In this document: in pieces, positions 1 to 49,372 of the stretch
How the letters are laid out: each line of letters begins with the position of its first letter
Numbering within the stretch: the stretch's first letter is position 1
Program-made: the position numbers and the translations under genes
Notes under the pieces: model-generated
Told to the model about the DNA's origin: nothing
Databases searched by the model: none
Seen by the model: only the letters and a program-made list of their open reading frames with translations
NCBI GenBank assembly: GCA_021203465.1
Contig: JAJQBC010000104.1
Span: 1-49,372 of the forward strand
Source of the DNA: Lachnospiraceae bacterium
Lineage (GTDB): Bacteria > Bacillota > Clostridia > Lachnospirales > Lachnospiraceae
Direction of reading: 5' to 3'
DNA length: 49,372 nucleotides

Positions 1-36
1 TATTAAAAATTTTTCGCGGATGTGTTCAACTTGCAC

Positions 37-65
37 TTGCAATTTTCGAAAGAAAGCGTTATAAT
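37..65 (+). promoter_or_regulatory. Sigma-A-type promoter of the GH25 gene
   Basis: TTGCAA at 37-42 and a perfect TATAAT at 60-65 are separated by 17 bases. It lies about 60 bases upstream of the GH25 start. The bases before it (1-36) are A+T-rich and show no other feature. Confidence 0.7.
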
Positions 66-127
66 AAAAAAAATTCGCAATAGAGGGCTAATACGATGGC
101 GGAAGCCATACCGGAGGAAGAATAGAT

Positions 128-2275
128 ATGGACTGGAAAAATATACTGATGAAACTGTGTGGACTGCCCCTGAAGCAGATAGGCGCCGGAGTCATGGCAG
201 TGGTGCTTGCGACCGGAAGTCTGGGGATCAGTTCGTACAGCATGTCGGATTACGATTACAATTCTGAGGAGACAATGGTTGCCCAGGTTGTGGAGACGGA
301 GGAGCAGGAGACGGCTTTGGAGGAAGTTGTTGAGACGGAAGCGGCTGAGGAAGAAGAGGAGATTGTGCAGCTTTATCTGGCCACTACCTCGATTGAGAAG
401 GATCTGAAGATCAAGATCGTGAATGCGGACTCGAAGGTCGTGACGGGCGAGGAGTTTACCGTAAAGGTAACAGAGGATAAAAGCGGCGCGAAGACGACGG
501 AGCATACGGACGAGGACAAGGACGGCATTATTTACATAGAGGATCTGGAGGGTGGCGACTACACGGTAGAACTCGAGGAGATCGAGGGGTACGAGATCGT
601 GGAGGGCACCATCACGGCGGAAGTGAAGGGCCAGATCGAGTACGCGAAGGTGGACGTCACTGATGAGATCAAGACGGAAGCGGAGGTTAACGTGGCGGTC
701 GAGGATACGGCGGTCAACAATGTCGAGGAGGAAGGAACCCTGACGGACACGCTGGAGCTTCTTGAGAGTACGGTGACGACTTCGAAAGTTGACCGGTCAA
801 AGGTGGATACCTCCCTGCTCACGAAGGCTTCGGCCAGCGGTAAGAATGAGAAAACCGTGACGAAGACTGTGGTAACGTATGTGACGAATGAGGTTGAAGA
901 CACCGATGACGAGGAAGAGCAGGAGGAACAGCAGGAGGAAAATGACGATCCTGTTGTAGATGAGAATGACGATGACGGCAGTGAAGGTCAGGAAGAGGAA
1001 ACGCCTGTTGTTGAGGAGAATGATCAGGGCGATGGCGAAGAGACATTAGAAACAGAGGAAACGGCGAAGATCGGCCGCTTTGTCGCGGTGACGACAAGTG
1101 ATACAACGAAAGTGACGGAGACCTTCAATGCGACCGTATCCATCCCCGAGACGGCCATATTGTACAATTGTGATGTATCCGCCTCCAACAGCGTAAAGCT
1201 GGAGCTGACAATCGGCGGCGATACTACAGTTATCAAGAATATTGAATGGAAATCAAAAGATACGACCGTCTGTACCGTCTCTGAGACGAGCGGTACTTCG
1301 ATGACGGTGACCATGAAGAGTACCGGCGTTGCGAATGTGCAGGCGAAGGTCTACTACTATACGGATGGCGATGGCAACTCGACGAGCGTGGATCTTTTGT
1401 GTAAGGTTGTGGTGGACGAGTTCAGCGACTCAGAGACTGTGCTGAAGGATACCTCCGGCAATACACTCTATGTAGACTCGGATGCAACAACCACTGCGAA
1501 GGTCAGCGATTATACGAAATACACGACTTTCTATACGTCGCCTCAGTACACCGGATGGCAGACGCAGGATGGGAAAGTTTATTATTATGACGCGGATCAC
1601 AACAAGGTGACCGGCAGTCAGGTTATCGGAGGCGTGACATACACGTTCTCCTCGGATGGCAGTCTGTCGCAGAGCTCAGGAAATCGTGGTATTGACGTAT
1701 CGAAATATCAGGGATCCATTGACTGGAGCGCTGTAGCCGCTTCTGGTATCAGCTTCGTGATTATTCGCGCCGGATATCGGGGTTCGTCCACCGGAGCGCT
1801 GATCGAGGATCCGTACTTTAAGACCAATATTAAAGGGGCGACCGCTGCCGGGATCAAGGTGGGCGTTTATTTCTTTACGCAGGCCATCACGGAAGCGGAG
1901 GCCGTAGAGGAGGCCAGTATGGTGCTTTCGCTGGTATCCGGATATAAGATCACTTATCCGATCTTCATTGATACGGAGAGCGCCACAAACGGGCGGGCGA
2001 ACGGCCTCAGCAAGAGTGAGCGCACCGCGATTGTCAGCGCCTTCTGTAAAACGGTCAAGAACGCCGGCTACACGGCGGGTGTTTACGCGAGCAAGAGCTG
2101 GTTCAACAATCAGCTGAACGCATCTTCGCTGAGCAGTTACTGCATCTGGGTGGCGCAGTATAACTCCAGCTGTACCTACTCCGGCAAGTACAACCTGTGG
2201 CAGTATTCTTCCAAGGGAAGCGTCTCGGGTATCAGCGGAAATGTAGATATGAACATCAGTTATCTTGGTTATTAA
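128..2275 (+). CDS. Secreted multidomain GH25 muramidase
   Basis: Likely a cell-wall hydrolase cutting the MurNAc-GlcNAc glycan backbone outside the cell. The 715-residue protein starts with a short basic segment and a hydrophobic segment (about residues 17-35), read as a signal or anchor. Next come an acidic stretch, a CnaB/SpaA-like beta domain (about 95-175), an extremely acidic linker (about 256-316), a BIG2-like domain (about 335-435), two short cell-wall-binding-type repeats (about 475-515, Trp/Tyr/Gly rich) and a C-terminal GH25 domain (520-715). The GH25 domain keeps the RGIDVSKYQG opening (D523) and the D-x-E pair D615/E617. The start is set by GGAGGA at 114-119. No LPXTG sorting signal is seen, so retention would rely on the N-terminal segment or the repeats. 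It has its own promoter and terminator, so it is not part of the polysaccharide operon. The domain call is firm; the physiological role (growth, division or autolysis) is open. Confidence 0.9.
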   Translation: MDWKNILMKLCGLPLKQIGAGVMAVVLATGSLGISSYSMSDYDYNSEETMVAQVVETEEQETALEEVVETEAAEEEEEIVQLYLATTSIEKDLKIKIVNADSKVVTGEEFTVKVTEDKSGAKTTEHTDEDKDGIIYIEDLEGGDYTVELEEIEGYEIVEGTITAEVKGQIEYAKVDVTDEIKTEAEVNVAVEDTAVNNVEEEGTLTDTLELLESTVTTSKVDRSKVDTSLLTKASASGKNEKTVTKTVVTYVTNEVEDTDDEEEQEEQQEENDDPVVDENDDDGSEGQEEETPVVEENDQGDGEETLETEETAKIGRFVAVTTSDTTKVTETFNATVSIPETAILYNCDVSASNSVKLELTIGGDTTVIKNIEWKSKDTTVCTVSETSGTSMTVTMKSTGVANVQAKVYYYTDGDGNSTSVDLLCKVVVDEFSDSETVLKDTSGNTLYVDSDATTTAKVSDYTKYTTFYTSPQYTGWQTQDGKVYYYDADHNKVTGSQVIGGVTYTFSSDGSLSQSSGNRGIDVSKYQGSIDWSAVAASGISFVIIRAGYRGSSTGALIEDPYFKTNIKGATAAGIKVGVYFFTQAITEAEAVEEASMVLSLVSGYKITYPIFIDTESATNGRANGLSKSERTAIVSAFCKTVKNAGYTAGVYASKSWFNNQLNASSLSSYCIWVAQYNSSCTYSGKYNLWQYSSKGSVSGISGNVDMNISYLGY

Positions 2276-2293
2276 CATTGGTTCCGTAAGCCG

Positions 2294-2330
2294 GGCTGTC
2301 ACCGCATTTTTGCGGCGGCAGCCTTTTTTT
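2294..2330 (+). terminator. Rho-independent terminator after the GH25 gene
   Basis: A hairpin with arms 2294-2305 and 2312-2323 (GGCTG/CAGCC outer pairs, CCGC/GCGG inner pairs, a few mismatches between) is followed by seven T residues at 2324-2330. Confidence 0.85.
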
Positions 2331-2352
2331 CGGCCTCTTTACGGCGCTGTGT

Positions 2353-2381
2353 TTGCCATTGACTGGCAAGTATGATACAAT
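2353..2381 (+). promoter_or_regulatory. Promoter of the large polysaccharide operon
   Basis: TTGCCA at 2353-2358 and TACAAT at 2376-2381 are 17 bases apart, directly after the GH25 terminator and 49 bases before the first gene start at 2431. It is the only convincing promoter found ahead of the long chain of overlapping genes that runs to 29610. Confidence 0.65.
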
Positions 2382-2430
2382 AGCAAAGATCAAAAATTTT
2401 CTACAACAGACCCTTCGGAGGAAGGCACGC

Positions 2431-3603
2431 ATGGACGAAAAGAAAAAGACGCTGGAATTATGGCTCACCTGTATCATTCTGGAGGGGTTTTTGCTGTATG
2501 GGGAGACTACGACAGCGATCTCGGAAGCATGGCCGTTACTGGGAAACTGTCTGGAATACTGGCTGTATTTTATGTATCTGCTTGTGCTGGTCAGAATTGC
2601 GATACAGAAAAAGAGCTGGCTGGAATGGCTGGTGACAGCGGGTATATTGGGACTGGTGGAGCTGACGAGGATTACGACGCAGACTAATGTGGTGCTCTGG
2701 TTTGCGGCCGGGCTGTTGATCGCGAAGGATGTGGATCTTGTCAGGGTGCTGAAGGCAGATTTGCTGACCAGAATTGTGATGGCAGCCATGCTGATTGTGC
2801 TGCCTCTAACCGGACTTTATCATTTCTATATAAAAGACTGGGGAAGCGGCCGTGTCCGCTACAGCTTTGGCTGGAGCCATCCGAACGAGATGGGACTCTT
2901 CTTTCTGATGCTGTGCATGGCATGGGCTTACCTGCGGTATAAAAAGTGGTGCTGGAAGGATAATGTGGCCATTTTGCTTCTGCTGGTATTTCTGGACCGG
3001 CTGGCAAACAGCAGGACTGCGGAGATCTGCATGCTTCTGCTGCTCCTGTTGGAAAATTTGTATATTTTTCTGGGAAAACGTTTGCCGGATCAGGACAGGC
3101 GGCTCAGGCTGTGGAAGTGGCTGGCCTGGCTCTCGGCGTTTGGAGTCTGTATTTTAACTTTCATTCTGTTTATCGGCTACAGCGATGAAGTCAGCATTTT
3201 CCGGCAGATTCCGGCAACGGTGAGCGGCAGATTTTCTCTGGCGCATCGTTTCTGGAGCGAGCAGGGCTTTTCCCTTCTGGGACAGGTTTTTGACGGTGAA
3301 ATTTACAATTATCTGGATATGCTGTATGCTTACTTGAGTTTGAATATGGGAATCCTGGTTATGGCTGGCGTATTGTTTCTGAACGTGTTGGCTGTCTGGA
3401 GAGCAGGAAAAGAAAGAGACGAGGGGCTCTTGCTGATAATAATCGTGTTTCAGGCCTACAGCCTGTTGGAACACGAGCATTTTAAGACGATCTACGGTTT
3501 TTATCCATTGCTGCTCGGCTACACATTCTGGCCGGCCGTTGTGGATGTCGAGGTCTGGATTCGAAAGAAAATGGGGAAAATCATCGGAAAGGCTGGGAAA
3601 TAG
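2431..3603 (+). CDS. O-antigen polymerase/ligase-like membrane protein
   Basis: A 390-residue polytopic membrane protein with about ten hydrophobic segments. It resembles the Wzy/O-antigen ligase superfamily: a central WSHPNEMG motif, a later LANSRTAE segment and a long extracytoplasmic loop (about residues 245-300) before the last membrane pairs. Such proteins join undecaprenyl-linked repeat units or ligate glycans on the outer face of the membrane. The start is the ATG at 2431, preceded by GGAGGAAGG at 2417-2424; an in-frame TTG at 2353 lies inside the promoter and is rejected. It is the first gene of the operon and ends 3 bases before the next. An EpsG-like protein further down (25370) is a second polymerase candidate, so which one acts on which glycan is unknown. 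Confidence 0.7.
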   Translation: MDEKKKTLELWLTCIILEGFLLYGETTTAISEAWPLLGNCLEYWLYFMYLLVLVRIAIQKKSWLEWLVTAGILGLVELTRITTQTNVVLWFAAGLLIAKDVDLVRVLKADLLTRIVMAAMLIVLPLTGLYHFYIKDWGSGRVRYSFGWSHPNEMGLFFLMLCMAWAYLRYKKWCWKDNVAILLLLVFLDRLANSRTAEICMLLLLLLENLYIFLGKRLPDQDRRLRLWKWLAWLSAFGVCILTFILFIGYSDEVSIFRQIPATVSGRFSLAHRFWSEQGFSLLGQVFDGEIYNYLDMLYAYLSLNMGILVMAGVLFLNVLAVWRAGKERDEGLLLIIIVFQAYSLLEHEHFKTIYGFYPLLLGYTFWPAVVDVEVWIRKKMGKIIGKAGK

Positions 3604-3606
3604 AGA

Positions 3607-5148
3607 ATGTATCTTTTTGCGAAAATCCTGCTGACGGTTTATCTGTATCTGATCAGTTATTTTTACACATTGTCCGTTCCGGCTTCCTGGGACGCGCCGC
3701 TGCGCTTTGCGGCAATCTATGTGTGTGTTCATGTGATCTGTCATTTTTTGCAGAAGCTGAGAGTTACGATTCTGGATGAACCCGGGCATTTGAACTGGAG
3801 GTTTGGTCTTGTGTCCGCGGCTCTGGCATGGGCGGTGCTGGGGATTTACTATGCGGCCTGGTATCCCGGAGGGCTGATTGTTGATACATTTAACCAGTGG
3901 TATCAGGTGCAGCAGGGATATCTGCTGGACTGGCATCCGGCGATTCATACCCTGCTCTTTCTGAAACTGCCTTCCTTGATTTGTAATAGTCTTGCTTTCG
4001 CATGTTTTATGCAGATTGTGTGGCTTGGCCTTGCGGTGGGCTATCTAGGTATGGTGCTGGAGCGCTGGGGCATTCCGAAGAAATGGTGTATTCTTGCTCT
4101 GGCGCTGGGAGTTATCGCGCCGGCCTCTGCCATTTGTCTTTCCTTTATATGGAAGGATACCGCCATGACGATTTTTCTGATCGTATTGGCCGGACAGGTG
4201 ATTGAGATTGTTTTTTCAGACGGAGCTTGGTTGAAGAAGTGGCAGAATACCGTATTGTTCGGTCTGTTCGGCGCGTTGGCTGCGCTCATGCGGCACAACG
4301 CGATTCTGCTGGTAGCTCCGTTGATGTTGCTGATCGCTCTGCTGTACTGGAAGCAGCTGAAGCGCTGCGCGCTGATGGGAGGAATCTGTACATTGGTCTT
4401 TATTGCGGGGATTAAGGGACCTGTGTACAAGATTTTGCATGTACAGAGCCACCCGCAGGTTGCGGCGGAGATGCTCGGCGTTCCGATGACGATTTTGGCG
4501 AATGTTCTGGTGAACGCGCCGGAAAAGCTGGATGAGGAGGCGAGAGAATTTCTCTATCGGATTGCCGATCAGGAGATGTGGGAGAGCAACTATGAGGAGG
4601 GAAACTGGAACAGCGCCAAGTGGATGGGTGACGACATATCGAACGATGTGATCGAGGAGGTAGGCGCCGGGAACGTGCTGCGCTATACCTGGCATGCGAT
4701 TCAAAAAGCTCCTTATTTGAGTTACCGTGCGGTTGTGAAGCTGTTTGAGGTCGTGTGGAAGCCGGCCGGGACGAGTGTGACCTGGAGTTATACGATCAAT
4801 GTGGATTCCAGTAATATATATGGATATGAAACGACGGGTATAGCTTGGCTGCGAAATATTCTCTCAAAATGGGACAGTTTGGCGGTAAATGGTTCTGTTC
4901 TTACAACCTGGAGCTGGCATATCGGATTTTTTATCATGCTGCTGCTGTTCTTTGGCGTCAGCCGACTAAAGGAGGGCTTGAAAAAAACACTGCTTTGGGT
5001 CCCTGCGCTTTGCTATAATTTCGGGACAGCCTTGCTGCTGTGCGGACCGGACTTCCGCTTTTTCTGTTTCAACACGGTTCTGAGCTTTGTGCTGGTGCTG
5101 GCGCTGCTATGTCAGAAGAGGGAGGCTGTCGATGAAAAAGCTGCTTAA
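3607..5148 (+). CDS. DUF6020-like polytopic membrane protein, possible GT-C glycosyltransferase
   Basis: A 513-residue protein with about twelve or more hydrophobic segments. An early segment reads AAWYPGGLIVDTFNQW followed by LLDWHPAIHT, the pattern I associate with DUF6020 membrane proteins. The placement of acidic residues (VDT, DWHP) in an early outer loop recalls GT-C enzymes, which use polyprenyl-phosphate sugars outside the membrane; that role is inferred. The ATG at 3607 comes 3 bases after the previous stop and has only a weak ribosome site, so translation is probably coupled. The end overlaps the next gene by 17 bases. It is not a recognisable Wzx flippase, although flippases share its size and hydrophobicity. 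Confidence 0.65.
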   Translation: MYLFAKILLTVYLYLISYFYTLSVPASWDAPLRFAAIYVCVHVICHFLQKLRVTILDEPGHLNWRFGLVSAALAWAVLGIYYAAWYPGGLIVDTFNQWYQVQQGYLLDWHPAIHTLLFLKLPSLICNSLAFACFMQIVWLGLAVGYLGMVLERWGIPKKWCILALALGVIAPASAICLSFIWKDTAMTIFLIVLAGQVIEIVFSDGAWLKKWQNTVLFGLFGALAALMRHNAILLVAPLMLLIALLYWKQLKRCALMGGICTLVFIAGIKGPVYKILHVQSHPQVAAEMLGVPMTILANVLVNAPEKLDEEAREFLYRIADQEMWESNYEEGNWNSAKWMGDDISNDVIEEVGAGNVLRYTWHAIQKAPYLSYRAVVKLFEVVWKPAGTSVTWSYTINVDSSNIYGYETTGIAWLRNILSKWDSLAVNGSVLTTWSWHIGFFIMLLLFFGVSRLKEGLKKTLLWVPALCYNFGTALLLCGPDFRFFCFNTVLSFVLVLALLCQKREAVDEKAA

Positions 5149-6367
5149 CTGCGCGGGGCTGCTGATTGCCGGCATTTTGCTGGGGACTCTGGCTTTGTGT
5201 CTGGTCTATCTGCTTCCGGTGCAGCCGATGCAGACGCACCTGACGGAGTCTCTTGATTCCTTTATGGAAGAAGGAGATAATCCCTTTCTGATCAAGGGTC
5301 TCAAGGGAAGCTCGCTGGACAATGTTACGGATGCGATTATGCTGGGTTCGGCAGTTTATCGATCTGACCGCCCCTTCTATCAGGCGGCCATGCTGGTCGC
5401 CAGGCATGCGAACGGTCTGGAGACGATGGACGCGCTCGAGGAATACCTGACGGAAGGAAATACAGAGGGCGAATCGGAGTATTCCCGTTACTGGCACGGC
5501 TATCTCCTCTTCTTGAAGCCGCTGCTGCTTTTCTTGAACTTTGGCCAGATCCGTATTCTGAACGGCGTGGCGATGGTGGTTCTTGTGGCCGCGATCTTGA
5601 TCCTGCTGTGGCGGCGGGGCATGTGGCGCGCCGCGGTGGCGTATCTGTTGGCCCTGCTGGCTCTGTTTCCGATGACGATTCCCTTTTCTCTGCAGTTTTC
5701 CGCCTGCTTTTATGTCGGGAATGCGGCGCTGTTGCTGGCGCTGTCCGGGTTTGAGAGCTGGGAGAGGAGCGACGCCTGGCCGTATTTCTTTCTGCTCACA
5801 GGGATGTGCACCAGCTTTGTGGACTTCCTGACCTATCCCCTGTACACCTTTGGCATGGTTTTCACGCTGTGTCTGGTGATGCGAAGGGATACCGGGCGGG
5901 GCGCATTCCGCTTTCTGCTGAAGAGCGGCAGCGCCTGGTGCGTGGGCTATCTGGGCATGTGGGCCGGAAAGTGGTGTATGGGTACGCTGCTCTCCGGACA
6001 GAATCTGTTTGTGGAAGCACTGTCGAGCGTCTCGGTACGGACATCCCTCGAGGCCTATGATGAGAAGATCAGCCGCATCATCACGGTGCTGAGAAATTTC
6101 TATATCTATGCGAATATTTGGGGCATCCTGCTGGCGCTGGCTGTGCTTGCGTGGCTGTGCTGTAATCTTCGTGGGCAGAAACTCAAGGTCTGCCTGCCGC
6201 GGATCGGTCAGCTGGCTCTTGTCGCGTGTTTTCCGTTGGTCTGGTATGTACTGGCGGTAAACCATTCCTATGTCCACTATTGGTACACGTTCCGGGATCT
6301 TGCGTTTTCCGTGTTTGCGGTCGGCATGATTCCGGAGTTCCTGCATGGAAAGGCGGTCAGAACATGA
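5132..6367 (+). CDS. Polytopic membrane protein, paralogue of the gene at 28408
   Basis: A 411-residue membrane protein of no family I can name. It has a single N-terminal membrane segment (about 5-28), an outer loop, and about eight further segments. It shares ordered motifs with the protein encoded at 28408-29610: an SL(D/E) segment, DNxTD (residues 63-67), RYWHGY (119-124), TGMxxxFxDFLTYP, a GxxLGYxxxWxxKW-like segment, and a C-terminal NHSxxHxWYT. The conserved acidic DNxTD in the first outer loop is what one expects of a GT-C transferase; this is inference. The ATG at 5132 has GAGGGAGG just upstream at 5117-5124; an earlier in-frame start at 5087 is rejected because it lies deep in the preceding gene. 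The stop overlaps the next start as ATGA. Confidence 0.65.
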   Translation: MKKLLNCAGLLIAGILLGTLALCLVYLLPVQPMQTHLTESLDSFMEEGDNPFLIKGLKGSSLDNVTDAIMLGSAVYRSDRPFYQAAMLVARHANGLETMDALEEYLTEGNTEGESEYSRYWHGYLLFLKPLLLFLNFGQIRILNGVAMVVLVAAILILLWRRGMWRAAVAYLLALLALFPMTIPFSLQFSACFYVGNAALLLALSGFESWERSDAWPYFFLLTGMCTSFVDFLTYPLYTFGMVFTLCLVMRRDTGRGAFRFLLKSGSAWCVGYLGMWAGKWCMGTLLSGQNLFVEALSSVSVRTSLEAYDEKISRIITVLRNFYIYANIWGILLALAVLAWLCCNLRGQKLKVCLPRIGQLALVACFPLVWYVLAVNHSYVHYWYTFRDLAFSVFAVGMIPEFLHGKAVRT

Positions 6368-7320
6368 GGATTTCCGTGATAGTTCCGGTATACAATGTGA
6401 GCGCATGGCTTCCGCGCTGCCTGAAATCCCTGCTCGGGCAGGACGCCTCGGATGTGGAGATCCTGTTGGTGGACGACGGGAGCACGGATGAGAGCGGAGC
6501 GCTCTGCGACCGTTACGCGGCGGAGCACGCAAATGTGCGCGTGTTTCATAAGGAAAACGGAGGGCTTTCCTCCGCCAGAAATTGCGGAATAAGAAACGCG
6601 TCAGGGGACTATGCGATCTTCGTTGACTCCGACGACTATGTTGATAAAGCGATGTGCCGAACGCTGGAAATGCGGATACGGGAGGCCTCCGGCGCGGATG
6701 TGGTATCCTACGACGGCTGGGAGGAGAGAGAGGCGGAGCGCTCGTCCATGCGCAGGATTCCGGCGGAAGGAACACTCGTGGAGAGCGGCCCTCAGTATCT
6801 CCTGCGGAACTATAAGAGCCGAAACCTGAATGTGGAGGCCTGGCTCTACGCTTTTCGGATGGATTTTCTGCGCGGGGAGGAGCTTCTCTTCCGGGAGGGA
6901 ATTTTGCATGAGGATGTGGAGTTCACGCCGCGGGCGCTTTTGCGGGCAAAGAAAGTGCTGACGATTCCGGATGGCTTTTATCACTATATAATCCGGGAGG
7001 GCTCGATCAGCACCGGGAAGAGGAAAGCGAAGAATATCGAGGACCTGTTCGTCACGCTGCAGGAACAGTGCGAGCTGGCCGAGCGTCAGGAGCCGGAGCT
7101 TTGCAGGTGGATGAAGAACGCGATTCTGGACAGCTACCTTAACATGATCTACGACGCGCGCATGTACCAGCCGCAGTATCGGCATTATATTGAAAAATCC
7201 TTTCTGCGTGGGAAAGCGGCGACGCTCTGGAACCATTTCCGGGTATGTCTATGTATGGTCAATGTGAGATTTTATTGTTTTGTAAATGATCTGTACAAAA
7301 AACGGAGGGTGTGTACATGA
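6364..7320 (+). CDS. Family 2 glycosyltransferase
   Basis: A 318-residue cytoplasmic GT-A enzyme that would transfer a nucleotide-activated sugar to the lipid-linked glycan. The N-terminal third is diagnostic: SVIVPVYN, then LLVDDGSTDES, then ENGGLSSARN and the metal-binding FVDSDDYV. The second half contains an LLFREGILHEDVEF segment, where the HED acidic pair is the usual catalytic-base region in this group. The ATG at 6364 overlaps the previous stop (ATGA). The last base region overlaps the next gene in the same way. Donor and acceptor cannot be told from the sequence. Confidence 0.88.
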   Translation: MRISVIVPVYNVSAWLPRCLKSLLGQDASDVEILLVDDGSTDESGALCDRYAAEHANVRVFHKENGGLSSARNCGIRNASGDYAIFVDSDDYVDKAMCRTLEMRIREASGADVVSYDGWEEREAERSSMRRIPAEGTLVESGPQYLLRNYKSRNLNVEAWLYAFRMDFLRGEELLFREGILHEDVEFTPRALLRAKKVLTIPDGFYHYIIREGSISTGKRKAKNIEDLFVTLQEQCELAERQEPELCRWMKNAILDSYLNMIYDARMYQPQYRHYIEKSFLRGKAATLWNHFRVCLCMVNVRFYCFVNDLYKKRRVCT

Positions 7321-8468
7321 GGGACGACAGCAGAATTGCCATAGTCGCAGTGGGCTACAATCGTCCGGCGTCTATGCGAAGATTGCTTGGCTCGCTGCAG
7401 GAGGCACAGTATGACTATGACGGGATTCCGCTTGTAATCAGTATCGACCAGAGCGGGACTGACGATGTGGCGCGGGTGGCGGACGAATTCTGCTGGCAGC
7501 ATGGCTCGAAGAAGGTTCTGCGCCACTCTGACCGTCTTGGACTTCGCAACCATATTATTTCCTGCGGTGATCTGACAGAGCAGTACGGCGCGGTCATGAT
7601 ATTGGAGGATGATTTGTATGTGTCTCCGGATTTCTATAATTATGCCATGCAGGCATTGGAAAAATATGGCAGCCATCCGCGTATTGCCGGAATTGCACTG
7701 AATACCAGAAGGGAGCTGCTGGAGAGCCCTTATCCGTTCTTCCCGCTGCACATCGGTTATGATGTGTTTTTTCAGCAGTTTGCATCGTCCTGGGGGCAGA
7801 TCTGGAACCGAAGAATGTGGATGGATTTTCGTGCCTGGTATAATGCGCACCAGACGCTGCCGGACAGCGTGAACGTTCCCCTGACGGTTTTGCATTATCC
7901 GGACACCTCGTGGGCGAAATTTTATCAGACTTACGTGGTGGAACAGGATAAATATTATGTGTTCAGCTATGATTCGCTGACGACGAACTTTGGCGACGCG
8001 GGAGAGCATTTTTCTCACAGCTCCGCCGCGTTTCAGTCGGTTCTCTTTTACGGAAAGAAGGAATACCGCATGCCCGGATTCGACGAGGGAGTCAAATACG
8101 ATATTTACGGGGAACCAGTCGGGCTGGGACAGTATCTTGGCGTGCCGGATGAAGAGCTGACCTGTGATTTCTGGGGAAGGAAGAGGGAAGAGTCCTATAA
8201 GAAATATCTGCTGACCTGCTGTCGGAGACCCTACAGAAAGATCAGGCAATATTCTATGTGTATGAAGCCTCTGGAGTTGAATGTGATCCGGCAGATACCG
8301 GGAAATGAAATGACGTTCTATGATACTGAAGAGAGGGAATCCGGCTTTCACCCTGACAAAAAGGAGCTCTTTCGCTTTCTGGAATACGGTTATGGAGTGC
8401 TGAATGGACGGGATCTGCTGCGCTGGGCGATCGAGAAGCTGCGGCAGAAGATAAGGGGGGAATTGTGA
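7317..8468 (+). CDS. GNT-I-like (GT13-related) glycosyltransferase
   Basis: A 383-residue GT-A enzyme resembling bacterial relatives of N-acetylglucosaminyltransferase I. It opens with IAIVAVGYNRPASMRRLLGSL, continues with VISIDQSG, and carries the acidic motif MILEDDLYVSPDFYNY followed by an SSWGQIWNRRMW segment that is typical of this group. ATG at 7317 is preferred over GTG at 7311, because GGAGGG at 7304-7309 is 7 bases from the ATG but only 1 from the GTG. ATGA and GTGA overlaps link it to both neighbours. The sugar specificity is unknown. Confidence 0.8.
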   Translation: MRDDSRIAIVAVGYNRPASMRRLLGSLQEAQYDYDGIPLVISIDQSGTDDVARVADEFCWQHGSKKVLRHSDRLGLRNHIISCGDLTEQYGAVMILEDDLYVSPDFYNYAMQALEKYGSHPRIAGIALNTRRELLESPYPFFPLHIGYDVFFQQFASSWGQIWNRRMWMDFRAWYNAHQTLPDSVNVPLTVLHYPDTSWAKFYQTYVVEQDKYYVFSYDSLTTNFGDAGEHFSHSSAAFQSVLFYGKKEYRMPGFDEGVKYDIYGEPVGLGQYLGVPDEELTCDFWGRKREESYKKYLLTCCRRPYRKIRQYSMCMKPLELNVIRQIPGNEMTFYDTEERESGFHPDKKELFRFLEYGYGVLNGRDLLRWAIEKLRQKIRGEL

Positions 8469-9697
8469 GAATTCTTTACCTGAATACGACATATTTCGGA
8501 GGTGGGGCGGAGCAGGTCACCCGTCAGATTTATCGAGGTATGAAAGCGCGTGGGCATGAGGTCTTTGAAATTGTCTGCTACAATCTGCGCGGTGAGATAG
8601 GAGATCCTGATGTTCATGTGCTCTACCGCAGTGTTCCCGAAAAAATTTTTCACCGTGTGCAGACATACAATCGTGGAAATCATAATCTGACAATTCCCTA
8701 TGCACTCCATTATATCTGCAATTTTATCAGGAAAAACCAGATTGACGCGGTGCATCTTCACAATCCTCATGACAGCTTTCTGGGAATTCGTGATATCAGA
8801 ACGATTGCGGGTGTATGTCCAATGGTTTGGACATTGCATGACTTCTGGGCTTTGACGGGACATTGCGCGTCGCCCTACGGCTGTGACGATCGATGGATAT
8901 ATGGCTGCACGAGCTGTGAACATCTGGGAAATTATCCACGATTGCGCAGGGATGTCAGCGCAGAACAGTATCGGCGGAAGGAAAAGTATCTGACGGGAGC
9001 AGGAATCAGGTTCACAGTGCCGTCTGAATGGATGCGGGAACAGGTTGCGAAGTCTTATCTGCGGGGAGAAAACTGTGCTGTAATCTGCAACAGTCTGGAT
9101 ATCGCCATGTGGAATTGTCCGGATAAGGAGACGATCCGGAAAGAATATAGATTGAATACAAAGAAGTTAGTGCTCGCTTTTGTCGCCGCGGATATGGCGA
9201 AGCCCCTTAAAGGGATGCAGCTGCTGGCGGACGCGCTAGATCTTCTGGATTCGGAGCGGTTCCTGCTTTTGACAGCCGGAGACAGTAATAGAGAGATGCA
9301 AGGCCTCTTTGAGCGCTTTGAGACGGTGAGTTTTGGTTATCTTCGTGAACAGAAAAAGATGAACGAGTTTTACGCGCTTGCGGATGTATTGGTGAATCCG
9401 TCTGTTTATGAAACCTTTGGCTTGGTGAATATCGAGGCGATGGCATCGGGGACTCCGGTAGTGGCTTTTCGCGTCTGCGCGATGTCCGAGGTTGTGGGAG
9501 AGGAAGCAGGCTGGTGCGTGCCGGAGATGACAGCCCGGGCGCTTGCTGAAAAGCTGACATATCTGGAATGTCATCGCGAGGAGCTGGAGTTAAAAGCAAA
9601 ATGCGCCCGCGCGTATGTTCAGAAAAAATTTGGACAGGAACATATGCTGGATCAGTATGAGGCATTGTATCGCAGTGTGCTTGTAAAAAATCGGTAA
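8465..9697 (+). CDS. Family 4 glycosyltransferase
   Basis: A 410-residue GT-B retaining transferase. Visible features are the N-terminal GGGAEQVTRQIYRGM segment, a WTLHDFWALTGHC region followed by several Cys residues (seen in WcaC-like GT4 proteins), and the C-terminal E-x7-E nucleotide-sugar motif in SVYETFGLVNIEAMASGTPVV. The start is a GTG at 8465 overlapping the previous stop (GTGA), with AGGGGGGA just upstream. It ends the first group of transferases, 48 bases before the PglF-like gene. Confidence 0.87.
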   Translation: MRILYLNTTYFGGGAEQVTRQIYRGMKARGHEVFEIVCYNLRGEIGDPDVHVLYRSVPEKIFHRVQTYNRGNHNLTIPYALHYICNFIRKNQIDAVHLHNPHDSFLGIRDIRTIAGVCPMVWTLHDFWALTGHCASPYGCDDRWIYGCTSCEHLGNYPRLRRDVSAEQYRRKEKYLTGAGIRFTVPSEWMREQVAKSYLRGENCAVICNSLDIAMWNCPDKETIRKEYRLNTKKLVLAFVAADMAKPLKGMQLLADALDLLDSERFLLLTAGDSNREMQGLFERFETVSFGYLREQKKMNEFYALADVLVNPSVYETFGLVNIEAMASGTPVVAFRVCAMSEVVGEEAGWCVPEMTARALAEKLTYLECHREELELKAKCARAYVQKKFGQEHMLDQYEALYRSVLVKNR

Positions 9698-9709
9698 AGA
9701 TGGTAAAGT
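9681..9709 (+). promoter_or_regulatory. Possible internal promoter before the PglF-like gene
   Basis: TTGTAA at 9681-9686 and TAAAGT at 9704-9709 are 17 bases apart. The first element lies inside the end of the GT4 gene and the pair sits in one of the few real gaps of the operon. The match is only moderate, so this is a weak call. Confidence 0.35.
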
Positions 9710-9745
9710 AATATAGAGTGTGCGCATTGCACCCGGGAGCATGCT

Positions 9746-11608
9746 ATGATAAAAATACGAAACAAAAAGATGGCGTATCGGATTTTTCTGCAGGTTCTGG
9801 CGGATGCCCTAATCATTACAGCCGCGGGGCCGCTTGCGATCTATATCCGTTACAATCTTTTTTTTGAGCCGCAGGCGATCGAGTTTATAGAGAATATTTT
9901 TCATTATCTGCCGATGAATCTGGTGATCACACTGGCAGCTTTTTGTGTGTGCCGACTTTATCAGGGTATCTGGAAGTATGCCAGCGCGTCCGATCTGGCC
10001 AATATTATCGTGGCCTGTCTCATATCGACGGTCACGCAGGCCGTAGGGATGGGTCTACAGGGTCTGCATGTCCCTCGCAGCTATCCTTTTATGTATTTTG
10101 CTGTTCTGACCATGGGAATTTCGGTGTTCCGCTTTACGTACCGGATCGTGGGATACCTGCAGCAGCGGCAGCGGATTATGGTGCATGCGGGAAAGAAGAA
10201 CACGATGATCGTGGGTGCCGGAGAGGCGGGTTATACCCTGCTGAAAGAATTGCAGAGCAGCCGTTATATTGAGCAGAATGTCTGCTGTCTGGTGGATGAT
10301 GACCCGGGCAAGCAGGGCAAGTATCTGCGCGGCGTGCAGGTGGCGGGAACGCGTCAGGATATCTGCCGTCTTGCGGAGGAGTATGACATTGATGAGATCA
10401 TGATCGCGCTTCCTTCCGCCTCCCATGCGACGGTGCAGGAAATTTTGGACATCTGCAGCCAGACGAGCTGCAAGCTGAAGGTGTTGCCGGGACTCTACCA
10501 GCTTGTGAACGAGGAGGTTAGCGTTTCCAAGCTTCGAAATGTCGAGATTGAAGACTTGTTGGGGCGTGAACCGGTGGATACGCAGGTAGACAGCATCATG
10601 GACTATGTGTCGGGCAAGACGGTACTTGTGACCGGCGGGGGCGGTTCGATCGGTAGCGAGCTCTGCCGCCAGATCGCGCGGCATGAGCCGAAGCGCCTGA
10701 TCATTTTTGATATTTATGAGAATAACGCGTATGATATCCAGCAGGAGCTGAAGCATGATTATCCGGAGCTGGATCTCGTTGTGCTGATCGGCTCGGTGCG
10801 CAATACGCATCGGATCAACAGTGTGTTTGAACAGTACCGTCCGGAGATTGTATACCACGCGGCGGCGCACAAGCATGTGCCGCTGATGGAGGACAGCCCG
10901 AACGAGGCGATCAAGAACAATGTGATGGGTACCTGGAAGACCGCGCAGGCGGCGGACCGCTATGGTACGCGACGTTTTGTACTGATCTCGACCGACAAGG
11001 CGGTGAATCCGACGAACATTATGGGCGCATCGAAACGGCTTTGTGAGATGGTGATCCAGATGATGAACGATCATTCTCAGACGGAATTTGTCGCGGTGCG
11101 CTTCGGAAATGTGCTCGGCAGCAACGGCAGCGTGATTCCTCTCTTCAAGAAGCAGATCGAGGAGGGGGGGCCGGTGACGGTGACACACCCCGATATCATT
11201 CGCTATTTTATGACGATTCCCGAGGCGGTCTCGCTGGTACTGCAGGCGGGGGCGCAGGCGAAGGGCGGGGAGATCTTTGTGCTTGATATGGGGAAACCGG
11301 TGAAGATTCTCGACCTTGCGCTGAATCTGATCCGTCTGTCAGGACTGAAGCCCTACGAGGATATTGATATCAAGTTTACCGGTCTTCGTCCCGGAGAAAA
11401 GCTCTACGAGGAACTGCTGATGAGTGAGGAGGGACTGAAAGGCACGGAGAACGCGCTGATCCATATCGGAAAACCGATTGAGTTCGATGAGGAGGAGTTC
11501 CTGCGGCAGCTCGCCGAGCTGGACGAGCTCTCGCGGCAGGACAGCCCATTGATCAGAGAAAAGGTGATGGAGATTGTTCCGACTTATCATATGACGACAC
11601 AACAATAA
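9746..11608 (+). CDS. PglF/CapD-like membrane UDP-HexNAc 4,6-dehydratase
   Basis: A 620-residue two-part protein: four N-terminal membrane segments (about 12-135), a first Rossmann domain with MIVGAGEAG (about 154-162), and a second SDR domain with VLVTGGGGSIGSE (293-305). The catalytic stretch ISTDKAVNPTNIMGASKR (414-431) has the T-D-K set and a Met where short-chain dehydrogenases carry the catalytic Tyr, as in PglF-type dehydratases. The expected reaction is UDP-GlcNAc to UDP-2-acetamido-4-keto-2,4,6-trideoxyhexose. The next two genes encode a PglE-like aminotransferase and a PglC-like transferase, which supports a bacillosamine-type route. CGGGAG lies 7 bases before the ATG at 9746. The full two-domain length is the usual one. 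Confidence 0.88.
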   Translation: MIKIRNKKMAYRIFLQVLADALIITAAGPLAIYIRYNLFFEPQAIEFIENIFHYLPMNLVITLAAFCVCRLYQGIWKYASASDLANIIVACLISTVTQAVGMGLQGLHVPRSYPFMYFAVLTMGISVFRFTYRIVGYLQQRQRIMVHAGKKNTMIVGAGEAGYTLLKELQSSRYIEQNVCCLVDDDPGKQGKYLRGVQVAGTRQDICRLAEEYDIDEIMIALPSASHATVQEILDICSQTSCKLKVLPGLYQLVNEEVSVSKLRNVEIEDLLGREPVDTQVDSIMDYVSGKTVLVTGGGGSIGSELCRQIARHEPKRLIIFDIYENNAYDIQQELKHDYPELDLVVLIGSVRNTHRINSVFEQYRPEIVYHAAAHKHVPLMEDSPNEAIKNNVMGTWKTAQAADRYGTRRFVLISTDKAVNPTNIMGASKRLCEMVIQMMNDHSQTEFVAVRFGNVLGSNGSVIPLFKKQIEEGGPVTVTHPDIIRYFMTIPEAVSLVLQAGAQAKGGEIFVLDMGKPVKILDLALNLIRLSGLKPYEDIDIKFTGLRPGEKLYEELLMSEEGLKGTENALIHIGKPIEFDEEEFLRQLAELDELSRQDSPLIREKVMEIVPTYHMTTQQ

Positions 11609-11628
11609 AAGAAAAGAGGCGTTGCAAA

Positions 11629-12762
11629 ATGGCACATATTTATCTGGCCTCCCCGCATATGAGCGCGGAGGGCTATGAGCAGGAATATATTAAGGAAGCG
11701 TTCGATACGAACTGGATCGCGCCGCTCGGCAAAAATGTCAATGAGTTCGAGAAGGAGCTGAGCGCTTATGTACATGCGCAGGACGCGGCGGCGCTCTCTG
11801 CGGGTACTGCGGCGATGCACCTCGCGCTGAAGGCCGTGGGCGTGGGAGAGGGCGACATCGTATTCTGTCAGTCGCTGACTTTTTCCGCGACGGCGAATCC
11901 GATCGCCTATGAGAAGGCGGTGCCGGTTTTCATCGACAGTGACCGCGAGACCTGGAACATGTCCCCGGGGGCGCTAGAGCGGGCATTCGCGAAGTATCCG
12001 AACGTAAAGGCTGTGATTCCGGTACATCTCTACGGCCTCCCGGCCAATATGGACGCCATCACCGAGATTTGTAAAAAGCACGGTGTTCCGATCATCGAGG
12101 ACGCGGCGGAGAGCCTCGGAACTCTCTATCACGGACAGTACACCGGCACCTTCGGCGATTACGGCGTCTTCTCCTTCAACGGCAATAAGATCGTCACAAC
12201 TTCCGGCGGCGGCATGCTCGTGTGCAGTCTTCCAGAGGAGCAGGCAAAGGAGCGCATGGCGAAGGTGCGCTTCTGGGCGACGCAGTCGCGGGAGCCGGCT
12301 CGCCATTATGAGCATAAGGAAATCGGATATAATTACCGTATGAGCAACATCTGCGCCGGGATCGGCCGCGGACAGCTTCGGGTGATCGAGCGAAGGATTG
12401 AACAGAAGCGTCATGTTTTCACTTATTATCAAGAGCATCTGGGCGATCTTGCGGGTGTATCCTTCATGCCGCTGCACGAGGGGGAGCGCGCGATCTGCTG
12501 GCTCAGCGTCATGCAGCTCTCCGACGACTGCCCGGTGAAGCCGCTCGACGTGATTTTCACGCTCGAGCGCGGCGACATCGAGAGCCGTCCGGTCTGGAAG
12601 CCGCTGCACCTGCAGCCGGTGTTCGCGGGCAGCGATTATTTTGACAACGGCGGCGTGGCGGAGTCGCTCTTCACACATGGCGTGTGCCTGCCGAGCGACA
12701 CAAAGATGACGGACGCGGATCTCGAGAGGATTTGCAGCATTATCAGAGGACTGTGGAAGTAG
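11629..12762 (+). CDS. PglE-like PLP sugar aminotransferase (DegT/DnrJ/EryC1 family)
   Basis: A 377-residue aminotransferase predicted to add a 4-amino group to the keto sugar made by the preceding dehydratase, with glutamate as donor. Family marks are TNWIAPLG near the N-terminus, SAGTAAMHLAL (PLP phosphate region), IIEDAAES with the PLP-contacting Asp, and SFNGNKIVTTSGGGM with the Schiff-base lysine K187. The TNWIAP and FNGNKI signatures are those of the PglE/4-amino group and differ from the second aminotransferase of this window (22052). It stops immediately before the PglC-like gene with no gap. Confidence 0.88.
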   Translation: MAHIYLASPHMSAEGYEQEYIKEAFDTNWIAPLGKNVNEFEKELSAYVHAQDAAALSAGTAAMHLALKAVGVGEGDIVFCQSLTFSATANPIAYEKAVPVFIDSDRETWNMSPGALERAFAKYPNVKAVIPVHLYGLPANMDAITEICKKHGVPIIEDAAESLGTLYHGQYTGTFGDYGVFSFNGNKIVTTSGGGMLVCSLPEEQAKERMAKVRFWATQSREPARHYEHKEIGYNYRMSNICAGIGRGQLRVIERRIEQKRHVFTYYQEHLGDLAGVSFMPLHEGERAICWLSVMQLSDDCPVKPLDVIFTLERGDIESRPVWKPLHLQPVFAGSDYFDNGGVAESLFTHGVCLPSDTKMTDADLERICSIIRGLWK

Positions 12763-13458
12763 ATGAGAGAGGGTATTTACGCGCGCAGTGTCAAACGAAA
12801 ACTGGATATTCTCCTGTCCGGTACAGCGCTCCTGCTGCTGAGTCCGGTGCTGCTGGTCACCGCGCTGCTGGTCCGGAAGAATCTGGGCAGTCCGGTACTG
12901 TTCACGCAGTTGCGGCCGGGACAGGGAGAGCGGATTTTCCGTATGTATAAATTTCGGACGATGACGGATGAGCGCGGTGCGGATGGGAAGCTGCTTCCGG
13001 ACGAGGCGCGCCTGACGGACTTCGGAAAGTTTCTGCGTGAGAGCAGCCTCGACGAGCTGCCGGAGCTGTTCAACATCTTAAAGGGAGATATGAGCATCGT
13101 GGGGCCTCGGCCCCAGCTCGTCAGGGATATGGTATTCATGACGAAGGCGCAGCGCAGGCGGCACAGTGTGCTGCAGGGACTCACCGGCCTCGCCCAGGTG
13201 ATGGGCAGAAATAATATTTCCTGGGAGGAGAAGCTTCGCTGGGATCAGAGGTATGTGCGCCATGTGACCTTTCTGGGAGATGTCTGGATTCTGATCCGTA
13301 CGGTCGTGAACGTCCTGAAGAGAGAGGATATCAATACGGACGGCATGGCGACAGCGGAGGATTTCGGAGATTATCTGCTCCGCACCGGCAAGGTAAATCA
13401 GGCGACCTATGAGCGGAGGCAGCGGATTGCCCGCCGGATCTGTCAGAAATACAGTTGA
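12763..13458 (+). CDS. PglC-like small initiating phosphoglycosyltransferase
   Basis: A 231-residue monotopic enzyme that should move a sugar phosphate, probably a diamino-trideoxy sugar, from UDP to undecaprenyl phosphate at the inner face of the membrane. It has a basic start, one hydrophobic re-entrant helix (about 15-37), the catalytic Asp-Glu pair D97-E98 in SSLDELPE and the SIVGPRPQ segment. It lacks the extra N-terminal membrane domain of WbaP, unlike the second enzyme of this class at 33017. A C-terminal extension (about 185-231) goes beyond the minimal PglC length. The ATG follows the previous stop directly. Confidence 0.87.
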   Translation: MREGIYARSVKRKLDILLSGTALLLLSPVLLVTALLVRKNLGSPVLFTQLRPGQGERIFRMYKFRTMTDERGADGKLLPDEARLTDFGKFLRESSLDELPELFNILKGDMSIVGPRPQLVRDMVFMTKAQRRRHSVLQGLTGLAQVMGRNNISWEEKLRWDQRYVRHVTFLGDVWILIRTVVNVLKREDINTDGMATAEDFGDYLLRTGKVNQATYERRQRIARRICQKYS

Positions 13459-13470
13459 AAGGCTTTCAGT

Positions 13471-14316
13471 ATGGAACGAGAGTGGGAATATTACAATCAC
13501 GCGCTGGTGCCGACGACCGCGCCGCATGTGGTTCCGGACACGTCCTGGATGGGCGACGGAAAAAAGTGGCGGGAACTGGCGGACGGAAAGCGGGCGTTGT
13601 TTGCCAGATGGATCAGCGACTTTGACTGTGGGGAAGAGACCGAGTGGTGGTGCCTTATAAAGGATACGCCTTTTGATATGATGTCCTTAAAGTCCAACAG
13701 GCGAAGCCTGATCACCCGGGGGCTGAAACGTGTGGATGTGCGGGTTATCGTTCCCGCCGACTATGCGGAGCAGATGGCGAACGTCCTGATCAAGGCCTGG
13801 AAATCTTACGACGCTCGCTATGAGGAAGGGAACGACCGGAAGCGGCTTACGGCGGAATTTGGGCAGCTTACAGTGGGCCATCTGGAGAATAACGAGTATC
13901 TGGGCGCTTTTCTGAAGGACACAGATACGATGATCGGATACAGCATCTATATCCTGCATGACGACTGGATCGAGTATTCCGTGGTGAAAACAGACCCGGA
14001 GTATCTGAATACGCAGGTCAACGCGGCGCTGGCCTATTACGGACTGCAGCGCTATATGAAGCCGGGGATCCGCTATATTTTAGGCGGCTACCGGACGATG
14101 ATCCATGAGACAAATTATCAGGATTATCTTCTCAAGAATTTTGGGTATCGGAAGGCCTATTGCAGACTGCATATTCAGTACCGCCCGTGGATGAAGGCGA
14201 TCGTTTCCATTCTGTATCCATGGAGAAATGTGATACAGAAGTTCAGCAAAAACCGGCTGCTCTATCAGGTCTGGTGTACGCTGCGGCAAGAGGAAATCCA
14301 TCGTACCTTTTTATAA
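13471..14316 (+). CDS. GNAT/FemAB-like putative N-acyltransferase
   Basis: A 281-residue soluble protein I do not place in a named family with certainty. The centre reads EWWCLIKDTPFDMMSLKSN, then RGLKRVDVRVI, a pattern I associate with FemAB/GNAT-fold acetyltransferases found in capsule clusters. A later LGAFLKDTDTMIGYSIYIL stretch fits the GNAT beta-strand pair. No left-handed beta-helix repeat is present, so it is not a PglD homologue. Because it follows PglF, PglE and PglC, it is the best local candidate for acylating the 4-amino group; that is inference. AAAGG lies 8 bases before the ATG. Confidence 0.55.
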   Translation: MEREWEYYNHALVPTTAPHVVPDTSWMGDGKKWRELADGKRALFARWISDFDCGEETEWWCLIKDTPFDMMSLKSNRRSLITRGLKRVDVRVIVPADYAEQMANVLIKAWKSYDARYEEGNDRKRLTAEFGQLTVGHLENNEYLGAFLKDTDTMIGYSIYILHDDWIEYSVVKTDPEYLNTQVNAALAYYGLQRYMKPGIRYILGGYRTMIHETNYQDYLLKNFGYRKAYCRLHIQYRPWMKAIVSILYPWRNVIQKFSKNRLLYQVWCTLRQEEIHRTFL

Positions 14317-14330
14317 AAGAGGAAAAATAC

Positions 14331-15560
14331 ATGAATATCTGGTTTTTTAATCATTACGCGGTTCCCACGAGCCTCTACCCGCTGGCGAGGCCGTATCACT
14401 TTGCAAGTCGGCTTCAGAAGAAGGGACATAAGGTCACGATCTTCGCGGCGAGCTCCGTCCATCTTTCGGATGTAAATCTGATCACAGACGGCAGCCCGAT
14501 GAAGGCGCAGAAGATCGACGGGCTGCGCTATGTCTTCCTGAAGGCGCGTAATTATGAGGGGAACGGCATAGACCGTGTTCTGAATTTTTTTGACTATACG
14601 TTGCGGCTCTTCACACAGACCCGGAAATTCAATCCGCCGGACGTGATCATGGCGACCTGTGTGCATCCGTTAGCCTGCGCGGCAGGAATTTTGCTGGCGC
14701 GAAAATATCACTGTCGATGCGTGCTTGAGATCGCCGATCTCTGGCCGCTGACGCTGGTGGAGTACGGCGCGATGAAAGAGGGGCAGCCGGTCACACGCGC
14801 ACTCTACGCGCTCGAACACTGGCTTTACAAAAAGGCCGACGCGGTCGTTTTCACCATGCAGGGCGGAAAGCGCTACATCGAGGATATGGGCTGGGCGAAG
14901 GACGTTGATCTTGACAAGATTTATTATATCAACAACGGCGTCGACCTGGAGCTCTATCACCGTCAGCGGAAGGAGTGCATTCTCGCGGACGAGGATCTGG
15001 ACCGGACAGATACCTTCAAGGTCATGTACACGGGTTCGATGGGCATCGCGAACTCGGTGCGCGATATTCTGGATGCGGCTGCTCTTCTGCGGGAATATCC
15101 GGCGATTCAGTTCTTCCTGTACGGCGCGGGCTATCAGGAGGAGGAGCTGAAGGCATACTGCCGCGAGAAGGGGATTATGAACGTGACCTTCAAGGGCAGG
15201 GTGGACAAGCAGTATATACCCGGTATTCTCTCGCGGGGCAATGTGAATATGCTGACCGGTCCGAGCGACCGGGTGTCCTACTATGGGATGAGCATGAACA
15301 AGATGTTTGACTACATGGCTTCGGAGCGCCCCACGATCTCGAATATTGAGACGCAGAATGATATTTTTCTGGAGAATGAATGCGGCGTGACGATCCGCCC
15401 CGGCGACCCGAAGGAGATGGCCGATACGATTCTGCGTTTTTATCGGATGGATAGGGATGAGTATCAGACTTACTGCGAGCACGCGCGCGAAGCGGTGAAG
15501 CATTATGATTTTAAATACCTGACGGACGATCTGGAAAAAATCCTGACAGGAGAGGAATGA
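14331..15560 (+). CDS. WbuB-like family 4 glycosyltransferase
   Basis: A 409-residue GT-B enzyme beginning MNIWFFNHYAVPTS, the FNHYA opening typical of WbuB-type transferases that use N-acetylated deoxy amino sugars. Other marks are EIADLWPLTLVEYG and a YINNGVDLELY segment. It is paralogous to the protein encoded at 34362 (MRRFWIFNHYATTPQ, then EVRDLWPEAIF and YVNNGVNLSDF). The ATG at 14331 has AGAGGA just upstream, and the long upstream extension of the frame is ignored. By position it may add the second sugar after the PglC-like enzyme. Confidence 0.85.
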   Translation: MNIWFFNHYAVPTSLYPLARPYHFASRLQKKGHKVTIFAASSVHLSDVNLITDGSPMKAQKIDGLRYVFLKARNYEGNGIDRVLNFFDYTLRLFTQTRKFNPPDVIMATCVHPLACAAGILLARKYHCRCVLEIADLWPLTLVEYGAMKEGQPVTRALYALEHWLYKKADAVVFTMQGGKRYIEDMGWAKDVDLDKIYYINNGVDLELYHRQRKECILADEDLDRTDTFKVMYTGSMGIANSVRDILDAAALLREYPAIQFFLYGAGYQEEELKAYCREKGIMNVTFKGRVDKQYIPGILSRGNVNMLTGPSDRVSYYGMSMNKMFDYMASERPTISNIETQNDIFLENECGVTIRPGDPKEMADTILRFYRMDRDEYQTYCEHAREAVKHYDFKYLTDDLEKILTGEE

Positions 15561-15561
15561 G

Positions 15562-16641
15562 ATGAAATATGCACTGATCGGCTGCGGCCGAATCGCAACG
15601 AACCATATCAAGGCGGTATTAAATAACGGTCTCACTTTTGCGGCGGTCTGCGATGTGGAGCCCGCGCAGATGGCGGCGCTGCTCGCAAAGCACGGTCTCG
15701 ATAGGGACGGTAGTATTGCGCGCTACACAGACTATCGAAAGATGGTGGAGGAGGTGCAGCCGGAGCTTGTCGGCATCGCGACGGAGAGCGGTGTCCACGC
15801 CGAGATCGCGCTGTTCTGTATTGATCACGGCGTGAACTGCATTGTCGAGAAGCCGATCGCGATGAATATGGAGGACGCAGATGAGATTGTCCGCCGCGCT
15901 CAGGAAAAAGGCGTAAAGGTTTCCGCCTGTCACCAGAACCGCTTCAATCTGGCGGTGCAGGAGACACGCAGGGCGCTCGAAGCGGGGCGTTTTGGGAAAC
16001 TGTCGCACGGTTCGATTCACGTGCGCTGGAACCGGAACCAGTCCTATTACGAACAGGCGCCGTGGCGCGGGAAATGGGCTTCCGACGGCGGTGCTCTGAT
16101 GAACCAGTGCATTCACGGCATTGATCTGCTGCGCTGGATGCTCGACGACGAGGTGGAGGAGGTCTACGGCGTGACGCGGCAGCAGTTTCACCATTATCTC
16201 GAGGCGGAGGACGTCGGTCTGGCGGTTGTGAAATTCAAAAATGGCGTGATTGCGACGATCGAGGGAACGACGAATGTCTACCCACAGAATCTGGAGGAGA
16301 CGCTCTATCTCTTCGGGGAAAATGGCACGGTGAAGCTCGGCGGGAAGTCCACGAATAACATTGATGTCTGGGCTTTCGCGGATGAGGAGGAAGAGGATGC
16401 CCGGAACCGGCATTTGCAGGAGGAGACCAGCAATGTCTACGGGAACGGCCACACGAGCCTCTACGCAGATGTGATTGACGCGATCAAAAGTGACAGGAAA
16501 CCCTATGTGGACGCTGTGGCCGGGCGGAACGCGCTCGAGCTGGTGCTCGCAATCTACAAGAGCCAGAAGGAGGGCGTGCCGGTGAAGCTGCCGCTTAAGG
16601 GCTTCCGGAGCATCGATATGGCGGGGGAATTTGATGTTTAA
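15562..16641 (+). CDS. WlbA/WbpB-like UDP-GlcNAcA 3-dehydrogenase (Gfo/Idh/MocA)
   Basis: A 359-residue NAD-dependent oxidoreductase. It starts with a GCGRIA nucleotide motif, carries the EKP catalytic motif (K97), and has the segment RWNRNQSYYEQAPWRGKW followed by GGALMNQCIHGIDLLRWM, which strongly recalls WlbA/WbpB. Those enzymes oxidise C3 of UDP-N-acetylglucosaminuronate so that an aminotransferase can install a 3-amino group. The matching WbpE-like aminotransferase is at 22052 in the same operon. The ATG is 1 base after the previous stop with AGGAGAGG upstream; the end overlaps the LpxD-like gene by 8 bases. The substrate is inferred by family resemblance only. Confidence 0.82.
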   Translation: MKYALIGCGRIATNHIKAVLNNGLTFAAVCDVEPAQMAALLAKHGLDRDGSIARYTDYRKMVEEVQPELVGIATESGVHAEIALFCIDHGVNCIVEKPIAMNMEDADEIVRRAQEKGVKVSACHQNRFNLAVQETRRALEAGRFGKLSHGSIHVRWNRNQSYYEQAPWRGKWASDGGALMNQCIHGIDLLRWMLDDEVEEVYGVTRQQFHHYLEAEDVGLAVVKFKNGVIATIEGTTNVYPQNLEETLYLFGENGTVKLGGKSTNNIDVWAFADEEEEDARNRHLQEETSNVYGNGHTSLYADVIDAIKSDRKPYVDAVAGRNALELVLAIYKSQKEGVPVKLPLKGFRSIDMAGEFDV

Positions 16642-17542
16642 AGTTGGGGAAGTGATGGCCTGCGAGCTGGCCGGGGAGGAGTTCCCGGAGCTCATCGGGC
16701 GGGAATTTAAGATATATGGCGTCTCCGATCCGGAAGCGCCCCAGAGTAACAGCATCATCTACGCGCGGACGGACGTGAGCGGAGACTATGCGGGTGTGCG
16801 GGAGAGCATTTTCGTCACTAAGACGGACGTGGAGCTGTCGGGGCTGCATGAGTCCTGTGTGCAGATCCGCGCCGCGATGCAGAAGAGCTTGTATGGCGTG
16901 CTGCTTGAACGCTTCCGTGCGCTGCTGCCGAAGCCTGTATTACAGCAGCGGGATGGCAGCTTCTTAAGCGAGGATCTGAGGCTCGGAGAGAACGTATCGA
17001 TCGCCCCCTTCTGTGTGATCGGGGCGGATGTTGTGATTGGCGACAATTGCCGGATCGGAGCGGGAACCGTGATTAAGGATCACGTGCGCATTGGGAATAA
17101 CGTGGAGATTCAGGAGCACTGCCTGATCGGCGTGGATGACCTCGACACGTATCGTCTGGACGACGATGTGTGCCGTGATTTGCCACATCTGGCGGGAACG
17201 ATTATCGAGGACGGTTGCCTTCTGCTGGCGGGTGCCGTGCTGGCCGCGGGCGATTCGCGTACGACTGTGCTTGGCCGGAGTTCGGTGATCGGGCTCCTTG
17301 GCGACGTCGGACATAATTGTGTGGTCGGCGCGCACAGTTCGATCGGCGGAAAATCGAGCATCTCCGGACACTGCGATATTGGGGAGCATGTCTATATCGC
17401 TCCGATGGCGGTGACGACGAACCGGATGCGTGTGGGGGATCGCGCCTATCTTGGCATTGGCGCGACTGCGATCCGGGATATTCCTGCAGACGAAAGGCAG
17501 TTCGGGAATCCCGCGCGGAAGGTGCTGGAGAAGAAGGGTTAA
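16634..17542 (+). CDS. LpxD-like UDP-amino sugar N-acyltransferase
   Basis: A 302-residue protein with an N-terminal mixed domain (about 1-105) and a left-handed beta-helix of hexapeptide repeats (about 115-275). The end, PMAVTTNRMRVGDRAYLGIGA then FGNPARKV, is as in sugar N-acyltransferases. The N-terminal domain plus helix is the layout of LpxD, which takes an acyl group from acyl-ACP to the free amine of a UDP-sugar. The 3-N-acetyltransferases WbpD/WlbB are clearly shorter, about 190 residues as I recall. LpxD itself belongs to lipid A synthesis, unexpected in a Gram-positive, so a dedicated role with the carrier protein at 21820 is more likely. ATG 16634 follows GGGGGAA and overlaps the previous stop. 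Confidence 0.75.
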   Translation: MFKVGEVMACELAGEEFPELIGREFKIYGVSDPEAPQSNSIIYARTDVSGDYAGVRESIFVTKTDVELSGLHESCVQIRAAMQKSLYGVLLERFRALLPKPVLQQRDGSFLSEDLRLGENVSIAPFCVIGADVVIGDNCRIGAGTVIKDHVRIGNNVEIQEHCLIGVDDLDTYRLDDDVCRDLPHLAGTIIEDGCLLLAGAVLAAGDSRTTVLGRSSVIGLLGDVGHNCVVGAHSSIGGKSSISGHCDIGEHVYIAPMAVTTNRMRVGDRAYLGIGATAIRDIPADERQFGNPARKVLEKKG

Positions 17543-17545
17543 TTT

Positions 17546-19051
17546 ATGGTTCAGAATGTACTCGAATATCTGGAAGGCAGCGCGGCAGACTGCCCGGAGA
17601 AAATTGCATTTGAGGACGCGGAGCGGAGTTTCACCTATGCGCAGGTACTGGTGGATGCGCGGCGGATCGGCAGCGCGCTTGCGCGCGATCTGCCACAGAA
17701 CGCGCCGGTGCCGGTGCTGATGGAAAAGGAAGCATTTACGCTGAATGTTTTTATGGGAGCAGTCTGTGCGGGCTGCTTTTATACGCTGGTGGAGCCGGAG
17801 CAGCCGGCGGAGCGGATCCTGTCGATTCTGCGGACGCTGGAGGCGGGACTGCTAGTCACCGACCGGAAGCTCCTTCCGAAAATCGAAGAAATTGGTTTTG
17901 GGGGGAAGATTCTGCTGGCGGAGGAGCTCGCGGCCTGTGAAGCGGATGAATCGCTGCTCGCGGATCGCAGGCGGAGTTTCTGTGATGTCGACCCGCTTTA
18001 CACGAATTTTACTTCCGGCTCGACCGGCGTGCCAAAGGGCGTTGTGGTCTCACACCGTTCGGTTATCGACTTTACGGAGCACTTTACCCGAATTTTCGGT
18101 TTTGGCCGAGACGACGTGATCGGGAACCAGGCGCCCTTTGACTTTGACGTGTCGGTCAAGGATATTTATCCGGCACTGAAAATCGGAGCAACAGTTGAAG
18201 TGATTCCGAAGAAATACTTTTCAATTCCGAAGAAGTTGCTCGATTTTCTCGATGAGCGGAAGGTGACGAGCCTTACCTGGGCGGTGTCGGCGTTGTGCGT
18301 GATTTCGATGTTGAAGGGTTTTCGTTATAAGGTGCCCGGAAGCATAAAGAGAGTTCTGTTCAGCGGCGAGGTCATGCCGGTGAAGCAGCTGAATTACTGG
18401 CGGGCGTATCTGCCGGGCGTGCTCTACGCGAATCTCTACGGGCCGACGGAGATCACCTGCAACTGTACGTATTATGTGATAAACCGGGAGTTCTCGGAGG
18501 AGGAGAGCATCCCGATTGGGCGAGCCTTCCCGAACGAGCGGGTCTTCCTGCTGGACGAGGAGGATGCCCTTGTGACAGAGCCGGACAGGCTTGGGGAGAT
18601 CTGTGTGTCCGGCACGGCGCTGGCGCTCGGCTATTACCGGGAGCAGGGGAAGACGGATGCGGTTTTCGTGCAGAATCCGCTGCATGCACGCTATCGGGAG
18701 CCGATTTATCGCACAGGCGATCTCGGGCGCTACGGCGAGGATGGAGAGCTCTATTATGTGACGCGCAAGGATTTTCAGATCAAGCATATGGGGCATCGGA
18801 TCGAACTCGGAGAGATCGAGACGGCGCTGCAGGCGCTTCCCGGGATTGCACGGGCCTGTTGTGTCTATGATGAGCCGAATACGCGGATTATCGCTTTCTA
18901 TGTCGGAGAGCCGGGCGCGAAGGAGATCATCGAACGATTGACAGAACGGCTACCGCGGTTTATGATTCCCAGTGTATTCCGGCGCGTGGAGGAGATGCCG
19001 CTCACAAAGAACGGCAAGATCGACCGGAAAGTTTTAATGATACAACTCTGA
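17546..19051 (+). CDS. DltA-like amino acid adenylation enzyme (AMP-binding)
   Basis: A 501-residue stand-alone adenylation enzyme that should activate a carboxylic acid with ATP and load it on the carrier protein at 21820. Visible motifs are the P-loop NFTSGSTGVPKG (153-164), the substrate motif FDFDVSVKDIYP with D201, YGPTE (298-302), YRTGDLGRY and the C-terminal NGKIDRK with K491. An Asp in the FDxS position is used by amino acid adenylation domains, including DltA, to hold the alpha-amino group, so an amino acid substrate is more likely than a fatty acid. There are no fused carrier or condensation domains. The start is 3 bases after the previous stop, and the stop shares a base with an ATG at 19051. 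Confidence 0.82.
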   Translation: MVQNVLEYLEGSAADCPEKIAFEDAERSFTYAQVLVDARRIGSALARDLPQNAPVPVLMEKEAFTLNVFMGAVCAGCFYTLVEPEQPAERILSILRTLEAGLLVTDRKLLPKIEEIGFGGKILLAEELAACEADESLLADRRRSFCDVDPLYTNFTSGSTGVPKGVVVSHRSVIDFTEHFTRIFGFGRDDVIGNQAPFDFDVSVKDIYPALKIGATVEVIPKKYFSIPKKLLDFLDERKVTSLTWAVSALCVISMLKGFRYKVPGSIKRVLFSGEVMPVKQLNYWRAYLPGVLYANLYGPTEITCNCTYYVINREFSEEESIPIGRAFPNERVFLLDEEDALVTEPDRLGEICVSGTALALGYYREQGKTDAVFVQNPLHARYREPIYRTGDLGRYGEDGELYYVTRKDFQIKHMGHRIELGEIETALQALPGIARACCVYDEPNTRIIAFYVGEPGAKEIIERLTERLPRFMIPSVFRRVEEMPLTKNGKIDRKVLMIQL

Positions 19052-19068
19052 TGAAAAAGGAGCTTACG

Positions 19069-20235
19069 ATGGACAGGAAAAAGCTTTCGGAACTGGTAAA
19101 GGCTCTGGGGACGCCTTCCTATGTGTTTGACACGGATATGCTGAAGGAGCGCGTGCAGCGCGTTGCGCAGAAGCTTGCGCCGACGAAGCTGTGTTACGCG
19201 ATCAAGGCGAACCCCTTTCTGATTAGGGCGTTGGACGAGCTGGTGTCCCGCTATGAGGTCTGCTCCCCGGGCGAGTTTCATATCTGTGTGAAAAATGAGC
19301 TGGACATGGATAAGATCGTGTTGTCCGGCGTCTATAAGGCAGAAGAGGATGTCCGCTATGCGATGGAACAGGGCGTCCGGCATTATACCACAGAATCCGT
19401 GCGCCAGTTTCAGCTCGTGCAGCGCTGCGCGGACGAGCTTGGCAGGGAGGTGGACATCCTGCTGCGTGTGACGGGCGGCTGCCAGTTCGGCATGAGCGAG
19501 GACGATGTCCGGACGCTGCTCCGGGGGCAGAAACAGTCTTCGCATGTGGAGATTGCAGGGCTTCAGTATTTCACCGGGACGCAGAAGAAGCAGATTAAAA
19601 AGATCGCGGCGGAGCTTTCCTATATCGAGGATTTTGTCCGACGGCTGAAGGAGGAGGAGGGCTTTGTCGCGCGGACGCTGGAGTATGGACCGGGACTCGG
19701 CGTGCCCTACTTCACGAAGGATGATTTTGAGGAGGACGAGCGGCTGCTGGACGAGTTCGCAGCACTCCTTGAGAAGGAGCGGCCCTATGAGCTGGTCTTT
19801 GAGATGGGGCGTTATCTTGTTGCATCCTGCGGTTATTATATGACGCAGATTGTTGACCAGAAGAAAAATGACGCAGTAAATGTCCTGATTGCAGATGGCG
19901 GTATTCACCACGTCAATTACTACGGGCAGAATATGGCGATGAAAACGCCGGTTCTGTCATATGTTCCGCAACACCCACTGGAGTGCGTGGAGGAAGAGGA
20001 GTGGACGGTGTACGGCTCCCTTTGCACGACGGCGGATATTTTGCTGAAACGGCTGCCGCTCACGGATGTGAGGGTTGGAGACTACCTGGTTTTCCACAAC
20101 ATCGGCGCCTACGCGGTGACGGAGGGCATTTACCTCTTCCTGAGTCGGGATATGCCGAAGATTTATCTATATAGTGAGACGGCGGGGCCGGAGCTGGTCC
20201 GGGAGGCGCTTGAGACTTGGAAATGGAATTCATAG
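19069..20235 (+). CDS. Fold-type III PLP-dependent decarboxylase
   Basis: A 388-residue enzyme of the diaminopimelate/ornithine decarboxylase and alanine racemase fold. It has YAIKANP with the PLP lysine K46, the phosphate loop EYGPGLG (205-211), EMGR (245-248) and GSLC with the catalytic cysteine C319. The HIGSQ segment of diaminopimelate decarboxylase is replaced by YFTGTQ (168-172). Related enzymes beside carrier proteins are known: BtrK of butirosin synthesis decarboxylates an amino acid held on an ACP. The adenylation gene before it and the carrier gene after it suggest the same here. ATG 19069 is chosen over ATG 19051 because AAAGGAG at 19056-19062 is correctly spaced only for 19069. 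It is unlikely to be LysA for lysine supply in this context. Confidence 0.8.
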   Translation: MDRKKLSELVKALGTPSYVFDTDMLKERVQRVAQKLAPTKLCYAIKANPFLIRALDELVSRYEVCSPGEFHICVKNELDMDKIVLSGVYKAEEDVRYAMEQGVRHYTTESVRQFQLVQRCADELGREVDILLRVTGGCQFGMSEDDVRTLLRGQKQSSHVEIAGLQYFTGTQKKQIKKIAAELSYIEDFVRRLKEEEGFVARTLEYGPGLGVPYFTKDDFEEDERLLDEFAALLEKERPYELVFEMGRYLVASCGYYMTQIVDQKKNDAVNVLIADGGIHHVNYYGQNMAMKTPVLSYVPQHPLECVEEEEWTVYGSLCTTADILLKRLPLTDVRVGDYLVFHNIGAYAVTEGIYLFLSRDMPKIYLYSETAGPELVREALETWKWNS

Positions 20236-20252
20236 GAGAGGAAGGCGGGAAA

Positions 20253-21800
20253 ATGCCGGAAAGAGAACATCTGGAAAGATATAAAATAATTCTGATGAGC
20301 GCCCTATTGTGGGGACTTTGCGCGCATGGGATGACGCTTTTTAATAAATATTCCTTTCATGATGATTCATCCCTGTTTACCCTGGGAGGCACCTATTATC
20401 TCGGCAGATGGATGCTGGGAATACTCGGCGATCTGAATACCTGGCTTTTCGGGAGCACCTATTACAGCCTGCCGCTGTTCAATGGGATTCTGACTGTTTT
20501 GTTTATCGCGCTGTGCGCGATGCTGCTGGCAGACCTGTTTCAGGTAAAAAATCGCTGGCTGCTGACGGCACTGACGGGCATTATGGTCGTATTCCCAGTG
20601 ATTACCAGCGGTTTTGGCTATATGTTCACTATGCCGTATTATCTTCTGGGTACGCTGCTGGGTGTGCTTGGCGCATATCTCTCCTGCAGGGCGCGGAAGT
20701 GGTATCTTTACCTGCTCGGACTGTTTCTGATGGCTTGTGGGGTCGGCACTTATCAGGCTATGATCCCGGTGTTTGTCAGCGCGATTCTGTTTTACGCGCT
20801 GATGGAGACGGCAAAGAAGAAAGAGACAGAGTGGAGGGCGTTTTTTCGGATCGGCTGCAAAAGCATCGTTTCCTGTGCGGGCTTTATGGCGATCTATTTT
20901 GCGATCATGAAGCTGTCGCTTGCGATCACAGACAATCAGCTCTCAGATTATCAGGGCATCAGCACGATGGGCGCGACTTCCGTTAAGGGATACATCAAAA
21001 GAGCGCTTGTCGCCTACCGGGAATTTTTCTCACCTACCGACGGTGTGAGCGGGAATATGTATCCTTTTTCGACGGATATTGTATACCGGCTTCTCCTTAT
21101 TCTGGCGTTGATCGGAACAGTGAACCTGTTATACCGCAGCTGGAAAAAGAGCCGACAGCTCTGCCTGCAGGTGCTGGTATTTGTGGTCTGTATCCCGCTG
21201 GCGGTGAATTTTATCTATGTGATGTGTACTTTTGAACAGGTGGACTCGCTTATGACCTATGGAGAAGTCATGTTCTATGTCTATTTCGCGTGGCTTGTGG
21301 AGGCCGGATTTTTGCCGGAGCTTCCCATCCGCCAAATTGGAGAGAAGGCGCGCCGCGCGCTGCCGGCGCTTGGTCTGGGTCTGCTTTTGCTGTTGAACGT
21401 GATGTATATTCGCTTCGACAATATTTGTTATCTCAAGGCGGAGGTCATGCAGTCGGAGGGTATCAGCTATTTTACCATGCTGGCCACACAGATTAAGAGC
21501 GTGGAGGGTTTCACGGATGAGACGCCGGTTGTGTACGTGAATGAATTTGCGAAATACGACTATACATCCGGCAGTATCAGTCTTCAGGAATTTAAGGAGA
21601 TCGAGATTGTGCCCTACGACAGCAGCAGTATTTTAAATAATTATGCATGGCGCATCACGATGAAGATCTGGTGCAACTTTGACCCGGAAACGCGAGACGC
21701 CTCCGAGTATGAGAACCTGCAGGAGGTTCAGGAGATGCCGTGCTATCCGGATTCAGGTTCTATCAAGATGATCGATGGTGTGATTGTGGTCAAGTTTTAG
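20253..21800 (+). CDS. GtrII-like membrane glucosyltransferase-domain protein
   Basis: A 515-residue polytopic membrane protein with about ten to twelve segments and a C-terminal outer domain (about 420-515). After the first membrane helix it reads NKYSFHDDSSLF with the acidic pair D37-D38, as in the GtrII glucosyltransferase-domain family, which transfers a sugar from a polyprenyl-phosphate donor to the growing glycan outside the cell. ATG 20253 is preceded by AGGAGAGG at 20234-20241; earlier in-frame TTG and ATG codons overlap the decarboxylase gene. Its place between the decarboxylase and the carrier protein is odd and may mean it handles the modified sugar. Confidence 0.7.
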   Translation: MPEREHLERYKIILMSALLWGLCAHGMTLFNKYSFHDDSSLFTLGGTYYLGRWMLGILGDLNTWLFGSTYYSLPLFNGILTVLFIALCAMLLADLFQVKNRWLLTALTGIMVVFPVITSGFGYMFTMPYYLLGTLLGVLGAYLSCRARKWYLYLLGLFLMACGVGTYQAMIPVFVSAILFYALMETAKKKETEWRAFFRIGCKSIVSCAGFMAIYFAIMKLSLAITDNQLSDYQGISTMGATSVKGYIKRALVAYREFFSPTDGVSGNMYPFSTDIVYRLLLILALIGTVNLLYRSWKKSRQLCLQVLVFVVCIPLAVNFIYVMCTFEQVDSLMTYGEVMFYVYFAWLVEAGFLPELPIRQIGEKARRALPALGLGLLLLLNVMYIRFDNICYLKAEVMQSEGISYFTMLATQIKSVEGFTDETPVVYVNEFAKYDYTSGSISLQEFKEIEIVPYDSSSILNNYAWRITMKIWCNFDPETRDASEYENLQEVQEMPCYPDSGSIKMIDGVIVVKF

Positions 21801-21819
21801 ACAACAGGAGGATGAAAAG

Positions 21820-22050
21820 ATGGAGGAATTACTGGAACTGCTGGCGGAACTGAAGCCGGAGATTGATTTTGGGACGGAGAAAGAGCTAATCGATGACGGT
21901 ACTCTTTCGTCTTTTGATGTGATTACGCTGATCGCGGAGCTGGAGGAGCGCTATGCGGTGGAGATTCCGGCGGAGGAGATTGTACCGGAGAATTTTAACT
22001 CGGCGGAAGGTATTTGGAAGCTTCTTGGAAAGTTAAAGGAGGAAGCATAG
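21820..22050 (+). CDS. Acyl/peptidyl carrier protein
   Basis: A 76-residue acidic helical protein of carrier protein size. The likely 4'-phosphopantetheine site is the serine in DGTLSSFDVI (S31). The residue before it is Ser where most carriers have Asp (DSL or DSF), so the match is slightly off. Its best analogues by length and motif are DltC-type stand-alone carriers. AGGAGG at 21806-21811 is 8 bases before the ATG. It lies one base from the aminotransferase gene and about 2.8 kb after the adenylation enzyme that should load it. A fatty acid synthesis ACP is less likely, because no fab genes are nearby. Confidence 0.8.
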   Translation: MEELLELLAELKPEIDFGTEKELIDDGTLSSFDVITLIAELEERYAVEIPAEEIVPENFNSAEGIWKLLGKLKEEA

Positions 22051-22051
22051 G

Positions 22052-23188
22052 ATGCAGTTTCGGGATTTAAAGAGCCAGTATCGGGCATTAAAAGGGGAGA
22101 TGGACGCGGCGATTGAGGCTGTCCTTGACTCTTCAGATTATATTGCGGGAGACCAGATCGACGAACTTGAACAGGATCTCGCGGACTACATTGGAGTACG
22201 AAACTGTGTGAGCTGTGGAAACGGGACAGACGCGCTTGTGCTGGCGTTGAAGGCCTGGGGTGTCGGTAGCGGGGACGCGGTTTTCGTACCGGATCACACC
22301 TTTTTCTCCTCGGCGGAGTCCGCGGCCTTCGTCGGCGCGACGCCGGTCTTCGCGGACGTGTCGGAGGATACCTTTACGATTGATCCGGAGAGCCTCACGC
22401 GTGTGATCGATGCGGTCGTCGCAGAGGGAAAACTAAAGCCGCGTGCGATTGTTGTGGTCGATCTCTTTGGCCTTCCGGCGGATTACGAGCGGCTTCGTAA
22501 GATCGCGGACCGTTATGGTCTCTATATTCTTGAGGACTGCGCGCAGGGTTTTGGTGGCGTCTACCATGGGAAACAGGCGGGAAGCTTCGGTGATATTTCC
22601 ACGACCTCCTTTTTCCCGGCGAAACCGCTGGGCTGCTACGGCGACGGCGGCGCGGTGTTCACGGACAACGATGAGTGGGCGGCGCTGATCCGTTCGATGC
22701 GGGTGCACGGCAAGGGCAGCAGCAAGTATGACAATGTCCGCATTGGTATGAATTCCCGCCTCGACACGATCCAGGCGGCGGTGCTGCAGGTGAAGCTGAA
22801 AGCTTTTCAGGAATATGAGCTGAAGGACGTGAATACGGTGGCGGCGCGTTACACGGAAGCGCTGCAGGACTGTGTGAAGGTTCCGCGTGTGCCGGAGGGT
22901 TATTATTCGAGCTGGGCCTCTTATAATATCCTCTTGAGGGATGAAGAACAGCGCGATGCGGTTCGAGCATATCTACAGGAAAACGGTGTGCCGACGATGA
23001 TCTATTATCCGAAGGGGCTGCACCAGCAGAAGGTCTTTGAGGATGTCTGTCTGTACGGCGAGAGTCTTGCGGTGACGACCGATATCTGCAAGCGCACGCT
23101 GGCGATTCCGGTATCGCCTTATCTATCCAATGAAGATCAGGATCGCATTATCCGCCTGATCCGGGAAAAGACGGGAGCTGACGCATGA
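22052..23188 (+). CDS. WbpE/WlbC-like UDP-3-keto sugar aminotransferase
   Basis: A 378-residue DegT/DnrJ-family PLP aminotransferase. Key segments are IAGDQIDELEQDLADYIG, CVSCGNGTDALVLAL, ILEDCAQGFGG and SFFPAKPLGCYGDGGA with the PLP lysine K191. The FFPAKPLGCYGDGGA block is characteristic of WbpE/WlbC, which aminate C3 of the 3-keto uronic acid made by WbpB/WlbA. It thus pairs with the oxidoreductase at 15562, and its product would be the amine acceptor for the LpxD-like enzyme. The gene starts one base after the carrier protein gene, with AAGGAGGAA 7 bases upstream, and overlaps the next gene by ATGA. Confidence 0.87.
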   Translation: MQFRDLKSQYRALKGEMDAAIEAVLDSSDYIAGDQIDELEQDLADYIGVRNCVSCGNGTDALVLALKAWGVGSGDAVFVPDHTFFSSAESAAFVGATPVFADVSEDTFTIDPESLTRVIDAVVAEGKLKPRAIVVVDLFGLPADYERLRKIADRYGLYILEDCAQGFGGVYHGKQAGSFGDISTTSFFPAKPLGCYGDGGAVFTDNDEWAALIRSMRVHGKGSSKYDNVRIGMNSRLDTIQAAVLQVKLKAFQEYELKDVNTVAARYTEALQDCVKVPRVPEGYYSSWASYNILLRDEEQRDAVRAYLQENGVPTMIYYPKGLHQQKVFEDVCLYGESLAVTTDICKRTLAIPVSPYLSNEDQDRIIRLIREKTGADA

Positions 23189-24279
23189 AAATACTGCTGA
23201 TCTCTTATGATTATTACGCATACGATGGGCGGCTGCGTGAGCTGGTCCGGGCTGCGAAGGAGCTCGGGAAAGTATGGTATATCACCCGCGCGTCGGAAGG
23301 GGAGGAGCCACAGGAGGCGACGCATATCCTCTATCCGGATCATGGCTACAGCAATTTTATCTTCTTTGTGATGCAGCAGATCCAGCGGGTCGGCGCACAG
23401 GATGTGATCTTTGTTGACAACCGCAAGGGTATCATTCCGGGTGTGATCGCGAAGCGGATGACGGGCGCGCGCTACATGGTGCAGGACTGTCGGGAACTCT
23501 ATGACTGCAAAAGCGCGGTCGGCCTTTCCGGTCGGCTCGGCTGCATGGTGGAGAAGATCTTTACGCGGCGCTCGGACGTAGTCATCGCGGCGAACGCTTA
23601 CCGCGTGAAGATTATGGTGAAGAAATTTCGGCTGAAGGCTGAGCCGCTGAACTATGAAAATATCCGCTGCCTTCGCTATACTTCGCAGGAAAGGCGTGAG
23701 CTGGTGGAGCAGGAGTGCGCGGAGTTTTTTAAGGAGAAGAAATTTCGCATCATCTCCACAGCGGGCTGCGATATGAGCCGCACGACCGGGAAGATGATCG
23801 AGGCGCTGAAGGGTCTTGGAGAGGACTACGAATTACTCCTGATTGGCGAAAGCGAGGAGGAGGACGAGCAGATCGCCCGCGGCATGATTCAGGAGCTTGG
23901 ACTCACCAATGTGAAGATTTTCCCGCGCATGGATCAGGATCATCTGAAATATTTTATCGGACACTCGCAGGTCGGCATGGTGACTTACCACCAGCGCGAC
24001 CTGAACAATAAATACTGTGCGAGCGGAAAGATTTACGAGTTCCTGTTTGAGGGGATTCCGGTCGTGACATCCACGAATCCGCCGCTTAAGGATTTTTGCG
24101 AGAAGTATAAGGTTGGCCGTGCTTCTGACGATTATGAGGCTGCGATCCGTGAGGTCGCCGGAAATTATGGGCGCTGGACGGCCGCAGTGGAGCGTTTTGT
24201 GAGCCGTGCGGATGTGGAGCGAAATAATCACAGACTGGCGGAGCAGATTCGGGAGCGCCTGAAGGAGAAGACACGATGA
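23185..24279 (+). CDS. Family 4-like glycosyltransferase
   Basis: A 364-residue GT-B protein. The N-terminus KILLISYDYYAYDGRLRELVRAAKEL fits a GT4 acceptor domain, and the C-terminal YEFLFEGIPVVTSTNPPLKDF holds an abbreviated E-x7-E-like region. It overlaps both neighbours by ATGA (23185 and 24276). It sits between the aminotransferase and the 2-epimerase, so it may add the modified uronic acid sugar; this is a guess from position. Confidence 0.78.
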   Translation: MKILLISYDYYAYDGRLRELVRAAKELGKVWYITRASEGEEPQEATHILYPDHGYSNFIFFVMQQIQRVGAQDVIFVDNRKGIIPGVIAKRMTGARYMVQDCRELYDCKSAVGLSGRLGCMVEKIFTRRSDVVIAANAYRVKIMVKKFRLKAEPLNYENIRCLRYTSQERRELVEQECAEFFKEKKFRIISTAGCDMSRTTGKMIEALKGLGEDYELLLIGESEEEDEQIARGMIQELGLTNVKIFPRMDQDHLKYFIGHSQVGMVTYHQRDLNNKYCASGKIYEFLFEGIPVVTSTNPPLKDFCEKYKVGRASDDYEAAIREVAGNYGRWTAAVERFVSRADVERNNHRLAEQIRERLKEKTR

Positions 24280-25373
24280 GAAAAGTAATGCTGGTGTTCG
24301 GTACCAGGCCGGAGGCCATCAAGATGTGCCCGTTGGTAAACGAGCTGAAGACGCGGCCGGGGATCGAGACGGTCGTCTGTGTGACCGGTCAGCACCGGCA
24401 GATGCTGGATCAGGTGCTGGAGGCATTTTCGGTTGTGCCGGACTATGACCTGTCGATCATGAAGGAGCGGCAGACGCTGTTCGACGTGACGACCAATATC
24501 CTGAATCGCATTCGCGAGGTGCTGGAAAAGGTCGCGCCCGACGTGGTGCTCGTCCACGGCGACACCTCCACGACCTTTGTGACCGCGCTCGCCTGTTTTT
24601 ATCTGCAGATTCCGGTCGGACACGTAGAGGCGGGTTTACGCACCTATAATCTTTACTCACCTTATCCGGAGGAATTTAACAGACAGGCTGTCAGTATCAT
24701 TTCGCAGTATAATTTTGCTCCGACCGAGCTCTCGAGGCAGAACCTTCTGCGGGAAGGAAAGAATCCTGACACGATCTATGTGACCGGCAACACGGCGATC
24801 GATGCCCTGAAGACGACGGTGCGGGAGGACTATACACACCCGGAGCTTGACTGGGCGGCGGGCAGCCGCCTGATCCTGATCACCGCGCATCGCCGCGAGA
24901 ATCTGGGCGAACCGATGCGGCATATGTTCCGCGCGATTCGTCGTGTGTGCGACGAGCACCCGGATATTCGGGCGATCTATCCGATCCACATGAATCCGGT
25001 CGTTCGGGAGACCGCAAACGAAATTCTCGGGGACGATGAGCGGATCCGTATCATCGAACCGCTCGATGTGCTTGATTTTCACAATTTTCTGGCGCGAAGT
25101 TATCTTGTCCTGACGGACAGCGGCGGGATACAGGAGGAGGCGCCCTCCCTTGGAAAGCCGGTGCTCGTCATGCGTGACACGACGGAGCGGCCGGAGGGAA
25201 TCAAGGCCGGCACGCTGAAGCTGGTCGGCACGGACGAGAGCGTTATCTATGACAATTTTAAGCTGCTGCTCGAAGATAAGGCGGCCTATGAGGCCATGAG
25301 TACTGCGAGCAATCCCTACGGCGACGGTTTCGCGAGCAGGCGGATTGCCGATATTCTGGAAGGAAAAGCATGA
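24276..25373 (+). CDS. wecB: UDP-GlcNAc 2-epimerase (non-hydrolysing)
   Basis: A 365-residue GT-B-fold epimerase that interconverts UDP-GlcNAc and UDP-ManNAc. Marks are VFGTRPEAIKM at the N-terminus, VHGDTSTTF, GHVEAGLRT, LITAHRRENLG and LTDSGGIQEEAPSLGKPVLV, all of the WecB/MnaA type. The WbpI type, which acts on the diacetamido uronic acid, usually begins with a GARPQFIK form, so UDP-ManNAc supply is preferred here. The WecC-like dehydrogenase at 37401 in the second operon would complete UDP-ManNAcA. In many Gram-positives a separate mnaA serves teichoic acid synthesis. Confidence 0.92.
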   Translation: MRKVMLVFGTRPEAIKMCPLVNELKTRPGIETVVCVTGQHRQMLDQVLEAFSVVPDYDLSIMKERQTLFDVTTNILNRIREVLEKVAPDVVLVHGDTSTTFVTALACFYLQIPVGHVEAGLRTYNLYSPYPEEFNRQAVSIISQYNFAPTELSRQNLLREGKNPDTIYVTGNTAIDALKTTVREDYTHPELDWAAGSRLILITAHRRENLGEPMRHMFRAIRRVCDEHPDIRAIYPIHMNPVVRETANEILGDDERIRIIEPLDVLDFHNFLARSYLVLTDSGGIQEEAPSLGKPVLVMRDTTERPEGIKAGTLKLVGTDESVIYDNFKLLLEDKAAYEAMSTASNPYGDGFASRRIADILEGKA

Positions 25374-26572
25374 ATCTATATCTGCTGGTGTTTTTGCTGT
25401 TGGCGGCGGGAGCCGTGCTGGAATGGTTCCGTCCTCAGTATAAAAACAATATTTACAGAGTATGCTGGCTGTTGATGACCGCGCTGCTCTGCCTGCGTTA
25501 TGGGCAGGGGACGGATTATATCACTTACGAGGCGATCTACAACTCGATTCCTCTGGCGGTCGATTTTTCCAAAGGCTATGTTTTTGGCGTTTATCCGGAA
25601 ATCGGCTGGAGGCTTCTGAGTGCGCTGTTCCGTGCGTTTCATGCGCCGTTTTGGGTTTTTACAGCGGCGCTTGGCCTTGCGGAGATGCTCCTGCTTCACC
25701 GTGCGCTGACGAAATATGTGCCGCAGCGCACGGCGGGGCTTTTTCTTGCGTATCCGGTGCTTTTTCTTGTATATATGGTGTCGGGACTGCGGCAGGGGCT
25801 TGCCATGTGCCTGTTTCTGGGTATCGCGCTGCCTTTCTATCTGGAAAAGCGCTGGGCTGCATATATCGTGACTGTCCTGACTGCCGCGGGTTTTCACAAG
25901 GCGGGATGTATCTGGCTGATTTTGCCTTTTGTCTATTATTTTTCAGTCAGGATTATGCTGGCCTTTACCGCACTGGCTGCTGTGGGGGGACTGCTTCTGC
26001 AGATTCCGGCTGTGGAAAATACAATTATGGCGATACTGCCCTCCTATCATCTGTGGCAGTTCCTGTGCGAGGGTGAGATCAGCTGGTTTGCGTTGGCGGA
26101 GCGTTTGGTCAGTTTTGCGGTTTTGGCAGGGCTCTGGTTTCTGCTGCGCAGGGCGGGAGAGGAGCTGGAGCAGTCGACGGAGCTTTTGCTAAAGGCTTAT
26201 ATGTGTGGCGTATGCCTGTATTTACTGCTGATGCAGAACAGTTATTATGCCAGCCGCTATGCGGTCACGTTCAAGATACTGGAATGCGTGCTGGTGCTTC
26301 GTCTGATTACGAGGAAACATCGGATAGCGAAGGCAGGAGCTATATTTTTCCTTGGGCTTACGCTGCTCATGGGACTAAAAAATATGAATGCGATGATTCG
26401 TGAGGGATTTTATGATTCCTCGCAGGTGAATCTTTTAAACTTTCCCTATGTCTCTGTATTCAGGCAGGATCAGATCAATGAATATCTTTCCTATGACGAG
26501 AATTATCAGATCATTTTGGAGAGACAGCTGGAGGATCAGGAGCTGTGGATACTGGAGGATGGAACGGAGTAA
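25370..26572 (+). CDS. EpsG-family polysaccharide polymerase-like membrane protein
   Basis: A 400-residue protein with about ten hydrophobic segments. The early outer loop RYGQGTDYITYEAIYNS (about 42-58) and the following YPEIGWRLLSALF are the hallmarks of EpsG-type proteins, thought to polymerise exopolysaccharide repeat units. MVSGLRQGLAMCLF, another family feature, follows. The start overlaps wecB by ATGA. It is the second polymerase candidate of this operon. Confidence 0.82.
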   Translation: MNLYLLVFLLLAAGAVLEWFRPQYKNNIYRVCWLLMTALLCLRYGQGTDYITYEAIYNSIPLAVDFSKGYVFGVYPEIGWRLLSALFRAFHAPFWVFTAALGLAEMLLLHRALTKYVPQRTAGLFLAYPVLFLVYMVSGLRQGLAMCLFLGIALPFYLEKRWAAYIVTVLTAAGFHKAGCIWLILPFVYYFSVRIMLAFTALAAVGGLLLQIPAVENTIMAILPSYHLWQFLCEGEISWFALAERLVSFAVLAGLWFLLRRAGEELEQSTELLLKAYMCGVCLYLLLMQNSYYASRYAVTFKILECVLVLRLITRKHRIAKAGAIFFLGLTLLMGLKNMNAMIREGFYDSSQVNLLNFPYVSVFRQDQINEYLSYDENYQIILERQLEDQELWILEDGTE

Positions 26573-26578
26573 AAAAGT

Positions 26579-27610
26579 ATGCGGCTTGAAATTTTACAGA
26601 CATCACTGCTGTTTTTCGGGGGAACCTGTCTCTCGGGCTATGCGGTGCGGCGTCTGTTAAAACTGGAAAAAGAGGGCATCCTCTTCTCTGTGGCACTGGG
26701 AGCATTTTGCTGGTGGGCTCTGATGGAGCTAATTCTTGTGCCCATGACGATGAGACTTGCAAGTTTCAGCAGTTTTACCGTTATTTACAGTGTGGCAGTG
26801 GCGATTTTCGCGCTGGCGGGGCTGTTTTGCTGGCGGGATATTCTGGACGATTTGAGGAAATTTGCCGGGAACTGGAGACAGTATCTGACACTGGGGCATC
26901 TGGCGGCGCTGTTACTCATTGTTTTTGAACTGTGGTTTATTCACCATCATATGTATCTGGAGTGGGATGACACTTATTATGTGAATCTTGCGAATGAGGC
27001 AGTCTCTTCGGACAAAATCTACTGGGTTTATCCGGAGACCGGTGCGCAGGCAGATTTTGACAAGCGCTATGTGCTTTCGCTCTGGCCGATCTTCTATGCG
27101 TGGCTCTCAAGGCTCATCGGCGTGGTGCCGACGGTCATGGCGCATATGATTATGCCATGGCTGATGATTCCGCTTGCCTATGTGGTCTATGTATTGATCG
27201 GAAGGCGGCTTTTTGAGGATGATGTGCAGCTGCAGGGGATGTTTCTTGCATTTGCGGTTCTTATTCATCTGTTTATGAGCGGGGAGCATACGACCGGTCT
27301 GACCTTTCTCGCCATCACTCCGTGGGTTGGGAAGGGTGTGCTGGCGGCGATCATCGTTCCGGCGCTGTTTTACTGGATTTTGCGCGCAGCTCATGACAAT
27401 GGCGCGGGAAATTGGATTCTGCTCGGGATCACAGGCCTAGGAGGCTGCCTTACTTCCTCCGTGGGAATTTTGCTCGCGCCGTTGTTTATCGGCCTGTCGG
27501 TTTTTCTGCTCTCGCTGCAGAAGAGGCAAATCCGCTATCTGGCATATGGAATTCTTTCCTGTCTGCCTTGTATTCTGCTCGGACTTTACTATATCCGTCT
27601 GACGCACTGA
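26579..27610 (+). CDS. GT-C-like membrane protein, N-terminal half of a gene split by TGA
   Basis: A 343-residue membrane protein with about nine hydrophobic segments. An outer loop near residue 125 reads YLEWDDTYYVNLANEA, an acidic pair in the position used by GT-C transferases, and GEHTTGLTFL follows later. It ends abruptly after a membrane helix. The next gene continues in the same reading frame after one TGA (27608-27610) and four codons, which suggests one original gene of about 618 codons. Lachnospiraceae have long membrane proteins of this kind (DUF6077-like, tentative). GGAG lies 9 bases before the ATG. As it stands, the product may be non-functional or work as a split protein. Confidence 0.6.
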   Translation: MRLEILQTSLLFFGGTCLSGYAVRRLLKLEKEGILFSVALGAFCWWALMELILVPMTMRLASFSSFTVIYSVAVAIFALAGLFCWRDILDDLRKFAGNWRQYLTLGHLAALLLIVFELWFIHHHMYLEWDDTYYVNLANEAVSSDKIYWVYPETGAQADFDKRYVLSLWPIFYAWLSRLIGVVPTVMAHMIMPWLMIPLAYVVYVLIGRRLFEDDVQLQGMFLAFAVLIHLFMSGEHTTGLTFLAITPWVGKGVLAAIIVPALFYWILRAAHDNGAGNWILLGITGLGGCLTSSVGILLAPLFIGLSVFLLSLQKRQIRYLAYGILSCLPCILLGLYYIRLTH

Positions 27611-27622
27611 GGGAGGTATCGG

Positions 27623-28420
27623 ATGCAGGAATTTTTTGAAATCGCGACAACAGATTTCGCGGCGACCTTTGAAGGGGCGTGGATGCTTCCACTTCTGCTG
27701 CTCAGCGCGGGGTTGATTTTGTGGAAGGAACCGGACTGGACGAGAAAGATATTGCTCGGCGGACTTCCTCTTGCAGCGATTTTCATCTACTGGTTTCTGC
27801 CCACCGGAATGTTGCTCATGAAGCTGCTGGGAGAGAATATCTATTGGCGTATCCTTTGGCTGATCCTGCTCGCGGTGACCATTCCCTATGCGCTGTGCCT
27901 GCTTCTTCGCAGATGCCGGGGGCTGCGCAGACAGGCGGCGTTTCTGTTGTGCCTTGTATTGCTTGCGCTGTGCGGGACGCCGTTGCTTGCCTCGGAGGAA
28001 TTTCTGGATTCCACAAACGAATATAAGATACCGCAGTATGTGATCGATGTCTGTGAGTTGCTGCCGGAAAATATTCATGCGGTGGTGTCTAATCGACTTT
28101 TGCCCTATATCCGTTTATATGATACGAGCATTACGCTGGAGTATGCGCGCAATGCCTTTGTCTTTGTTTCGCTGGAGGAGGGAAGGAGCGATATTGAGAA
28201 GCTGTATCTGGAGATGCAGGAGGATGAGATCGACTTGTCTGTGTTGGCGCCGTTGGCGAAGTCTGAGGGATGTACCTTTATTGTGCTTTCTAATACGCGT
28301 ACGTATATAGGAGAGTGGGAAGATAATGGATATACAAAATATGCTTCAACGGACGAGTTTGATATCTTTGTGGATATGGACTACGAGGAGGGTGAGGATA
28401 CGAGAAAATGGATAGATTAA
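27623..28420 (+). CDS. C-terminal half of the split GT-C-like membrane protein
   Basis: A 265-residue protein: an outer segment, about four membrane helices (to about residue 120) and a soluble outer domain rich in Glu and Asp. It is in frame with the preceding gene, separated only by TGA and four codons. The ATG at 27623 has GGGAGG at 27611-27616 as a ribosome site, so it can be translated by re-initiation right after the TGA. No independent family is recognisable, which fits its being a fragment. Its end overlaps the next gene by 13 bases. Confidence 0.6.
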   Translation: MQEFFEIATTDFAATFEGAWMLPLLLLSAGLILWKEPDWTRKILLGGLPLAAIFIYWFLPTGMLLMKLLGENIYWRILWLILLAVTIPYALCLLLRRCRGLRRQAAFLLCLVLLALCGTPLLASEEFLDSTNEYKIPQYVIDVCELLPENIHAVVSNRLLPYIRLYDTSITLEYARNAFVFVSLEEGRSDIEKLYLEMQEDEIDLSVLAPLAKSEGCTFIVLSNTRTYIGEWEDNGYTKYASTDEFDIFVDMDYEEGEDTRKWID

Positions 28421-29610
28421 AAGAACTGAAACCATTTGTGAAAATCTATGTGATACTGATTGCGGTATTCTTTCTGTCTATGACGCTGGTGTACTGCATT
28501 CCGACGTCGTGGATACAGGACAATGTGGATAAATCTCTGGAAGTGATGGAGTCGGAAGGTGAGCGCCCCGTTTATTTCTTTTATCGCCACAGTGCAATTG
28601 TGGACAACCACACGGATATGCTGATGTACGAGAGCCTGATTCCGGTCAAGGAGGAATACAACGCCATACAGGCGTCGGTCAGCGTCAATTCCTATCCGAG
28701 ATATTGGCATGGCTATCAGGTAATTCTGCGGCCATTGACGATCCTGTTTCAGGTACAGGAACTGCGCTATCTGGGAATGCTTCTGTTTTATATCCTCTTC
28801 TTCTGGAGCGCATGGCTGGTTGCGCAGAAGGCAAAGCCATCCTGCGCTGTATTGTATGTGTTGTCGGTGGCCAGTGCTTATCTGGCGGTTGTCACGACCT
28901 GTTTTCAGTATCTGACGAGCTTTTATGTGCTCTTCGGTGCGCTGATTGTGCTTCTGTCCGGATACGGACAGCGTAAGAAGCCTATGAATTTTTTTCTCTT
29001 CTTCTTCGTGACGGGAATGGTGGAGAATTTCTTTGATTTTCTGACCTATCCGATTATCACGCTCGGAATTCCGCTGGTCGTCCTGCTATGGCTGCGGGTT
29101 CGTGATGAACAGGCTGATTTTAAGGGCAATCTTCGCTTTACTCTGGGATCCAGCCTGTCATGGGGGCTGGGCTATGCCCTGACCTGGGTGGCAAAATGGG
29201 TCATTGCCGTGCTTGTCCTGGGAGTGAGTACTTTTGCGCAGACTATCAGCGTTATTCAGTATCGGCTGAATGGAAATGAGGAGGATCCTCTGGATAGAAT
29301 GGGGACGATTCGCCGAAATCTGAAAGCCTGGCTAAATGTGCAGGATAATGGAGTGATCAGCTGGAGTAAGATTGTATTGCTGCTTTTCATCATCACGTTG
29401 ATCCTGATTATTGTAAGAAAGTTGAAGGATCGAAAAACGGTCGCCGCATACCTGCCGATTCTGCTGGTGGCCGCCTATCCCTATGTCTGGTATCTGGTGA
29501 TGTCGAATCATTCGCAGATCCACTTCTGGTATACTTACCGCGCTCAGATCGTTACCATGTTTGGTGTGCTGATGTTTATTGCAAGTGTATTGAGGGAAAG
29601 GCGAGAATAA
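28408..29610 (+). CDS. Polytopic membrane protein, paralogue of the gene at 5132
   Basis: A 400-residue protein with one N-terminal membrane segment, an outer loop and about eight more helices. Motifs shared in order with the 5132 protein are DNxTD (66-70), RYWHGY (98-103), TGMxxxFxDFLTYP, a LGYxxxWxxKW-like stretch and NHSxxHxWYT near the end. The family is unknown to me. The acidic first-loop motif suggests a lipid-phosphate-sugar transferase, by inference. It is the last gene of the first large operon and is followed by a terminator hairpin. Start ATG 28408 overlaps the preceding gene by 13 bases, with a GAGGAGGG-like site upstream. Confidence 0.62.
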   Translation: MDRLKELKPFVKIYVILIAVFFLSMTLVYCIPTSWIQDNVDKSLEVMESEGERPVYFFYRHSAIVDNHTDMLMYESLIPVKEEYNAIQASVSVNSYPRYWHGYQVILRPLTILFQVQELRYLGMLLFYILFFWSAWLVAQKAKPSCAVLYVLSVASAYLAVVTTCFQYLTSFYVLFGALIVLLSGYGQRKKPMNFFLFFFVTGMVENFFDFLTYPIITLGIPLVVLLWLRVRDEQADFKGNLRFTLGSSLSWGLGYALTWVAKWVIAVLVLGVSTFAQTISVIQYRLNGNEEDPLDRMGTIRRNLKAWLNVQDNGVISWSKIVLLLFIITLILIIVRKLKDRKTVAAYLPILLVAAYPYVWYLVMSNHSQIHFWYTYRAQIVTMFGVLMFIASVLRERRE

Positions 29611-29621
29611 AGGAATGAGAC

Positions 29622-29655
29622 AAGCCGTCCGCGTCAGCGCAGGCGGCTTTTTCTT
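29622..29655 (+). terminator. Terminator of the first polysaccharide operon
   Basis: A GC-rich hairpin with arms 29624-29633 and 29638-29647 (GCCG/CGGC ends, TCAG loop, one A/C and one wobble position) is followed by TTTTTCTT. It overlaps the stop codon of the convergent gene at 29634, so it may slow both transcripts, but a T run exists only for the + strand. Confidence 0.8.
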
Positions 29656-30422
29656 ACCCAGTCGACCAGTTTTTGTCCGAAGAGCGTCTTTGCCCCCAGT
29701 TTAAGGTAAAAGACACACTCACGCACAACGCGGGAAAAGGAAAACCGGAATACGCCCAGTTCCTGCTGCATGCGTTTCTGTTCGCGGTGGGAGCGTAGTT
29801 TATTTTTGTCCGAGTATCCGGCGATCTCGTAGATTGCGACCGGTTTTGGACGGTATGCGAAAACTTTGCCCTTTAGGTACATACGCAGAAAAAAATGATG
29901 ATCGGCGCAGATGCGATAGGAAGTGTCGTAAGGTATCTGCAGAAGCAGCTCACGCCTTATGAATGCCGATTGGTGGCAGAAGGCCATCTCCTCTGTCAGC
30001 CGTTCCAGGGGAAGTGCCGGATAGAGCTTCTGCCTGCCCTGATAGACGCAGATCGTGTCGCCATAGAGAATCTGGGTATCCTCCTCCGCGGGGAAGAATT
30101 CTGAGAGAATGTGGGCTGATGCGAGTAGGTCGCCGGCGTTCAGGAAAAGAAGCCATTCGCCCTCAGCCATCTTCGTGCCCTTATTCATGGCGTCATAGAT
30201 CCCTCCATCCGGTTCGGAGATGAAGCGGAACGGAATACCTTTTCTGTCAAATGCGGTTCTGGACTTTTTAAGAAGGCTTACTGTGCCGTCGTCGGAGGCG
30301 CCGTCTATGACCAGATATTCAAAATCCGCGAAGTCCTGTGACAGGACATTTTCCATAGTGGCCTGTAGTTGAGCCTTCGCATTTCTGCAGACTGTGATGA
30401 TTGATAACATTGGAATTCCCAT
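29634..30422 (-). CDS. Family 2 glycosyltransferase (WcaA-like)
   Basis: A 262-residue GT-A enzyme. MLSIITVCRNAKAQL, YLVIDGASDDGT, SEPDGGIYDAMNKG and the DxD equivalent LFLNAGDLL define it; the AGD form is common in WcaA/WcaE-like transferases. It is the last gene of the leftward operon, 60 bases after the small membrane protein gene. AGAAGGG lies about 10 bases before the ATG at 30422; a second ATG 12 bases further in lacks a good site. The acceptor is unknown. Confidence 0.85.
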   Translation of the reverse strand: MGIPMLSIITVCRNAKAQLQATMENVLSQDFADFEYLVIDGASDDGTVSLLKKSRTAFDRKGIPFRFISEPDGGIYDAMNKGTKMAEGEWLLFLNAGDLLASAHILSEFFPAEEDTQILYGDTICVYQGRQKLYPALPLERLTEEMAFCHQSAFIRRELLLQIPYDTSYRICADHHFFLRMYLKGKVFAYRPKPVAIYEIAGYSDKNKLRSHREQKRMQQELGVFRFSFSRVVRECVFYLKLGAKTLFGQKLVDWVRKSRLR

Positions 30423-30482
30423 TGTCCACGTACCCTTCTTATTTGATGAGAACCAGAGCTGCTGTCGGGGCGAAACAGCTGA

Positions 30483-30878
30483 TTAGTGCCGCATATAAGA
30501 AACCAGGCCTGCCATATACAGAATAAGGCCGGCCAGGAGCAGGATGATCCCGGCAATCATGAGATATTCCTGATAGACAGAGCCGATTCCCGCAATCACA
30601 AAGATACCCCGTAAAAGACTGCTCACCGTCATCGCGGCCACACCGGAGTGGTACAGGTTCGCAGACATCTGGCTTCGCCTGGGAATTTCCTGGAAAACAA
30701 ACAGGATGACTGCCGGAAACAGTCCCAGCACAAGAGGCAGCGCAAAGAGATATGTCATGTATCGCGAGCGCACCCCATGCGAAAACTGATCATAAATTAA
30801 AAAGAAAACCAGGCAGAATATGGTAATACACAGATAGGTGACAACTTCTTTTTTTCCTTTTTTATTTTCCGATATAGA
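30483..30878 (-). CDS. Small membrane protein next to a phosphodiester glycosidase, TTG start
   Basis: A 131-residue protein with four hydrophobic segments, a polar FSHGVRSRYM loop after the first, and no named family. After the stop of the upstream glycosidase gene there is no in-frame ATG, GTG or TTG near the expected N-terminus. The best start is TTG at 30878, 9 bases after GAGGGG on the minus strand. It overlaps the glycosidase gene by 17 bases, giving an N-terminus of the expected short basic form before helix 1. Coupled translation is likely. I recall similar small proteins next to phosphodiester glycosidases in related bacteria, but cannot confirm it here. Confidence 0.6.
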   Translation of the reverse strand, partial: SISENKKGKKEVVTYLCITIFCLVFFLIYDQFSHGVRSRYMTYLFALPLVLGLFPAVILFVFQEIPRRSQMSANLYHSGVAAMTVSSLLRGIFVIAGIGSVYQEYLMIAGIILLLAGLILYMAGLVSYMRH

Positions 30879-31785
30879 CAATATCGCTGACCCCTCTTTC
30901 TCCGGCGGTAGTGCCGCTGGTAGGATTATTGACCACATTTCCCATAAACCACATAGTAGAGGAACCGCCCCCATCAAGATTGTAAGCGGTCTGGCATCCC
31001 AGCTCCTGCATAACTTCAGCAAGTTCATACAGAGTAAGTCCCTCGCTCTCTGCCTGCCTGCCGTCCGATACCGTGAAGACATAATGGAGCGGTTCTATGA
31101 TTCCAATCGCAGTTCGGGGATTGCTGGTCATGGATGCGTCAACCTCTGTTTCCTCATCTACTGCGAGTTCATAGTCCTTCACAAGACCCGGGCCGAAAGA
31201 AAAGATATGTTGCGCTCCTGCTTCTGCCAGAATCTCAGCCTCTGAATCCCGCTCGTCCACGATTTCCATACGTCCGTCTTCATAGATCACCAGATCTTCG
31301 TTGTACCAGCTGTCTTGCAGGCTTGTGCGATACAGGTATCCGTTGCGCATCACGTAGCCGGTATCGCGAAAACCATAAAAATCTCCATTGATGGCCAATA
31401 TGGCACCGCAGTCCTCCGCGATGGTGGAGGTTTTCTCTGTCAGATTGCGCCCGAAGGCGCCCTGAGCCAGCCCGGTGCGGAGATAAGAGGGGTCTGACAA
31501 GATGATATCTGCCACATAGATCCAGGTATTATATCGATTCAGGGTAGTGATGCGGATGGAAATCTCATCGCTGACATAGCTGTCTTCTGTGACTTCTCCC
31601 TCGATTTCCTGTTCTGTGGCATATTCTGCTGCGCTGAACTCCGGCTCCACGGCCTCAATTTCCGCCCAGGTGACCACGTCGTGTGGGATCAGGAATGTAT
31701 TCAGAAGGGTGAAGAGGGCATAGCCTGTCAACAGGATGCCGAAAATCCATGGCCAGAGATTTTTCCTGTGTTTCTGTACGCTCAT
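30862..31785 (-). CDS. Membrane-anchored phosphodiester glycosidase family protein (NAGPA-like)
   Basis: A 307-residue protein with an N-terminal anchor helix (about 10-33) and an extracytoplasmic NAGPA-type domain. Marks are LAINGDFYGFRDTGYVMRNG in the middle and YNLDGGGSSTMWFMG with the NNPT segment near the end, the typical core of PF09992 proteins. These cleave sugar-phosphodiester bonds such as GlcNAc-1-phosphate esters, so an action on a phospho-linked wall glycan is plausible. The start shares bases with the stop of the upstream gene (TGATG), with GGGAGGAAG before it. The family call is firm; the substrate is unknown. Confidence 0.88.
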   Translation of the reverse strand: MSVQKHRKNLWPWIFGILLTGYALFTLLNTFLIPHDVVTWAEIEAVEPEFSAAEYATEQEIEGEVTEDSYVSDEISIRITTLNRYNTWIYVADIILSDPSYLRTGLAQGAFGRNLTEKTSTIAEDCGAILAINGDFYGFRDTGYVMRNGYLYRTSLQDSWYNEDLVIYEDGRMEIVDERDSEAEILAEAGAQHIFSFGPGLVKDYELAVDEETEVDASMTSNPRTAIGIIEPLHYVFTVSDGRQAESEGLTLYELAEVMQELGCQTAYNLDGGGSSTMWFMGNVVNNPTSGTTAGERGVSDIVYIGK

Positions 31786-32828
31786 CAGGCTTCCTCCCGA
31801 TTTTTATTAAATACCCAGTTCTTCTGGATGATAAAGCTGATAAAGAATAGGCAGCAGTCTACCAGGATTTTTGCAGCGACATCCGGAAGGATAAATGACA
31901 ACGCGGAGACGCACGCGGCGCTGACCAGCATCTGTCCCAGGAACAGAAGCAGATAGCGGACGGCCTCCCCTCCCACAGGCATTGTGCTGTGGAAGCTCCA
32001 GACATGGTTCATAAAAAAATTGACCACGCCGGAGATAATCCGTGCCAACACAGTCGCGAGAAATACCTTCTGCGCCTGCGGCAGCATGAGGGTAGAGGTC
32101 AGCATGATGAAAAACAGAAAGTCCACTGCAGCGCCGGTCAGGGAAGAGAAGGCAAAACGCAGAAATCGTCCATAGACCCTGAGGGAATCTCTCAGCGGGC
32201 GAAAATGGGAGGTCTGATTGCCATCCTGATAGACGGTCTGGATAGGTATAAAATGAAACGGCAGGATGGCTGCCGCGTCCATCAGAAAATTCATCTCATA
32301 TTCATATCGGTCGCCGTCCTCCTGAAGGGCAAGTGCTTCCAGTTTTCCGGGAATGCCACGAAGCCCGGTCTGCGTGTCCGAACAGTGGACACCATTCGTA
32401 AGGCGAAAAAAAGCGGAGGTGAAACGGTTTCCCAGCAGGCTTCTGAGGGGTACTCCCTGCGCCTTAAAATCGCGGATTCCCAGAACGAGGACATCCGAAT
32501 TCTGTTGCAGGACATCCGCAATCTTCCGAATGTCATCAGGCAGATGCTGCCCGTCTGCATCCGCTGTGATATAGGAGTTGTTCTTGCCAAACAGCTCGAT
32601 GGCCGTTCGGATACCGGTTTTCAGAGCAGCGCCCTTTCCGCGGTTCCGGTCATGCGTAACTACAGTCCCGTATTCCTCAGCCTTCCTGAAAATATCCAGA
32701 CAGGCTTCTCCGCTTCCGTCATTCACTATGATAATCTTTTCCAGTTCTTTCTGTCGCAGTTGCTGCAATAGATGAATAAGCTTTTCCTCCAGCTGATATG
32801 CCGGTATAATGACAACACTTTCAGACAT
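31785..32828 (-). CDS. GT2 polyprenyl-phosphate glycosyltransferase fused to a GtrA-like domain
   Basis: A 347-residue fusion. Residues 1-215 are a dolichol-phosphate-mannose-synthase-like GT2 with VIIPAYQLEEKL, IIVNDGSGEA, NRGKGAALKTG and ADADGQHLPDD. Residues about 225-345 are four membrane helices of the GtrA/DPMS type, including FFMNHVWSFHS and QKNWVFNK. Such proteins make, and perhaps help flip, a polyprenyl-phosphate monosaccharide used by outer-face GT-C transferases, several of which are in the neighbouring operon. ATG 32828 follows GAGGGAG by 8 bases and is preferred over the ATG 36 bases upstream. It is the first gene of the leftward operon. Confidence 0.87.
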   Translation of the reverse strand: MSESVVIIPAYQLEEKLIHLLQQLRQKELEKIIIVNDGSGEACLDIFRKAEEYGTVVTHDRNRGKGAALKTGIRTAIELFGKNNSYITADADGQHLPDDIRKIADVLQQNSDVLVLGIRDFKAQGVPLRSLLGNRFTSAFFRLTNGVHCSDTQTGLRGIPGKLEALALQEDGDRYEYEMNFLMDAAAILPFHFIPIQTVYQDGNQTSHFRPLRDSLRVYGRFLRFAFSSLTGAAVDFLFFIMLTSTLMLPQAQKVFLATVLARIISGVVNFFMNHVWSFHSTMPVGGEAVRYLLLFLGQMLVSAACVSALSFILPDVAAKILVDCCLFFISFIIQKNWVFNKNREEA

Positions 32829-32891
32829 AACAATAGCTCCCTCTCCCGGTATTGGGTCAGACAAAATAGTTGTCCCTCAACAATTGTTAAT

Positions 32892-32920
32892 ATTTTCCCA
32901 TAATACGATTGTTTTGTCAA
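32892..32920 (-). promoter_or_regulatory. Leftward promoter of the GT2-GtrA operon
   Basis: On the minus strand a perfect TTGACA (32920-32915) is followed after 17 bases by GAAAAT (32897-32892). The -10 element is only a partial match. Confidence 0.5.
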
Positions 32921-32954
32921 ACAGAACATGGCGGGTGTAAAATCACCTGCTGTC

Positions 32955-32983
32955 TTGTAAAAACATGCCGGAAGTGATAAAAT
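32955..32983 (+). promoter_or_regulatory. Promoter of the second polysaccharide operon
   Basis: TTGTAA at 32955-32960 and TAAAAT at 32978-32983 are 17 bases apart, 33 bases before the ATG at 33017. It is divergent from the leftward promoter in the same 188-base gap. Confidence 0.65.
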
Positions 32984-33016
32984 ATTATAGATTATGTTTA
33001 TGAGGTAATGATTTCC

Positions 33017-34369
33017 ATGGATAAATATGACCAGTTCAAGCGCCTGCTCCGGCTTGGGATCGCAGGGCTGGAGATATTGATAGAAACCGCATTTTTTGCA
33101 TATGTCTGGTATGCCATTTACAATGAGCGGCGCTGGGCGGCCTTTGAAAACAAGGGAAATCTGATGATGATCGGATTTTACGTGTTCTATCTGATCATTT
33201 TTATCTATATGTATGGCGGCACAAAATATGCGTACTATACCAAGGGGCAGCTGATCCTGTCACAGACGTTGGGCTCTGTATTCGCGAATACGGTGATGTA
33301 TATCCAGATTATCATGGTGTTCGGGCGCTTCCCCTTTCCGACGGCTTGGCCGATGGTTGCGCTCTGCGGTGTAGATCTTGTGGTGGCAGCGCTTGTGAAC
33401 CAACTTTCGGACGGCATGCTGCGGCGTCTGTTTCCACCAAAAAGGTTGTTGCTGGTCTGTGATGCACAGTATCAGGCGGATCTCGTGCAGAAGCTCTCAG
33501 TGCGTAAAGATTTATATGAGATTACCCGCTGCGTTCCGACATCTGAGCCGTTGGCAAGCCTGCAACGGGAGATTCAGAGCTGCGATGCCATGATGCTCTA
33601 TGGGCTGGATGAGCAGAAGCGCAATATTCTGATCAAATTCTGCTATGAGCAGTCCATCCGCGTCTATATCGCGCCGGAGATTTCAGACATTCTGCTGCGC
33701 GGCGCGGATCGCGTGCACTCCTTTGATACTCCCTTTCTGCTGCTGCGCAACGCCGGGCTCTCCTTTGAGCAGCGCATTGCGAAACGCGCGATGGATATTG
33801 TGATTTCCGCAATTCTTCTCGTGATTGCGTCGCCCTTCATGCTGTTGACCGCGATCGCGATCAAGGCGGAGGACGGCGGTCCGGCGCTCTATAAGCAGGA
33901 GCGTGTGACGATCGGTGGGAAGAAGTTCTATATTTATAAGTTTCGCAGCATGGTCGTGGACGCGGAGAAATATGGTGCGCAGTTTTCCACGAAGCATGAC
34001 AGCCGTATTACAAAGGTCGGCCATTTTATCCGTGCGGTGAGGCTGGACGAGCTGCCGCAACTTTTCAATATTCTGAAGGGCGACATGAGCATCGTGGGGC
34101 CGCGGCCTGAGCGCCAGCAGTACATTGAGGAGTTCTGCCGCGAGACACCGGAATTCATCTATCGGTTGAAGGTGAAAGCGGGACTGACCGGTTACGCCCA
34201 GATTTACGGGAAATATAACACGACCCCGCTGGACAAGCTGAAGCTTGACCTGATGTACATCGAGAGCTACTCGATCCTATTGGATATTCGGCTGATCTTC
34301 CTGACTTTGAAGATCATGTTCACGAAGGAGAGTACGGAGGGAGTGGAGGACGGACAGAACCATGCGTAG
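33017..34369 (+). CDS. WbaP/CpsE-like initiating polyprenyl glycosylphosphotransferase
   Basis: A 450-residue membrane enzyme starting a lipid-linked glycan by moving a sugar phosphate to undecaprenyl phosphate. It has four or five N-terminal membrane helices, a middle cytoplasmic Rossmann-like part (RLLLVCDAQYQ) and the C-terminal catalytic module. The module carries KRAMDIVISAI, YKQERVTIGGKKFYIYKFRSM, the Asp-Glu pair in RLDELPQLFNIL, and SIVGPRPER. It is a larger class than the PglC-like enzyme at 12763, so the window has two different initiators. The ATG at 33017 is better spaced from TGAGG (33001-33005) than the one at 33008. The end overlaps the next gene by 8 bases. Confidence 0.9.
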   Translation: MDKYDQFKRLLRLGIAGLEILIETAFFAYVWYAIYNERRWAAFENKGNLMMIGFYVFYLIIFIYMYGGTKYAYYTKGQLILSQTLGSVFANTVMYIQIIMVFGRFPFPTAWPMVALCGVDLVVAALVNQLSDGMLRRLFPPKRLLLVCDAQYQADLVQKLSVRKDLYEITRCVPTSEPLASLQREIQSCDAMMLYGLDEQKRNILIKFCYEQSIRVYIAPEISDILLRGADRVHSFDTPFLLLRNAGLSFEQRIAKRAMDIVISAILLVIASPFMLLTAIAIKAEDGGPALYKQERVTIGGKKFYIYKFRSMVVDAEKYGAQFSTKHDSRITKVGHFIRAVRLDELPQLFNILKGDMSIVGPRPERQQYIEEFCRETPEFIYRLKVKAGLTGYAQIYGKYNTTPLDKLKLDLMYIESYSILLDIRLIFLTLKIMFTKESTEGVEDGQNHA

Positions 34370-35618
34370 ATTCTGGATTTTTAACCATTATGCGACGACG
34401 CCGCAGACGGGACCGCTGCTTCGCCACTTTTATTTCGCAGAGTATCTGAAGGAAAAGGAGATCGAGACGACGGTCTTTGCGGCGAATGAGCTGCACCAGA
34501 CCGGCGGCACGGTCGATACGCAGGGCGCATCGTATCTCAGAACAGAGGAGGAGGGCGTTCCTTTCGTTTTTGTTCGCACGAGTAAATATCAGGGCAATGG
34601 CCTTTCCCGTGTGCGGAATATGCTTTCTTTTTTTCTCGGCCTGCTGCGCATCAGCGGAAAATACGCGAAGCAGTACGGAAAGCCGGACGTAATCATGGGC
34701 TCGAGCGCGCACCCGCTGACGAGCATTGCGGGTATTCTGATTGCGAGGAGATTTCACGTCCCGGCGATCGTTGAGGTGCGCGACCTCTGGCCGGAGGCGA
34801 TTTTTTCCGTCGGGAAACTGAAAATGGAGAGTCTGCCGGGGCGGCTTTTAAGCGCCGGGGAGAAGTGGATGTACGTCCATGCGGACGCAATCGTCTTCAC
34901 GAAAGAAGGGGATGTCGACCACATCAAAGAGATGGGCTGGGATCAGGAGCACGGCGGAAAGATTGACCTCGGGAAATGTCACTATGTCAATAATGGTGTA
35001 AACCTTTCCGATTTTTACGCGAGCATCGAGCATGACATCCTGCCTGACCCGAATCTCACCGACGAGAGTTTTCGGGTGACCTACACCGGCACGGTTCGGC
35101 CGGTCAATAACGTGGGGAACCTGCTCGACACGGCAAAGCTTCTTAAGGAGCATAAGGATATTCGTTTCCTGATCTTTGGCGGCGGCAGCGAGCTCGAAAC
35201 GCTGAAAAAGCGCGCGGCGGACGAGCGGATCGACAATGTGGTTTTTAAAGGATTTGTCGAGAAGAAATATATCCCGTATATTCTCAGTCGGTCCTCTGTC
35301 AATGTGCTGAACTACTCACAGTCCAACTACAACTGGTCGCGCGGAAACAGCTCCAATAAGCTGTTTGAGTATATGGCGAGCGGCAAGCCGTTGATCTCCA
35401 CTGTGCGTATGGGTTACAGTATTCTTGACCGCTACGAGTGCGGCCTTTCTCTCGATGAGTGCACGTCGCAGGCACTGGCGCGGGAGATTCTAAAGATTCA
35501 CGACATGCCGGAGGAGGCCTATGCGCAGATGGGACAGAACGCGCGGGAGGGGGCGAAGGATTTTGACTTCCCTGTCCTGACGGAGAGGCTGTATCAGGTG
35601 ATCGAGAGTGTTCGGTAA
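34362..35618 (+). CDS. WbuB-like family 4 glycosyltransferase
   Basis: A 418-residue GT-B enzyme with FWIFNHYATTPQTG, EVRDLWPEAIFSVG, YVNNGVNLSDF, YTGTVRPVNN and LFEYMASGKPLIS. This is the WbuB type, which in O-antigen clusters transfers N-acetylated 6-deoxy amino sugars. It is the paralogue of the protein encoded at 14331. It overlaps the initiating transferase gene (8 bases) and the heparinase-like gene (11 bases), and could add the second sugar of this second glycan. Confidence 0.87.
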   Translation: MRRFWIFNHYATTPQTGPLLRHFYFAEYLKEKEIETTVFAANELHQTGGTVDTQGASYLRTEEEGVPFVFVRTSKYQGNGLSRVRNMLSFFLGLLRISGKYAKQYGKPDVIMGSSAHPLTSIAGILIARRFHVPAIVEVRDLWPEAIFSVGKLKMESLPGRLLSAGEKWMYVHADAIVFTKEGDVDHIKEMGWDQEHGGKIDLGKCHYVNNGVNLSDFYASIEHDILPDPNLTDESFRVTYTGTVRPVNNVGNLLDTAKLLKEHKDIRFLIFGGGSELETLKKRAADERIDNVVFKGFVEKKYIPYILSRSSVNVLNYSQSNYNWSRGNSSNKLFEYMASGKPLISTVRMGYSILDRYECGLSLDECTSQALAREILKIHDMPEEAYAQMGQNAREGAKDFDFPVLTERLYQVIESVR

Positions 35619-37329
35619 AATTAAAAAATATTATAATACCTTAAAATATTTAAAAAAAAGCCAGATCATGTATCTGGTGAAAAACCGGCTGACCCGTGGG
35701 AAAACAGCTGTGACGGCGGCACAGGCGCCGGGACGCCGCGTGCTGCCCCTGTGGTGGGAGACGCTGGATGAGGATCCGTTATATCTTCAGCGTTTTGATG
35801 CGGAAGAAATTCTCTGCGGAAATGTGACGCTGCTGCATGAGGATCGAAAGGCGGCCGGGGAACATTCCCACTTGTGGAATTTTAACCTGCATTATCTGGA
35901 GTATCTGATCCCGCTCGTAGCAGAGTACCGGAGAACCGGCGAGGAGCGCTGGTACGCGGGCTTTAAGGAGGCCTGTATTGGCTGGATTCGCGATAATCGT
36001 TCGGGCGACGGAGACGGCTGGCATCCCTACACAATTTCGCTCCGTCTGACCAATCTTCTGATCTGTATGGATGGTCTCGGTGAAATTCTGGAGCAGGATG
36101 GGGAGTTTGTGCGAGAGCTCAGCGGCAGCATGTACGCACAGTATCTGCACTTGCAGCGCAATTTGGAGCGGCATCTTCTTGCAAACCATTATTTTGAAAA
36201 TCTGAAGGCGGTTCTGCTGGGAAGCCTTTACTTTCGGGAAGAAAACACCTATAGTAAATACAGGGCGCTTTTAAGGCGTGAGATCGCGGCGCAGATTCTG
36301 CCGGACGGCGTGCACTATGAGCGCAGCCTGATGTACCATAAGATTATTCTGGAGGATTTGATGCGTGTGGCGGGGGCTTTGTCCGGCATTGACGACGACT
36401 TTGGCAGAGAACTTCTGGAACCGATACAGCGCATGGCAGACGCCATGTGCGTGCTGGAGGAGGGCGCCGGGCGCACGCCGCTCTTCAACGATGCGGGTGA
36501 CAATGTTGCGCGGTCGATGGAGAGCCTGCTGAACGGCCTGCGGGAGCAGTTGAGAATAGTGCCCACTCATCCGGCAAAAAGGGCTTTTCCTGACGCGGGA
36601 TATTATTGCCTTACGGGTGACGGCATCAAAATTCTGATGGATGCCGGGGAGATCGCGCCGACTTTCGCTGCAGGGCATGGGCATTGCGACGCGCTGAGCT
36701 TTGAGCTCTTCATTCAGGGACAGCCTGTATTTGTGAATTCCGGAACCGGACTTTATCAGGGCGCGCTGCGGCCTTACTTTCGCAGTACAGCGGCACACAA
36801 TACGGTCGTCATCGATGGGCAGGAGCAGTCGGAGTGCTGGGGCGAGCATCGGGTGGCGCGGCGGATTTTCAATGTTTCGGGGAGCTGCGGGAAAGGCTGG
36901 ATCGAGGGAGCGCTTACGACCTGTACAGGGAAACGACAGGAGAGGCGTATTGAGCTGGGCGGGCGGACAATTCGGATTTTGGATACGGTGAAGGGTCGCG
37001 CGCAGGCGTACCTGCATCTGGCGCCGGAGTGGGAGTATATACAGCAGGGACGGAAAATCTTGCTGAGGAAGCGGCCGGGGATGGCCGTAGTGTCAGAAAC
37101 ATCGGAGAAATCGAAGGCAGCGGCCTCCGCCTGTCCGGGAGGATCAGCAGCATTGCAGGGTATCATCACAGTGAGAGGAGATGAGGTTCTGCGGATTCAC
37201 CGGGAGGGCAACCTCGCACTTTACGCGCCGGAGTTCGGACAGATGGTAAAAATACAGACGCTGGAAATCTTCTGGATGGGAGACGGAACGGCGCATGAGA
37301 TCGAGATAGAATTCCAAAAACAGGAATAG
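35608..37329 (+). CDS. Heparinase II/III-like (alginate lyase family) protein
   Basis: A 573-residue protein with an N-terminal alpha-toroid (about 65-310) and a C-terminal beta-sandwich (about 330-570). Visible family marks are HLWNFNLHYLEYL, HLLANHYFENLKAVLLG, YERSLMYHKIILEDL with the likely catalytic Tyr-His region, and GHGHCDALSFELFIQGQPVFVNSGTG followed by STAAHNTVVIDGQEQ. There is no signal peptide, so it seems cytoplasmic, as is usual for copies inside capsule clusters. There the role is debated: uronate-linked lyase, or a non-lytic modifying enzyme. The GTG start at 35608 overlaps the previous stop and has AGGTGAT upstream. The extreme N-terminus (KKYYNTLKYLKKSQI) fits the family, supporting this start. 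Confidence 0.85.
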   Translation: MFGKIKKYYNTLKYLKKSQIMYLVKNRLTRGKTAVTAAQAPGRRVLPLWWETLDEDPLYLQRFDAEEILCGNVTLLHEDRKAAGEHSHLWNFNLHYLEYLIPLVAEYRRTGEERWYAGFKEACIGWIRDNRSGDGDGWHPYTISLRLTNLLICMDGLGEILEQDGEFVRELSGSMYAQYLHLQRNLERHLLANHYFENLKAVLLGSLYFREENTYSKYRALLRREIAAQILPDGVHYERSLMYHKIILEDLMRVAGALSGIDDDFGRELLEPIQRMADAMCVLEEGAGRTPLFNDAGDNVARSMESLLNGLREQLRIVPTHPAKRAFPDAGYYCLTGDGIKILMDAGEIAPTFAAGHGHCDALSFELFIQGQPVFVNSGTGLYQGALRPYFRSTAAHNTVVIDGQEQSECWGEHRVARRIFNVSGSCGKGWIEGALTTCTGKRQERRIELGGRTIRILDTVKGRAQAYLHLAPEWEYIQQGRKILLRKRPGMAVVSETSEKSKAAASACPGGSAALQGIITVRGDEVLRIHREGNLALYAPEFGQMVKIQTLEIFWMGDGTAHEIEIEFQKQE

Positions 37330-37400
37330 GGCAGAGAAATTGCCGGTTACAGGCAGTTCGGCTGTGATTGGTTAGGGAATACAACAAGGAGAGATGGACA

Positions 37401-38624
37401 ATGATTAATGTAGTGGGACTCGGCTATATCGGCCTGCCGACAGCTCTGATGTTCGCCGCACACGGCGTGGAGGTCGTGGGCACAGATTATAACCGGGAGC
37501 TTGTCGACACGCTTAAGGCGGGCAGGACGACTTCCGAGGAGGATGGCCTTGACGAACTCTTTACGGAGGCGGTAAAAAAGGGCATCCGCTTTTCCCATGA
37601 ATATCAAAGCACGGACATGTACATTGTGTCAGTGCCGACGCCCTATGATAAGGCGAGTAAGAAGGTGGATGCGAGCTTTGTGGCCGGAGCGGTGAAAAAC
37701 GTCATGGAAGTCTGCCCCAAAGGGGCGGTGATTGTAATTGAGTCCACGATCTCCCCGGGGACAATCGACCGCCATGTGCGTCCCATTGTGGAGGAACAGG
37801 GTTTTGTGATTGGGGAGGACATTCATCTTGTCCACGCGCCGGAGCGCATTATTCCGGGAAACATGGTCTATGAACTGAAGCACAATTCGCGCACGATCGG
37901 TGCGGACAGCCGTGAGGTCGGTGAGCGGGTGAAGGCGCTGTACGCCTCCTTCTGTGAGGGAGAAATTGTCGTGACGGATATCCGCACCGCGGAGATGACA
38001 AAGGTCGTCGAGAATACCTTCCGTGATATCAACATTGCCTTCGCAAATGAGCTGGCGAAGATCTGCCGCTCCGACAATATGGATGTCTACGAGATTATCC
38101 GCATCGCGAACAAGCATCCGCGCGTGAACATTCTCTCACCGGGGCCGGGTGTGGGAGGACACTGCATTTCTGTCGACCCCTGGTTTCTGGTCGGAGATTA
38201 TCCGGGACTTTCCAATATCATTCTGGCGGCGCGGAAGATCAACGACTCCATGCCGGATTTCGTACTGGAGCGGATCCACGATATCATGAAGGAAAATCAG
38301 CTGAGCGATGTGGGACGCGTAGGCCTCTACGGTCTGACCTATAAGGAGAATGTTGACGATACGCGCGAGAGCCCGACGCTGCAGATGCTGGAGAGCATGG
38401 AGCGTCATCTCACCGGCGGGCAGATCCGCGTCTATGATCCTTATGTGACAAAAGATATTGTCCCCAACCAGTATCATGACCTGGACTTATTCCTGAAGGA
38501 TGTGGATATGGTTGTGTTGTTGGTCGGGCATGATGAGATTAAGGAAAATATGGAGAAGCTCAGAGGGAAGATCGTGCTGGATACGCGGCATATCTGCTTT
38601 CTTGACGGGGTATACAGACTGTAG
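37401..38624 (+). CDS. UDP-ManNAc/UDP-HexNAc 6-dehydrogenase (WecC-like)
   Basis: A 407-residue enzyme that oxidises C6 of a UDP-HexNAc to the uronic acid with two NAD. It has GLGYIGLPTA (6-15), HAPERIIPG, K201 in TKVVENTFRD, and GPGVGGHCISVDPW with the catalytic cysteine C255. The PRVNILSPGPGVGGHC and VDPWF forms favour the WecC group (UDP-ManNAc) over UDP-glucose dehydrogenase. With WecB (24276) this gives UDP-ManNAcA. A UDP-GlcNAc 6-dehydrogenase role that feeds the WlbA-like enzyme is also possible. Start ATG 37401 has AAGGAGAG 7 bases upstream. Confidence 0.87.
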   Translation: MINVVGLGYIGLPTALMFAAHGVEVVGTDYNRELVDTLKAGRTTSEEDGLDELFTEAVKKGIRFSHEYQSTDMYIVSVPTPYDKASKKVDASFVAGAVKNVMEVCPKGAVIVIESTISPGTIDRHVRPIVEEQGFVIGEDIHLVHAPERIIPGNMVYELKHNSRTIGADSREVGERVKALYASFCEGEIVVTDIRTAEMTKVVENTFRDINIAFANELAKICRSDNMDVYEIIRIANKHPRVNILSPGPGVGGHCISVDPWFLVGDYPGLSNIILAARKINDSMPDFVLERIHDIMKENQLSDVGRVGLYGLTYKENVDDTRESPTLQMLESMERHLTGGQIRVYDPYVTKDIVPNQYHDLDLFLKDVDMVVLLVGHDEIKENMEKLRGKIVLDTRHICFLDGVYRL

Positions 38625-38642
38625 CAGGGAAAGGATATTCAT

Positions 38643-40763
38643 ATGAAGCAACTGTTTTTGAATGTGAATGACGGGAGCGTGCGACTGCTCGATCAGCCGG
38701 CACCTACGGTAAAGGAAAACATGGCGTTGGTCGAGAGCCTCTACACGGTCGTCAGCGCGGGAACCGAGCGCGGTCTGACCTCATTTGGAGGGAAAAACCT
38801 GGTACAGAAGGCGTTCGAGCGTCCTGATCAGGTGAAGAAGGTGCTCGACAAGGTCGTCTCGGATGGGCCGTTGACGGCTCTTGAGAGCACGTTTAACAAG
38901 CTGGCGGAGCCGATGCCGATGGGCTATTCGGGCGTTGGGCGCGTTGTCGCCTGCGGGCGCGGCGTGACGGAGGTGCAGGCCGGAGATCTGGTCGCAATGG
39001 TCGGGACGGCCTATCACTGTGAGATCAACCGCATCAGCCGTACGATGCTGACGAAGGTACCGGAAGAGCTTGCTGATTACCGGCAGGCGGCTTTCTGTGC
39101 GCTTGGCGGCATCGCGCTCGAGGGCATCCATCAGGCGGAGGTCGTGCCAGGAGAGACGGTGGCGGTTATCGGACTTGGCCTTGTCGGCCAGATCGTCTGC
39201 CGTATCTTAAACGCCTACGGCTGCGATGTGATCGGTTACGATGTTGTGGACAAGAGTATGGACGGTACGCGTCTTTTGTCCTTTATCAATTCGAATGACG
39301 ATAGCGCGGCGGATATGACAAAATCGCTGACACGCGGGCGCGGCGTGGACAAGGTGATCATCACGGCGGCGACGGACTCCAACGCGCCGATGGATCTCGC
39401 GGCGGCGATTGCGCGCGATCGCGGCATTATCTGCATGATCGGCGTGACGCAGATGAATATTGACCGCAGACCTTACTATGAGAGGGAGCTGTCGTTTCGG
39501 ATCGCCCGTTCCTACGGCGCGGGGCGCTATGACTCCACCTACGAGGAGCAGGGCATCGACTATCCAATCGGCTATGTGCGCTTCACCGAGGGGCGCAATA
39601 TTGAGGAGTTTGTGCGTCTGCTTGCGCAGAAGCGCGTCGATGTCTCGGATCTCATCACGCATGAGATTCCCTTCGCGGACGCGGCAAAGGCCTACGAGAT
39701 GATTACGAAGAACCCGAACCATGAGCGCTACATCGGCGTTCTTCTGAAATATGAGGAGAATCAGGAAAAATGGAAGGATACCGTCGGAAGCACGGCGAAG
39801 AAGTCCGTGTCCGGCGATGAGATTCGTCTCGGCCTTATCGGCGCAGGCAATTTCGCGCGCAGCACGATGCTGCCGATTATGAAGGAGAGCGGAAAGTTCG
39901 CATTCCGCGGACTCGCCACAACCGGCGGGGTCGGCGCGGCGCAGGCGAACGCCGGCACGCAGTTTGCCTACACGACGAATAATTATAAAAAGCTGCTTGA
40001 GGATCCGAATATTGACCTGATTGCAGTTTCCACGCAGCACGGCAGTCATGCGAAATTTGTCGTCGAGGCGCTGGAGGCGGACAAAAATGTGTACTGCGAG
40101 AAGCCGCTCTGTCTTACGCTGGAGGAACTGGAGAGAATCAAAGCGGCTTATGAGAAGTCGAAGAGCGAGCTCTTCGTCGGGCTGAACCGCCGCTACGCGC
40201 CGCTTGCCCGGCAGCTGAAAAAGGAGATGAAGACCGATCAGATTCCGGCGGTCTATGATTTCATCGCGAACGCGGGATTTATCCCGCAGAAGCACTGGGT
40301 TCACGACGAGGCCGCGGGTGGCGGACGGATTCTCGGCGAAGCCTGCCACTTCATCGACCTGATTCAGTATCTTGACGGGAGCGAGCTTCTTGATCTTGCT
40401 GTGACAGCCGCAAAGAACGATGCTTATCCGATGAACGACAATGCGCTGATCACACTGCGCTTTGCGTCGGGTGCGGTTGGCAATATCGTCTACTCCTCGA
40501 TGGGCTCGAAGCGCTATCCGAAGGAGCAGCTGCGAGTCCTCTCGAACGGCACAGTCTGTGAGCTGGACAATTTCATCCGCCTGCGCAAATTCGGCGCTTC
40601 GAAGACCACGGCGCATCAGCTCAAGCAGGACAAGGGGATTAAGGCGGAATATGAATATATTTACAGAGTTCTGAAGGGAAAGAAAAAGAATTCCGCTCTC
40701 GCGAACGCGTTTCGCGCACAGGAGCTGCTGATCCGTGCGATGCAGAAAGTGAAGGAAGCATGA
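38643..40763 (+). CDS. Two-domain oxidoreductase: MDR dehydrogenase fused to Gfo/Idh/MocA
   Basis: A 706-residue fusion. Residues 1 to about 375 are a zinc-type alcohol dehydrogenase-like (MDR) domain with GYSGVGRVVACG and the nucleotide motif VAVIGLGLVGQ (173-183). Residues about 390-706 are a Gfo/Idh/MocA domain with LGLIGAGNFAR, NVYCEKPLCLT and GEACHFIDLIQYL. Such bi-domain oxidoreductases recur in polysaccharide clusters, commonly beside heparinase-like proteins and nucleotide-sugar dehydrogenases as here. Their substrate is not established as far as I know. ATG 38643 has AAAGG upstream, 18 bases after the previous stop; the end overlaps the next gene by ATGA. Confidence 0.87.
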   Translation: MKQLFLNVNDGSVRLLDQPAPTVKENMALVESLYTVVSAGTERGLTSFGGKNLVQKAFERPDQVKKVLDKVVSDGPLTALESTFNKLAEPMPMGYSGVGRVVACGRGVTEVQAGDLVAMVGTAYHCEINRISRTMLTKVPEELADYRQAAFCALGGIALEGIHQAEVVPGETVAVIGLGLVGQIVCRILNAYGCDVIGYDVVDKSMDGTRLLSFINSNDDSAADMTKSLTRGRGVDKVIITAATDSNAPMDLAAAIARDRGIICMIGVTQMNIDRRPYYERELSFRIARSYGAGRYDSTYEEQGIDYPIGYVRFTEGRNIEEFVRLLAQKRVDVSDLITHEIPFADAAKAYEMITKNPNHERYIGVLLKYEENQEKWKDTVGSTAKKSVSGDEIRLGLIGAGNFARSTMLPIMKESGKFAFRGLATTGGVGAAQANAGTQFAYTTNNYKKLLEDPNIDLIAVSTQHGSHAKFVVEALEADKNVYCEKPLCLTLEELERIKAAYEKSKSELFVGLNRRYAPLARQLKKEMKTDQIPAVYDFIANAGFIPQKHWVHDEAAGGGRILGEACHFIDLIQYLDGSELLDLAVTAAKNDAYPMNDNALITLRFASGAVGNIVYSSMGSKRYPKEQLRVLSNGTVCELDNFIRLRKFGASKTTAHQLKQDKGIKAEYEYIYRVLKGKKKNSALANAFRAQELLIRAMQKVKEA

Positions 40764-41749
40764 GAATTCTGGTCTACGACGTTGCGGCGGAAAGTGGCGG
40801 AGCCGTGACGGTACTGGAAAGCTTCTATGAAGAATTTTCACGCGATAAGAAGAACCGTTATGTGTTTGTGTTGGGTCGCTATGAACTGCAGAGGACGGAG
40901 AATATCCGAGTGTTGTGTTACCCCTGGGTAAAAAAGAGTCCGCTGCACCGTCTGTATTTCGAGTGGGTAAAAGCGCCGCGTATTATAAAAAAATACAGAA
41001 TAGACCGCGTGCTCTCGCTTCAGAATATTGGTTTGCCGCGTGCGGAGGTGCCACAGGAACTCTATGAGCACAATGCGTTGCCGTTTTCAGAACATCGGTT
41101 TCGCCTGAAGGACGGCTATCGCCCGTGGCTGACGCAGCAACTGCTCGGCAGGCTGATGAAGCGCTCGATCCGTCATGCGGAAAAGGTTATGGTGCAGACT
41201 CGATGGATGAAGGAAGCCATTGTCCGCCAGTGCGGGATCCCGAGGGAGAAGGTGGAAGTGAAGTTTCCTGCGGTGGAGATGCTGCCGACGGAAAGCTGGA
41301 AGCTGAATAGTGAGTGTCCGATCTTCCTCTATCCGGCGAACGCCTCCGCATACAAGAATCATCGGACGTTGCTCGCGGCCTGTAAACTTCTGCAAGAGCG
41401 GGGGTTTACCGCATATCGCATGATCTGGACAGTTACCGGCGAGGAAAACGGCGGGATTCGGGCGATCAGAAGGGCGGCGGAGCAGGCGGGGTTGCCGGTT
41501 GAGTTCCGCGGTTCGGTGACACGACGGGAGCTCTTTGATCTCTACGCTTCGTCCATTCTGGTTTTCCCGTCCTATGTGGAGACGGTGGGGATGCCGCTTC
41601 TGGAGGCGCAGTCCGCGGAGGCGCCGATTCTCGCGGCGGACTGTCCCTATGCGCGGGATATTGCCGGAGATTATGACAGAGCTGAATTTCTGCCGGTATT
41701 TGATGCGGACGCCTGGTGCGCCGCGATGTTGGGGAGCCTTGAGAATTAG
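40760..41749 (+). CDS. Family 4 glycosyltransferase
   Basis: A 329-residue GT-B transferase. The N-terminus RILVYDVAAESGGAVTVLESF and the C-terminal SILVFPSYVETVGMPLLEAQSAEAPILAAD with the E-x7-E motif place it in GT4. The start overlaps the two-domain oxidoreductase gene (ATGA). The sugar is unknown. Confidence 0.87.
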   Translation: MRILVYDVAAESGGAVTVLESFYEEFSRDKKNRYVFVLGRYELQRTENIRVLCYPWVKKSPLHRLYFEWVKAPRIIKKYRIDRVLSLQNIGLPRAEVPQELYEHNALPFSEHRFRLKDGYRPWLTQQLLGRLMKRSIRHAEKVMVQTRWMKEAIVRQCGIPREKVEVKFPAVEMLPTESWKLNSECPIFLYPANASAYKNHRTLLAACKLLQERGFTAYRMIWTVTGEENGGIRAIRRAAEQAGLPVEFRGSVTRRELFDLYASSILVFPSYVETVGMPLLEAQSAEAPILAADCPYARDIAGDYDRAEFLPVFDADAWCAAMLGSLEN

Positions 41750-41764
41750 GGAGAAAAGGGAAGA

Positions 41765-42829
41765 ATGAACAGGATAAATCGCAGCTCCAATTTTGAGTTA
41801 TTGAGGATTCTATGTATCTTTGGAATTATTTCCATGCATACCATGAATGGGTTCAAAGCGGAACTCTCAGGGCTTAATCTCCTGGTGGGCGTGTTGGGGT
41901 ATGCCGTTTTCAATGTCGGGGTCACATGCTTTGTTCTGATCTCAGGATATTTTGGAATAACACTTAAGAGAGACAGGATTCTGCAGCTCGATTTGCTTAT
42001 TATTTTTTATTCCCTGCTGAGCATTCTGTATTCCGGTGTGTCTGGAGACGGCGTCAGCGCGGTGAATGTGATATCCGCCCTTTTTCCCGTGACATGCAGA
42101 AGATACTGGTTTATGACCTGTTACATGCAATTGGCGCTTCTCTCCCCTTTTATCAACCAGATACCGGAGAAGATGAAGAAGGAGAATTATGAAAAGCTAC
42201 TGGGTGTGGGTCTGTTGATCTTCAGCGTTCTTCCGACAATTATTTTTACGACCGGGAGTACATCGAGCGGTTCGGGAAAACGGCTGGAAAACATGATTCT
42301 GATTTATCTGATTGGACGATATATCCGGCTCTATGCGGATAAAAGACGTAGCCGGAAAAAGTTGCTGACGGCATCTGCCGTTTGTCTGTTACTGACATTC
42401 CTGCCCAATATAGTTTTGTCTTTGTACAGGGGAGAGTGTACAAGTAATTTTGCGAGAGACTGTTCGCTGACCGTGATTCTGTCTGCCATCATGATTTTTC
42501 TGCTGTTTAAGGAGATTCCGCTTTACAGTCCGCTTGTCAATTCTCTGGCAAAGCATGTGATGGCGGCTTATGTGTTTGAGGAAACTGTTCGAACAGCGCT
42601 GGGAAAGTGTTTTGATATCTCAGTCTATGTGGGCAGTCCCGGTTTGATTGCAGTGGTTGCTGCGTATGCGTTGCTGGTTCTGGCGATCTGTTTTGCAATA
42701 GACATTGTGAGAGGCTTTGTGTTGCAAAAACCAGAGGCGCTGGTTATTCGGGCGGAGGGGATGGCTCTTGACGGCCTACAGCGAATGGGGAAACACTTAT
42801 GGAATCTTTGCGCCGATAAAATGGCTTGA
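41765..42829 (+). CDS. Acyltransferase 3 family membrane protein
   Basis: A 354-residue integral membrane protein with about ten helices. The N-terminus NRINRSSNFELLRILCIFGIISMHTMNGF carries the R/K-x10-H arrangement of the OafA/WecH acyltransferase family, and RRYWFMTCYMQLALLSPFINQ is its usual second motif. It would O-acetylate a sugar of the glycan using acetyl-CoA. GGGAAG precedes the ATG by a few bases. It is the last gene of the second operon, and no terminator hairpin is seen after it. Confidence 0.87.
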   Translation: MNRINRSSNFELLRILCIFGIISMHTMNGFKAELSGLNLLVGVLGYAVFNVGVTCFVLISGYFGITLKRDRILQLDLLIIFYSLLSILYSGVSGDGVSAVNVISALFPVTCRRYWFMTCYMQLALLSPFINQIPEKMKKENYEKLLGVGLLIFSVLPTIIFTTGSTSSGSGKRLENMILIYLIGRYIRLYADKRRSRKKLLTASAVCLLLTFLPNIVLSLYRGECTSNFARDCSLTVILSAIMIFLLFKEIPLYSPLVNSLAKHVMAAYVFEETVRTALGKCFDISVYVGSPGLIAVVAAYALLVLAICFAIDIVRGFVLQKPEALVIRAEGMALDGLQRMGKHLWNLCADKMA

Positions 42830-42854
42830 AAATTAGACAAAACTGGTATATATT
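42826..42854 (+). promoter_or_regulatory. Promoter of the SEC-C gene and thrS
   Basis: TTGAAA (42826-42831) and TATATT (42849-42854) are 17 bases apart. The first element overlaps the stop codon of the acyltransferase gene. Confidence 0.65.
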
Positions 42855-42890
42855 AGAGTCAGTTTATACGATCGAAAGGATGGTTAAAAT

Positions 42891-43400
42891 ATGGCATTAC
42901 TGAAGGAATGGCAGAAGATCGCGTACGATGAGAAGAAGGACAAGAGCCTGCTCCGAAAATTCTGGGACGACTATTTCCTGCTTGAGAAGGGCGTTTACGA
43001 ACAGCTGTTGACCGAGCCGGATGTCGAGGTGAAGGGTACGGTAAAGGAGCTGGCGGAGAAATATAATCTGAGCGTTATGGAGATGACAGGATTTCTGGAC
43101 GGAATCAACGACAGTCTGGTGGAGCCGAATCCGATTGACGAGATGGAGGAGGACACCATTGTCAGTCTGAAATTCGACAAGGAAAAGCTTTATAAGAATA
43201 TGGTCGACGCGAAGGCGGAATGGCTCTATGAGCTGCCTCAGTGGGAGAGCATCTTTGATGAAGAGACGAGACGCAGGCTCTATCTCGAGCAGAAGAAGTC
43301 CGGGACAATCGTGAAGGGAAAGAAGATCGGCCGCAACGATCCCTGCCCCTGTGGCAGCGGAAAGAAGTACAAGCAGTGCTGCGGGAGGAAAAAGGCATGA
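42891..43400 (+). CDS. SEC-C motif protein
   Basis: A 169-residue soluble protein with a helical, acidic N-terminal region (1-140) and a C-terminal SEC-C zinc motif [17 protein letters not shown] with cysteines 152, 154, 163 and 164. The SEC-C motif binds zinc in SecA and many stand-alone proteins; the role of this one is unknown. GAAAGGA lies about 10 bases before the ATG. It is coupled to thrS by ATGA, so the two are co-expressed. Confidence 0.85.
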
Positions 43401-45316
43401 AAATCACACTGAAGGACGGCTCGGTAAAGGAATATGCACAGCCGATGTCCGTGATCGACATCGCGCGGGATTTGAGCGACGGGCTGGCGCGCATGGCCTG
43501 TGTCGGTGAGGTGAACGGCGAGATCGTTGATCTGCGCACGGTCGTGGAGGACGACGCGCAGGTGAATATTCTCACCGCGCGGGATGAAGCGGGACTGGCG
43601 GCGCTGCGTCACACGGCGAGCCATGTGATGGCACAGGCGGTGCTGCGTCTCTATCCGGGTACAAAGCTGGCGATCGGTCCCTCGATCGCGAATGGTTTCT
43701 ACTATGACTTCGAATTTAAGGAGCCGTTGACGAGCGACGATTTTGAGAAGATCGAAGCAGAGATGAAGAAGATTATCAAAGAGGATCTTCCGCTTGTGCG
43801 CTTTACGAAGCCGCGCGAGGAGGCGATCGCCTACATGCAGGAGAAGGATGAGCCCTACAAGGTCGAGCTGATTCAGGATCTGCCGGAGGATGCGGTGATC
43901 AGCTTCTACAGTCAGGGTGAGTTTACCGATCTCTGCGCGGGTCCGCATCTGATGAGCACAAAGGGTGTCGGCAAGGCATTTAAGGTTATGAGTCTTGCGG
44001 GTGCGTACTGGCGCGGCGACGAGCATCGGCAGATGCTGACCAGGCTTTACGCGACGGCTTTTGCGAAGAAGGATGAGCTTGAGGCTTATATTACGATGAT
44101 GGAGGAGGCCAAAAAGCGTGACCATCGGAAAATTGGCAAGGAACTCGGGCTTTTCATGATGAACGAAGCCGGACCGGGATTCCCCTTCTTCCTGCCAAAG
44201 GGCATGGCGCTGAAAAATACGCTTCTCGACTACTGGAGACAGATTCATAAGAGGGCGGGATACGTGGAGATCTCCACGCCGATCATTCTCAACCGGAGCC
44301 TCTGGGAAACCTCCGGCCACTGGGATCATTATAAGAACAATATGTACACGACCGTCATTGATGAGGAGGACTACGCGATCAAGCCGATGAACTGTCCGGG
44401 CGGCGTGCTGGTCTATGCCTCCGAGCCGCGGTCTTACCGTGACCTTCCGCTGCGCATGGGCGAGCTGGGCATTGTGCATCGCCATGAGAAGTCCGGCCAG
44501 CTCCACGGCCTGATGCGGGTGCGCTGCTTCACGCAGGACGACGCGCACATCTTCATGACGCCGGAGCAGATCAAGGACGAGATCAAGGGCGTCGTGGCGC
44601 TGATCGACGAGGTCTACTCCCTGTTTGGTTTTGAATACCATGTAGAGCTCTCGACGAGACCGGAGGATTCCATGGGCAGCGACGAGGACTGGGAGATGGC
44701 GACGGAGGGACTGCGCAGCGCACTCGACGAGCTAAAGCTTCCCTATGTGGTGAATGAAGGAGACGGCGCTTTCTATGGGCCGAAGATTGATTTCCATCTG
44801 GTCGACTGCATCGGCCGAACCTGGCAGTGCGGCACGATCCAGCTCGACTTCCAGCTTCCGCAGCGCTTTGAGTTGGAGTATACGGGCGCGGACGGTGAGA
44901 AGCATCGCCCGATCATGATCCATCGTGTGGTATTTGGCTCGATTGAGCGTTTTATCGGTATCCTGACCGAGCACTTCGCGGGCGCGTTCCCGACCTGGCT
45001 TGCCCCGGTGCAGGTGCGTGTGCTGCCGATCTCTGACAAATATATGGATTACGCGAAGAGCGTGCGGGACAAACTGGACGCCATAGGCATCCGTGTGGAG
45101 CTCGACACTCGTTCCGAGAAGATCGGCTACAAGATCCGCGATGCGCGGAATCAGAGGATTCCCTATATGCTGGTCACCGGCCAGAAGGAAGAGGAGGACG
45201 GCACAGTGTCCGTTCGCAGCAGGGCCGGAGATGAGGGCGCGAAGGCGCTGGACGCGTTTATTGCGGATATTCTGAAGGAAATCGAGACGAAGGATAACGG
45301 AATAAAAAATTGTTGA
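43397..45316 (+). CDS. thrS: Threonyl-tRNA synthetase
   Basis: A 639-residue class II synthetase charging tRNA-Thr. It has the N-terminal TGS domain (1-62), the editing domain with [12 protein letters not shown] and YCAGPHL-type [10 protein letters not shown], the catalytic core (about 240-535) with [10 protein letters not shown] and [13 protein letters not shown], and the anticodon-binding domain (about 540-639). Length is normal. ATG 43397 overlaps the SEC-C stop and follows GGGAGGAAAAAGG. No T-box leader is seen, since the upstream gap at 42830-42890 is too short. Confidence 0.97.
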
Positions 45317-45341
45317 CAAGCGATTATGCTTTTGGTATGAT
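45313..45341 (+). promoter_or_regulatory. Promoter of the tRNA-Met gene
   Basis: TTGACA (45313-45318) and TATGAT (45336-45341) are 17 bases apart, starting inside the thrS stop codon and about 30 bases before the tRNA. Confidence 0.8.
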
Positions 45342-45371
45342 ATCCTAGTCGGTTGAAAGACCGACGGATAT

Positions 45372-45445
45372 GGCGAGATAGCTCAGCTGGCTAGAGCACG
45401 CGGTTCATACCCGCGGTGTCGAGGGTTCGAGTCCCCCTCTCGCTA
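45372..45445 (+). tRNA. tRNA-Met (anticodon CAT)
   Basis: A 74-base cloverleaf: acceptor GGCGAGA/TCTCGCT with a G-T first pair, D stem GCTC/GAGC, anticodon stem CGCGG/CCGCG around TTCATAC, and T arm GAGGG-TTCGAGT-CCCCC with one A/C mismatch. CCA is not encoded. The three consecutive G-C pairs next to the initiator anticodon loop are missing, so an elongator is favoured. A lysidine-modified tRNA-Ile cannot be fully excluded from the sequence, though the acceptor resembles clostridial elongator tRNA-Met. Confidence 0.92.
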
Positions 45446-45449
45446 TTTG

Positions 45450-45482
45450 AGGCTTCCTAAGAGATTAGGGAGCCTTTTCTTT
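45450..45482 (+). terminator. Terminator after tRNA-Met
   Basis: Hairpin arms 45450-45460 and 45465-45475 (AGGCTTCCTAA/TTAGGGAGCCT, GAGA loop, one wobble pair) are followed by a T-rich tail. Confidence 0.88.
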
Positions 45483-45501
45483 AAAGACAGGAGGTTTTGC
45501 G

Positions 45502-46041
45502 ATGCGGGTTGGTATGGGTTACGACGTACATCGCCTGACCGAGGATAGGGATTTGATCCTCGGCGGTGTGAAAATACCATATGAAAAAGGGCTGCTGGGT
45601 CATTCGGACGCGGATGTGCTGTTGCATGCGATTATGGACGCTCTGCTTGGCGCGGCGGCGCTCGGCGACATAGGGCGTCATTTTCCGGATACGGATCCGG
45701 CCTACAAAGGGATTTCCAGCCTGAAGCTTTTGGCACATGTTGGCGCGCTTCTGGAGGAAAAGGACTACCAGATCATCAATATTGACGCGACGATCATCGC
45801 ACAGCGGCCGAAGATGGCGCCCCACATTCCGCAGATGGTGAAAAACGTGGCGGAAACGCTGGGAATAGACGAAGGACAGGTGAATATTAAAGCCACGACC
45901 GAGGAGGGACTCGGCTTCACCGGCAGTGGCGAGGGGATTTCGTCTCAGGCGATCTGCTCTCTGATGCCGATCACAGCTTACATCGACGAGGATCGAAGCG
46001 GGCAGAGAAGCTGCGCGGGGTGTCAGGGATGCCAGAGGTAG
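45502..46041 (+). CDS. ispF: 2-C-methyl-D-erythritol 2,4-cyclodiphosphate synthase
   Basis: A 179-residue enzyme of the non-mevalonate isoprenoid route, which also feeds undecaprenyl lipid supply. It has GYDVH with metal ligands D8 and H10, [32 protein letters not shown] and [16 protein letters not shown]. It is about 20 residues longer than usual; the tail contains a Cys-x2-Cys-x2-Cys-type stretch ([10 protein letters not shown]) that overlaps the next gene. AGGAGGT precedes the ATG. There is no separate promoter between the tRNA terminator and this gene that I can identify. Confidence 0.95.
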
Positions 46042-46865
46042 ACTGGGAAAAAGCGGTGCTTCGCTATCTTCCGGCGGAGGAGAAGGCCTCCACCCGTTTT
46101 CTTTATGAGGAGGCATTTCCGGAGGACACAGGGCGTTTTGTAGACTTTTATTATCAGTATAAGACCCGGGATAATAAGATTCTGGTGCTGGAGCAGGAGG
46201 GGGCGGCGGTGTCGATGCTCCATCGGAATCCTTATACCCTGATCGTGAACGGCTACGAGCTGTGCAGCGATTATATTGTGGCAGTCGCGACACGGAAGGA
46301 ATTTCGTCATCAGGGCTGCATGCGGGCGCTGCTTGAAAGAGCGTTGTGCGATATGGCGTATCAGGGAATGCCATTCACTTTTTTGATGCCGGCGAGCGAG
46401 GGTATCTATGCGCCTTTTGATTTTGTGTGGATTTGCCCGCACACGGAGCTTCCGGCGCGTGTCCTTCGCATGGACGCGGATGCGCAGAATCGTTATCTGG
46501 CGTCCCGCTACCAGATGTTCTGCAAGCGGGATGAGCGTTATCTTACAAATCTGGAGAAAGAGCGGGAAGCGGAAACCGGTGAAGCATTCTCCGAAAAGGT
46601 TCCGCCGTTTATGGCGCGGATTACGGATGTGTGCGACATGCTTTTTCTTGCGGGAAGCCGCGAGGAGCGGGAACTGTTTTTGCATGTGAAAGATCCGATT
46701 ATTGAAAAAAATAATGGATATTTTCGCTGGACCACGGGCCGGGATGAAAGCAGCGCAGCAAAGCTCGGGTGTGCGCCGGAGCGAGTCGATCTGGAGCTGA
46801 GCGTCGGCGAGCTGGCGTCGCTGATCTTTGGCGGCTTTCGGATCTGCCTCAGTGAGTTTGTGTAG
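46029..46865 (+). CDS. GNAT family N-acetyltransferase (Eis-like)
   Basis: A 278-residue protein. The GNAT core has [25 protein letters not shown] (acetyl-CoA binding segment), then [20 protein letters not shown], typical of two-domain Eis-like acetyltransferases. A C-terminal lipid-transfer-like part follows. ATG 46029 is preferred, although GTG 46020 is also possible; both overlap the ispF end. The substrate is unknown. Confidence 0.78.
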
Positions 46866-46908
46866 CGAAAATACGGGCAAATAGCGGCGCATTTGTTGAA
46901 AAAAACAG

Positions 46909-46937
46909 TTGACATGGCTTTCCGGGTATCATATAAT
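46909..46937 (+). promoter_or_regulatory. Consensus promoter of rplM-rpsI
   Basis: A perfect TTGACA (46909-46914), 17-base spacer and perfect TATAAT (46932-46937). This is the strongest promoter in the window and fits a ribosomal protein operon. Confidence 0.92.
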
Positions 46938-46958
46938 ATTTTACTGTGACAAAGCGAG

Positions 46959-46993
46959 AAAATGTCCGTTCCAATGCCCCGGTAAGACATTTT
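46959..46993 (+). promoter_or_regulatory. Hairpin in the rplM leader, candidate L13 autoregulatory leader
   Basis: In the roughly 100-base leader, AAAATGTC (46959-46966) can pair perfectly with GACATTTT (46986-46993) around a 19-base loop. Firmicutes are known to carry an L13 leader RNA in this place. I identify it by position and hairpin only; the loop was not matched to a consensus. Confidence 0.45.
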
Positions 46994-47042
46994 TGACGAT
47001 AAAAGTTTACAGAAACATTGTATTTTGACAGGAGGAACACCG

Positions 47043-47471
47043 ATGAACAGTTTCATGGCCAATCCCGATAAGGTGGAGAGAAAATGGTACGTGGTTGATG
47101 CTGACGGTTGCACGCTGGGCCGTCTGTCTTCCGAGGTTGCCAAGGTGCTCAGAGGGAAGAACAAGCCGGAATTTACGCCTCACATTGATACAGGCGATTA
47201 TGTGATCGTTATTAACGCAGAGAAGATTAAGGTGACCGGCAAAAAGCTGGATCAGAAGATTTATTACCGTCATTCAGACTATGTAGGTGGACTCAAGGAG
47301 ACCACCCTGAGAGAAATGCTCGCAAAGAAGCCGGAAAAAGTGGTTGAGGATGCCGTCAGGGGTATGCTTCCGAAGGGACCCATTGGCAAGACGATGTACA
47401 GCAAGCTTCATGTGTATGCGGGTCCGGAACATCCGCATGCGGCACAGAAACCGGAAGTCCTGACATTTTAA
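47043..47471 (+). CDS. rplM: 50S ribosomal protein L13
   Basis: A 142-residue protein with [40 protein letters not shown], and [19 protein letters not shown], all diagnostic. ATG 47043 follows AGGAGG; a longer in-frame start at 47025 has no support. It is cotranscribed with rpsI. Confidence 0.97.
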
Positions 47472-47497
47472 TCAGATAGGAGAAGGAGGGAAAGATC

Positions 47498-47890
47498 ATG
47501 GATAAAGAGAGATTCTACGGAACCGGCAGAAGAAAGAAATCCATCGCCAGAGTCTATCTGGTACCGGGCACCGGCAAGATTACGATCAATAAAAGAGACA
47601 TCGACGACTATTTTGGACTGGAGACCTTGAAGGTCATCGTTCGCCAGCCCCTTGCGGCGACCGAGAATGTTGACAAGTTTGACGTTCTGGTCAACGTACA
47701 CGGCGGCGGCTACACCGGACAGGCCGGCGCGATTCGTCATGGCATCGCCCGCGCGCTGCTGCAGGCGGATCCGGAATATAGGCCGATCCTCAAGAAGGCC
47801 GGTTATCTGACGCGTGATCCGAGAATGAAAGAGCGTAAGAAATACGGCCTCAAGGCGGCTCGTCGCGCTCCGCAGTTCTCGAAGAGATAA
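47498..47890 (+). CDS. rpsI: 30S ribosomal protein S9
   Basis: A 130-residue protein with the family motifs [34 protein letters not shown], and the basic C-terminal tail [20 protein letters not shown] that reaches the P-site tRNA. AAGGAGGG precedes the ATG. Confidence 0.97.
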
Positions 47891-47965
47891 GCGAGGGAGG
47901 AGATTTTCGATTTCCATTATCGAGCTTATGCAGCGTTTAAGGACTACTGCGAATATAGACAGATC

Positions 47966-48004
47966 AAAAGGCTTCGAATGCTTGCGTTCAGGAGCCTTTT
48001 TGTT
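47966..48004 (+). terminator. Terminator of the rplM-rpsI operon
   Basis: AAAAGGCT (47966-47973) pairs with AGCCTTTT (47993-48000), with an inner GAATG/CGTTC stem and a CTTG loop, and the T run extends to 48005. The bases between rpsI and the hairpin (47891-47965) hold nothing else I can support. Confidence 0.78.
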
Positions 48005-48028
48005 TAAATAAGTAAGGAGGCCTATATT

Positions 48029-49279
48029 ATGATTTTCTCCCCCTATGCAGATGAAGCGAAAAGAATAGAGATGATACGACGACTTCGAGGGGAGGATTAT
48101 ACCCTGCTTCGTCTAACATCTACGATGATAGAGAAAAATAATATAGACGCTAATGGTATTCTCCGTGATATGCTTTTCAACTGGGGGATCGTTGATTATG
48201 AAATGCTTGAACACGGTGGCGGGAATGGAAAGAGTTATCCGGCCCTGTTTATACAGAATGGAAAAACGGAGAAGGTCAATCTGAATTTCTATAGAGTCAA
48301 CAATACGCGAGGGGATCGGCGCTTTTCAATAGGATGTATAAGACGTCGAATGCTTTGCCATGAGCTTAATGAAGGAGATTTGCTTTATTTTTCGGTGTTT
48401 CGAACATCGGAAGGCTTTCCACAGATTTATTTTGTAAATCTTACGCACAACTGTCCTTCTGAGTCGGATATACTCGAGGCGGTTGGTATAGATGCTATTA
48501 CAAATTTGTTCACGCAAATTCGGCCTACTCTTCGCAGCATCATACTGGGAGGGTGGTTTGACAATTCCAAAGGCAATGGGCCAATAGACCCTAAAGACGT
48601 AGGCGATACACTGGAAGCTCTTCTCGGAATAAATACGAATAACAGAAATGATGCTGATTATTATGGCCTTATTGAAGTGAAATCAAAGGGCGGTGGGCGC
48701 ACTCTTGATACGCTGTTTACCCTCCGGCCGCGCTTCGACAAAACCAGAGTTGCCGCATACGAGCCGATAGACCGAAACCGTGTTTCTGCTTTTACACGAA
48801 TATATGGATATGAATCAGACGCGCATTCGGGATTTAGTAGTTTGTATATTACAATTGGCTCTATGGAAGCACCTCAGAATAACCAAGGATTTTATCTTCA
48901 TGTAGACGACGAAAACAGGACAGTCAACCTCATTTGGACGGATCCGGAGACCCATGGACGTGAAATAGCTGCGTTTTGGTTTTTTGATGATTTGAGGACA
49001 CAGTTATTGCAAAAGCATCCATCAACTATCTGGGTTCAAGCAGAGAGCCGGATGTTGGAGGGCATGGGGCAGTTCAAATACAATGAAATAGAATTTTCAA
49101 AGGCTCCCCAGTTCGCAACATTCCTCACTTTAGTCAAAGAAGGAATCATTACATACGATTGGAGAGGTTATACGACTTACGAAGGAAGATATAGAGGAAA
49201 GAACCATGGCAACGCGTGGAGAATTAAACCGTATGCAAAAGAAAGGCTGTTTGGTCAGATAGAGACGCTCAATTTTTAA
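48029..49279 (+). CDS. MvaI/BcnI-like type II restriction endonuclease
   Basis: A 416-residue protein. The C-terminal half has DADYYGLIEVKSKGGGRTLDTLF with the PD-(D/E)xK-type set D210, E216, K218 and the downstream FTLRPRFDKTRVAAYEP region, as in the MvaI/BcnI-like family. These enzymes cut CC-S-GG or CC-W-GG type sites as monomers. Residues 1-190 form an extra N-terminal domain, possibly for DNA recognition. AAGGAGG lies just before the ATG. The gene is visibly richer in A+T than its neighbours, which suggests horizontal acquisition. The target site cannot be read from the sequence. Confidence 0.8.
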   Translation: MIFSPYADEAKRIEMIRRLRGEDYTLLRLTSTMIEKNNIDANGILRDMLFNWGIVDYEMLEHGGGNGKSYPALFIQNGKTEKVNLNFYRVNNTRGDRRFSIGCIRRRMLCHELNEGDLLYFSVFRTSEGFPQIYFVNLTHNCPSESDILEAVGIDAITNLFTQIRPTLRSIILGGWFDNSKGNGPIDPKDVGDTLEALLGINTNNRNDADYYGLIEVKSKGGGRTLDTLFTLRPRFDKTRVAAYEPIDRNRVSAFTRIYGYESDAHSGFSSLYITIGSMEAPQNNQGFYLHVDDENRTVNLIWTDPETHGREIAAFWFFDDLRTQLLQKHPSTIWVQAESRMLEGMGQFKYNEIEFSKAPQFATFLTLVKEGIITYDWRGYTTYEGRYRGKNHGNAWRIKPYAKERLFGQIETLNF

Positions 49280-49310
49280 GGATGCTATAGAGCAGCATCC
49301 TTTTTCATTT
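49280..49310 (+). terminator. Terminator after the restriction gene
   Basis: GGATGCT (49280-49286) pairs with AGCATCC (49294-49300) around ATAGAGC, followed by TTTTTCATTTT. It lies between two convergent genes. Confidence 0.82.
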
Positions 49311-49314
49311 TGTT

Positions 49315-49372
49315 CTATTTGATTTTCTTTAGTATTTCTGTAGCAATAGCGCGTGCCATTAACGGGGGAACT
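49315..49372 (-). CDS. C-terminal end of a putative C5-cytosine DNA methyltransferase (partial)
   Basis: On the minus strand the last 18 codons before a TAG (49317-49315) read VPPLMARAIATEILKKIK. The VPP followed by a short amphipathic helix is the usual end of C5-cytosine methyltransferases, whose motif X reads GNxVPP. The rest of the gene lies beyond the right edge. Its convergent position against the MvaI/BcnI-like endonuclease supports a restriction-modification pair. Too short for a firm call, but the motif and context agree. Confidence 0.6.
   Translation of the reverse strand, partial: VPPLMARAIATEILKKIK

Follow-up and report, generated by a model that had tools for sequence, protein, structure and literature searches.

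A gene cassette that appears to place a carrier-decarboxylated amino acid on a surface-polymer sugar in one genus of Lachnospiraceae

Here, we describe a gene cassette with which one genus of Lachnospiraceae appears to load an amino acid on a carrier protein, decarboxylate it there and place the amine-bearing remainder on a sugar of a surface polymer. The cassette lies in a stretch of 49,372 nucleotides, hereafter the window, and its gene content, gene order, conservation and active-site residues are reported as observed. In the pathway that we infer, for its reactions as for its amino acid, acceptor and polymer, a DltA-like enzyme would adenylate Asp or Glu via the side-chain carboxyl and load it on the carrier, and a BtrK-like enzyme would strip off the free α-carboxyl there, giving β-alanyl- or 4-aminobutyryl-S-carrier. 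WlbA and WbpE would convert a UDP-sugar, most likely UDP-GlcNAcA, to a 3-amino sugar, and an LpxD-like enzyme would transfer the carrier-bound group to the 3-amine, at the point where WbpD adds acetyl in the usual pathway. Neighbouring glycosyltransferases would then build the modified sugar into a surface polymer. We assign a probability of roughly 0.55 to the reading that the cassette makes, by these steps, a UDP-3-amino sugar with an ω-aminoacyl group on the 3-amine. An earlier sequence-only reading, which saw here a module for putting a carrier-bound, decarboxylated acyl group on a 3-amino uronic sugar, is partly supported in this interpretation and confirmed in part in its observations.

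Gene content and conservation of the cassette

All six genes that had been named are present on the + strand between 15562 and 23188, and profile and solved-structure matches upheld each of the six family assignments. The description of six tightly packed genes stood as to presence and packing, with neighbouring genes overlapping or sitting −19 to +19 bp apart with the gene starts adopted here, but a profile scan of the window proteins found seven genes in this interval: a GtrII-type gene at 20217-21800, between the decarboxylase and the carrier, had been missed. The features are:

15562..16641, +, WlbA/WbpB-like dehydrogenase; predicted C3 oxidation of a UDP-sugar, expected to be UDP-GlcNAcA
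16634..17542, +, LpxD-like N-acyltransferase; would carry the acyl group from the carrier to the 3-amine
17546..19051, +, DltA-like adenylation enzyme for an amino acid; its pocket reads DVKTLSLCNK
19051..20235, +, BtrK-like fold-type III PLP decarboxylase; predicted substrate, a carrier-bound amino acid
20217..21800, +, GtrII-type membrane glycosyltransferase (PF14264, 205.7 bits); optional insertion
21820..22050, +, DltC-like carrier protein; LSSFD holds the attachment Ser
22052..23188, +, WbpE-like 3-aminotransferase; DegT family match
23185..24279, +, probable glycosyltransferase after the cassette; TuaH model matched weakly (20 bits against a cut-off of 550)
24276..25373, +, WecB-type UDP-GlcNAc 2-epimerase (TIGR00236, 520.7 bits, cut-off 210); usual next neighbour
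37368..38624, +, nucleotide-sugar 6-dehydrogenase (TIGR03026, 429.5 bits); candidate UDP-uronate source in this genome

The product of 23185..24279 had no Pfam match at E 0.001. Profile scans also placed PglF/LegC/PglC-like genes just upstream of the cassette. Tandem repeats in the window are unremarkable.

Co-occurrence of the six families had been set beforehand as the main test of the proposal. The decarboxylase, with the cassette around it, was found in 17/17 genomes of the genus, i.e., the window's genome and 16 others in which the order WlbA, LpxD-like, DltA-like, BtrK-like decarboxylase, carrier and WbpE recurs; in G970 it is split over two contigs, in G980 it is cut inside WlbA, and in G973 WlbA was matched over 206 aa. 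The probable glycosyltransferase comes after WbpE in all 16 further genomes, and the GtrII-type gene is found in 6 of the 17. For wider relatives, the best 80 of 541 GTDB loci were taken, so that counts are lower bounds; L083-L100, 18 loci at 26-29% identity, were treated as outliers, which left 62 core loci, from which 59 decarboxylases, 60 adenylation enzymes and 56 carriers were aligned. The six-gene order occurs in three of the 62 core loci (L021, L022 and L023), all contigs of three of the same genus genomes. Scans for relatives found none in viral_contigs and no plasmid match at 1e-40.

Sugar genes and the nature of the acceptor

The dehydrogenase belongs to the Gfo/Idh/MocA family. Its two best solved relatives are 3q2k (E 5e-74) and 3q2i (1e-65), both of which we take to be WlbA, and alignment with them located the EKP Lys97 and His185, presumably catalytic in WlbA, in the window protein. 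The DegT aminotransferase has 4qgr as its best solved relative, followed by WbpE at 6e-82, and shares 55% identity with the aminotransferase in L115's Wbp-like cluster. A WlbA-like 3-dehydrogenase and a WbpE-like aminotransferase are shared with the route to UDP-GlcNAc3NAcA, outlined as WbpA-B-E-D-I in PMC10622841. By contrast, the window has an LpxD-like gene and the trio of adenylation enzyme, decarboxylase and carrier where WbpD sits, and its epimerase is, by model score, of the WecB type and not the WbpI type.

A uronic 3-amino sugar, as proposed, would require a WbpA-type 6-dehydrogenase. The gene for one lies directly before WlbA in 8/17 genus genomes, and this gene is 76% identical to one from a Wbp-like cluster; in eight genomes, the window's included, no such gene is beside WlbA. 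A search of the window's whole genome found no close copy and nothing above 33% identity. The same chemistry could run on a non-uronate acceptor, with WlbA and WbpE using UDP-GlcNAc and the LpxD-like enzyme acylating UDP-3-amino-GlcNAc. The GnnA/GnnB pair acts on UDP-GlcNAc itself, and in searched genomes without the adjoining gene (G966, G969, G976-G979 and G981) only 33-34% matches to the WbpA-type gene were found elsewhere. However, between the eight WlbA sequences with the WbpA-type gene and seven without it, only one difference, L259I, is fixed by group, which suggests that the substrate of WlbA is probably the same in both. Of five genes compared in this way, WlbA alone has clean groups and is used; those for the other four took in G980 and one piece of G970 among the genomes lacking the WbpA-type gene. 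Moreover, the 6-dehydrogenase at 37368, of another subtype (at 32% identity to L023's WbpA-type gene) and with an orthologue in 16/17 genus genomes, could supply UDP-uronate. On balance, we regard a non-uronate acceptor as unlikely.

The LpxD-like acyltransferase

The hexapeptide acyltransferase resembles LpxD in its β-helix fold, its catalytic His and a full-length profile match. Its best NCBIfam model is LpxD, at 113.5 bits and under the cut-off of 242.5; hhalign against E. coli LpxD gave Prob 98.8 and E 4.6e-17 over 248 columns (LpxD 21-291), and His228 aligns with the catalytic His239. The N-terminal part aligns to LpxD with lower confidence and has no Pfam LpxD match. The AlphaFold model of the protein is poor (pLDDT 52), and a fold search with it had no match at E 0.001, LpxD 6uec ranking 27th at E 0.92. 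In addition to its score below the LpxD cut-off, the protein differs from LpxD in genomic setting: the lipid A marker LpxC was not found in this genome by a search that, as a control, found LpxC in 4/14 genomes. A role in lipid A synthesis was therefore rejected.

The position of this gene fits the suggestion that it stands in for WbpD. In L115 and L116, two clusters of Wbp-like genes from the same phylum, a hexapeptide gene likewise lies between the 3-dehydrogenase and WbpE, and no second Hexapep match, i.e., no other WbpD candidate, was found among the window proteins scanned. Distant LpxD-like genes in L114, L115 and L116 (~25-29% identical) were discarded as support because those loci have neither an adenylation enzyme nor a carrier of this kind. 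The LpxD of Scalindua L083, beside LpxI, is an ordinary lipid A gene and was discarded too, and L097 is no parallel because its adenylation-profile match is an acyl-ACP synthetase/acyltransferase.

That the LpxD-like enzyme is instead an ordinary acetyltransferase replacing WbpD, with the product of the trio going to another amine, e.g., of a 4-amino sugar, or to an extracellular polymer, is a reading to which we give low odds. It would fit the PglF/LegC/PglC-like genes just upstream, the first two suggestive of a 4-amino sugar, the four MBOAT matches in other parts of the genome and the independence of the trio from WlbA/WbpE in most relatives. The window's contig, however, carries none of the four MBOAT matches, and wherever the genus stretch is present in the data the trio lies inside the cassette, flanked by the LpxD-like gene and WbpE.

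Loading and decarboxylation

The adenylation enzyme matches PF00501 at 194 bits and stays under the cut-offs of both DltA models (289 bits, cut-off 476; 286.7 bits, cut-off 560) and of TIGR03098 (185.5 bits, cut-off 592). With pocket positions that we assume to follow GrsA numbering, Lys205 is invariant in 60/60 aligned adenylation enzymes, and the genome's other adenylation gene has Glu there. The side-chain carboxyl would have to be the one activated because the α-carboxyl would otherwise not be free for the PLP decarboxylase. The carrier, whose start is better placed at the ATG at 21820 (76 aa), matches PF00550 at 20.9 bits (cut-off 20.8), and its best solved relatives are D-alanyl carrier proteins. 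The attachment Ser, residue 31 of the window carrier, is present in 56/56 aligned carriers; the usual Asp before it is absent from the window carrier and present in 42 of the 56. The phosphopantetheinyl transferase family has one match in the genome.

Several lines of evidence support a kinship of the decarboxylase to BtrK. First, its best solved relatives are two BtrK sequences, 7ru7 and 2j66. Second, in an alignment that took in BtrK, three LysA sequences and the 59 core loci, with VinO left out, Thr177 of the GTQ motif is found in 59/59 core loci and in BtrK, as opposed to Ser in the three LysA, and the residue after the active Cys is Thr or Ser in 59/59 core loci, Thr in BtrK and Glu in the three LysA; Thr after Cys also occurs in 5/18 outlying decarboxylases. 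Third, the decarboxylase gene is linked to carrier and loading-enzyme genes in class relatives, GTDB loci and genus genomes. In a tree, the core decarboxylases form a clade apart from LysA, BtrK and L083-L100 (support 0.986 to 1.000), and BtrK joins L083 and L097 weakly. We rejected a LysA function on the active-site letters and on a separate LysA-like gene in the same genome (contig C93). A decarboxylase acting on a free amino acid such as diaminopimelate or ornithine, with the adenylation enzyme loading the product or another amino acid, is improbable: although the LysA model (183.6 bits) scores near the best NCBIfam model, TIGR03099 (188.4 bits, cut-off 478), both under their cut-offs, the BtrK-type letters, the close linkage to the genes for the carrier and the adenylation enzyme and the separate LysA-like gene all argue against it.

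Four known systems are informative here. Butirosin BtrI/BtrK provides the closest solved relative of the decarboxylase, with the GTQ Thr and Cys-Thr letters in common; loading there is by BtrJ, an ATP-grasp ligase, and the product, unlike that proposed here, goes to an aminoglycoside. The exosortase-A-associated TIGR03098/TIGR03099 set, exemplified by Scalindua L083, also keeps a ligase, a PLP decarboxylase and a carrier together, but the window proteins fall below both cut-offs and the decarboxylases form a separate clade. Dlt D-alanylation shares DltA- and DltC-like proteins with the window, which has an extra decarboxylase and no MBOAT (DltB) at the locus or elsewhere on its contig. Finally, VinN/VinO/VinL of vicenistatin (FlvN for Asp) likewise combines a stand-alone adenylation enzyme, a PLP decarboxylase and a carrier, and is described as a proven case in which the amino acid is put on the carrier first and then decarboxylated; it differs in making a polyketide starter unit, in adding a protecting amino acid and, in that account, in having no sugar genes (PMC11284099).

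The trio beyond the genus

As a correction to the sequence-only reading, the trio is not confined to 3-amino sugars: in most relatives its neighbours are MBOAT genes, so that the trio alone does not imply N-acylation. The adenylation gene is directly upstream of the decarboxylase in 57/62 core loci, and a carrier is present anywhere in the locus in 56 and within 600 bp downstream in 41. Sugar genes adjoin the trio in only three of the 62, and all eight class relatives (8/8) have the trio together outside a sugar context. A DltB-like MBOAT lies ≤8 kb away in 51/62 core loci; in L026, L034 and L075, the locus sequence examined contains no MBOAT and no sugar genes.

Carrier-bound decarboxylation is already known from butirosin and vicenistatin; its use on a surface sugar would be new. 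A literature search that covered few subscription journals turned up no account of these genes in combination, or of such a use. More broadly, and tentatively, at slightly less than even odds, decarboxylating relatives of Dlt may constitute a wide second route for surface amines, in which β-alanyl or 4-aminobutyryl groups would be delivered either outside the cell by MBOAT/SGNH proteins (the common form, at least 51 GTDB loci) or inside, onto a 3-amino UDP-sugar, by an LpxD-like enzyme (the window's genus), in which case a uronate sugar would yield a zwitterionic repeat unit. If so, surface sugars and polymers of many Clostridia would bear amines that current annotation does not predict, through a pathway one decarboxylase away from D-alanylation. 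Because amine groups alter surface charge, they could affect how the cells respond to cationic peptides, phages and hosts. SGNH-fold proteins were matched in 43/62 core loci, and the aligned candidates (39 of 45) share GDS and, within DxGDH, an invariant His.

The cassette and its conservation in the genus

The sequence-only reading had placed six genes in this stretch, proposing that they put a carrier-bound, decarboxylated acyl group on a 3-amino uronic sugar. All six are present, and a seventh lies among them.

15562..23188, plus strand: cassette encoding WlbA, an LpxD-like acyltransferase, a DltA-like adenylation enzyme, a BtrK-like decarboxylase, a carrier protein and WbpE, with neighbours spaced by −19 to +19 bp
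20217..21800, plus strand: GtrII-type membrane protein, the seventh gene

The window is a complete contig (C10, 49,372 bp) of a 3.24-Mb genome in 158 contigs; record titles of close relatives read Lachnospiraceae or Clostridiaceae. The expected co-occurrence of the six families was borne out. The decarboxylase occurs in 17/17 genus genomes (search at E 1e-50), with 63 to 87% identity outside the window's own genome. When the cassette surroundings were compared in the 16 other genomes, all shared the order WlbA, LpxD-like, DltA-like, decarboxylase, carrier, WbpE and then a glycosyltransferase, three of them imperfectly: G970 is split over two contigs within the decarboxylase, G980 starts inside WlbA, and in G973 the WlbA match covers just 206 aa. 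The contig shared with G973 carries a broken WlbA reading frame in that assembly (L021:1996-3058). Three of the 16 contigs are identical to GTDB loci L021, L022 and L023 and, therefore, add no evidence.

Of the 17 genomes, 6 carry the GtrII gene and 11 lack it; it is, therefore, an insertion rather than a component of the machine. What lies between decarboxylase and carrier varies: the GtrII gene in the window, a minus-strand 306-aa gene in L023 (11238-12158) and nothing in L022. Among 299 family genomes sampled one per genus, only the window's own genome gave a match to the LpxD-like protein (E 1e-30); a profile of the protein matched 4/398 phylum genomes (E 1e-35), and all but the own one of these matches are distant.

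The adenylation enzyme, decarboxylase and carrier outside the sugar context

The decarboxylase family was found in 9/291 genomes of the class sample, own genome counted, and in 85/397 family genomes, with ≤49% identity beyond the genus. All eight class relatives retrieved carry the trio of adenylation gene, decarboxylase and carrier, followed by a ∼530-aa protein in seven and a ∼310-aa protein in six. The former is an MBOAT protein (one member tested; best model DltB, 155 bits against a cut-off of 375). The latter, in L038, has a predicted SGNH/GDSL hydrolase fold (pLDDT 95.6), with TesA-type enzymes as top fold matches and DltD (6pfx) at rank 34 (E 6e-5); GDS and a late His are kept in 36 to 39 of 39 aligned sequences.

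From a GTDB scan, the best 80 of 541 were taken, and 62 loci form the core set. Among these, the strict order adenylation gene, decarboxylase, carrier, MBOAT, SGNH occurs in at least 34, an MBOAT gene lies within 8 kb in at least 51, and sugar genes flank the trio in at least 3; the trio is, therefore, a portable unit. Eight core loci have neither MBOAT nor sugar genes, and in five of these the sequence stops ≤90 bp from the decarboxylase; neither was found in the locus sequence examined of L026, L034 and L075. Thus, Dlt-like export genes are the usual partners of the trio, a nucleotide-sugar pathway taking their place in the window's genus. In trees of the decarboxylase and of the adenylation enzyme, the sugar-linked forms cluster together (support 1.0). 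The finding in the window leads to a broader class of trio loci than the sequence-only reading saw. Dlt-like operons that include a BtrK-like decarboxylase as an extra gene, alongside those for adenylation enzyme, carrier, MBOAT and SGNH protein, are seen among L024-L082, e.g., L038:8505-14030, L033 and L046, and in records Coriobacteria-like by title (L060, L062, L066 and L077).

Active sites and proposed chemistry

We aligned decarboxylases of 59 core loci, from the best 80 of 541, with BtrK, three LysA proteins and the 18 outlier loci. The PLP Lys is present in all 59. The Thr of GTQ is found in 59/59 and in BtrK; this site is Ser in the three LysA and in 17/18 outliers. After the active Cys stands Thr (54) or Ser (5) in the core proteins and Thr in BtrK; LysA has Glu, and the outliers have Glu (12), Thr (5) or Ala (1). 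The carrier attachment Ser is kept in 56/56 aligned core carriers from the same best 80, preceded by Asp in 42 and by Ser in the window's carrier.

At the ten pocket positions known from GrsA, the window's adenylation enzyme reads DVKTLSLCNK; Asp235, Lys239, Ser301, Cys330, Asn331 and Lys517 are invariant in 60/60 aligned core enzymes (best 80 of 541). Some domains that activate glutamate likewise have Lys239, which would fit an additional carboxylate in the pocket, Asp and Glu not being distinguished. A second stand-alone adenylation enzyme of this genome (C153:9826-11250) reads DIESIGTVCK.

A PLP decarboxylase of this type requires free alpha-amino and alpha-carboxyl groups; therefore, the thioester of a carrier-bound amino acid must use the side-chain carboxyl. 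Asp held through its beta-carboxyl would yield beta-alanyl-carrier, and Glu held through its gamma-carboxyl 4-aminobutyryl-carrier. Because 4-aminobutyryl thioesters are prone to cyclise, beta-alanyl would be slightly favoured. The chemistry proposed by the sequence-only reading, each reaction of it inferred, is consistent with everything seen. According to PMC11284099, VinN/VinO handle 3-methylaspartate in the manner proposed here for the trio, by side-chain loading and then decarboxylation, and the substrate of FlvN is Asp.

The proposed acceptor and a possible source of a uronate

The LpxD-like protein aligns over E. coli LpxD residues 21-291, with His228 opposite His239, and WlbA retains the WlbA-type Lys and His. 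We suggest, on two grounds, that the acyl group would be accepted by the 3-amine of the sugar: the trio is flanked by the LpxD-like gene on one side and WbpE on the other, and a hexapeptide gene separates 3-dehydrogenase from WbpE in two Wbp-like clusters of the phylum (in L115, both the 3-dehydrogenase and the hexapeptide gene were identified by eye). The pathway order WbpA-B-E-D-I is given in PMC10622841. Beside the L115 cluster, an LpxD-like gene lies close to a carrier-like ORF (L115:3557-9918), with ORFs resembling, by eye, ketoacyl synthase, malonyl transferase and phosphopantetheinyl transferase nearby; this is perhaps another carrier-fed sugar acylation. A cluster at L114:7785-13783 combines a distant LpxD-like gene and an ORF distantly resembling fold-type III decarboxylases (19% identity); no adenylation enzyme or carrier was found there.

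A WbpA-type 6-dehydrogenase gene immediately precedes WlbA in 8/17 genus genomes and is missing there in 8, own genome included, G980 being cut inside WlbA. The WbpA-type genes of L023 and of the L115 cluster share 76% identity. Searching the whole of the own genome gave no close copy; nearest were the window's 37368 gene (33%) and another on contig C116 (30%). A less likely acceptor in this genome is a 3-amino sugar that is no uronate. Against it, a comparison of 8 WlbA sequences from genomes that have the WbpA-type gene with 7 from genomes that lack it gave only one group-fixed difference, so the substrate of WlbA is probably alike in both groups. For a uronate acceptor, the supplier in this genome is perhaps the 37368 enzyme, which has an orthologue (86 to 94% identity) in 16/17 genus genomes.

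Other genes in the window

Genes at 9746-13455 encode a PglF-like dehydratase, a LegC-family aminotransferase and a PglC-like sugar transferase, which suggests that the polymer begins with a 2,4-diamino sugar. The 281-aa protein encoded at 13471-14316, which resembles GNAT enzymes only weakly (E 0.01), is a candidate acyltransferase for that amino sugar. A second polysaccharide block (33008-41749) encodes a sugar transferase, a heparinase II/III-like protein, a 6-dehydrogenase and a 706-aa fused alcohol dehydrogenase/Gfo-Idh-MocA protein, and an MvaI/BcnI-type restriction endonuclease (PF15515) lies at 48029-49279.
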